Positions 1 through 37,142 of a DNA stretch of 37,142 bases are shown piece by piece. This DNA comes from Rhodobacterales bacterium 56_14_T64 (GTDB lineage Bacteria > Pseudomonadota > Alphaproteobacteria > Rhodobacterales > Rhodobacteraceae), in assembly GCA_002162795.1 (NCBI GenBank), contig MAAY01000039.1, forward strand, positions 52,262 through 89,403, written 5' to 3'. The translations under genes and the position numbers were made by a program. Each line of letters begins with the position of its first letter. The first letter of the stretch is position 1. The notes beneath the pieces are model-generated. The model did no database searches. It had not been told where the DNA came from and worked only from the letters and a program-made list of their open reading frames with translations.

Positions 1-31
1 GCAAAGCGGCGGGATGGCGGGGGCGACTTAA
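1..31 (+). CDS. Possible 3' end of an upstream gene (partial)
   Basis: The first bases can be read as the last nine codons of a plus-strand gene (QSGGMAGAT) ending at TAA 29-31. Only the stop and a plausible Ala/Gly-rich tail are visible, so neither the existence nor the function of the gene can be settled from this window. Confidence 0.25.
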   Translation, partial: QSGGMAGAT

Positions 32-82
32 TTGTCATGTGAAGGGTTGTGCCCGCTTCGGTTTGGGTGTTGTGTCCATCAC

Positions 83-991
83 ATGAGCCAGCCTCCACAA
101 AGCCAGCCCCTGAAAGGGGCAATTTGCATGTTGCTCACCGGCCTGTGTTTCGTTGCGGTAACGGCGCTGGTGAAAACCATGGGCAGCGGCCGTCTCCCAC
201 CGGCCGAGATGGCCTTTTTGCGCTATCTTCTTGGCCTGGTCTTCCTGCTGCCGATGCTGGGCGCGGTGCGCCGGGCACGGGTGAGTGCGCGGATGTGGGG
301 GCTGTTCGCCACTCGTGGCATGGTGCATTCGGCAGGGGTGATACTCTGGTTCTATGCGATGACCCAGATCCCATTGGCTGAGGTTACCGCGATGAACTAC
401 CTGTCACCAGTCTATGTCACACTGGGTGCGGCATTGTTTCTGGGCGAGCGTTTGGCCGTGCGACGCGTAGCGGCGGTTGGTGCGGCGTTGATCGGCGCCT
501 TGATCATTCTGCGCCCCGGTTTTCGCGAGATCTCTCCCGGCCATATCGCCATGTTGTTCACCGCCTTGGCCTTTGGTGCTTCGTATCTGCTGGCGAAATT
601 CACCGTGGATGGCACCAATCCCACGGTTGTGGTGGCGATGCTGTCGATTTGGGTGACGCTGGGTCTGGCACCTTTTGCACTGGCGGTCTGGGTGACACCC
701 ACCTGGGGCGAGATCGGCATGCTGTTTGGGGTGGCCTGCTTTGCCACGGCCGGGCATTATTCAATGACACTGGCCTTTGCCGCTGCACCGCTGACAGTGA
801 CGCAACCGGTGACCTTTTTGCAGTTGGTCTGGGCCACCGCCTTGGGCGCGCTGGTGTTTGCCGAGCCGGTGGATATTTGGGTTGTTTCAGGTGGTGGGGT
901 GATTCTGGCAGCGGTGAGCTTCATCACCTGGCGCGAAGCGGTGCTGAAACGCCGCGCCATTACCCCACCTGAGGTGGCCACCAAGGTTTAA
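83..991 (+). CDS. DMT-superfamily (EamA) inner-membrane transporter
   Basis: A 302-residue hydrophobic protein with about ten membrane segments arranged as two EamA repeats (roughly residues 10-140 and 150-285), as in drug/metabolite transporters that usually export amino acids, metabolites or drugs. The repeats show typical family features such as the short motif LGERL and Gly/Ala-rich helices. The reading frame stays open upstream to a TTG at 32, but ATG 83 begins the family-like N-terminus (MSQPPQSQPLKG), with the first membrane helix soon after, so it is preferred. The gene converges with betI, leaving about 19 bases between the stops. Substrate cannot be inferred; an osmolyte-related role because of the bet genes would be speculation. 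Confidence 0.85.
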   Translation: MSQPPQSQPLKGAICMLLTGLCFVAVTALVKTMGSGRLPPAEMAFLRYLLGLVFLLPMLGAVRRARVSARMWGLFATRGMVHSAGVILWFYAMTQIPLAEVTAMNYLSPVYVTLGAALFLGERLAVRRVAAVGAALIGALIILRPGFREISPGHIAMLFTALAFGASYLLAKFTVDGTNPTVVVAMLSIWVTLGLAPFALAVWVTPTWGEIGMLFGVACFATAGHYSMTLAFAAAPLTVTQPVTFLQLVWATALGALVFAEPVDIWVVSGGGVILAAVSFITWREAVLKRRAITPPEVATKV

Positions 992-1010
992 CAGTCTGGT
1001 GTCAGAGGCA

Positions 1011-1586
1011 TCAGGACAGTGCTAGGTCCACCACCCGACGGGCTGCAGCGCGGGCTGCGGCAGGATCCACGGATTGGTCCGAAAGCGCCGCCTGCAACCA
1101 AGCTCCATCCATGTAGTTCTGTAGGGCTTGGCGAGCGGTCTCGACGCCCTCGGCAGGCAAAAGGCGGCGCAATTCGGCGCGAAAATGACTGCGCACCCGG
1201 GCGCGGTTCAGGTGGTGCAGACGCGCAAGATGCGGTGAATACGGTGCACTGGCCCAGAACTGCATCCAGATGCTGCATTGTTCCACCGTAAACAACTGAT
1301 CCGAGAAATTGGCATTCATCACCGCATAGAGCCGCTCGGTTGGGGAATTCGCCGCGCTGTACCCGGTGATCATGGCGGCACGAAGTTTGCGCAGCAGATG
1401 GCGCATGGTGGCCTCCATCAGGCCTTCTTTGGAGCCGAAATAATAGTTGATCGAGGCAGCCGAGGCCCCAGCCTCGCGGGCAATGTCTGCCATTGTTACA
1501 GCACCATAGCCATGCCTGTGCACGGCCACGATGGTGGCTTCGATCAGCTCTTCATTGCGAATGTCACGGATGCGTTTTCTGCTCAT
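1011..1586 (-). CDS. betI: BetI-type TetR-family repressor
   Basis: A 191-residue TetR/AcrR regulator. The N-terminal helix-turn-helix spans about residues 10-55 (start MSRKRIRDIRNEEL, recognition region with NYYFGSKEGL). The C-terminal ligand domain resembles E. coli BetI along its length, for example WMQFWASAPYSP and YMDGAWLQAALS against BetI's AFWASS and IDGLWLRAALSG. BetI represses choline-to-betaine genes and is relieved by choline. The frame is open upstream to 1742, but ATG 1586 gives the normal BetI length and leaves the divergent intergenic region free. It is divergent from betA, with a 16-bp palindrome (1646-1661) between them, so it likely represses betA and itself. Confidence 0.88.
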   Translation of the reverse strand: MSRKRIRDIRNEELIEATIVAVHRHGYGAVTMADIAREAGASAASINYYFGSKEGLMEATMRHLLRKLRAAMITGYSAANSPTERLYAVMNANFSDQLFTVEQCSIWMQFWASAPYSPHLARLHHLNRARVRSHFRAELRRLLPAEGVETARQALQNYMDGAWLQAALSDQSVDPAAARAAARRVVDLALS

Positions 1587-1645
1587 GCTGCATATTTGCC
1601 CGACCCGCCTCTGGTTGCAACTCCTGTTGTTGGTGCAGGAAAAAC

Positions 1646-1661
1646 TTGAATAGTCATTCAA
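1646..1661. promoter_or_regulatory. Candidate BetI operator between betI and betA
   Basis: The sequence TTGAATAGTCATTCAA has perfect 6-bp inverted arms (TTGAAT/ATTCAA) around four central bases. It lies 59 bp from the betI start and 84 bp from the betA start, a usual place for a TetR-family operator. A perfect 16-bp version is found at 24663-24678, and five further flanking bases (AAACT) are shared on the plus strand. That BetI binds it is an inference. Confidence 0.7.
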
Positions 1662-1745
1662 AAAATTGTTTCTAGCATTAAGAAGCGCTGAGCGCGGCTG
1701 GCGCCAGCCGGTTTTGAAACACAGCAATGCGGCCGGAGACAACAG

Positions 1746-3401
1746 ATGAATGCGGATTATGTAATCGTAGGGGCAGGGTCAGCAGGCTGTGCGTTGGCTT
1801 ATCGCCTCAGCGAAGCAGGCCACCAAGTTCAAGTGATTGAACACGGCGGCAGCGATGCCGGTCCGCTGATCCAGATGCCCGCCGCGCTGAGCTATCCTAT
1901 GAACATGAGCCTGTATGATTGGGGCTATAAATCGCAACCCGAACCACATCTGGGTGGGCGCGAGCTGGTGACCCCGCGTGGCAAGGTGATTGGCGGGTCT
2001 TCCTCGATCAACGGTATGGTCTATGTGCGTGGTCATGCCGGGGATTATGACCACTGGGCCGAAAGCGGCGCGCAGGGCTGGAGCTACGCCGATGTGCTGC
2101 CCTATTTTAAACGCATGGAAACCTGGCACCACGGCGGCCATGGTGGCGATGCGGATTGGCGCGGCAATGACGGCCCGCTGCATATCTCGCGCGGTCCCCG
2201 CAACAATCCGCTTCACGATGCCTTTGTCGAGGCCGGCCGTCAGGCGGGCTATCCGATCACCGACGACTACAACGGCCAGCAGCAAGAGGGCTTTGGCCCG
2301 ATGGAGCAGACGGTTTACAAGGGCCGCCGCTGGTCAGCCGCCAATGCCTATCTTCGCCCGGCGTTGCAGCGGCCTAATTGCACCCTGACGCGCGCCTTTG
2401 TGCGTCGCGTGGTGATCGAGGACGGCTGCGCCACTGGCGTCGAGGTCGAGCGTGGTGGCAAGATCGAAGTGATCCGGGCAAACCGCGAGGTGATCCTGTC
2501 GGCCAGCTCGCTGAATTCTCCTAAGCTGTTGATGCTGTCAGGCATCGGCCCGGCGCAGCATCTGGCCGAACATGGTATTGATCTGGTGGCCGACCGCCCG
2601 GGCGTCGGGCAGAACCTGCAGGATCACCTGGAACTGTACCTGCAAATGGCCTGCTCGCAGCCAATCACCCTGTTCAAACACTGGAACCTGTTCAGCAAGG
2701 CGATGATCGGGGCGCAGTGGTTGTTCACCAAAACGGGTCTGGGAGCCTCGAATCAGTTTGAATCAGCCGCCTTTATCCGCTCTCAGGCGGGCGTGGATTA
2801 CCCGGACATCCAGTATCACTTCCTGCCGATGGCGGTGCGTTACGATGGACAGGCCGCCGCCGAAGGCCACGGATTTCAGGCGCATGTCGGCCCGATGCGC
2901 TCTTCCTCACGCGGGGCGGTGACCCTAGCCAGTGCTGACCCCAAGGACGCGCCCAACATTTTGTTCAACTACATGTCCACCGAGCAGGACTGGGTGGATT
3001 TCCGCAAGTGCATTCGTCTGACACGCGAGATCTTTGGTCAGGACGCGTTCAAGCCTTTTGTCAAACACGAGATCCAGCCCGGTGTTGATATGCAAAGTGA
3101 CGATGAACTGGACAGCTTTATCCGCGAACACGTTGAGAGCGCCTTTCATCCCTGCGGCACCTGCCGCATGGGGGCGGCGAACGACGTGACTTCGGTGGTG
3201 GACCCCGAATGCCGGGTGATTGGTGTCGACGGGCTGCGGGTCGCGGACAGCTCGATCTTTCCGCGCATCACCAATGGCAACCTGAATGGGCCCTCGATCA
3301 TGAGTGGTGAGAAAGCGGCTGATCATATCCTCGGGCGCAGCCTGCCACCGTCAAATGCGCAGCCATGGTATCATCCGGATTGGCAGGGAACACAGCGCTG
3401 A
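1746..3401 (+). CDS. betA: Choline dehydrogenase (GMC oxidoreductase)
   Basis: A 551-residue GMC-family flavoprotein, the usual BetA length, oxidising choline to betaine aldehyde and often on to glycine betaine at the membrane. The N-terminus carries the FAD-binding GAGSAG (residues 9-14). The GMC signature GGSSSINGM is at 83-91, and the C-terminus has HPCGTCRMG with the expected catalytic histidine at 468, followed by the FAD-closing segment around [11 protein letters not shown] and NLNGPS. GGAGAC precedes the ATG. It is divergent from betI, so control by choline through BetI is likely. No betaine aldehyde dehydrogenase (betB) or choline sulfatase (betC) is adjacent or elsewhere in the window, which is less usual for this cluster. 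Confidence 0.92.
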
Positions 3402-3402
3402 C

Positions 3403-3416
3403 TTGATCCCTGTCAA
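3403..3416 (+). promoter_or_regulatory. FNR/CRP-type binding box
   Basis: TTGATCCCTGTCAA fits the FNR-family pattern TTGAT-N4-ATCAA with one base changed (G for A), a half-site variant tolerated by FnrL/Dnr-type regulators. It begins one base after the betA stop codon and lies about 60 bases before the DUF465 gene, as an activator site would. No other good match was noticed in the window on reading by eye. Binding is inferred. Confidence 0.5.
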
Positions 3417-3476
3417 AGTGCTCAGCCCGTGAGTGGGCTAGCCTGACATCGACCCTAGAAGACAAGGAGCGAATGG

Positions 3477-3716
3477 ATGGCCAATACCCCTCACGAACTG
3501 GCCGAGGAATTCCCGGACAAATGTGCCGAGATCAGTGCCTTGAAACAATCGGATGCGCATTTTGCCCGCTTGGCGAATGAATATCATAGCCTAAACCGCG
3601 AGGTGCACCGGGCCGAAACCAAGGTCAAACCCGTCAGTGATCTGGCCGAGGCCAATCTGCGCAAAAAACGTGCGGCACTGAAAGATGAGATCTGGGGTAT
3701 CTTGTCCAAAGCCTGA
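3477..3716 (+). CDS. YdcH/DUF465-family small protein
   Basis: A 79-residue, highly charged, helical protein of the YdcH (DUF465) type. It has the characteristic short heptad-like segment around LKQSDAHFARLANEYHSLNREVHR, followed by a basic C-terminal helix (LRKKRAALKDEI). Members are widespread in proteobacteria and their function is not established. AAGGAG is spaced correctly before ATG 3477; an overlapping ATG four bases earlier is in another frame. An FNR-type box upstream (3403-3416) suggests control by oxygen or nitric oxide. The gene is separated from the convergent pccR by a nested palindromic element. Confidence 0.85.
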   Translation: MANTPHELAEEFPDKCAEISALKQSDAHFARLANEYHSLNREVHRAETKVKPVSDLAEANLRKKRAALKDEIWGILSKA

Positions 3717-3718
3717 GC

Positions 3719-3798
3719 TAACGGCTGCGGTAGTATCATTTTCTGCACAGAAAATGGGTCGGAAAATTCGAATTTTCCGGCTACTGCTGCCCCCGTTA
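3719..3798. repeat. Nested palindromic element between convergent genes
   Basis: Two compact hairpins lie side by side: CATTTTCTG/CAGAAAATG at 3737-3756 (9-bp arms, 2-base loop) and a perfect 20-bp palindrome of CGGAAAATTC with GAATTTTCCG at 3760-3779. They are enclosed by imperfect outer arms, TAACGG plus CTGCGGTAG (3719-3733) facing CTACTGCTG plus CCGTTA (3781-3798). The distal arm contains the pccR stop codon. It may be a bidirectional terminator, although no T-tract follows, or a small multicopy intergenic repeat. Copy number cannot be judged here. Confidence 0.6.
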
Positions 3799-5184
3799 AC
3801 TCACCTCGTAAGGCAGCACACCGCGTTTGTCGGTGTTGATGGTCAACCGGCGCTCTAATGGCGGCACCGAGCGTTGGTGACACTGCTGCCGCTCGCAAAT
3901 GCGACAGGAGATGCCAATCGGTTCATAAGCGCTGTCGTTGTCGACACCCATGTTGTCGGCATAGACAATCGAGTCGGCGTGGCGCACTTCGCACCCCAGC
4001 GCAATGGCGTAACGCTGCACGGGGGAGCCAAACGAGCCTCCGGGCTTGGATACATCCAATGCTAATGAAATATAGCGGATCCCGTCCGGGGTTTCGGCCA
4101 GTTGGCGCAGAAAACGGCCAGGTGTTTCAAAGGCGCGGTGCACGTTCCACAGGGGGCAGGCGCCACCAAAACGGGCAAATTGCAGCCGGGTGGCCGAGTG
4201 GCGTTTGGTGATGGTGCCGGCCTGATCCACCCGCACAAAGAAGAATGGAATGCCTTTGGCACCGGGGCGCTGCAGGGTCGACAACCTGTGTGCGACTTGC
4301 TCGATCGAGGCGCCAAACCGGGTGGCCAGAAGCTCCAGATCGTGGCGACATTCTTGGGCTGCAGCCTGAAACCTGCCGTAGGGCATCAACGCAGCTCCGG
4401 CAAAGTAATTGGCCAGCCCGATCTTGGCGATGGACCGCGCCTCGTCGCTGTTAAAGCGGGCAAAGTCCAGCGTTGCCTCAAGTAAGTCATTTTGGCGCAG
4501 CAGTGCCACCTGTAGCAGCAGTTGAAACACCTGGGTTTGCGGGGCGGATCGGTTCGACAGGTGCAGGGTGCGGCTGGCTCTGTCGTAGCGGCGCAACCCG
4601 TCCATTTCGCTGTTCACCACCGTGATGCCCAGGTTTTTAAGCGTTGCAACTGCGGCCCGTCGACTGTCGCCATCGCTGGTGAAGCGCTCGGCTGCGCGAT
4701 CCACTGCGTCGATGTAGTTGTCGCAATAGTGAAAGAAATCGCGCACCTCTTCCCAAGGGCTGGCTTGGATACGTGAATCCTCGCGTCCCAGTGCCTCATC
4801 CAGCGAGGCCAGCCGCTCGTGCGTTAACCGATAAGCGCGGTGCAGCTCGAGAAAGGCCCGCGCCAGCGCCGGGGCGTTTGATGCCGTCAGCCGCAGGTCG
4901 GCCAGCGCTGGAGCATCATCGGTAAACACAGGATCGGCCAGCGCCTCGCGCATGTCGCTGACCAGCCGTTCGCTATCACCCGAACTCAGTTCGGTTACAT
5001 CCAGACCAAATTCTTGCGCCAGAGCCAGCACAACGGTGGTGCTGACGGGTCGGTTATTGTTCTCCATCTGGTTCAGATAGGGCAGCGATATCCCCAGTTT
5101 GGCGGCAAAGTTCTTTTGCGTCAGGGTGAGCCGCGTACGCATCTCGCGCAGCTTGGCGCCAGCATAGAGTTTTTGGGTGGCCAT
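3796..5184 (-). CDS. pccR: Short-chain acyl-CoA regulator, PccR-like
   Basis: A 462-residue regulator of the ScfR family (RamB/PccR type). The N-terminus has an XRE helix-turn-helix at about residues 8-62 (KLREMRTRLTLTQKNFAAKL). The long C-terminal part matches the DUF2083 acyl-CoA-responsive region and ends with a cysteine cluster C427-x2-C430-x4-C435 (SCRICERQQCHQRS) found across the family. In Rhodobacter sphaeroides PccR senses propionyl-CoA supply and controls pccB. Here pccB starts 1.5 kb away on the other strand, with an MFS gene between, which supports the same role. The frame is open upstream to a TTG at 5232, but ATG 5184 (MATQKLYAG) begins the normal N-terminus and has AAAGG before it. 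TTTGCAAA at 5196-5203 touches that RBS, suggesting autoregulation. Confidence 0.85.
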   Translation of the reverse strand: MATQKLYAGAKLREMRTRLTLTQKNFAAKLGISLPYLNQMENNNRPVSTTVVLALAQEFGLDVTELSSGDSERLVSDMREALADPVFTDDAPALADLRLTASNAPALARAFLELHRAYRLTHERLASLDEALGREDSRIQASPWEEVRDFFHYCDNYIDAVDRAAERFTSDGDSRRAAVATLKNLGITVVNSEMDGLRRYDRASRTLHLSNRSAPQTQVFQLLLQVALLRQNDLLEATLDFARFNSDEARSIAKIGLANYFAGAALMPYGRFQAAAQECRHDLELLATRFGASIEQVAHRLSTLQRPGAKGIPFFFVRVDQAGTITKRHSATRLQFARFGGACPLWNVHRAFETPGRFLRQLAETPDGIRYISLALDVSKPGGSFGSPVQRYAIALGCEVRHADSIVYADNMGVDNDSAYEPIGISCRICERQQCHQRSVPPLERRLTINTDKRGVLPYEVS

Positions 5185-5195
5185 GTGGTCATACC

Positions 5196-5203
5196 TTTGC
5201 AAA
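5196..5203. promoter_or_regulatory. Candidate PccR half-site upstream of pccR
   Basis: The 8-bp palindrome TTTGCAAA lies 11 bases upstream of the pccR start codon and overlaps the region of its ribosome binding site. A related ATTGCAAA follows at 5226-5233. The same octamer occurs upstream of pccB (6571-6578). TTTGCAAA is the motif reported for R. sphaeroides PccR as I recall it, there as a repeat spaced by four bases; that exact spacing is not seen here. Confidence 0.5.
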
Positions 5204-5250
5204 TCCAGGTTTGGCGAATTGTAGAATTGCAAAGTTCCAGCCGCAAGGGG

Positions 5251-6462
5251 TTACAATCCCAGACGCCGTTCCCGCCAGATGACCAACTGGATCGACAACA
5301 GGCCCAGAACAGCGGTAGCCAGCATGATCAACAGCAGCGGCACTGCGGTCGAACCCGGTACCAGCAACCAGCCTGCCAGCGCGCTTAAGCCCGCACCGAC
5401 GCCCAACATCAGCGCGCCACTCAGCCCGGCAGCGGTGCCGGCCAGATGTGGGCGGACGGACAGTGCGCCCGAGGTTGAATTTGGGATTGCCAACCCATTG
5501 CCAAGGCCAACAAAGGTCATGAAGCCAAAGAAGCTATAGACAGAATCCAATCCGGCACTGGCTACGATCAGGGATAGCGTGATGCCGATGCCGTTGATCC
5601 AGCAGCCCCATAGCACCATTCGGTTGATACCGATCCGCATCGAATACCGGCCCGACAGGAAATTGCCGAAAAAATACCCCACTGCAGGGGCCGAGAAATA
5701 CAATCCCAACTGGGCGGTGCTCAGCATATAGATCTCGGTGCCGACAAAGGGTGCACCGCCAAGATAGGCAAAGAACGCCCCCGAGGCGAGGCCAGAGGCC
5801 AGAGAATAGCCCCAGAACCGGGGCGAGCGCAGCAACTCAGGGTATTCCCGGAACTGGGCGATCAAAGTCTTGCCGCTCTTGTGCGCGGTCTCGCCAAAAT
5901 CGAGGTAGCAGATCACCAGAATGAGCGCGCCGAGCCCGAACAGCAGCCAGAAATTTGCTGTCCAGCCAAAGGCTTGATCCAGCGCGCCACCAATGGCCGG
6001 CCCGATCATCGGCACCACCGCCATGCCCATAGTGACATAGCCGATCATGCTGGCGGCCTTGTCTTGGTCATACAGATCACGCACCGCAGCGCGGCTCAGT
6101 ACCATGGCCACTGCAATCGCTGCCTGGGCCATGCGGAACGCCAAAAAGATCTCGGCGGTGGGGGACCAGATACAGCCAAGTGTCGCCAGCAGAAACAGCA
6201 CAATCCCGGTCAGGATGACTGGCCGGCGCCCCATTTTGTCGGAAATAGGCCCGACCAGAATCTGGATTACCGCATTCATTGCTAGATACAGCGCCACCGA
6301 CAGCTGCATCAGACGATAGTCGGCCTGGAAATAGACCGCCATACCGGGAAGTGAAGGCAAAAAGACATTCATCCCCAGCGCTGACAGCCCCGCCAGCAAA
6401 ATCAGCGTGGAAATATGCGGTGGTGAGTGGCGGCTCAGGTAGCGTGTTTTTGATGTCTGCAT
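5251..6462 (-). CDS. Bcr/CflA-type MFS multidrug exporter
   Basis: A 403-residue protein with twelve predicted membrane segments. It has the Bcr/CflA features of a drug:H+ antiporter: the early NVFLPSLPGM segment, the loop motif GPISDKMGRRPV between helices 2 and 3, and PMIGPAIGGAL in helix 5, the motif C of exporters. GGAAG precedes the ATG. It lies in front of pccR on the same strand, 66 bases apart, and its promoter region faces that of pccB, so it may share acyl-CoA-linked control. The substrate is unknown; exporting an organic acid or drug are both possible. Confidence 0.87.
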   Translation of the reverse strand: MQTSKTRYLSRHSPPHISTLILLAGLSALGMNVFLPSLPGMAVYFQADYRLMQLSVALYLAMNAVIQILVGPISDKMGRRPVILTGIVLFLLATLGCIWSPTAEIFLAFRMAQAAIAVAMVLSRAAVRDLYDQDKAASMIGYVTMGMAVVPMIGPAIGGALDQAFGWTANFWLLFGLGALILVICYLDFGETAHKSGKTLIAQFREYPELLRSPRFWGYSLASGLASGAFFAYLGGAPFVGTEIYMLSTAQLGLYFSAPAVGYFFGNFLSGRYSMRIGINRMVLWGCWINGIGITLSLIVASAGLDSVYSFFGFMTFVGLGNGLAIPNSTSGALSVRPHLAGTAAGLSGALMLGVGAGLSALAGWLLVPGSTAVPLLLIMLATAVLGLLSIQLVIWRERRLGL

Positions 6463-6570
6463 ACTTCCGCATTAGGTCACTGACGCGGGCTTGTCTATGC
6501 AAACGGCGCGTCATTTCCTAAGTGCGCATATTAGCATATTTGCAGTTTGCGGCGGCCTGTCTGTAGTGGC

Positions 6571-6578
6571 TTTGCAAA
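6571..6578. promoter_or_regulatory. Candidate PccR site in the pccB promoter region
   Basis: TTTGCAAA at 6571-6578 runs directly into TTTGCGA (6579-6585). A similar doublet, TTTGCAGTTTGCGG, lies at 6539-6552, and TATGCAAA at 6496-6503. These lie 65 to 155 bases before the pccB start. The clustering and the link to the box upstream of pccR make a PccR binding region likely, but the same octamer also occurs inside pccB (6973) and inside an unrelated gene (34224). Confidence 0.5.
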
Positions 6579-6650
6579 TTTGCGATTATTGCCTTGGGTC
6601 TGCTTGTGACGCAAGATATGGTCGCGACAAATCATTAGGGGACTTGGGCC

Positions 6651-8183
6651 ATGAAAGACATTCTTTCCGAGCTGGAAAACCGCCGCACCGAAGCGCGGCT
6701 GGGTGGCGGTCAGCGCCGCATCGACGCACAGCACGCGCGTGGTAAACTGACTGCCCGCGAGCGCATCGAGCTGCTGCTGGACGAAGATAGCTTTGAAGAA
6801 TTCGACATGTTCGTCGCCCACCGATGCACTGATTTTGGCATGGAGAACCAGCGACCCGCAGGCGACGGCGTTGTCACCGGCTGGGGCACCATCAATGGCC
6901 GCATGGTCTATGTCTATAGTCAGGACTTTACCGTCTTTGGCGGCTCGCTGTCCGAAACCCACGCGCAGAAGATTTGCAAAATCCAGGACATGGCGATGCA
7001 GAATGGTGCGCCGATTATTGGCCTGAACGATTCTGGCGGAGCCCGCATTCAGGAAGGCGTCGCCTCGCTGGCTGGCTACGCCGAGGTGTTCCAACGCAAC
7101 ATCATGGCCTCGGGCGTGGTGCCGCAGATTTCCGTTATCATGGGCCCCTGTGCTGGCGGCGCGGTCTACTCACCTGCGATGACCGACTTCATCTTCATGG
7201 TCAAAGATACCTCTTATATGTTCGTCACTGGCCCCGATGTGGTGAAGACCGTGACCAACGAAACGGTCACCGCCGAAGAATTGGGCGGTGCATCGACCCA
7301 CACCAAGAAATCATCGGTTGCCGATGGCGCATTTGAAAATGATGTCGAGGCCCTGGCTGAGGTTCGCCGCCTGGTCGACTTCCTGCCGCTAAATAACCGT
7401 GAGAAACCACCCGTGCGGCCGTTCTTTGATGAACCAGGCCGGATCGAGGCGAGTCTGGACACTCTGATCCCAGACAACCCCAATACGCCTTACGACATGA
7501 AAGAACTGATCCACAAGCTGGCGGATGAAGGTGATTTCTACGAGATCCAGGAAGATTTTGCCAAGAACATCCTGACCGGCTTCATCCGTCTCGAAGGTCA
7601 GACCGTTGGCGTCGTTGCAAACCAGCCGATGGTGCTGGCGGGCTGCTTGGACATCGACAGCTCGCGCAAGGCAGCGCGTTTTGTACGTTTCTGTGACTGT
7701 TTTGAAATCCCGATCCTGACACTGGTCGATGTGCCCGGCTTTCTGCCCGGCACGTCTCAGGAATACGGCGGCGTCATCAAGCACGGCGCCAAGCTGTTGT
7801 TTGCCTATGGCGAGGCTACCGTGCCCAAGGTCACTTTGATCACCCGCAAGGCTTATGGTGGTGCTTACGACGTGATGGCCTCCAAACACCTGCGCGGTGA
7901 TTTCAACTACGCTTGGCCCACTGCCGAGATCGCAGTGATGGGCGCCAAAGGCGCGACTGAGATTATCCACCGTGCCGATCTGGGCGACGCTGACAAGATC
8001 GCGGAACATGTGGCCGATTATGAGGATCGCTTTGCCAATCCCTTTGTCGCCGCTGAGCGTGGTTTCATCGACGAAGTGATCCAGCCCCGCAGCACCCGCC
8101 GCCGGGTGTCACGCGCCTTTGCCTCGCTGCGCGGCAAATCGCTAAAGAACCCATGGAAGAAGCACGACAATATTCCACTGTGA
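6651..8183 (+). CDS. pccB: Propionyl-CoA carboxylase beta subunit (carboxyltransferase)
   Basis: A 510-residue carboxyltransferase that moves the carboxyl group from biotin on PccA to propionyl-CoA, giving (S)-methylmalonyl-CoA. The crotonase-fold halves are clear: the N-terminal half has [19 protein letters not shown] and [12 protein letters not shown], and the C-terminal half has [31 protein letters not shown] and [11 protein letters not shown]. Length and motifs fit PccB rather than acetyl-CoA carboxylase AccD. It is the first gene of the plus-strand propionate locus, 1.5 kb before pccA, with a cluster of TTTGC-type boxes upstream that suggests PccR control. Confidence 0.96.
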
Positions 8184-8209
8184 CCAAGGATTCCTCTTTG
8201 TGAAAGCAC

Positions 8210-8242
8210 TCCCGCCGAAGGTAAGAAAAGTTTTTGGCGGGA
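8210..8242 (+). other. Inverted repeat after pccB
   Basis: TCCCGCC (8210-8216) and GGCGGGA (8236-8242) form 7-bp arms around a 19-base AT-rich loop directly after pccB. No T-tract follows, so it is not a standard intrinsic terminator. It could protect the pccB mRNA 3' end or reduce read-through into the next gene. Confidence 0.4.
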
Positions 8243-8282
8243 CAATCTCCTAAATATTTGACATGAGACACAAACCTAGACC

Positions 8283-8762
8283 ATGATCCGCTTCAGCCAA
8301 GATAGAACAGCGCGCGCCAATGGCGTAGCGCGAGCAGCCCTGACCGGAGGAGCTCAATTATTTGGGGGTCGGGGCTGCGGATATCTGGCTGCTATGCTGA
8401 TACTGGCTACACCTTTACTTGCTGACGACCCTTTTCCGGTCCCGTCAGGCCAGAATGTCACTCTGACCGAAGTTTTGCTGGACGAAGCCCCGGGCGAGTT
8501 GTGGGCGCGGTTCCGCTTTGTGGCCCCGGCAATCACCCGCGAAACTGGCAGCGTGAGCTACGATTTGGCCGGACCGGATATGGATCATCTCTGTGATGCG
8601 CTGGCGCTGCCGTATCTGGCGTCTCATGCCATCACCCCGGCGCGGGTGGTGATCTCGCTGATGGATCGTCCCGTCACCTTTGGCGCCCAAGACCCCGCCG
8701 CCACCCAGTTTTTTGAGACCTACCGCCCCCAAGGCGCGCGCTGCATTTGGGAGGAGTTCTGA
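8283..8762 (+). CDS. Secreted protein of unknown function, DUF6497-like
   Basis: A protein of up to 159 residues with a hydrophobic stretch (LAAMLILATPLLA, about residues 35-47) that looks like a signal peptide ending before DDPFPVPSG. This is followed by a roughly 110-residue mature domain with two cysteines (in HLCDAL and RCIWEEF) that could pair in the periplasm. It resembles the Rhodobacterales-restricted DUF6497 proteins found near pccB, from memory. The start is uncertain: ATG 8283 has no obvious Shine-Dalgarno and gives a long n-region, while ATG 8394 leaves too short a signal peptide. Location between pccB and pccA suggests co-expression with propionate genes; the role is unknown. Confidence 0.7.
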   Translation: MIRFSQDRTARANGVARAALTGGAQLFGGRGCGYLAAMLILATPLLADDPFPVPSGQNVTLTEVLLDEAPGELWARFRFVAPAITRETGSVSYDLAGPDMDHLCDALALPYLASHAITPARVVISLMDRPVTFGAQDPAATQFFETYRPQGARCIWEEF

Positions 8763-8976
8763 TGGGGCATCAACATCTTGCGCCTCAAGGCTATTCTCGG
8801 CGAATTGTTGCGGCTTTGCGGCCACATGCCCCGGTAACGCCCCGATTTGGATGTAATCTGGCTGACATTCCGGCTATCATTGACGCGGGCCGCAATTTCG
8901 CGACCTGTCAAATGAGGTCGAAACCGGTAACGGCACAACGTCGCGCTGGTTTCAATTGTTCAAACAGGAGACAGAA

Positions 8977-9117
8977 ATGTCCAAGAGCATCAAACTGCTT
9001 GCCATGGTTGGCCTGCTGGCCGCCGTTGCCGCATGCGGTCAACAGGAAGAAGAATTTGTCGTCATCGATCCCGAGCCCATCTCGGTCGAACCAGCCTATA
9101 CCGGCAAATACAAATAA
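8977..9117 (+). CDS. 46-residue lipoprotein
   Basis: A short gene with a strong ribosome binding site (AGGAGA) seven bases before the ATG. It encodes MSKSIKLLAM, a hydrophobic stretch and the lipobox VAAC (Cys20), then an acidic 26-residue mature peptide ending in YTGKYK and two tandem stop codons. After cleavage and acylation it would be a tiny membrane-anchored lipoprotein, similar in size to entericidin-like peptides but without recognisable homology. It lies between pccB and pccA. Function is unknown. It is easily missed in annotation because of its length. Confidence 0.8.
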   Translation: MSKSIKLLAMVGLLAAVAACGQQEEEFVVIDPEPISVEPAYTGKYK

Positions 9118-9122
9118 TAAAA

Positions 9123-9154
9123 ATTGGGGCCCGGCCCTGCGGTCGGTCCCCAAT
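9123..9154 (+). terminator. Strong hairpin after the small lipoprotein gene
   Basis: ATTGGGG (9123-9129) pairs with CCCCAAT (9148-9154), extended by CCGGCC/GGTCGG with one G-T wobble around a CTGC loop. It begins five bases after the stop codon. No T-run follows, so it may be a weak terminator, or an mRNA-stabilising or processing structure that sets different levels of pccB-side and pccA-side transcripts. Confidence 0.5.
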
Positions 9155-9186
9155 CATCCGCGCAGCGCCGGTCGAAAGGCGCTACC

Positions 9187-9534
9187 ATGCTAAAACACCG
9201 CGGATTTCCTGGCCGACTGCCAGGCACAGATTTCCAATTCACCATCCGTCGCCCCAACCCCAAAGGGGTCACTGCGATATCGCGACGCGAACGCTTTCAT
9301 GATCGCCGCCCGGCTGACCGGCGCGCCGATGCCGGCTTTATCAAGGCACTATGGATTCAGTTTGGCGACCAGCCCTTTGAGCGCGGCAACTTGGATGCCG
9401 GCCGCATAAGCTGGTTGTTTGAACGTGAAGTGATCGCCGCCGAAGACCCCTTTGATCCGGAAAGCTACGATGCCCTATTGGTGCTCGACCTGCGCATCTG
9501 TCAGCTGGCCTTTCCGGACGTGTTTGGGGAGTAA
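9187..9534 (+). CDS. Hypothetical protein upstream of pccA
   Basis: A 115-residue soluble protein without a recognisable family. The N-terminal half is basic (several Arg pairs, FHDRRPADRRAD) and the C-terminal half is acidic with aromatic residues (ISWLFEREVIAAEDPFDPESYD). No signal peptide, membrane segment or known motif is seen. The frame extends upstream to 9124 inside the hairpin, but ATG 9187 has GAAAGGCG before it and is preferred. Codon use resembles its neighbours, so it looks like a resident gene of the propionate locus rather than a recent arrival. Function unknown. Confidence 0.65.
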   Translation: MLKHRGFPGRLPGTDFQFTIRRPNPKGVTAISRRERFHDRRPADRRADAGFIKALWIQFGDQPFERGNLDAGRISWLFEREVIAAEDPFDPESYDALLVLDLRICQLAFPDVFGE

Positions 9535-9540
9535 TCGGGC

Positions 9541-9592
9541 ATGGGGCTGCGTGTTTCGCCATATTGCCACCTAGGCTGGCCAACAGCCCCAT
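9541..9592 (+). other. Inverted repeat in the pccA leader
   Basis: ATGGGGCTG (9541-9549) and CAGCCCCAT (9584-9592) are perfect 9-bp inverted arms with a 34-base loop in the 163-base gap before pccA. It could act as a terminator of the upstream unit or as a structured leader of the pccA mRNA. Nothing more is evident in this gap. Confidence 0.4.
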
Positions 9593-9697
9593 CCGCCGGG
9601 GCCATCGCGCCCGGCACCGCTATTCCAACATCACGCCCAGCAGCGCGTCTTGCGTTGAACTGTGCTGTTTCGACATCCAGAAGACAAAGGACTGCCC

Positions 9698-11698
9698 ATG
9701 TTTAACAAGATCCTGATCGCCAATCGGGGCGAGATCGCCTGCCGCGTCATCAAAACCGCGCGCAAAATGGGTATCCAGACCGTTGCAATCTATTCAGATG
9801 CCGACCGCAACGCGCTGCATGTGAAAATGGCGGACGAGGCGGTGCACATCGGCCCGCCGCCTGCCAACCAGTCCTATATTGTCATCGACAAGGTGATGGA
9901 GGCCATTCGCCAAAGCGGTGCCCAAGCCGTGCATCCCGGCTATGGCTTCCTGTCGGAAAACGCCAAATTCGCCACGGCACTGGCCGCCGAAGGTGTTGCC
10001 TTTGTTGGTCCGCCAGTGGGCGCGATTGAGAAGATGGGCGACAAGATCACCTCGAAGAAAATCGCCCAAGAAGCCGGAGTGTCTACGGTTCCGGGCCACA
10101 TGGGTCTGATCGCCGACGCCGATGAAGCGGTGAAAATTTCGAACGAGATTGGCTATCCGGTGATGCTCAAGGCCAGCGCTGGCGGCGGCGGCAAAGGCAT
10201 GCGGATTGCCTGGAATGATGAAGAGGCCCGCGAAGGCTTTCAGTCGTCGAAAAACGAAGCCGCCAATGCCTTTGGCGATGACCGGATCTTTATTGAGAAA
10301 TTCATCACCCAACCGCGTCACATCGAAATTCAGGTGCTTTGCGACAGCCACGGCAACGGCATCTATCTGGGCGAGCGCGAATGCTCGATCCAGCGTCGTC
10401 AGCAGAAAGTTGTGGAAGAGGCGCCAAGCCCGTTCCTGGACGAGACCACCCGTAAGGCGATGGGTGAACAGGCGGTCATGCTGGCCCACGCGGTGGATTA
10501 CGCATCCGCCGGCACCGTTGAATTCATCGTTGATGGCGACAAAAACTTCTACTTCCTGGAAATGAACACCCGCTTGCAGGTAGAGCACCCAGTGACCGAG
10601 CTTATCACGGGTGTTGATCTGGTCGAACAGATGATCCGCGTTGCCAACGGCGAGCCGCTAAGCATCACGCAGGACGATGTGAAACTGAACGGCTGGGCCA
10701 TCGAAAACCGTCTCTATGCCGAAGATCCCTATCGCGGATTTCTGCCGTCGATCGGCCGTCTGACCCGCTATCGTCCCCCATTCGAGGTGGTCGAAGAGAG
10801 CCATGTGGTGCGCAACGATACCGGCGTCTTTGAGGGCGGCGAGATCTCGATGTATTATGATCCGATGATTGCCAAGCTGTGCACTTGGGCACCAACCCGT
10901 GATCAGGCGATCGAGGCAATGCGCAACGCATTGGATGGATTTGAGGTCGAAGGCATTGGTCACAACCTGCCATTCCTGTCTGCAGTGATGGATCACCCGA
11001 TCTTTATGGCGGGTGAAATGACCACTGCTTTCATCGAAGAACAATATCCCGACGGGTTCGAAGGCGTTGAACTGTCTACAGGCGCTCTGCGCCGCATTGC
11101 TGCCGCCTGCGCCGCCATGCACCGGGTTGCCGAAATTCGTCGAACCCGCGTGTCGGGCCGCATGGACAACCACGAACGACGGGTTGGTGTCGAATGGGTG
11201 GTGTCACTGCAGGGCGAAGATTATGCGATGACAATCGACGCAGACCGTGACGGATCAACCATTGTATTTGCCGACGACACCCAGAAACGTGTCACCAGCA
11301 GCTGGACGCCCGGCGATCAACTGGCTGATCTTGAAGTGGACGGCGAAAAGCTGGTTCTCAAGGTTGGAAAAATCCCCGGTGGCTTTCGCATCCGCTCACG
11401 CGGGGCCGACATGAAGGTCCACGTGCGCACCCCACGTCAGGCTGAACTGGCCAAGCTGATGCCGGAGAAAGTCGCGCCCGATACCTCGAAACTGCTGCTG
11501 TGCCCAATGCCGGGCCTGATCGTAAATGTCGCGGTGCAGGTGGGGGATGAAGTCCAAGAGGGCCAGGCCCTGTGCACCGTCGAGGCAATGAAGATGGAAA
11601 ACATCCTGAAGGCCGAGAAAAAGGGCACCGTGTCCAAAGTCAATGCCGCCGCGGGCGACAGCTTGGCGGTGGACGATGTGATCATGGAGTTCGAATAA
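9698..11698 (+). CDS. pccA: Propionyl-CoA carboxylase alpha subunit (biotin carboxylase and carrier)
   Basis: A 666-residue subunit that carboxylates its own biotin using ATP and bicarbonate. The biotin carboxylase domain (about 1-450) begins with FNKILIANRGEIACRV, has the ATP-grasp glycine loop KASAGGGGKGMR and the catalytic region EMNTRLQVEHPVTE. A middle BT-type domain follows, and the C-terminal carrier domain carries EAMKMEN with the biotinylated lysine at 632, about 35 residues from the end as usual. The frame is open to 9662, but ATG 9698 gives the conserved N-terminus and has AAAGGA before it. It works with PccB to make methylmalonyl-CoA. The next gene follows three bases after the stop. 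Confidence 0.96.
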   Translation: MFNKILIANRGEIACRVIKTARKMGIQTVAIYSDADRNALHVKMADEAVHIGPPPANQSYIVIDKVMEAIRQSGAQAVHPGYGFLSENAKFATALAAEGVAFVGPPVGAIEKMGDKITSKKIAQEAGVSTVPGHMGLIADADEAVKISNEIGYPVMLKASAGGGGKGMRIAWNDEEAREGFQSSKNEAANAFGDDRIFIEKFITQPRHIEIQVLCDSHGNGIYLGERECSIQRRQQKVVEEAPSPFLDETTRKAMGEQAVMLAHAVDYASAGTVEFIVDGDKNFYFLEMNTRLQVEHPVTELITGVDLVEQMIRVANGEPLSITQDDVKLNGWAIENRLYAEDPYRGFLPSIGRLTRYRPPFEVVEESHVVRNDTGVFEGGEISMYYDPMIAKLCTWAPTRDQAIEAMRNALDGFEVEGIGHNLPFLSAVMDHPIFMAGEMTTAFIEEQYPDGFEGVELSTGALRRIAAACAAMHRVAEIRRTRVSGRMDNHERRVGVEWVVSLQGEDYAMTIDADRDGSTIVFADDTQKRVTSSWTPGDQLADLEVDGEKLVLKVGKIPGGFRIRSRGADMKVHVRTPRQAELAKLMPEKVAPDTSKLLLCPMPGLIVNVAVQVGDEVQEGQALCTVEAMKMENILKAEKKGTVSKVNAAAGDSLAVDDVIMEFE

Positions 11699-11701
11699 GA
11701 T

Positions 11702-12226
11702 ATGCCCATGGCGCAACCATATCGCCGGGCCGTTTATGCGGCACTGGCGGTGCTGGCCCTCACCGGGCTGGCAAGTTGCGCCATGGACTCTGAGCAAGAA
11801 GTACGAGCCCTCGTTGGTGACTGGGTCACTCTGGACGAGACCGCCTTTTTCAAATCCGGCATGAACTGTACTGCTGGCGTGTTCAAACTGGAAACCACCC
11901 GAATTTCCTCACTTGTGACTCATGCGCGATCCGTCAGAGGTGGGATGGATGCGATGGCCGAAGGCAAACCAGTCGCCTTTATGATCAGTGGCTTATCACC
12001 GACTTTGGTATCAGAGCAGGTGATGACCGCCGATTTGCCTAAGGGGCTAGGAGTTCTGTCTTCGGGGGTGGCGGGCAAGGACTGCATGGATGACGGGACC
12101 AAGCGATCCTATCTGCGTGCCTTGCTGGACCCAAATGCTGTACTGATCTTTGAGCCCACCGAAAAATTCATGGCCGTCGTCGACAGAACCAACGCGCGGT
12201 TGTTCTTTTCGCGAGGGAATGTCTGA
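11702..12226 (+). CDS. Lipoprotein of unknown function downstream of pccA
   Basis: A 174-residue protein with a signal sequence and lipobox LASC (Cys about 26), then a mature domain of about 150 residues. It contains two further cysteines (NCTAGVF and KDCMDD) that may form a disulfide. It starts three bases after the pccA stop, with GGAG inside the pccA end, so it is translated in the same operon; a second ATG two codons later is also possible. It converges with the DUF4174 gene, four bases apart. No family was recognised; a periplasmic, membrane-anchored protein is all that can be said. Confidence 0.8.
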   Translation: MPMAQPYRRAVYAALAVLALTGLASCAMDSEQEVRALVGDWVTLDETAFFKSGMNCTAGVFKLETTRISSLVTHARSVRGGMDAMAEGKPVAFMISGLSPTLVSEQVMTADLPKGLGVLSSGVAGKDCMDDGTKRSYLRALLDPNAVLIFEPTEKFMAVVDRTNARLFFSRGNV

Positions 12227-12230
12227 TGGC

Positions 12231-12674
12231 TCAGCTGCCGCGACGTTCCTCGACTTCGCGCATGCGGGATGGGAACTTGTCAATGGTGCGGCTCAGCTCA
12301 CGCACCGTCCAGGGCGATGGCTTGCGCAGCTTGACGCCGCCATCCTTGCCGACCAGCACCAACATGAACCCACGTGGCCGCAATTTCTGCCGCAACACCG
12401 AGTTGGCGGCAGGATCAGTATCCACCAGAACCACCACATCGCGGTCAAACAATGCCTCGGCCCCCTGTGACAAACGCTCGATCTGTTCATGGAAACGCGG
12501 ATCATCCGGGCTGTCGGCAAACACCACTACGGGGCGGTTTTTCCATAAAAATTCACTCAAATCGCTTTCATTCCCCGGCTGGATCAGCGCTGGGGTCACC
12601 GTTTCGGCGGCGTCTTGTGCGATCAGAGGTGCTGGAAGAAATGCTGCCAGAACAAAGGCTAGGAATAGTTTCAT
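12231..12674 (-). CDS. DUF4174-domain periplasmic protein
   Basis: A 147-residue protein with a signal peptide (MKLFLAFVLAAFLPAPLIAQ) and a DUF4174 domain of about 110 residues. The domain has recognisable segments NRPVVVFADSPDDPRF, DRDVVVLVDTDPAA and RPRGFMLVLVGKDGGVKLRK, and a thioredoxin-like order of strands but no CxxC. The frame is open upstream to 12758; ATG 12674 is preferred because AGGAG precedes it and the signal peptide then begins properly. It is the only minus-strand gene inside the propionate locus, so it has its own promoter. The function of DUF4174 proteins is not established. Confidence 0.85.
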   Translation of the reverse strand: MKLFLAFVLAAFLPAPLIAQDAAETVTPALIQPGNESDLSEFLWKNRPVVVFADSPDDPRFHEQIERLSQGAEALFDRDVVVLVDTDPAANSVLRQKLRPRGFMLVLVGKDGGVKLRKPSPWTVRELSRTIDKFPSRMREVEERRGS

Positions 12675-12854
12675 AATATCTCCTGTCGCTTTGAATATAT
12701 GCACCTTTGCGCGGAATGCGATGGGGGAAATGACCTCCAGCACCAAAAAACCAATCATCGTTAATCGGTCTGACAGAGGCTGCAGGGTATGATCTTGCAG
12801 TTTCCTTCAAACCGGCTGCCGCGTGTGGCCCCTGGCCAAAGGACCGGCAAGGCG

Positions 12855-13790
12855 ATGAACGTGTTTTTACATATTGGGGCGCACCGCTGCGCTACCACCA
12901 GTTTTCAGGAATATCTGCGCCAGAACGCCGAGGCGCTGGATGAGCGCAATATTGGTTTTTGGGGCCCGCGCAGGACCCGCAACGGGCTGTTCAATGGTAT
13001 CCTGCCCGGACCCGGCGCCGCCACTGGCCGTGACCTGCAACGCCGCGCCGAAGGCCGGGTGCAGATGCATTTGGCGCGTAGTAGGGCGCTGGGGTTGGAT
13101 CACCTGGTGATCAGTGATGAGAATTTGATGGGAACAGTCCGCGAGAACCTGCGTCTGGGAGCGCTGTATTGCGGTGTCGGCGAACGGATGGCCCGGTTTG
13201 CTCAGGCTTTTGATGGGCAGGTCACTGATGTGGTGGTCAATATACGCAGCCTGGAAAGCTACTGGGCCTCGGCGCTGACTTATGGGGTGGCGCGTGGCCA
13301 CCGGGTGCCAAATATGCCGAGGCTGAATCAGCTGGTCGACAACAGGCGCAGTTGGCGCGACGTGTTGAGTGATGTCGCCTGCGCCATGCCCGGTGCACGC
13401 ATCTGGGCGCTGCCGTTTGAAACTTATGGCGGCCGCCCCGAGGCACAATTGGCTGCAATGATTGGTCAGCCTATGCCGCGCAGTAATGCCCGTCTTCGGC
13501 TGAACGTGACCCCGCATTTGCCTGAGTTGCGCGGCCAGTTGCAAAGCGCAGTTGCCGATCAACTGCCCGAGGGGCAGGGACGCTGGCAACCCTTTGACGC
13601 GGCGCAGATCGCGGCCCTGCGCGAGACTTACGCTGATGACCTGATGTGGCTGACCGCCGGCGGTGACGGGCTGGTGCAGCTGAAACAAGATCCAGACAAA
13701 ACAGGGCAGGGCATGAACCCGGCCCGTACAGACCTGACAAGAGGAAGACCCCATGACGACCAAACAGAACGAGTGGCGGGCGCTGGCTGA
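12855..13790 (+). CDS. Sulfotransferase-like P-loop protein
   Basis: A 311-residue cytoplasmic protein whose N-terminus ([11 protein letters not shown], residues 6-16) matches the phosphosulfate-binding loop of PAPS-dependent sulfotransferases and related capsule or glycan enzymes. A later segment, [13 protein letters not shown], fits the second conserved region with its arginine and serine. The acceptor cannot be predicted. The frame is open to ATG 12789, but ATG 12855 puts the P-loop near the N-terminus as usual and follows AAAGG. The 3' end overlaps the mutase gene by 38 bases in another frame, and the mutase RBS lies inside it, so translation of the two may be linked. Its presence between pccA and the mutase is metabolically unexplained. 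Confidence 0.75.
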
Positions 13791-15882
13791 AAAAGAGCTG
13801 CGCGGGCGCGCTGTTGAAGATCTGAACTGGCAAACCCTCGAAGGCATCGAGGTCAAGCCGCTTTACACCGAAGACGACACCGCCGATCTGCCGCACATGG
13901 GCTCGGTCCCCGGCGTTGGCCCGTTTACCCGTGGCGTCAAGGCGACCATGTATGCAGGCCGCCCCTGGACCATCCGGCAATATGCCGGGTTCTCGACCGC
14001 CGAAGAAAGCAACGCCTTCTATCGCCGCAATCTGGCCGCCGGCCAGCAGGGCGTTTCGGTAGCCTTTGATTTAGCCACCCACCGTGGATATGACAGCGAC
14101 CACCCCCGCGTGGTTGGCGATGTGGGCAAGGCCGGCGTGGCCATCGACAGTGTCGAAGACATGAAAATCCTGTTCGACGGCATCCCGCTGGACAAGGTCT
14201 CGGTGTCGATGACCATGAACGGGGCAGTGGTGCCTATTCTGGCCAGTTTCATCGTTGCAGGCGAAGAGCAGGGCCATGACAAATCCCTGCTAGCGGGCAC
14301 CATTCAGAACGACATTCTGAAGGAATTCATGGTTCGCAACACCTATATCTATCCGCCCGAGCCCTCGATGAAAATCATCTCGGATATCATCGAATACACC
14401 ACCAACGAGATGCCAAAGTTCAACTCAATCTCGATCTCCGGCTACCACATGCAAGAGGCCGGCGCCAATCTGGTGCAGGAACTCGCCTATACCCTGGCGG
14501 ATGGACGCGAGTACGTCCGCGCCGCGATTGACGCAGGCATGGATGTCGACAAATTCGCCGGCCGCCTGTCTTTCTTCTTTGCCATCGGCATGAATTTCTT
14601 CATGGAGGCCGCCAAACTGCGCGCCGCCCGTCTGCTGTGGCATCGCATCATGACGGAATTTGGCGCCAAATTCGAACGCTCCAAAATGCTGCGCACCCAC
14701 TGCCAGACATCCGGCGTGTCGCTGCAGGAACAAGACCCCTATAACAACGTGGTGCGCACCGCATACGAGGCGATGGCGGCGGCTTTGGGTGGCACTCAGT
14801 CCCTGCACACCAACGCTCTGGACGAGGCGATTGCCCTGCCAACCGATTTCTCGGCTCGTATCGCTCGCAACACTCAACTGATCCTGCAGGAAGAAACCGG
14901 CATCACCAATGTGGTGGACCCGTTGGCCGGCTCTTACTACGTCGAAAGTCTGACTGCTGAGCTGGCAGACAAAGCCTGGGCCCTGATCGAAGAAGTCGAG
15001 GAAATGGGCGGCATGACCAAGGCTGTGGCCAGTGGCATGCCAAAACTGCGCATTGAAGAAAGCGCGGCCAAGCGTCAGGCCATGGTGGATCGCGGCGAAG
15101 AAGTGGTTGTTGGCGTCAACAAATACCGGTTGGACAAGCAGGACCCGATCGACATTCTGGATGTCGACAACGTGGCGGTGCGTGAAAGCCAGGTGGCACG
15201 TCTGGAACAAATCCGCGCAACTCGCGACGAAACTGCCTGTCAGGCTGCACTCGATGCATTGACCAGCTGCGCCAAGGACGGCGGCAATCTATTGGCCGCT
15301 GCTGTCGAGGCCGCCCGTGCACGAGCCACAGTGGGGGAGATCAGCATGGCGATGGAGAATGAATTCGGACGTCACCGCGCCGAGGTGAAAACTCTGGCTG
15401 GTGTTTACGGTGCCGCTTATGAAGGCGACGAAGGCTTTGCCGCCATTCAGAAAAGTATCGGGAATTTCGCCGAAGAAGAGGGCCGTCGTCCGCGTATTCT
15501 GGTGGTCAAGATGGGCCAGGACGGTCACGACCGGGGTGCCAAGGTGATTGCCACTGCATTTGCGGATATTGGATTTGACGTCGATGTGGGCCCGTTGTTT
15601 CAGACGCCAGACGAGGCGGCGCAGGATGCCATCGACAACGACGTGCATGTGATCGGCATCTCGTCGCAGGCGGCTGGCCACAAAACTCTGGCGCCGCAAC
15701 TGGTACAGGCGTTGAAAGATCAGGGCGCCGAGGACATTCTGGTGATCTGTGGCGGCGTCATTCCGCAGCAGGATTATCAGTTCCTCTATGACGCGGGCGT
15801 CAAAGCGATCTTTGGTCCCGGCACAAATATCCCCGAAGCGGCGCAGAACATCCTGCAATTGATCCGCGATGCGCGTACCTGA
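13753..15882 (+). CDS. mcm: Methylmalonyl-CoA mutase, single-chain B12 enzyme
   Basis: A 709-residue mutase converting (R)-methylmalonyl-CoA to succinyl-CoA with adenosylcobalamin. The N-terminal substrate-binding barrel has [21 protein letters not shown], the typical CoA-tunnel region, and [10 protein letters not shown]. The C-terminal cobalamin domain carries D590-x-H592-x-x-G595 (DGHDRG), with H592 as the lower ligand of cobalt, followed by GISSQAAGH. Length fits the single-chain, homodimeric form (ScpA/BhbA type). AGAGGAAG precedes the ATG. It completes propionate assimilation started by PccB and PccA. Methylmalonyl-CoA epimerase and the MeaB chaperone are not in this window. The stop overlaps the next start by one base (TGATG). 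Confidence 0.96.
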
Positions 15883-16367
15883 TGCGAAAGCGCGGTGAGA
15901 TCGCATTGGGCATGGCTGGCGGTGGTCTCTGGGCGCTGTTGATGGTGGGCGGGCCGCAATGGCTTGGCCTGTCCTACATCCCGGCGCCGATCGCCTTGCC
16001 TGCTGCCTTTGTGGCACCGGGGCTGTTCCTGATCGCGGTCATCGGATTTCTGGCCCAGCGGCGGTTCTTTGACGATGCGACCATCGACGGCGCAGCTTTT
16101 GCGCCGGGCTCGCGCGCCGAGATTGCTCAGCGGGTGCTCAGCAACACGGTTGAGCAACTGGTTCTGGCGCTGGCGATCTGGCCCTTGGTTGCGGTCAGCC
16201 TGGGCGGCGCGGTTGTGATCTGCCTTGGGCTGGGGTTTGCCTTTATGCGGATTTTGTTCTGGGTTGGTTATCTTGTGTCGCCGCCGTTGCGGGGGCTGGG
16301 TTTTGCCGGGACGTTTTATCCCACAGTGTTGGCAGCGATCTGGTCGCTGGCAGTTTGGCTGGTGTGA
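15882..16367 (+). CDS. MAPEG-like membrane protein
   Basis: A 161-residue protein with four predicted membrane helices and the layout of the MAPEG family: a polar stretch with SNTVEQLVLALAIWP in helix 2, then RILFWVGYL and RGLGFAGTFYP before the last helix. MAPEG members include glutathione-dependent enzymes and many unassigned bacterial membrane proteins. It starts on the last base of the mutase stop codon, so it is translationally coupled and belongs to the same operon. No link between MAPEG proteins and methylmalonyl-CoA metabolism is known to me; the family call is moderately sure, the role unknown. Confidence 0.75.
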   Translation: MRKRGEIALGMAGGGLWALLMVGGPQWLGLSYIPAPIALPAAFVAPGLFLIAVIGFLAQRRFFDDATIDGAAFAPGSRAEIAQRVLSNTVEQLVLALAIWPLVAVSLGGAVVICLGLGFAFMRILFWVGYLVSPPLRGLGFAGTFYPTVLAAIWSLAVWLV

Positions 16368-16525
16368 TCGAAGGTCTTATCTGCCCACTCTGCTCAATAC
16401 TTGTGCACCGCGCATTCACCTTGAGGGTTTTTTTGAGCCAGATGAAGATGGTGATCCTGCGATAATCATTTCGCATTGTGCTTGTGTGGCCGCCGGTTAG
16501 GGTGTGACCAAAGCAGGAGCACGTT

Positions 16526-17128
16526 ATGGAACTGGATCATCTGGCAGTGGCAGGCGAAAGCCTGGAGGCGGCACTCGCCCATGTAGAAGAGGCCCTTGGG
16601 GTTCCACTACAACCGGGTGGTCAGCATCAGATGTTTGGCACGCATAACTATCTTTTGGGGCTGGCCGATGGGCTGTACCTCGAGGCGATTGCGATTGATC
16701 CCAATGTCCAGCCACAGCGCAGCCCACGCTGGTTTGATCTGGATAACTTTTCCGGAGCGTCGCGGATCAGCAACTGGATCTGTCGCTGCAATGAAATGTC
16801 AGATGTTCTGGCGCTGTTGCCGGGTGGGGTCGGCACTCCGGTTGCTTTGACGCGTGATGATCTGCGCTGGGATATGGCGGTGCCTGCAGATGGTATCTTG
16901 CCGTTTGATAACATGTTCCCAGCGCTGATCGAATGGCACAGCGCCCATCCCGCGCCGCGATTGACGCAGCAAGGGTGCGCGCTAGAGCGGTTGGTTGTTG
17001 CGCATCCCGAGGCCGCAGCCCTGAGGGATGCATTATCCCTGAAAGATACCCGGGTGGAGTTCGAGACTGGTGCGGCTGGGTTTGAGGCTAGTTTTTCAAC
17101 GCCGCATGGTCGGCGGGTGTTGCGATGA
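16526..17128 (+). CDS. VOC-superfamily (Glyoxalase_3-like) protein
   Basis: A 200-residue protein of the vicinal oxygen chelate fold, closest in layout to the Glyoxalase_3 group. It begins with ELDHLAVAG, with a possible metal-binding histidine at residue 5, and has HNYLLGLADGLYLEAIAIDP in the third to fourth strands, with Glu in the usual metal position. Substrate unknown. AGGAG precedes the ATG, 158 bases after the MAPEG gene. That gap has a T7 run at 16428-16434 but no convincing terminator stem. It overlaps the next gene by four bases (ATGA), so the two are co-translated. Confidence 0.8.
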   Translation: MELDHLAVAGESLEAALAHVEEALGVPLQPGGQHQMFGTHNYLLGLADGLYLEAIAIDPNVQPQRSPRWFDLDNFSGASRISNWICRCNEMSDVLALLPGGVGTPVALTRDDLRWDMAVPADGILPFDNMFPALIEWHSAHPAPRLTQQGCALERLVVAHPEAAALRDALSLKDTRVEFETGAAGFEASFSTPHGRRVLR

Positions 17129-17649
17129 TCATACGTGCTGCCACCGCGCAAGACGCCGAAGCCATTTGCGAGATTGCCAACTGGGTGATCCGCGACACGT
17201 TGATCACCTTTACCACCGAGGAAAAGACCCCCGAGCAATTGCGCGCGGTGATCGCCGAAAAAGGCGAGGATTATTTGGTGGCCGAGCTGGACGGGCAGGT
17301 AGTGGGCCATGCCTATTACGGCGATTTTCGCGCAGGCCCCGGCTATCGTTATTCGGTCGAGCACACAGTTCATTTGTCCCCGGCGGTGAATGGGCGTGGA
17401 ATCGGGCGCGCACTGATGTCGGCGCTGGAACAGCGGGCCGTGCTGGGTGGCAAACATGTGATGGTGGCAGGCATCAGCAGCGCCAATCCCGATGGCATGG
17501 ATTTTCACGCAGCGATAGGTTTTGTCGAGGTCGGCTGCCTTCCCGAAGTTGGCTATAAGAACGGACAATGGCTGGACACCGTGCTGATGCAAAAAATTCT
17601 GCCAAGGGCGGGAAAACCACACCCTGACAACGCTAGCAAAGGCGGCTAA
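17125..17649 (+). CDS. GNAT N-acetyltransferase, PAT/YncA type
   Basis: A 174-residue acetyl-CoA-dependent acetyltransferase resembling the phosphinothricin/methionine-derivative acetyltransferases. It begins IIRAATAQDAEAICEIAN, has the acetyl-CoA loop NGRGIGRALM at about residues 89-98, and the family region SSANPDGMDFHAAIGFVEVG near 123-142. Such enzymes N-acetylate amino-acid-like toxic compounds; the real substrate is unknown. Its ATG overlaps the VOC stop (ATGA), so it is translated from the same message. The C-terminal tail after LMQKIL looks unstructured. Confidence 0.85.
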   Translation: MIIRAATAQDAEAICEIANWVIRDTLITFTTEEKTPEQLRAVIAEKGEDYLVAELDGQVVGHAYYGDFRAGPGYRYSVEHTVHLSPAVNGRGIGRALMSALEQRAVLGGKHVMVAGISSANPDGMDFHAAIGFVEVGCLPEVGYKNGQWLDTVLMQKILPRAGKPHPDNASKGG

Positions 17650-17658
17650 ACTAAACCC

Positions 17659-18357
17659 ATGTCACTCTGGACCCGCATATCCGAAGCCCTTGCCGCCCTG
17701 ACCAAGGGCGAAGGCCTGTCTCAGGTCTTTGAGCATTTGCGTGGGGCACCGGAAAAGTCAGTGGGCTTTGCCATTGCGGTGATTGCGCTGGGGGCCAAGA
17801 TGGCCAAGGCAGATGGTCAGGTCACCAAGGACGAGGTGACGGCCTTTCGCGAGGTGTTCCAGATTGCGCATGCGGACGAGGCCGGGGCGGCGCGAGTGTT
17901 CAACATGGCACGCACCGATGTGGCGGGATACCGGGAATATGCGCAGCGGATTCAAGCCATGTTTGCTGATGACCCGGCCACGCTGAGCGATCTGATGGAG
18001 GGCCTGTTCCACATTGCCATGGCGGATGGGTTCTATCACCCCAGCGAGAATGAGTTCCTGCGGGATGTGTCGCAGATCTTTGGCATGGACAATATCCAGT
18101 TCCGGGCGATACGGGCGCGATTTGTGCCGGATGCCCCGACCGATCCGTTTACCATTCTGGGCGTGAGCTCGGATATGACCCGAGATGAGATCCGCAAACA
18201 TTGGCGCCAATTGGTGCGCGAAACCCACCCGGACGTCATGATGGCACGCGGGGTGCCCGAAGAGGCGGTGCGGCTGGCCGAAAAGCGGATGATCGACATC
18301 AATCGCGCTTGGGACGAGATCAACGGATGCGCAAAATATGCGGCTCGTCAGCTATAA
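17659..18357 (+). CDS. TerB/DnaJ-domain protein (DjlA-like)
   Basis: A 232-residue protein with a TerB-like all-helical domain (about 30-150, containing MAKADGQVTKDEV and MADGFYHPSENE, two acidic metal-type loops). A C-terminal J domain follows from about 160, with HPD at 190-192. This is the DjlA-like order but without a membrane anchor at the N-terminus, so it should be a cytosolic co-chaperone that stimulates a DnaK. It follows the GNAT gene by nine bases and overlaps the next gene by 20 bases, so it sits in a compact run of co-transcribed genes. Confidence 0.87.
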   Translation: MSLWTRISEALAALTKGEGLSQVFEHLRGAPEKSVGFAIAVIALGAKMAKADGQVTKDEVTAFREVFQIAHADEAGAARVFNMARTDVAGYREYAQRIQAMFADDPATLSDLMEGLFHIAMADGFYHPSENEFLRDVSQIFGMDNIQFRAIRARFVPDAPTDPFTILGVSSDMTRDEIRKHWRQLVRETHPDVMMARGVPEEAVRLAEKRMIDINRAWDEINGCAKYAARQL

Positions 18358-19333
18358 CGTCGAATGGTTTGCCTCGCTGTTTGATGACCGCGACCAACTC
18401 ATGCTGGATCAAGAGCCCTCGGGGCGGCATGGAGTTGATCGCTATACACAGGGCCGTGCACTGGTGCAGGTGTTTCAGGCCATGGACGCGGATGCGATTA
18501 TGGTCGTCGAGGCGCCAAATACTGGAAAAGAGCAAAGCACCGTCAAAGCTCTGGAGGGTTTTTCCAAATGGGCCGGGATCAGGACGCGCAAGGTGGTGAT
18601 GGGGTTCGCCAATGACACCCAGCAAGAAATTGCCCTGATGTATGACCCGGACGTGCTGTTGGCGCGGCATGATCCGCAACAGGACGAGCAAGCGCCGCGC
18701 TTTGATGATGTGCTCAAGATCGACTTGGATATAGATACCAAGTTGGATCACGTGCGGTTCTCGAAACCGCCACTGGAACTGGCAGTGACCACGGCAGGCG
18801 GGCGGCAACTGCACCTGATTGGGGCGCATCTGAAGTCCAAGGCCCCGCATGGTGCACGTAATCGGGACGCGGTGATCCGGCGCTCTATTGCAAATCGGCG
18901 CAAGCAATTGGCGCAGGCGATCTGGCTGCGCCGCCGCATTGAATCTCACGTGCAGAGCGGCCAGGATCTGATTGTCATGGGCGATCTGAATGACGGTCCG
19001 GGGTTGGACGAATATGAGCGGCTGTTTGGCAGGTCCTCGGTCGAGATTGTGATGGGCGACGAGATGCAGGACCCGCATGCCCGTCACCTGTTGCAGCCGC
19101 GCGCGGCGGACCAACCCAGTTCCTCTCGGTTTTACAATGCCAGCACCAAGCGGTATTTTCGCGCCTTGCTAGACTATGTCATGGTGTCGCCGGGCTTGAT
19201 GGATTCGGCGCTGCAATGGCGGATCTGGCATCCGTTTGAGGACGCCGAGTGTTATGCGGATGAGACGTTGCGGGAAGCGCTATTGGCAGCCTCGGATCAT
19301 TTTCCGGTAAGCTTGGACATCGAGCTGACTTAA
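18338..19333 (+). CDS. Endonuclease/exonuclease/phosphatase-family protein
   Basis: A 331-residue metal-dependent hydrolase of the EEP fold. It begins MRLVSYNVEWF (metal-site Asn), has VVEAPNTG with the conserved Glu in the next strand, GAHLKSKAPHG in the middle, DLIVMGDLNDGP with the Asp and Asn of the catalytic centre, and SDHFPVSLDIEL at the C-terminus with the Asp-His pair. All hallmark residues for catalysis are present. The substrate (DNA, RNA or phosphoester) cannot be told. The start overlaps the TerB/DnaJ gene by 20 bases. Confidence 0.85.
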   Translation: MRLVSYNVEWFASLFDDRDQLMLDQEPSGRHGVDRYTQGRALVQVFQAMDADAIMVVEAPNTGKEQSTVKALEGFSKWAGIRTRKVVMGFANDTQQEIALMYDPDVLLARHDPQQDEQAPRFDDVLKIDLDIDTKLDHVRFSKPPLELAVTTAGGRQLHLIGAHLKSKAPHGARNRDAVIRRSIANRRKQLAQAIWLRRRIESHVQSGQDLIVMGDLNDGPGLDEYERLFGRSSVEIVMGDEMQDPHARHLLQPRAADQPSSSRFYNASTKRYFRALLDYVMVSPGLMDSALQWRIWHPFEDAECYADETLREALLAASDHFPVSLDIELT

Positions 19334-19355
19334 AATTTCAACCCAGACGGACTAT

Positions 19356-19727
19356 ATGGAAGACATGAAACAAATCGCATTGCCTCTCCTCTTCGCCGCG
19401 CTGATTGGCGCGCCCGGTCATGCTCAGGATCAAGAGCAAGATCCAAGCCTGATGGAACAGGGGCTGGAGCTGTTCTTTGAAGGTCTGCGCGATGAAATGT
19501 CCCCGGCGCTGGATGATCTGCGTCTGTTGGCGGAAGAGTTCGGTCCTGCAATGCAGGGGTTCCTGCAAGAAATGGGACCGGCCCTTGCCGACATCGCCAG
19601 TCAGGTCGAGGACTGGAGCACCTATGAGATGCCCGAGATCCTGCCCAACGGCGATATTATCATCCGCAAAAAACCCGTTCAGGACGAGTCAGAGCAACCC
19701 GAGTCCGGTGGGCAGACGGATATCTGA
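19356..19727 (+). CDS. Small secreted acidic protein
   Basis: A 123-residue protein with a signal peptide (MKQIALPLLFAALIGAPGHAQ from the second Met) and an acidic mature part of about 95 residues. This has repeated helical segments (LELFFEGLRDEM, LRLLAEEFGPAMQGFLQEMGPAL) and a polar C-terminal tail. Similar Rhodobacterales proteins are sometimes mislabelled as ATPases, but no ATPase motif is present. Start is either ATG 19356 or ATG 19365; the second has GGAAG very close to it. The stop abuts the ppx stop on the other strand with no gap. Confidence 0.75.
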   Translation: MEDMKQIALPLLFAALIGAPGHAQDQEQDPSLMEQGLELFFEGLRDEMSPALDDLRLLAEEFGPAMQGFLQEMGPALADIASQVEDWSTYEMPEILPNGDIIIRKKPVQDESEQPESGGQTDI

Positions 19728-21269
19728 CTATTTCTTGATGTTCACGGTCAGCGTCGCACCCATCAATTGAGCCAGTGCTTTTAGGCGGGATTCGGCGACC
19801 TCGCCGTATAGTGCCTTGATGTCTTGTGGCAGGATCAGAGTTAGCTGCTTTTTGCGAGGGTGCCATTTCAGGCTGCCGATGTCACCATCCTTAGAGACCA
19901 TTAGCATGGCCCCAAACCGCATGGCCTTGCCCAGAATCTCGGCCTGTTTCTGGCCCTTTTCATCCAGCAGATCAAACAGCTCTTCATACTGCGTGCCCTG
20001 TCGTTTGTTGCGATAGCGATGCAGCAGGGACAGGCCCAGAAAGATCCGCTCTGAATGTTTCAGGCCGCCCAGATTGGCGCGGGTAGCATTGTCGAAACAA
20101 ACCTCGGCCCGGTAATCCGGGTGGGCGCGCCAGCTGACATCATGCAGCAGACACGCGGCCTTGAGCAATCGTTTGGTGGTGTCGGGGCTGGATTTGAACA
20201 GGGGATGCACAAAGTTGTACAGCGTTTTTCCAAACCCCGGCATACGGGCGTCCTTTGCCTCGGCAAAGCGACAGGATTCCACCAGCGGATCACGGTTTCT
20301 CAGCCGCTGCGGCATCTGTTCGTACAACAGTCCCTCGCGGATGCCATAGCTGGAGATAGCAATGTCGCGGGGTTTGAAGGTGCGCACCAGACGCGCCAGC
20401 ACGTCCACCGCGTAAGGCACCAGAGACATCCGCGCGATGGACAGACCACAGGCATTGCGGATCTTTTCGATGTCGTTGTTTTCAATGTATTTCAGCGTGT
20501 CGCGCACGCTTTGTGTCGTCATCCGGTATTCATGCAGAACCTTCAGCGGATAGCCGCGCCGTTCCATGTCGATACGGGCAATGGCGCGCCAGCTACCGCC
20601 AACCAGGAACAGGCGGTCAGGCTGTCGACCCATCTTGTCGCTCAGCTCGGTGATCACCTGCTTTATATGATCTTTGCGGCCCCGGCGACCGCCCGGCAAA
20701 TCCCGCAGCTTTAGTGGACCAAGGGATGAGGTCACTCGCTTCCCAACGCGTCCGTCTTGCAATTCGGCCAGCTCCATCGACGAGCCCCCGATGTCGCAAA
20801 CCAGACCGTATGACCCCGGCCAACCCAGCAAAACGCCCTGTGCCGACAGACGGGCCTCTTCGCGGCCATCGATGACCCAGATCTTCAATCCGGTTTCGCG
20901 TTTTACTTCGGCGCAGAAATCAGGTCCGTCACTGGCGTCGCGCACTGCAGCTGTGGCCACCACGCTCAGCGGAGGCAGCCCCATACCCTTGGCCAGATGT
21001 TGGAAACGGCGCAACGCCGACAGGGCGCGCTTGCGGCCCTTAGGGTTCAAGACGCCAGATTCGGACAGGCCAGCGCCTAATGCGCACATGATTTTTTCGT
21101 TGTAGAAATAGGCAGGGCTGCGGGCCGCGCCGTCAAACACCACCAATCGGACCGAGTTCGAGCCGACATCGACGACCCCAACCCGCGCCAGCGCACGGGC
21201 GCCAGGGTCTTCAAACAGCGGCCGCTCAAAGGGCCCCCACTCAGCAGCAGGATCCGGTTTCACGTTCAT
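19728..21269 (-). CDS. ppx: Exopolyphosphatase/guanosine pentaphosphatase (Ppx/GppA)
   Basis: A 513-residue member of the ASKHA-fold Ppx/GppA family, degrading polyphosphate and/or pppGpp. It has the phosphate-1 loop GVVDVGSNSVRLVVFDG near residue 31, the catalytic-type Glu region REEARLSAQGV, and the phosphate-2 loop LVCDIGGSSMELAEL. The C-terminal HD-like helical domain includes LLHDVSW. The N-terminal 27 residues are an acidic/proline extension. It is downstream of hdaA on the same strand and converges with the small secreted gene. Confidence 0.9.
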   Translation of the reverse strand: MNVKPDPAAEWGPFERPLFEDPGARALARVGVVDVGSNSVRLVVFDGAARSPAYFYNEKIMCALGAGLSESGVLNPKGRKRALSALRRFQHLAKGMGLPPLSVVATAAVRDASDGPDFCAEVKRETGLKIWVIDGREEARLSAQGVLLGWPGSYGLVCDIGGSSMELAELQDGRVGKRVTSSLGPLKLRDLPGGRRGRKDHIKQVITELSDKMGRQPDRLFLVGGSWRAIARIDMERRGYPLKVLHEYRMTTQSVRDTLKYIENNDIEKIRNACGLSIARMSLVPYAVDVLARLVRTFKPRDIAISSYGIREGLLYEQMPQRLRNRDPLVESCRFAEAKDARMPGFGKTLYNFVHPLFKSSPDTTKRLLKAACLLHDVSWRAHPDYRAEVCFDNATRANLGGLKHSERIFLGLSLLHRYRNKRQGTQYEELFDLLDEKGQKQAEILGKAMRFGAMLMVSKDGDIGSLKWHPRKKQLTLILPQDIKALYGEVAESRLKALAQLMGATLTVNIKK

Positions 21270-21320
21270 AGTATTCCCCAGGTCGTCGTAAGTGCAGGAT
21301 GCGAAATCAGCGGGCGCTGG

Positions 21321-22028
21321 TCAATCATCCTTTGGGTCAGATTCGAGCGACATTTCGTATTGGTTCTGCGCTAATAGTCGCACCGCCAGGGGCCGCGACA
21401 GGGTGCGCCCCTCCGACAGCGAGATTTCGTCCATCTGTTCAACGACTTTGGCTGCGGCCTCGAACGAGCGGTCCATATGGGCCACCAGATAGGGGATCAC
21501 ATCCGGCTTTGGCATGATCTGGCGGTCATCGAACAGTTTCGCCAGCACCACTGCCAGCAGGGCATCATCCGGGGCCTCTAGCGCCACATGAGTCGCTGCC
21601 TGGACCCGGCTTTGCAGATCCGCCAGCGACAGGGCCCACAGATTTGGCGCGGCCTGGCCGGTCAACATCAGCGCATGGCCATTGGCCAGCACCATGTTGT
21701 GCAGGTGGAACAGGGCATTCTGGGCTTGCGCGTTGCGGGCGATCTCGGGCACATCCTCGATCGCGATGGGGCCTTGGGCCAGTTCGGGCACCATGTCTTC
21801 GGTCAGGTCGGTTGCGGCGATGATGTGTGCGCCGGACTGGCTGGCCCAAACGTGCACCAGATGGGTTTTTCCTGCGCCACGTGGGCCGCTGAGCACCAGC
21901 TTGCCGCTGGGCCAGGTGAAGGCGCTGTCCAGCATGGCAACCGCCATTGCGTTCGATGGTGCAACAAAGAAGTCATCGCGTCCCAGCGCCGGTTTGGCGG
22001 GGAGATCAAAGCTAAGCTGTTTGGACAT
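21321..22028 (-). CDS. hdaA: DnaA regulatory inactivator homologue HdaA
   Basis: A 235-residue DnaA-related AAA+ protein without the DnaA DNA-binding domain. The N-terminus shows a beta-clamp-binding motif QLSFDL (residues 4-9), as in Hda (QLSLPL). Walker A is GPRGAGKTH and the Walker B region is IAIEDVPE. With the DNA-loaded sliding clamp it would stimulate ATP hydrolysis by DnaA and prevent re-initiation of replication. The frame runs upstream to 22094, but ATG 22028 gives the clamp motif at the very N-terminus. It starts one base after the permease stop, so the two are translationally coupled. Confidence 0.88.
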   Translation of the reverse strand: MSKQLSFDLPAKPALGRDDFFVAPSNAMAVAMLDSAFTWPSGKLVLSGPRGAGKTHLVHVWASQSGAHIIAATDLTEDMVPELAQGPIAIEDVPEIARNAQAQNALFHLHNMVLANGHALMLTGQAAPNLWALSLADLQSRVQAATHVALEAPDDALLAVVLAKLFDDRQIMPKPDVIPYLVAHMDRSFEAAAKVVEQMDEISLSEGRTLSRPLAVRLLAQNQYEMSLESDPKDD

Positions 22029-22029
22029 G

Positions 22030-23097
22030 TTACTCGGCGTCCTGATGGGATTCGCCCCGATACAGGCGGCTGTCCAGATATTGCTCGACTGCAAAGCGGG
22101 CGACGACGCCTAGTGCGGCGGCCATCGGCACCGCTACCAGCATGCCGACAAAACCAAACAGTGAGCCAAACACCGACAGCGCCAGCAGCAACCAAACCGG
22201 GTGCAGCCCGACCGAGTTGCCGACCAGTTTCGGGGTCAGGTAGTTGCCCTCGACCACTTGGCCGATGGCAAAGATCACGGCGACCGCGCCAATCGAGTAC
22301 CAGTCGCCCCAGAACTGAAACAATGCCAGTCCAATGGCCAGCGCGCCGCCGATCAGTGCGCCAAGATAGGGGATGAAGGTCACCAGACCGGCGATGAAAC
22401 CCACCGCAAGACCAAAGTTCAGCCCTACCAGCATCAGCGACACGGCGTAATAGGTGCCCAGGATCAGGCAGACAGTGCCCATGCCACGAATGAACGAGGC
22501 CAGCACTGCATCAATCTCAGCCGCCAGCCGCCGGATAACCGGGGCGTGGTCGCGCGGCAGCAACTCGCCAATGCGGTTGGTCATCCGGTCCCAGTCCAGC
22601 AGCAGGTAAATCGACACCACTGGCACGATTACAATCAGCACCACCACGCTGAGCAGGGAGACCGCAGATCCAAGTATGGATTCCAGCACGTCGATCGAGC
22701 GGCCCTTCAATGTCTCCGCCAGCGAGGCCAGCGTTTGATGCATCTGGCTGCCCTCGTCGAACAACGATGGGAAACGCTCGAAAGCAAAGGTGCGGGCATC
22801 GCGGAACAATTCAGGCAGGACCTGCACCAGCTCGACCATTTGATAAATCAGCGTCGGCACCACCACGATTAGTAGCAGCAGAAACACCAGCACAGCCCCC
22901 ACGGTGATCACTGCCGTTGCGTTGGACCGGCTTAATCCCAAACGCTCTAGCCGATCCGCAATCGGATCAATCAGATAGGCCACTGCACCGCCCAGCACAA
23001 AAGGCAGCAGCACATCGCCCAAAGCCCAGAGCACCACCACAAAGACCAGAGCGGCAAGGCCCCAGTAACTCATCTGCTTTTTTACAGGTAGTGTCAT
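22030..23097 (-). CDS. AI-2E/PerM-family permease
   Basis: A 355-residue membrane protein of the AI-2E transporter (PerM/TqsA) family with about seven or eight helices. The N-terminal pair has LGDVLLPFVLGGAVAYLIDPIADRLERLG, typical of the family, and a long soluble segment follows at about 95-150. C-terminal helices include FIPYLGALIGGALAIGLAL and the family hallmark region NYLTPKLVGNSVGLHPVWLLLAL. The transported molecule is unknown. A TTG at 23127 is in frame, but ATG 23097 (MTLPVKKQMSYWG) matches the usual N-terminus. It forms an operon with hdaA. Confidence 0.85.
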   Translation of the reverse strand: MTLPVKKQMSYWGLAALVFVVVLWALGDVLLPFVLGGAVAYLIDPIADRLERLGLSRSNATAVITVGAVLVFLLLLIVVVPTLIYQMVELVQVLPELFRDARTFAFERFPSLFDEGSQMHQTLASLAETLKGRSIDVLESILGSAVSLLSVVVLIVIVPVVSIYLLLDWDRMTNRIGELLPRDHAPVIRRLAAEIDAVLASFIRGMGTVCLILGTYYAVSLMLVGLNFGLAVGFIAGLVTFIPYLGALIGGALAIGLALFQFWGDWYSIGAVAVIFAIGQVVEGNYLTPKLVGNSVGLHPVWLLLALSVFGSLFGFVGMLVAVPMAAALGVVARFAVEQYLDSRLYRGESHQDAE

Positions 23098-23256
23098 GAT
23101 TTTTCTGCCCACTCTGGTCTGCGCCAATCGCCTTGGACGCAGTTTTTACCCAAGGATGGCGCGCTGGCAAGGGGCAGGGAGCAATCGCCGGTGGGTAAGC
23201 CGGGGATTGCTGCAGTTTTGCTGTGGATAGAAAGGACTGAGGTGAATGCAGGTGCC

Positions 23257-24621
23257 TTAGTCGATGCGTACACCCTGCCGTTTCAGCTCGGCCTGCACCG
23301 CGACGATGTCGACCTGATCCAACGGTGTGTTGCTACGGATTGACTGCGCAGCGGCAATGCCAGCCCCTTGACCAGCAACGGCGCAACAGGCCATGTTGCG
23401 GGTGGCGGCATGGGCCACCTTGTCGCCACCAATGGCGCGACCGGTCACCAGCAGGCTCTTCACACCCTTGGGCAGCATACAGCGGTAGGGGATCTGCATG
23501 TAGCGGCCGGTGGTGGGTAGGATCAGGATGCCGTAGCCATCGATGAATTCGGGGTAGATGCCGATAGTATCGTCAAACCGGCCCTGATGGCGGGTCTCGT
23601 CTTCGGTGATATTGTGCACAGCATCGATCTTGCGGGTGTCACGGATGCCGATGGTCATGCCAAAATTGCGCAACCGCGCCGCCTCGCAGCCCGGAGTGTA
23701 GGCTTTCAGCGCCTCAATCGCCAGCATCGCTTGTTTGCGGCCCTCAATCTCACCCTGTGTCATGCTGTCTGGGTCGGTTCCATCGATCCCGGCCAGATGC
23801 ACCAGATTCATATAGGTCATTTCACCACTGTCATGCACCGCGCCCCAAGTGCCGCCGATGGTGTTCAGATGTGCCGGGATCACCCCGTCGCGGATCGCCT
23901 GACCAAAGGGTTTGGCGAGGAAGGGCGAATACATCGCGTCCTCTTTGCCGCTGGTTTCCACCTGCCATTCGCCGGTGGACCAATCGGCATAGGTTTGGGG
24001 GTCGGCCTTGACGCCGTCCATGAACGCCTGCTTGTCGACACCGGCAATGTGGAACATCACCGAGGCCGCCTGCATTTCTTCAAGTGGAGTCTTGATGGTT
24101 GGTGCGCCCATCATATGGGCAATGTCGGCATCGCCAGTGGCATCAATCACTCGTTTGGCCAGAATGGCCTCGCGCCCTGCCTTGGATTCAACGATCACCC
24201 CGGTGACTGTATCACCCTCGCGGATCGGAGCGACAAACTGGCGGTGCAGCATCGGATGGATTCCGGCCTCTTCCACCAGCTTATCGGCCACCAGCTTGAA
24301 ACCTTCGCTGTCCAGCTCATAGCTGAGTGACTGGCTTTCAGGCACCGCAGCCCCCATTGCCTTGGCGCGCTCTTCGAACTCCCAACCAATACCGCCGGCC
24401 TCGACCGTTTGTTCATGACGGTACCAGGCAAAGCCTTCGACACCGACAGAGGTGATATTGCCACCGAAACAGCCAAAGCGGTCCAGCAAGGCCACCTGCA
24501 CACCGGCCCGTGCCGCCGCCAATGCCGCCGCCAGCCCGCCGGGGCCGGATCCAATGACCAGCACCTCGGTTTCATGAATGACCGGGATCTCGCGAGCGGG
24601 TTCGGTAATGGTTGATGTCAT
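23257..24621 (-). CDS. FAD-dependent oxidoreductase (FAD_oxidored type)
   Basis: A 454-residue flavoprotein with an N-terminal Rossmann motif VLVIGSGPGGLAAALAAARAG (about residues 20-40) followed by GCFGGN, typical of the pfam12831 FAD_oxidored group. A second FAD segment, RVIDATGDADIAHMMG, lies in the middle, and the C-terminus has LLVTGRAIGGDKVAHAATRN. The substrate is unknown. The frame is open to 24678, but ATG 24621 has GAGGTGGAG before it and avoids translating through the palindrome. A perfect 16-bp palindrome (24663-24678), the same as that at betI/betA, lies 41 bases upstream. This suggests BetI control and a role linked to choline or other quaternary amines, which is inference. Confidence 0.85.
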   Translation of the reverse strand: MTSTITEPAREIPVIHETEVLVIGSGPGGLAAALAAARAGVQVALLDRFGCFGGNITSVGVEGFAWYRHEQTVEAGGIGWEFEERAKAMGAAVPESQSLSYELDSEGFKLVADKLVEEAGIHPMLHRQFVAPIREGDTVTGVIVESKAGREAILAKRVIDATGDADIAHMMGAPTIKTPLEEMQAASVMFHIAGVDKQAFMDGVKADPQTYADWSTGEWQVETSGKEDAMYSPFLAKPFGQAIRDGVIPAHLNTIGGTWGAVHDSGEMTYMNLVHLAGIDGTDPDSMTQGEIEGRKQAMLAIEALKAYTPGCEAARLRNFGMTIGIRDTRKIDAVHNITEDETRHQGRFDDTIGIYPEFIDGYGILILPTTGRYMQIPYRCMLPKGVKSLLVTGRAIGGDKVAHAATRNMACCAVAGQGAGIAAAQSIRSNTPLDQVDIVAVQAELKRQGVRID

Positions 24622-24662
24622 CGGTTGCTGCTCCACCTCAAATTTCGGCCACCATATGAAAC

Positions 24663-24678
24663 TTGAATGGCCATTCAA
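24663..24678. promoter_or_regulatory. Perfect palindromic operator upstream of FAD oxidoreductase
   Basis: TTGAATGGCCATTCAA is a perfect 16-bp palindrome. It matches the betI/betA site at 14 of 16 positions, with the differences only in the centre, and shares AAACT on its left flank. On the minus strand its left arm could serve as a -35 (TTGAAT), with TATGGT (24651-24656) as a -10 at 16-base spacing, so a bound repressor would block RNA polymerase. Confidence 0.75.
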
Positions 24679-24795
24679 GAAAATTCGCGACGTTGAGCGG
24701 CAAAACCGTCATTGCGGTAACGGACAAAGCCCGATTGCTTGCGGCGCGGTGATAGCTTAGACCGCTTTGGAACCCATTCTTAGATCGAGACCGTC

Positions 24796-26151
24796 ATGCG
24801 CCTGACCCGTTATTTTCTGCCTGTTCTGAAAGAAAACCCATCCGAGGCCCAGATTGTCAGCCACCGGCTGATGCTGCGTGCCGGGATGATCAAGCAATCC
24901 TCGGCTGGGATTTATTCCTGGTTGCCGATGGGGTTCAAGGTTCTGAAGAAGATCGAAAGCATTGTGCATGACGAGCAAATGCGTGCTGGGCACATCCCGA
25001 TGCTGATGCCGACAATACAATCTGCCGATTTGTGGAAAGAGTCCGGTCGCTATGACGACTATGGCAAGGAAATGCTGCGCATCAGTGACCGCCACGGGCG
25101 TGACATGCTCTATGGTCCCACCAACGAAGAACTAATCACCGATATCTTCCGCAGCCACGTCAACAGCTACAAAGATCTGCCGCTGACCCTGTACCACATC
25201 CAGTGGAAGTTCCGCGACGAAGTGCGCCCGCGTTTCGGCGTCATGCGCGGCCGCGAATTCTATATGAAGGATGGCTATAACTTTGACCTCACCAAAGAGG
25301 ATGCGCTGCACGCCTATAACCGGCATCTGGTCAGCTACCTGCGCAGCTATGAACGCATGGGTCTGCAGGCGATCCCGATGCGCGCTGATGGTGGCCCAAT
25401 CGGTGGCGACTATACTCACGAGTTCCTGGTGCTGGCTGACACGGGTGAGTCCGAAGTGTTCTATGACAGCGACGTCACCGACCTGAGCTTTGGGGATCGT
25501 GAGATCGACTATGACAGCGTCGAGCAGTGCCAGAGTGTGCTGGAAGAGTTTACTACCAAATACGCCCGCACCGATGAAACCCACGACGAAGAGCTATTCA
25601 ATGCTGTCCCCGAAGAGCGTCGCCGCACCGCGCGTGGCATCGAGGTTGGCCAGATCTTCTACTTTGGCACCAAATACTCCGAAGCGCTGGGCGCCAAGGT
25701 TCAGAACCAGGACGGCAAGCCGGTTCCGGTTCACATGGGGTCACACGGGATTGGCGTGTCGCGTCTGCTGGGCGCCATCATTGAGGCCAGCCACGACGAC
25801 AAGGGCATCATTTGGCCGGAAGGCGTGACTCCGTTCCATTGTGGTATCGTCAACCTGAAACAGGGCGACGATGAAGCCGATGCGGCTTGCAACCAATTGT
25901 ACGCTGCATTGACCGCTGCCGGACTTGAGCCGCTATATGACGACCGCAAGGAACGGGCTGGCGGGAAATTCGCCACCATGGATCTGATTGGTCTGCCTTG
26001 GCGTCTCACCGTTGGTCCACGGGGCCTCAAGAATGGCGTGGTCGAGCTGACCTCGCGCCGCACTGGTGAAAGCGTCGAGCTGAGCCCGGAAGAGGCGGTG
26101 AAAAAGGTAGCAGAGATCTATGCACCCCACATGACCAGCCGCGGGTTCTGA
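24796..26151 (+). CDS. proS: Proline--tRNA ligase, short type
   Basis: A 451-residue class II aminoacyl-tRNA synthetase charging tRNA(Pro). Motif 1 region [18 protein letters not shown], motif 2 [23 protein letters not shown] and motif 3 [14 protein letters not shown] are clear. A C-terminal anticodon-binding domain begins around residue 345 (FHCGIVNL). The editing insertion found in about 570-residue ProRS is missing, as normal for alphaproteobacteria, where free-standing editing proteins substitute. A strong terminator follows. In many relatives proS lies directly before lolC/lolD; here about 1.8 kb with three genes lies between. Confidence 0.95.
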
Positions 26152-26174
26152 GGTTTGACTTCATAGAATAGGGG

Positions 26175-26204
26175 AAGGGCAGGTCGCAGGACCTGCCCTT
26201 TTTT
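26175..26204 (+). terminator. Intrinsic terminator of proS
   Basis: A perfect 11-bp stem AAGGGCAGGTC (26175-26185) / GACCTGCCCTT (26190-26200) with a GCAG tetraloop, followed by a run of T to 26204. It lies 24 bases after proS and 30 bases before the stop of the convergent pentapeptide gene. The mirrored strand has AAAAAAGGG on its 5' side, so it may also stop transcription coming from that gene. Confidence 0.9.
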
Positions 26205-26233
26205 GTAAGCCGCTTTGTCTGTGATTAAGCGCG

Positions 26234-26902
26234 CTAGACTACGCGCAGGCCAAGTCCCTTTAGCAATTCGGTGGCTTGGTCCTTAGAAATGATCGCGCCC
26301 TTAAAATTTGCAACAGTTGAAAAGCTCAACTCGCCAAGGTCTGCGGCTCTCAGGTCCGCTCCGGCAAAGCGTGAGGTTGATAGGTGCGCATCGCTCATAC
26401 GGCACCGATCCAGCACTGCATCGCGAAAATCACAACCGGCCAAATCAGCCCCAGTGAAGTCAATCTCCTCCAGCTCAGACTTTCGAAAGTTCATTTTTCT
26501 AAGGAAAGCGTTGGCCAGAATGGATTTGGAAAACCGGATGCCCAGGGATCTGGTCTCGTCAAAATTGGCCCCGGTCAGTTTGCAGTCTTCAAACCGCGCG
26601 CCCGACACATAGGACCCTCTCCAGTTGGTCAGAGATAAGTTGCAATTGACAAACCGAGCCTCGGTGAAGTCACCGAAACTGAAATCGGCGCTCAAAGCCC
26701 GGCATGATTTGAAACGGGTGCCCTCGCATAAGATACTTTTAAGGCCGCACTCTATGAAATTACAGTTTTCAAAGGAACATTCAGAGAAATCCAGGCCTGA
26801 GAGATCCTGTCCGACTATGTCGAACCCTTTGAACTCATTCTCATTTTTTGAAAGACGGTTTTCAATGGTGCTCCGAGTAAGCCTCGTTTGTTCTTGCATC
26901 AT
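26234..26902 (-). CDS. Pentapeptide-repeat protein, Qnr-like
   Basis: A 222-residue protein made almost wholly of A(D/N)LxF-type pentapeptide repeats (for example FSECSFENCNFIEC, GADLAGCDFRDAV, FAGADLRAADLGEL), which fold into a right-handed beta-helix. The C-terminus (LGELSF, then a short helix with DQATELLKGLGLRVV) resembles the dimerising tail of Qnr proteins (LGDLDI then YQASLLMERLGI), and the length is close to Qnr's 215-220. Qnr proteins protect DNA gyrase and topoisomerase IV from quinolones and toxins. The start is set at ATG 26902 (GGAG six bases before it) rather than a TTG at 26905. Its codons are more AT-leaning than those of proS, which hints at acquisition. Confidence 0.8.
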   Translation of the reverse strand: MMQEQTRLTRSTIENRLSKNENEFKGFDIVGQDLSGLDFSECSFENCNFIECGLKSILCEGTRFKSCRALSADFSFGDFTEARFVNCNLSLTNWRGSYVSGARFEDCKLTGANFDETRSLGIRFSKSILANAFLRKMNFRKSELEEIDFTGADLAGCDFRDAVLDRCRMSDAHLSTSRFAGADLRAADLGELSFSTVANFKGAIISKDQATELLKGLGLRVV

Positions 26903-27009
26903 CAAATACTCCAGTCAGACTAATTTACCCTGTTGAGTAGTCTAAGACGCGGGTCGATGGAAGGAAAACCACCGAAGGATCATGGTGCAGGTGTAAGGCC
27001 GTGATCAGT

Positions 27010-27040
27010 GCCGTCTGCCCAACTTGAAACGGCAGACGGC
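27010..27040 (-). terminator. Hairpin downstream of the membrane-protein gene
   Basis: GCCGTCTGCC (27010-27019) and GGCAGACGGC (27031-27040) are perfect 10-bp inverted arms with an 11-base loop. They lie 17 bases beyond the stop of the minus-strand gene at 27058. No T-run follows, so it is a probable terminator or mRNA 3'-end structure rather than a textbook intrinsic one. Confidence 0.5.
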
Positions 27041-27057
27041 GAGATACATAACCTGGA

Positions 27058-27462
27058 TCAGGCAAGCGCTTGACGCTGTACCGGCAGCGATTGCAGCACT
27101 GCAAAACACAGCTCGATCACCAGAAAGCCCCAGAGTAGCGGGCTGGCTCCGCTCAGCAGGGCGTTGATCATCCAGGCCGAAAACATCCAGCGCCCAACCG
27201 CATCCCAGCGGGCCAGTTGTGGGTCATTTAGTTTCAGTCGCAGCACCGACCACAAGACCACAATGGTGCCAAAAAAGTTGCCAAACAAAATGGCATAGGG
27301 GCCGAGCTCGGGCAGGGGTGCAAGACCGGCGGTTGCATGCAAGCCACCGATCATTTGCCACATCATCGCCAGTGTCAGTGGTGTTGTATAGGGCCAGGTT
27401 ATCAGCAGGTCGTACCAGGCAGAAATTCGATAGAGACGGTGAAATTGGGCATGGGTCAGCAT
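27058..27462 (-). CDS. Small membrane protein under MerR control
   Basis: A 134-residue protein with four predicted membrane helices (around residues 22-40, 55-73, 90-105 and 105-125) and no family that I recognise. It begins MLTHAQFHRLYRISAWYDLL. It is divergent from a MerR-family gene and preceded by a promoter with the elongated 19-base spacer that MerR-type activators act on, so it is most likely the main target of that regulator. A role in export of, or resistance to, the signal sensed by the regulator is possible. No cysteine or histidine metal cluster is seen. Confidence 0.7.
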   Translation of the reverse strand: MLTHAQFHRLYRISAWYDLLITWPYTTPLTLAMMWQMIGGLHATAGLAPLPELGPYAILFGNFFGTIVVLWSVLRLKLNDPQLARWDAVGRWMFSAWMINALLSGASPLLWGFLVIELCFAVLQSLPVQRQALA

Positions 27463-27497
27463 TCAGTTATTCCTTGTTGATCAGTGAATGCTGATGC

Positions 27498-27528
27498 TTG
27501 TAAACCTTGGACCACAGTCTAGGGTCAA
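27498..27528 (-). promoter_or_regulatory. MerR-type promoter with 19-bp spacer
   Basis: Read on the minus strand: -35 TTGACC (plus 27523-27528), a 19-base spacer, and -10 TTACAA (plus 27498-27503). The spacer region holds an interrupted inverted repeat, CCTTGACCC and GGTCCAAGG. Over-long 19-20-base spacers with a dyad between the boxes are the hallmark of promoters activated by MerR-family DNA distortion. It drives the membrane-protein gene at 27058-27462 and overlaps the ribosome binding site region of the merR-type gene, so it can also limit that gene's expression. Confidence 0.7.
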
Positions 27529-27539
27529 GGAGGAATGTC

Positions 27540-27917
27540 ATGCGTATCGGGGATTTGGCAAAACGCTGTAAGGTCAGCTGCGATACTCTGCGTATGTATG
27601 AAAAGCGGGGGCTTATCCGTGCCGACCGTTGGCCCAATGGCTATCGTGATTTCCCCGAGGGCACCGAGGATGTGGTGAACCTGATCCGTCAGGGTCAGAG
27701 CATGGGGTTCTCATTGGCTGAAATCGGTGCGCTGATGCGGGATATGCAGGGTGCGATGAGTGGTGAGCAGGTGGCCGATCTGTTGCAAAGCAAGCTGGAC
27801 GAGATCGACGCCCGCATCGCCACCATGCAGCAGTTGCGCACTATGGTGGCCGAACGCCTGACGCAGGCCTGCCCTCTGGGTTGGGGGAATACCGCGCAGG
27901 ACAAGTCGGTGGCTTGA
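27540..27917 (+). CDS. MerR-family transcriptional regulator
   Basis: A 125-residue regulator with the MerR winged helix at residues 1-70 (MRIGDLAKRC, TLRMYEKRGLI, NGYRDF), a coiled-coil dimer helix at 75-105, and a very short effector end. Cysteines are at 10, 14 and 111. The usual Cys pairs of CueR, ZntR or mercury MerR are missing, so a metal ligand is not evident. The start is ATG 27540 with AAGGAGG before it; an in-frame TTG at 27507 lies within the promoter of the divergent gene. It likely activates the membrane-protein gene. The stop is 53 bases before the lolC-type start. Confidence 0.87.
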   Translation: MRIGDLAKRCKVSCDTLRMYEKRGLIRADRWPNGYRDFPEGTEDVVNLIRQGQSMGFSLAEIGALMRDMQGAMSGEQVADLLQSKLDEIDARIATMQQLRTMVAERLTQACPLGWGNTAQDKSVA

Positions 27918-27970
27918 CCCTCGTCCGCTAAGCGACCATTTTGGCAGAAAAATCCGGGGCAGGAGCCAAA

Positions 27971-29257
27971 ATGGCCAGTACACCACCACCGTTTGCACGA
28001 TTTGAATGGATGATCGCCTGGCGATACCTGCGTGCGCGCAAGGCGGATGGGGGCGTCAGTGTGATGACCTGGATCAGCTTGATCGGCATCTCGCTGGCGG
28101 TGTTTGCGCTGGTTGCCACATTGGCGGTGCGCGAGGGTCTGCGCTCGGACATCATCCAGACCATGTTGGGCACCAATGCCCATGCCGAGATCCACTATCG
28201 GCGTGATTTCAGTGCCGAGATCCCGGTGGACCATCTGATCCGCGATTATAGCGAGTTGGTTGACCGGATCGTGGAGCTGCCCGAAGTCACCCTTGCCTCG
28301 CCTCTGGTGCGGGGGCAGGTGATGGGCAGCTATCGTGGCCGCAATCTTCCGGTGGACGTGTTTGGCATCTCGGCCGATGATTTGCAGAACTACCCCAAGA
28401 TTGCCGCCTCGGACGAGGCAATCGGAGACTTGGGTAACTTTGACAGTGGCGTTGCAATTGGTGCGATGATGGCGCGGCAACTGGGGGTTACGGTTGGTGA
28501 CCGGATCAAGCTGATCTCCCCTGATGGGGTCAAGACGCCGATGGGAACCTCGCCGCGTGTCTCTGCTTACGAGGTGGTCTTTATTTTCTCGTCCGGTCAG
28601 GGGTTTGTGGATCAAAGCCGGTTGTACTTGCCGCTGGGTGAGGCACAGAGCTTTTTTAATCGTGAAGGCGCGGTTGATCAGATTGACCTGCGGCTTACCA
28701 GTCCCGAACAGGTTGGCCAAATGGTGCTCCCGCTAATGCGAACCAGCGGAGATCGCGCCTATGTGACCACTTGGCAGGACCGGGCTGGTAGCATGATCCA
28801 GGCGCTGAAGATGCAGGACAATGCGATCTTTATTGTGTTGTCGATTCTGGTGCTGATTGCGTCACTGAACATCGTTTCGGGGCTGATCATGCTGGTGAAA
28901 AACAAGGGCCGCGACATTGGCATTTTGCGCACCATGGGGTTGAGCCAGGGATCAATCCTGCGAGTGTTCTTTCTGTGCGGTGCCTCGGTTGGGACCGTGG
29001 GTACGCTGTTCGGAGTGCTTCTTGGCGTGATCTTTGCGGCGAATATTGACAGCATCTATGGGCTGGTGGACTGGATCACTGGCAGCGGTGTGCGCGACTT
29101 GGAGGCCAACGGGTTTTTCTTCCCGTCAGCTGTGGTGACCATCGGCGATGTCACCGCGGCAGCGGGCCTTAGCCTGGCGCTGAGCTGGTTTATCACTTTC
29201 TTTCCTGCCCGTCGCGCTGCGCGGATGAACCCGATCGAGGCGTTGCGCTATGAGTGA
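27971..29257 (+). CDS. lolC: LolC/LolE-type lipoprotein-releasing permease
   Basis: A 428-residue inner-membrane subunit of the LolCDE-type ABC transporter, which hands lipoproteins to LolA for transport to the outer membrane. It begins with [24 protein letters not shown], a typical N-terminal region, followed by the first membrane helix, a periplasmic domain of about 200 residues, and three C-terminal helices with [23 protein letters not shown] between them. A single permease gene suggests a homodimer instead of a LolC/LolE pair. The start is ATG 27971 (CAGGAG before it), not the in-frame TTG at 27941. It overlaps lolD by eight bases. Confidence 0.9.
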
Positions 29258-29933
29258 TCTGATGTTGGAACTGACAGGAATTGTGAAGTCCTATAACCGA
29301 GGCAAGCCGGGGCAGGTGGATGTGCTGCGCGGCGCGGATCTGCAGTTGCAATCGGGTGAGGTGGTGGCGCTGGTGGCGCCTTCGGGGGCTGGTAAATCGA
29401 CGCTGCTGCATATCGCCGGTCTGCTGGACACGCCAAACGAGGGCACCGTGCAGGTTGCGGGGGCTGAGTTGACCGGCAAGAGCGACCGTCGCCGCACCGT
29501 GACCCGGCGTCAGGATATTGGCTTTATCTATCAGTTCCACCACCTGTTGCCGGAATTCACAGCGGCAGAAAACATCATTCTTCCGCAGCTGGCCAACGGC
29601 GTATCGCAAAGTGATGCCGAGACGCGGGCGTTGGATTTGTTGGCGCGTGTAGGTCTTCGTGACCGTGGGACCCATCGCCCTGCGGCCTTGTCAGGAGGCG
29701 AGCAGCAACGGGTGGCATTCTGCCGAGCTATGGCCAATCAACCAGGCGTTCTGCTGGCGGATGAGCCGACGGGCAACCTTGATCCTGGGACCTCGGATCA
29801 GGTGTTTGGGGCATTGATGGAGTTGGTCGCGGGCACCGGCATGTCTGCGCTGATTGCCACCCATAACCTGGAGCTGGCAGCGCGGATGGACCGGGTGGTG
29901 AAGCTGGAAGATGGGGTGTTGGTGACGGTTTGA
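29250..29933 (+). CDS. lolD: Lipoprotein-releasing ABC transporter ATPase LolD
   Basis: A 227-residue ABC ATPase powering lipoprotein release with the preceding permease. Walker A reads APSGAGKST, with Ala in place of the usual first Gly, the LolD signature is [11 protein letters not shown], Walker B is [12 protein letters not shown], and the H-loop is ATHNLELA. The Q-loop region ([15 protein letters not shown]) has the LolD-specific character. The ATG lies within the end of lolC (8-base overlap), so translation is coupled. Confidence 0.93.
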
Positions 29934-29996
29934 GGTAGAAAACGAAACTGCTTGAACCGTAGCATCGCATTAAGGTGAGCAAGGGCAAAATTTCGC

Positions 29997-30461
29997 ATGA
30001 GTGGTCTATTTGAACTTTCTAATCCACATATTCAACGGCTGAATGCCAGCCAACATCTACTGACAAGGCAGATTGAAAAAACGGTTAGTGAATTGCTCAG
30101 CGTGAGTGTTGCAACTGGTGTCATTGGAAAAAAGTTTACCAGTGACGGTCCATTGGGGGATGGGTGGCCAATTGAAATCACCTCCAAGAGTGAAATTGTA
30201 AATTTTCGTTTCTCCAACTTCGTTTCCTACGCGGTGACATCTGAAACTTATGCTCAGAATCACAGCGACGAAGAATGTGAGGGCGGTTGGATACGAGTTT
30301 ACTCCAAGTCATTTTTCTTGGACTTTGTGGCGTGGTCAACCTGGGCCAGTTCTGACTATCCTGGAAAGCTTGTTCACTACCAAGTCAACACGTTGGATCA
30401 TACAATTGATGTTGTCACCAGCCAACCTCCTGAACTGAATATCAGTAAAGGTTCGGTTTGA
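29997..30461 (+). CDS. Orphan hypothetical protein, AT-leaning
   Basis: A 154-residue protein without a recognisable family. It is soluble, with mixed composition and many aromatics (SYAVTSETYAQ, GGWIRVYSKSFFLDFVAWSTWASSDYPG), no signal peptide and no membrane segment. Base use differs from its neighbours: the 60 bases at 30181-30240 contain 25 G or C. This, and the absence of a clear ribosome binding site, suggest a horizontally acquired gene. Size and composition would also suit a small immunity or accessory protein, but nothing in the sequence proves it. Confidence 0.6.
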   Translation: MSGLFELSNPHIQRLNASQHLLTRQIEKTVSELLSVSVATGVIGKKFTSDGPLGDGWPIEITSKSEIVNFRFSNFVSYAVTSETYAQNHSDEECEGGWIRVYSKSFFLDFVAWSTWASSDYPGKLVHYQVNTLDHTIDVVTSQPPELNISKGSV

Positions 30462-30534
30462 AAGGACGAGTGTTGAGGTTTGGGGACTGCTTTGCTCACG
30501 GCCCCGAATTCAACCAGGGCTTTGCGATGTCAGA

Positions 30535-30711
30535 TCACTTTTTGTCGCGCGCTGACTTCTCATGTTTGGTCAGCTTGTTGTTCCAGGCATTGTTGCTCAG
30601 GCCCAGCTCGCTTGGCAGAGGTTTGGTTTTGCCGACGCTGACTTTGCCGCCTTTGTTCAGGAACTCCTGAATAAGGGCATCATCGGTGGTTTCTTTTGGG
30701 ACATGTTTCAT
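30535..30711 (-). CDS. 58-residue basic protein of unknown function
   Basis: A small, lysine-rich, soluble protein (MKHVPKETTDDAL, then KGGKVSVGKTKPLPSELGLSNN and a KSARDKK tail). The frame continues upstream to a TTG at 30750, but ATG 30711 is the first good start. The middle pattern (GK-KPLPSELGLSNNAWNNKLTK) could be a short helix-turn-helix-like nucleic-acid binder, which is a guess. It is alone in its strand block, with about 140 bases before the next minus-strand gene. Confidence 0.55.
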   Translation of the reverse strand: MKHVPKETTDDALIQEFLNKGGKVSVGKTKPLPSELGLSNNAWNNKLTKHEKSARDKK

Positions 30712-30851
30712 AAAGATCAGTCTAGCCACTACTCTTGAGACTAGCAACAAAAGCTATGCGGATTATGGTGTTGTTTTGCCAAAGCGACCAGCGCCCCTTC
30801 TGACGCGCCTGAAACTTGGATGGGCTCTTCGTAATCTCCGGCATGAAACCG

Positions 30852-31286
30852 TTAGGCCATCTGGGTAATCCAGACCCCCAGCGCCATCACTGAAACGCCT
30901 GCAGCACGCGTCAGGGTCAGCGGGCTGACTTGAGCGCCAAACAGGCCAAAGTGATCAATGGCGGCGGCGCTGAACAATTGGCCCAGCAGCACAAAGAACA
31001 CGGCGTTTCCTACTCCGAAATGCGGTGCAACATGAGTGATCGACAGCACATAAAAGGCCACCAACAGACCTGCCAGCAGCAGATGTTTGGGGGCGCTGGT
31101 CACTTGGGATAATGTTTGCGGTCCGATCAGGATGTAAACAACCAACGCGGCGGAAAAAGCGACGGCAAACAGCACGACGCCTGCAGCCATCGGTGAGCCG
31201 ACATATTGCCCCAACGCGGCGTTCAAAGCTGCCAGAACCGGGACGCCAAGGCCCGCTGCCAGCATGATCAGGGCGTAATTGGTCAT
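30852..31286 (-). CDS. YdcZ/DUF606-type DMT transporter
   Basis: A 144-residue membrane protein with five predicted helices, matching the half-length DMT transporters of the YdcZ (DUF606) family. It starts NYALIMLAAGLGVPVLAALNAALGQYVGSP, the family's hallmark N-terminus, and has FVLLGQLFSAAAIDHFGLFG in helix 4. These proteins likely work as homo- or heterodimers; the substrate is unknown. The frame runs upstream to 31421, but ATG 31286 follows GGAGAG and matches the family start. Confidence 0.85.
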   Translation of the reverse strand: MTNYALIMLAAGLGVPVLAALNAALGQYVGSPMAAGVVLFAVAFSAALVVYILIGPQTLSQVTSAPKHLLLAGLLVAFYVLSITHVAPHFGVGNAVFFVLLGQLFSAAAIDHFGLFGAQVSPLTLTRAAGVSVMALGVWITQMA

Positions 31287-31384
31287 TAGGGCTCTCCACG
31301 TTAGTCTTGTCTGGATCTCTGCGGGAATACCTCTGCATGGGCAAGGTCTGACGGTGCGTTCCAATTGGGCGCCCGTGTCGAGGC

Positions 31385-32065
31385 TTAGTCGCAGATGCCC
31401 CGAACCTGAACGTCCTTCCATGGGAGATAGACGTCAGCCTCGCGGCTTGACGGCAACTCGGACACTGGCATTGCACCGCTGATCATGTCGTGCAGACGCT
31501 GAGTGCGCCGGGCCTTTGGGGCCAGGGCGCGGCAGCAGACATATTCCTCGACGATTGAGCCCTGCTGTTCATAGCCATAGCTGAGAAAGTCACGCTCGGC
31601 GGTCAGTTTAAACAGATAGGGATCGGTGCGGGTGCCATGTTCGGCGGCGGCGCGCAGGGGGTGATAGCCCGTGGTTTTGCGGTTTTGCCACTGCCAGACA
31701 TGGGTCAACTCATGCGATAGCAGCATCGCCTCGACCAGATAGAGCCGGTCGGGATAGGCGGGAAGATAGTCCTGGGTGTACCAATCGCGGGTGAAAAAGA
31801 TCTGGTTGAACAGCGCCACGGCGGCGGGTGATGCGGTGACGATTTCGTCTTTGACCGGCGGTAGGATGCGTTCGCGGCAGGACAGGCGCGGGCGCGGCAA
31901 GCGGCGGAAAGTGACCGAGCCAACCGGCGCACCGCGCACCAGCCGTACTTGGTTAAGGTTCAGCGCATCGCCTTGGATTTTAGTAGCAAAGGCGCGCTCG
32001 CCCTCGGTCAAGGGGCGGCCACAAGAAGCAACGAGCAGCAGGATCAGAAAAACGCGCAGGATCAT
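31385..32065 (-). CDS. Lipoprotein with an HExxH metalloprotease-like motif
   Basis: A 226-residue predicted lipoprotein with signal sequence and lipobox VASC (Cys15). A central HELTH (118-122) lies in LLSHELTHVWQWQ, like the zinc-binding helix of gluzincin-type proteases and the DUF4157-like domain. A downstream Glu at GSIVEEYVCC (about 170) could be the third zinc ligand, which is a guess. The protein has six or more further cysteines, including CC. It would sit on the periplasmic side of a membrane. No partner gene is evident. Similar Rhodobacterales proteins are usually annotated as hypothetical. Confidence 0.7.
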   Translation of the reverse strand: MILRVFLILLLVASCGRPLTEGERAFATKIQGDALNLNQVRLVRGAPVGSVTFRRLPRPRLSCRERILPPVKDEIVTASPAAVALFNQIFFTRDWYTQDYLPAYPDRLYLVEAMLLSHELTHVWQWQNRKTTGYHPLRAAAEHGTRTDPYLFKLTAERDFLSYGYEQQGSIVEEYVCCRALAPKARRTQRLHDMISGAMPVSELPSSREADVYLPWKDVQVRGICD

Positions 32066-32141
32066 GGGGTAAGGTTAGCCGGGGTGTGGCAGTTGGGACA
32101 GCAAATTACGCGACCGGATTTCATAAATCTTGCCCCCGTGA

Positions 32142-32798
32142 TCAGCAGCTATATCCCAGCACGCGGCTGATTTCGCTCAGGCCCCGCCCGGATTGGTCCA
32201 TCCAGGTGTTGAACGCGGCCTGAACCGATCGCATGGCGGTTTTTGAGGTGGCAGGCTTGTCAATCACGCCTTCGGCGATCAGGCGAGCGGTGACGTCGCG
32301 CGACAGGATAAAGGCATCACGTCCGGCAAACCGCATGGCATATTGACCGGTCATCGCGCCCAGGCGGCGGCCGCGTTTCTTTAGCATCTCCAGTAAGCCG
32401 ATGTAGTCATCAGACGGCCAGCCACCCAAGACCTGACCAACGCCGCCCTCATTGCGCAGCTCTAGCAAAAGGGCGGCGTTGTCGCGCACGGTGGCGATCT
32501 TGGTGCCATTGCGCACGATTGTTTTGTCACCCAGCAGGGCGTCGAATTTTTCGTCGTCCATAAACGCGCAGCGGCCAATGTCGAAACCATCAAAGGCGGT
32601 TTCAAACCCGTCCCATTTGGACTCGATGACCTTCCAGTTGAAACCGGCCTGGAACACGCATTTGGTGAGGATCGAGAGCCAGCGATCCTCGGGCAGGCTG
32701 GTGATGTCGGGGGTTGGCTTCACCAGCATGGCCTCCAAGGCCTGTGCGCCGCCGTGGCGGGTGGCGGAAATGGCGTAGATCTCGTCAAATGTGCGCAT
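32142..32798 (-). CDS. DNA-3-methyladenine glycosylase I-like protein
   Basis: A 218-residue protein of the Adenine_glyco (Tag) family, removing 3-methyladenine from alkylated DNA. It has the Tag-like substrate region LTKCVFQAGFNWKVIESKWDGFETAFDGFD and a following RNGTKIATVRDNA segment. The zinc-snap residues of E. coli Tag (Cys4, His17, His175, Cys179) are not in matching places: the N-terminus reads MRTFDEIYAISATRHGG, without Cys. So this is a divergent member. The frame extends to a TTG at 32837, but ATG 32798 is preferred. Confidence 0.8.
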   Translation of the reverse strand: MRTFDEIYAISATRHGGAQALEAMLVKPTPDITSLPEDRWLSILTKCVFQAGFNWKVIESKWDGFETAFDGFDIGRCAFMDDEKFDALLGDKTIVRNGTKIATVRDNAALLLELRNEGGVGQVLGGWPSDDYIGLLEMLKKRGRRLGAMTGQYAMRFAGRDAFILSRDVTARLIAEGVIDKPATSKTAMRSVQAAFNTWMDQSGRGLSEISRVLGYSC

Positions 32799-33196
32799 GA
32801 AAGGCCCCCAATTTTGGGCAGCGTAGCGATGGGACAAGCGGAGTTCTAGCCAAATGCGCGCAGCTGTTGCCGGTTGAGCGACGAGGCCGACCAGATATGC
32901 GCCCTATAGGGATGGTTTGCAGAGACAGGATAAAAAGGCGACGTCGCCAAATGCGGAGACGGACGGGAGTTCCACCCGCGCCAGGAAAGCTGTCCAAAAC
33001 GCTCCGGTTTTACGGGAGCCCAAGTGCATGTGGCCGGGGTGCCAGATCCGGCCGGAGTGTCGCGACGGGATGGGTATCGCAGGCACGGGTTAAGATCACC
33101 AAAGCAGGGCGCACGGTGAATAGGCAACATTTTGTCCCCTTGGCCATGGCAATGACAACCTGCTTTGATGGCTGTGTGTTTTTAAGGGGTGAAATT
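32799..33196. other. 398-base gap with inverted repeats, no gene seen
   Basis: The space between the Tag-like gene and the DUF-like gene at 33197 holds no supported gene. The plus-strand frame of the next gene stays open back to 32867 but has no start signal or sensible composition. A perfect 12-bp palindrome GGCGACGTCGCC lies at 32937-32948. CAAAGCAGG (33100-33108) and CCTGCTTTG (33159-33167) are 9-bp inverted arms with a 50-base loop, followed by five T at 33178-33182. It could include a promoter or a long leader RNA. Confidence 0.35.
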
Positions 33197-33709
33197 ATGG
33201 GACTATTTGATTGGTTGTCGGGAACGAAAAAGCCAGAGGCGGGTGTTGCGTCGGCGTCACCGCAACAGGTGGAGGCCGCCATTTTGGAAGTGAACCGCGA
33301 GACTGCGCCTTATAGCGTGCGCAGATGCAGCGATGGCAGTTGCGATTTTGTCGCCGAGTGGAAGATCGTTCACGTCAAATGGGTGGAGATTTTTGCCAAG
33401 GCCGGGCTGGAGCGCGCGGCGCGGGTCAAGATGCGGCTGGATATGGACAAGCACGAGGTCCGCGCGGTGGACGAGGATTATACCGTCAGCTGGCGGGCCG
33501 GACTGCCAGAACTGTCGTTTTCGGCCTCGGCGTTTCGTGGGCAGAAAAAGGAGGTGTCCTTTGGCAAGGCTTATGGGTTCACCGAGGAGCTGAAGCTGGG
33601 GGAGATCTATAACTACCGGTTTGTGTCCAAAGAGATGAAGGCACCGTTGCAAGATGCGGTGACGGGTCAGGGTTGGGTCTGGCGTGGGGTGGCGTTTGCG
33701 AAGCTGTAG
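33197..33709 (+). CDS. Conserved-looking hypothetical protein
   Basis: A 170-residue soluble protein starting MGLFDWLSGTKKPE, with AAGGGGTG before the ATG. It has a lysine/aspartate-rich beta-type domain of about 120 residues (WKIVHVKWVEIFAKAGLERAAR, HEVRAVDEDYTVSW). The stretch ARVKMRLDMDKHEVRAVDEDY and the end GQGWVWRGVAFAKL suggest a compact fold. No family or motif that I can name. Its N-terminus resembles many small proteins whose first helix is MGLFDWL. Function unknown. Confidence 0.65.
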   Translation: MGLFDWLSGTKKPEAGVASASPQQVEAAILEVNRETAPYSVRRCSDGSCDFVAEWKIVHVKWVEIFAKAGLERAARVKMRLDMDKHEVRAVDEDYTVSWRAGLPELSFSASAFRGQKKEVSFGKAYGFTEELKLGEIYNYRFVSKEMKAPLQDAVTGQGWVWRGVAFAKL

Positions 33710-34084
33710 GGTGGCTACTTTTTCGGGGCGTGTCACGACGTGGCTCGGCCCGCGCGTGACCTTACATCTGTGGAGTTCGGACCGGTCCGCGTAGCGGCAA
33801 ACAGCGTGGGGCGCAGTTTGAGGTTCGAACGGGCGGAGCCCTGCGCACCCAACAGTTCACATTAAAGAGCGACGCTGGCAGGATATTCTTTGGGCGTAAG
33901 GCGTAGCCGCACGGCCCGCGCCTGACCTTCCCCCCGGGAAGGCGCATACGCACCTCCCCAAGGTCAGGAAATGGCCTTTTAGAGTTGGCGGCGCGTGGCT
34001 ACCCGCTACGACAGATGCCCAAAAGTATTCCTGTCCGACATCGCTCTCGGTGCAACCGTCATTTTCTGGCTATGAGTCCTGAGC
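33710..34084. other. 375-base gene-free region with direct and inverted repeats
   Basis: No gene is supported here. CGGCCCGCGCGTGACCTT (33746-33763) recurs as CGGCCCGCGCCTGACCTT (33912-33929) with one difference, 166 bases later. The second copy begins a structured stretch: CCTGACCTT (33921-33929) pairs with AAGGTCAGG (33960-33968), and inside it CCTTCCC/GGGAAGG (33926-33942) offers an alternative hairpin. GCGTAGC-type segments before both copies add to the duplicated look. It may be a pair of degenerate intergenic repeat elements or the remnant of a lost gene. Confidence 0.5.
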
Positions 34085-34744
34085 CTAAACCTCTGTCGCT
34101 GGGTAGTGTTTAGGCAGATACAGCTCTTGGTCCGCCACTGCCTGTTGTAGCTCATCTGACATGCAAATTTGTGGCTGCACCAACGCAACCTCCCGCCACA
34201 GATGCTTTCCGGCAATCACATCCTTTGCAAAGGCAAGTCCTTTTGCATTTGCCCGTGTGTCAGAACTGTAGAACAGTTTTCCTAGCGGCTGCCATGCCCC
34301 TTCCTTACTTTGCTCCCGGCGGAAACTGTCCAGAAAAGTTGCGATGCGCAGCCCGTAATATTGTTCAGGCCAGGTCTTGTTGCGTGGCAGCTCGATTGCG
34401 ATCGGCCAGAATTGATGCACGCCCGGTTCAAGCGTTTCAATGATGTGTTTCAGGGTTTCACTCACCAAAGGCAGGCTTGGGCCAATCATCGCACCAAGCT
34501 TTTTAGGTGTTTTTTTCAGTTTGAAAACTTTGGGGCATTCCATTTCTTTCAACGGGCCAAGAACCTTGGTGAATTTTCTGCCCAATTCATATGAGTTAAG
34601 GCGATCCTGCATCCCCAACGCCTGCTTGTCGGCGTCGCTCATTTCTGTGTCATAATACGTCTGCAATTGTTCTTCGTAACCTACGTATTCACCTTGAGGA
34701 AAACAAATGCCAAACGTAGATGGCTCGTAAACTGCCCACACCAT
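34085..34744 (-). CDS. Imm11-like immunity protein (DUF1629)
   Basis: A 219-residue cytosolic protein whose middle and C-terminal parts fit the Imm11 (DUF1629) family: GPSLPLVSETLKHIIETLEPG then HQFWPIAIE and YYGLRIATF. Such proteins neutralise polymorphic toxins, most often delivered by contact-dependent or secretion systems. No toxin gene is next to it, so it looks like an orphan. Base use is low in G+C: the 60 bases at 34501-34560 contain 22. AGAGGAG lies directly before the ATG, and the gene starts 37 bases after the parE stop on the same strand, so it may be transcribed with parE. Confidence 0.75.
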   Translation of the reverse strand: MVWAVYEPSTFGICFPQGEYVGYEEQLQTYYDTEMSDADKQALGMQDRLNSYELGRKFTKVLGPLKEMECPKVFKLKKTPKKLGAMIGPSLPLVSETLKHIIETLEPGVHQFWPIAIELPRNKTWPEQYYGLRIATFLDSFRREQSKEGAWQPLGKLFYSSDTRANAKGLAFAKDVIAGKHLWREVALVQPQICMSDELQQAVADQELYLPKHYPATEV

Positions 34745-34781
34745 GGGAATGCTCCTCTAATCGAAATCCACTTAGTGGCCC

Positions 34782-36740
34782 TCAAACATCCAACTCCTCC
34801 ACAAACCGCGCGTTCTCTTGGATATACTCAAACCGCAACTCCGGCTTCTTACCCATCAGACGCTCGACCAGATCCTCGGTCTCGCCCGGCTCATCCTCGT
34901 CAATCGTGATGCGGATCAGCTTGCGGGTTTTGGGATCCATTGTGGTCTCTTTCAGATCCTTGGCGTCCATCTCGCCAAGACCCTTGAAGCGGGAGATGTC
35001 GATTTTACCCTTGCCGCCCAGACCTTTGGCCAGCCATTCATCCCGCTCTTCCTCGTCCAGACAATAGACGCGGCGCGCGCCTTGGGTTAGGCGGAACAGC
35101 GGTGGGCAGGCCAGATACAAATGACCACCATCGATCAGCGGCCGCATCTGGGTGAAGAACAGCGTCATCAACAGCGAGGCAATATGGGCGCCGTCGACAT
35201 CCGCATCGGTCATGATGATGATCTTGTCATAGCGCAGATCGTCGAGGTTGAACTTGGTGCCCATACCCACCCCCAGCGCCTCGCACAGGTCGCGGATTTC
35301 GGCGTTGGTGCTGATCTTGCCCGAGGCGGCGCCCAGCACGTTGAGGATCTTGCCCTTCAGCGGCAGCAGGGCTTGATTGACCCGGTTGCGCGCACCCTTG
35401 CCGGACCCGCCAGCCGAGTCACCCTCCACGATGAACAATTCGGTACCGGCGCGGTTTTTGGCCGTACAGTCGGTCAGCTTGCCGGGCAGTCGCAGTTTCT
35501 TGGTCGCAGTTTTACGCTGGGTCTCTTTTTCTTGACGGCGGCGCAGGCGTTCTTCGGCCCGCAGCACCAGAAAGTCGAGAATAGCGCCGGCTGATTTGGT
35601 GTCAGCGGCGAGCCAGTTGTCGAAGTGGTCGCGAACCGAATTTTCTACCATTTTGCTGGCGTTTTCCGAGGACAGACGATCCTTGGTCTGGCCAACAAAG
35701 GCGGGGTCAGCGATGAAGCAGGAGACCAGCGCGCAGCCACCGGCCATCAGGTCGTCGCGGTTGATCGAGGCGGCCTTTTTGTTGCCGACCAATTCGCCGT
35801 AGGCCTTGATGCCCTTGAGGATGGCGGACCAGAAACCGGCCACGTGGGTGCCGCCCTCGGGGGTGGGCACGGTGTTACAGTAGGACTGGGTGAAACCGTC
35901 GCGCGACGGTGTCCAGTTGATCGCCCACTCGACATAGCCAGCCTGGTCGAATTTCTCGCGGAACAGCACTTTGCCGGCAAAGGGCTCGTCGGCATACACG
36001 GAGGATTTGCCAAGAACTTCGGTCAGATAGTCCTTGAGGCCGCCGGGGAAGTGGAACGTGGCGCTGGTTGCGGTCTCGCCGTCGTCGATCTCACTTTTCC
36101 AGCGGATTTCGACACCGGAGAACAGATAGGCCTTGGAGCGTACCAGGGTGAACAGGCGTTTGGGTTTGAAACGGTGGTGGCCAAAGATCTGTTCATCCGC
36201 GTGGAAGGTGACGGAGGTGCCACGGCGGTTGGGGGCGGCGCCGATTTTCGCAACCGGGCCCTGCGGGATACCGCGCGAGAAGCGCTGTTCATACAGCTCT
36301 TTGTTCTTGGCCACCTGCACCACCAGCAGATCCGACAGCGCGTTCACCACCGAGGAGCCAACCCCGTGCAGACCACCCGAGGTCTGATAGGCCTTGCCCG
36401 AGAACTTGCCGCCCGAGTGCAGGGTGCAGAGGATCACTTCGAGCGCGGATTTGTCGGGGAATTTGGGGTGCGGGTCGATTGGGATGCCGCGACCGTTGTC
36501 GGTGATGGTGACCGAGAAGTCGGCCTTTAGTGTGACCTCGATCCGGGTGGCGTGGCCTGCGACGGCTTCGTCCATCGAGTTGTCGAGGATTTCCGCCACC
36601 AGATGGTGCAGGGCCCGCTCGTCCGTGCCGCCGATATACATACCCGGACGCTGACGAACGGGTTCAAGCCCCTCCAGAACCTCGATCGAGGACGCGTCAT
36701 AGGTTTCCGTTTCGGTTTCGGAAAGGAGGTCATTGGCCAT
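34782..36740 (-). CDS. parE: DNA topoisomerase IV subunit B
   Basis: A 652-residue type IIA topoisomerase ATPase subunit, which decatenates daughter chromosomes with ParC. The GHKL ATPase domain has EILDNSMDEA, DNGRGIP and SGGLHGVGSSVVNAL. The transducer domain follows, and the Toprim domain has FIVEGDSAGGSGKGARNR and MTDADVDGAHIA with the metal-binding acids. Length and absence of the GyrB C-terminal insert show ParE rather than GyrB. The frame is open upstream to 37070 without sense; ATG 36740 (MANDLLSETETETYDASSIEVLEG) begins the conserved N-terminus. Confidence 0.95.
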   Translation of the reverse strand: MANDLLSETETETYDASSIEVLEGLEPVRQRPGMYIGGTDERALHHLVAEILDNSMDEAVAGHATRIEVTLKADFSVTITDNGRGIPIDPHPKFPDKSALEVILCTLHSGGKFSGKAYQTSGGLHGVGSSVVNALSDLLVVQVAKNKELYEQRFSRGIPQGPVAKIGAAPNRRGTSVTFHADEQIFGHHRFKPKRLFTLVRSKAYLFSGVEIRWKSEIDDGETATSATFHFPGGLKDYLTEVLGKSSVYADEPFAGKVLFREKFDQAGYVEWAINWTPSRDGFTQSYCNTVPTPEGGTHVAGFWSAILKGIKAYGELVGNKKAASINRDDLMAGGCALVSCFIADPAFVGQTKDRLSSENASKMVENSVRDHFDNWLAADTKSAGAILDFLVLRAEERLRRRQEKETQRKTATKKLRLPGKLTDCTAKNRAGTELFIVEGDSAGGSGKGARNRVNQALLPLKGKILNVLGAASGKISTNAEIRDLCEALGVGMGTKFNLDDLRYDKIIIMTDADVDGAHIASLLMTLFFTQMRPLIDGGHLYLACPPLFRLTQGARRVYCLDEEERDEWLAKGLGGKGKIDISRFKGLGEMDAKDLKETTMDPKTRKLIRITIDEDEPGETEDLVERLMGKKPELRFEYIQENARFVEELDV

Positions 36741-36946
36741 ATTGGGGGGCTGCTCTTTGGTGGTGGTGGTTGCGGGACAGTATGGCAGGTGTAGCGGTGC
36801 GGGGGAAGGGGGCGACGAGGGGTTGTGGAAAAGTTGGGCGCTTGGTGATGCTGTGGGCATTGGTCTTATCGGAAGTGGAATTTGGCTGTACAGGTGACGG
36901 CGGCAGAGTTGGACATCATTGTAAGATGCAGCATGGGGAGATTGGT

Positions 36947-37142
36947 GTGACTGAAATCGGCGTGAGTGCGGGTGATTTGGATCCCAGCGACTGGGAGGAC
37001 TTCCGGGTTGAGGCGCGGCGGATGCTGGAGGCCTCGATTGATCAGTTGCAGCAGGTGGCTGAGCGGCCATGGCAGGAGGTACCTGATGCAGTGAAGGATG
37101 GCTACGCTGTGCAGGCTGTGGGGCAGAGTGCGGCTGAGATGG
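36947..37142 (+). CDS. Group II PLP-dependent decarboxylase, N-terminus (cut by window end)
   Basis: The open frame encodes the start of an aromatic-L-amino-acid/glutamate-type decarboxylase: LDPSDWEDFRVEARRMLE, then IDQLQQVAERPWQEVPDAV, which is the typical N-terminal helical pair of these PLP enzymes. The catalytic lysine lies beyond the window. GTG 36947 is preferred as start because GGGGAG lies six bases before it; an in-frame ATG at 36926 is possible. It is divergent from parE, with about 206 bases between them. The substrate cannot be predicted from this part. Confidence 0.75.
   Translation, partial: MTEIGVSAGDLDPSDWEDFRVEARRMLEASIDQLQQVAERPWQEVPDAVKDGYAVQAVGQSAAEM

Follow-up and report, generated by a model that had tools for sequence, protein, structure and literature searches.

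For marine bacteria, choline and glycine betaine are important sources of carbon and nitrogen. In the available portion of its published account, the roseobacter choline pathway comprises BetABC, BetT, BHMT, DMGDH and sarcosine dehydrogenase (PMC4744692). The closest described regulatory system is that of BetI2 in Ruegeria pomeroyi DSS-3, where two overlapping boxes in the gap between betI2 and betTA are bound, their palindromes sharing AAACTTGAAC (PMC12442346). These boxes depart from the classical betI box, the effector is choline, and choline lowers the expression of betI2 and raises that of betTA (PMC12442346). BetI1 of the same organism, which is 33.5% identical to BetI2, has the box ATTGACG-CGTCAAT (PMC12442346).

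We analysed a stretch of 37,142 nucleotides (the window) from Rhodobacterales bacterium 56_14_T64, in which the following features are relevant here:

1011..1586, minus strand: betI, choline-responsive TetR-family repressor (TIGR03384, 228.2 bits, cut-off 201.3), BetI2 type by our assignment
1642..1665, no strand: 24-base box in the betI/betA gap, core 1646-1661 (38.0 bits, own genome outside the matrix)
1746..3401, plus strand: betA, choline dehydrogenase (TIGR01810, 838.1 bits, cut-off 732.1)
23257..24621, minus strand: FAD-dependent oxidoreductase of 454 aa, proposed BetI target (PF12831, residues 19-446, E 1.7e-82)
24651..24656, minus strand: possible -10 element TATGGT, 4/6 to consensus, as judged from the sequence
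24659..24682, no strand: 24-base box before the FAD gene, core 24663-24678 (38.5 bits, the top score of the window), conserved in the genus
24673-24678, minus strand: possible -35 element TTGAAT, identical with one palindrome half and 16 bases before TATGGT, judged in the same way

This arrangement resembles that of R. pomeroyi BetI2 in its TetR-type BetI beside betA, its AAACTTGAAC palindromes and the existence of two BetI types that are about one-third identical, and the AAACTTGAAY flank of the window boxes fits the R. pomeroyi BetI2 boxes (PMC12442346). It differs in two respects: the betI/betA gap of the window has one strong box instead of two overlapping ones, and a second box, a candidate operator, lies before the FAD gene, a target for which there is no counterpart in the Results of PMC12442346. 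With the alphaproteobacterial BetI1 boxes, the window shares palindromic BetI operators before choline genes, whereas the arms and flanks of its box are different. Pathway and regulator family are the same as in the published roseobacter choline pathway, which has no PF12831 flavoenzyme among the genes in the available portion of its description (PMC4744692).

The repressor gene and betA are divergent, and the palindrome at 1646-1661 lies in the gap between them. In a phylogenetic tree, 31 BetI2-type and 19 BetI1-type sequences each fell on one side of a branch (support 97/97 and 97/99), the two labels being our own and the R. pomeroyi sequences standing outside the tree. The window protein shares 35% identity with one BetI1-type protein. 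Because of its separate clade, this identity of about one third and its AAACTTGAAC-like boxes, we call it BetI2 type, an assignment of ours by clade and by likeness to the published description, with the R. pomeroyi BetI2 sequence outside the comparison. The own draft genome contains betA and had no match to TIGR01804 (betaine-aldehyde dehydrogenase) at E 1e-150 or better in a 96.9% complete assembly. The idea that the flavoenzyme might stand in for betaine aldehyde dehydrogenase is left as speculation in view of this strict threshold and the incomplete draft.

The preliminary description had reported a perfect 16-base palindrome before the FAD gene and a second site with the same arms between betI and betA, and both are exact in letters and coordinates. 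The first, TTGAATGGCCATTCAA, occupies 24663-24678 and is separated by 41 bases (24622-24662) from the ATG of the FAD gene, which ends at 24621; the second, TTGAATAGTCATTCAA, occupies 1646-1661 and has perfect 6-base arms around the centre AGTC. AAACT stands directly left of both, as had been seen, and the likeness is longer than first noted: with this flank, the box extends over 24 bases at 1642-1665 and 24659-24682. Both sites read AAACTTGAAT, carry the AAACTTGAAY flank of a BetI2 operator and follow the pattern AAACTTGAAY-N4-RTTCAAGTTT.

We put at roughly 0.78 the probability that 24663-24678 is an operator through which the BetI2-type repressor encoded at 1011-1586 controls the promoter of the FAD gene, that choline relieves this repression, and that the enzyme acts on choline, a choline-derived compound or a related methylated amine, the most likely substrates. 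The box would overlie the region of the FAD promoter; a strict promoter scan reported no promoter at either box. Without choline, BetI would sit on the FAD promoter as well as in the betI/betA gap; choline would loosen it, and the flavoenzyme would then be produced along with choline dehydrogenase. Since choline acts in opposite directions on betI2 and betTA in R. pomeroyi (PMC12442346), the sign of regulation is uncertain here.

The preliminary description had called the FAD gene unlinked to betI. The word is too strong, as betI and the FAD gene are 21.7 kb apart in the window and, from their coordinates, 21.8-25.8 kb apart in six same-genus genomes that have both. The two genes are loosely linked, at about 22-26 kb, throughout the genus. 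Between the boxes, at 3796-15879, the window holds genes for an ScfRs short-chain acyl-CoA regulator, propionyl-CoA carboxylase-type proteins and methylmalonyl-CoA mutase, apparently an ordinary gene cluster of the propionate pathway.

In the own draft genome (4,335,868 bases in 111 contigs, 96.9% complete), TTGAAT-N4-ATTCAA occurs exactly only at 1646-1661 and 24663-24678, and by our own arithmetic the base composition predicts about 0.04 exact matches per genome. Arms with one mismatch were found at eight further places, against none for a reversed control pattern. Shuffled sequences in which up to two mismatches were allowed, a figure that does not apply to exact matches, gave a mean of 1.11 places, with at least two places in 28 of 100 shuffles. 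The longer pattern TTGAAYNNNNRTTCAAGTTT is found at only four places in 3 of 295 family genomes (one genome per genus): two in the window, one before betI of G342 and one before a DctP-type gene of G307. The last of these (L156, near 1501) precedes the gene of a DctP-type binding protein; G307 has no close BetI2, and this isolated exact match to the long pattern is perhaps due to chance. In the G342 locus (L157), a gene at 1641-2846 divergent from betI encodes what we read as a membrane-like protein, a candidate member of the betI region; its assignment as a BCCT transporter was withdrawn, as no Pfam match was found at E 1e-8.

A shortened pattern was followed through 13 genomes. With one mismatch it occurred at 57 places versus 49 for the reversed control (our own sums), so that only near-exact sites count. 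Of its ten exact matches, eight precede betI or the FAD gene, and the other two precede a phosphodiesterase gene. These two (L203 in G063 and L216 in G061, both near 1501) are exact BetI2-type boxes before a type I phosphodiesterase-family gene (PF01663), which could be a further BetI2 target, for example in choline release from lipids. Further BetI targets in the own genome were sought with near-consensus patterns only. The third place of the shortened pattern in this genome, on contig C66, scores 16.2 bits and lies within an open frame; the loci of the eight one-mismatch places reach at most 15.4 bits; and the only BCCT gene detected there lacks a box, the best score of its locus being 7.2 bits.

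For comparison across genomes, a scoring matrix was built from 24 boxes upstream of betI in other genomes, from which the own genome and all FAD-gene sites were excluded; the boxes were chosen by their likeness to a consensus that we had typed ourselves, and all start 76-82 bases before betI. With this matrix, the FAD box (38.5 bits) scores as high as the betI/betA box (38.0 bits), and the next separate site of the window reaches 8.9 bits. An orthologue of the FAD gene is present in six of seven same-genus genomes (95-96% identity), and all six carry the box (16.5-32.7 bits) while the upstream neighbour varies; the seventh genome, G004, has BetI2 and lacks the FAD gene. Identity among the seven sequences is 87% in the arms, 48% in the four central bases, 52% in the 100 bases before the box and 65% between box and start. 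Two orthologues of 77-78% identity (L023, L024) have no box. The scan of the own genome and its relatives that had been proposed at the outset thus found the site conserved before orthologues of both betI and the FAD gene, and not in many copies at unrelated places.

Rarity and conservation also argue against a chance palindrome or one that serves the divergent gene at 24796, which encodes a class II core aminoacyl-tRNA synthetase that we take to be proS. The palindrome does lie between this gene and the FAD gene, at a distance of 117 bases from the synthetase start codon. The box stays at the FAD gene in loci with other divergent neighbours (L018, L055, L063, L266), and we reject both chance and synthetase control as highly improbable because the box is rare, conserved and tracks the FAD gene.

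The same matrix was applied to 80 named loci of FAD orthologues, which we grouped by the BetI of their genome: at least 75% identity in 19, 60-63% in 2, no such BetI found in 31, and the genome outside the BetI search in 28. Three genomes are common to these 19 loci and the six same-genus orthologues. Where BetI is at least 75% identical, the FAD-gene box ranks first in its locus in 19/19 cases (16.5-32.8 bits), and these loci, 313 kb in all, hold no other site above 12.7 bits. It is the best site in 0/2 loci with a BetI of 60-63% (L073, L085), in 0/31 where no such BetI was found and in 0/28 outside the search. The top score elsewhere in the named loci, 25.5 bits, lies inside the gyrB gene of L095, in a genome that yielded no such BetI, so high scores may arise by chance.

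A further comparison used one genome per genus. The FAD gene is present in 38 of 295 genomes, BetI (E 1e-40 or better) in 17 and the pair in 9 (p=4.4e-5, kinship ignored); a close BetI2 is absent from 29 of the 38 genera with the FAD gene. Of the 9 genera with both genes, 4 have a site of at least 15 bits at the FAD gene (the own genome G000, G342, G249, G149) versus none of the 29 without BetI2 (p=0.0017, or 3/8 and p=0.0072 when the window genome is left out, kinship ignored in both). In the genera without BetI2, the best of 30 FAD-gene places scores 7.4 bits. Five of the nine genera having both genes show no strong box at the FAD gene, and G342 is not independent, since it belongs to the named set as well and contributed to the matrix. 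The FAD gene of G149 lies in a different neighbourhood and still carries the box (25.4 bits).

These data bear on whether a different TetR-family regulator with a similar recognition sequence, rather than BetI, controls the FAD gene. The own genome has other TetR-type proteins: a search with BetI returned four more weak matches (23-36% identity), one of which, on contig C89, has a BetI-type C-terminal domain. The equal scores of the two boxes under a matrix trained on betI boxes, together with the restriction of the box in the named loci to genomes with a BetI of at least 75% (19/19 vs 0/31 and 0/2), make such a regulator quite unlikely. Around the C89 gene (L276, about 6900-11400), TTGAACGTTCATTCAA lies between a gene that we read as an ABC binding-protein gene and genes including one for a DAO/GCV_T flavoprotein of 818 aa; close by are the TetR gene just mentioned and an old-yellow-enzyme-like gene. 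This region looks like a separate methylated-amine cluster with a regulator of its own. The predicted control of the flavoprotein by BetI, already proposed in the preliminary description, is well supported by comparison, having held in rarity, in conservation before both genes, under a matrix of betI boxes only and in co-occurrence with the BetI type.

The FAD protein matches PF12831 over the full profile (positions 1-416 of 416, 278.4 bits, cut-off 27), and no NCBIfam model reached its cut-off among the 25 listed of 52. The model of its structure, with a mean pLDDT of 82, shows a generic flavoprotein fold, and the best Foldseek match has a TM score of 0.46 and 14% identity. PDB sequence searches and one Foldseek search returned generic flavoproteins only, so no substrate is taken from the structure.

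Some gene neighbourhoods of the FAD orthologues look informative. Across the box, a gene for a BCCT (betaine/carnitine/choline-family) transporter is divergent from the FAD gene in L055, L056, L058 and L063. In 22 named loci from one cluster, the FAD gene is followed by a gene for a 2-oxoglutarate/Fe(II) oxygenase, a family assignment checked in L049, L058 and L113. The oxygenase gene (9365-10339 in L058 and in L049, 9359-10330 in L113) begins where the FAD gene ends or right beside that point, which suggests a two-gene unit in these loci. In the window, an AI-2E family gene, not an oxygenase gene, takes this place. The FAD gene is preceded by an aldehyde dehydrogenase gene in G225, whose nearest model is that of betaine aldehyde dehydrogenase, below cut-off, and in G018, by a DAO-type oxidase gene in G169 and by a gene for a DMSP-demethylase-like protein, below cut-off, in L107. 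Many further FAD loci have uninformative neighbours.

BetI might bind the site while the flavoenzyme serves osmotic, redox or other physiology instead of choline or amine turnover. This fits the effect of salt on betI2-betTA of R. pomeroyi (PMC12442346), the generic fold match and the many loci in which the enzyme has unrelated neighbours and no box. We consider it unlikely, although clearly less so than another regulator, as the neighbours that look informative are BCCT transporters, aldehyde dehydrogenases, a DAO-type oxidase and the DMSP-demethylase-like protein under cut-off. From regulation and gene context, we infer a role of the flavoenzyme in choline or amine metabolism.

Sites of the other BetI type are found at the same gene. 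A second matrix was built from 21 boxes before BetI1-type genes, which are TTATTGATTGACGAGTCAATTA-like. With it, the site before the FAD gene is the best of the locus in L061 (30.3 bits), in L082 (23.5 bits) and in 10 of 16 Ruegeria loci (13.5-22.9 bits); among the other Ruegeria loci, the FAD site ranks second or third in L124 and L099, and L096, L108, L109 and L113 have none. The cut of 12 bits was set after the scores had been seen. The matrix also gives 16.8 bits to the betI box of the window and up to 16.3 bits to other BetI2 boxes, and 2 of 30 FAD places in genera without BetI2 pass 12 bits, so that the weaker Ruegeria sites are only suggestive. The putative BetI1-type sites of L061 and L082 are convincing. 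A strong BetI1-type site 6.7 kb off, beside an OpuAC binding-protein gene, in L113 and L096 served as a rough positive control. BetI (E 1e-30 or better) was found in only 2 of 54 genomes of the genus of these Ruegeria loci, and some genomes with BetI1-type sites before the FAD gene are without BetI2.

Tentatively, with the odds slightly against so broad a statement, the FAD protein may be an enzyme, so far overlooked, that takes part in the oxidation of choline or methylated amines in the marine Roseobacter group. Its control by choline would have been kept even though the repressor differs by lineage, with a BetI2-type box in one group and, in one Roseovarius, the DT101 genome and most of the Ruegeria loci examined, one of the BetI1 type. 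In some lineages, it would work with the 2-oxoglutarate/Fe(II) oxygenase encoded directly after it.

Our literature search found no earlier tie of BetI or choline to this enzyme; as far as that literature goes, the kind of box and of regulator is known already, and the FAD target is new. The pairing of the two sites recurs in related marine bacteria, so that this enzyme probably belongs, unrecognised until now, to their choline response. The published roseobacter choline pathway is a short list of genes, to which a conserved flavoenzyme controlled by the choline repressor would add a member missed so far. If true, the switch of repressor type at the same target would be a compact case in which the control of a regulon was rewired and its target kept.
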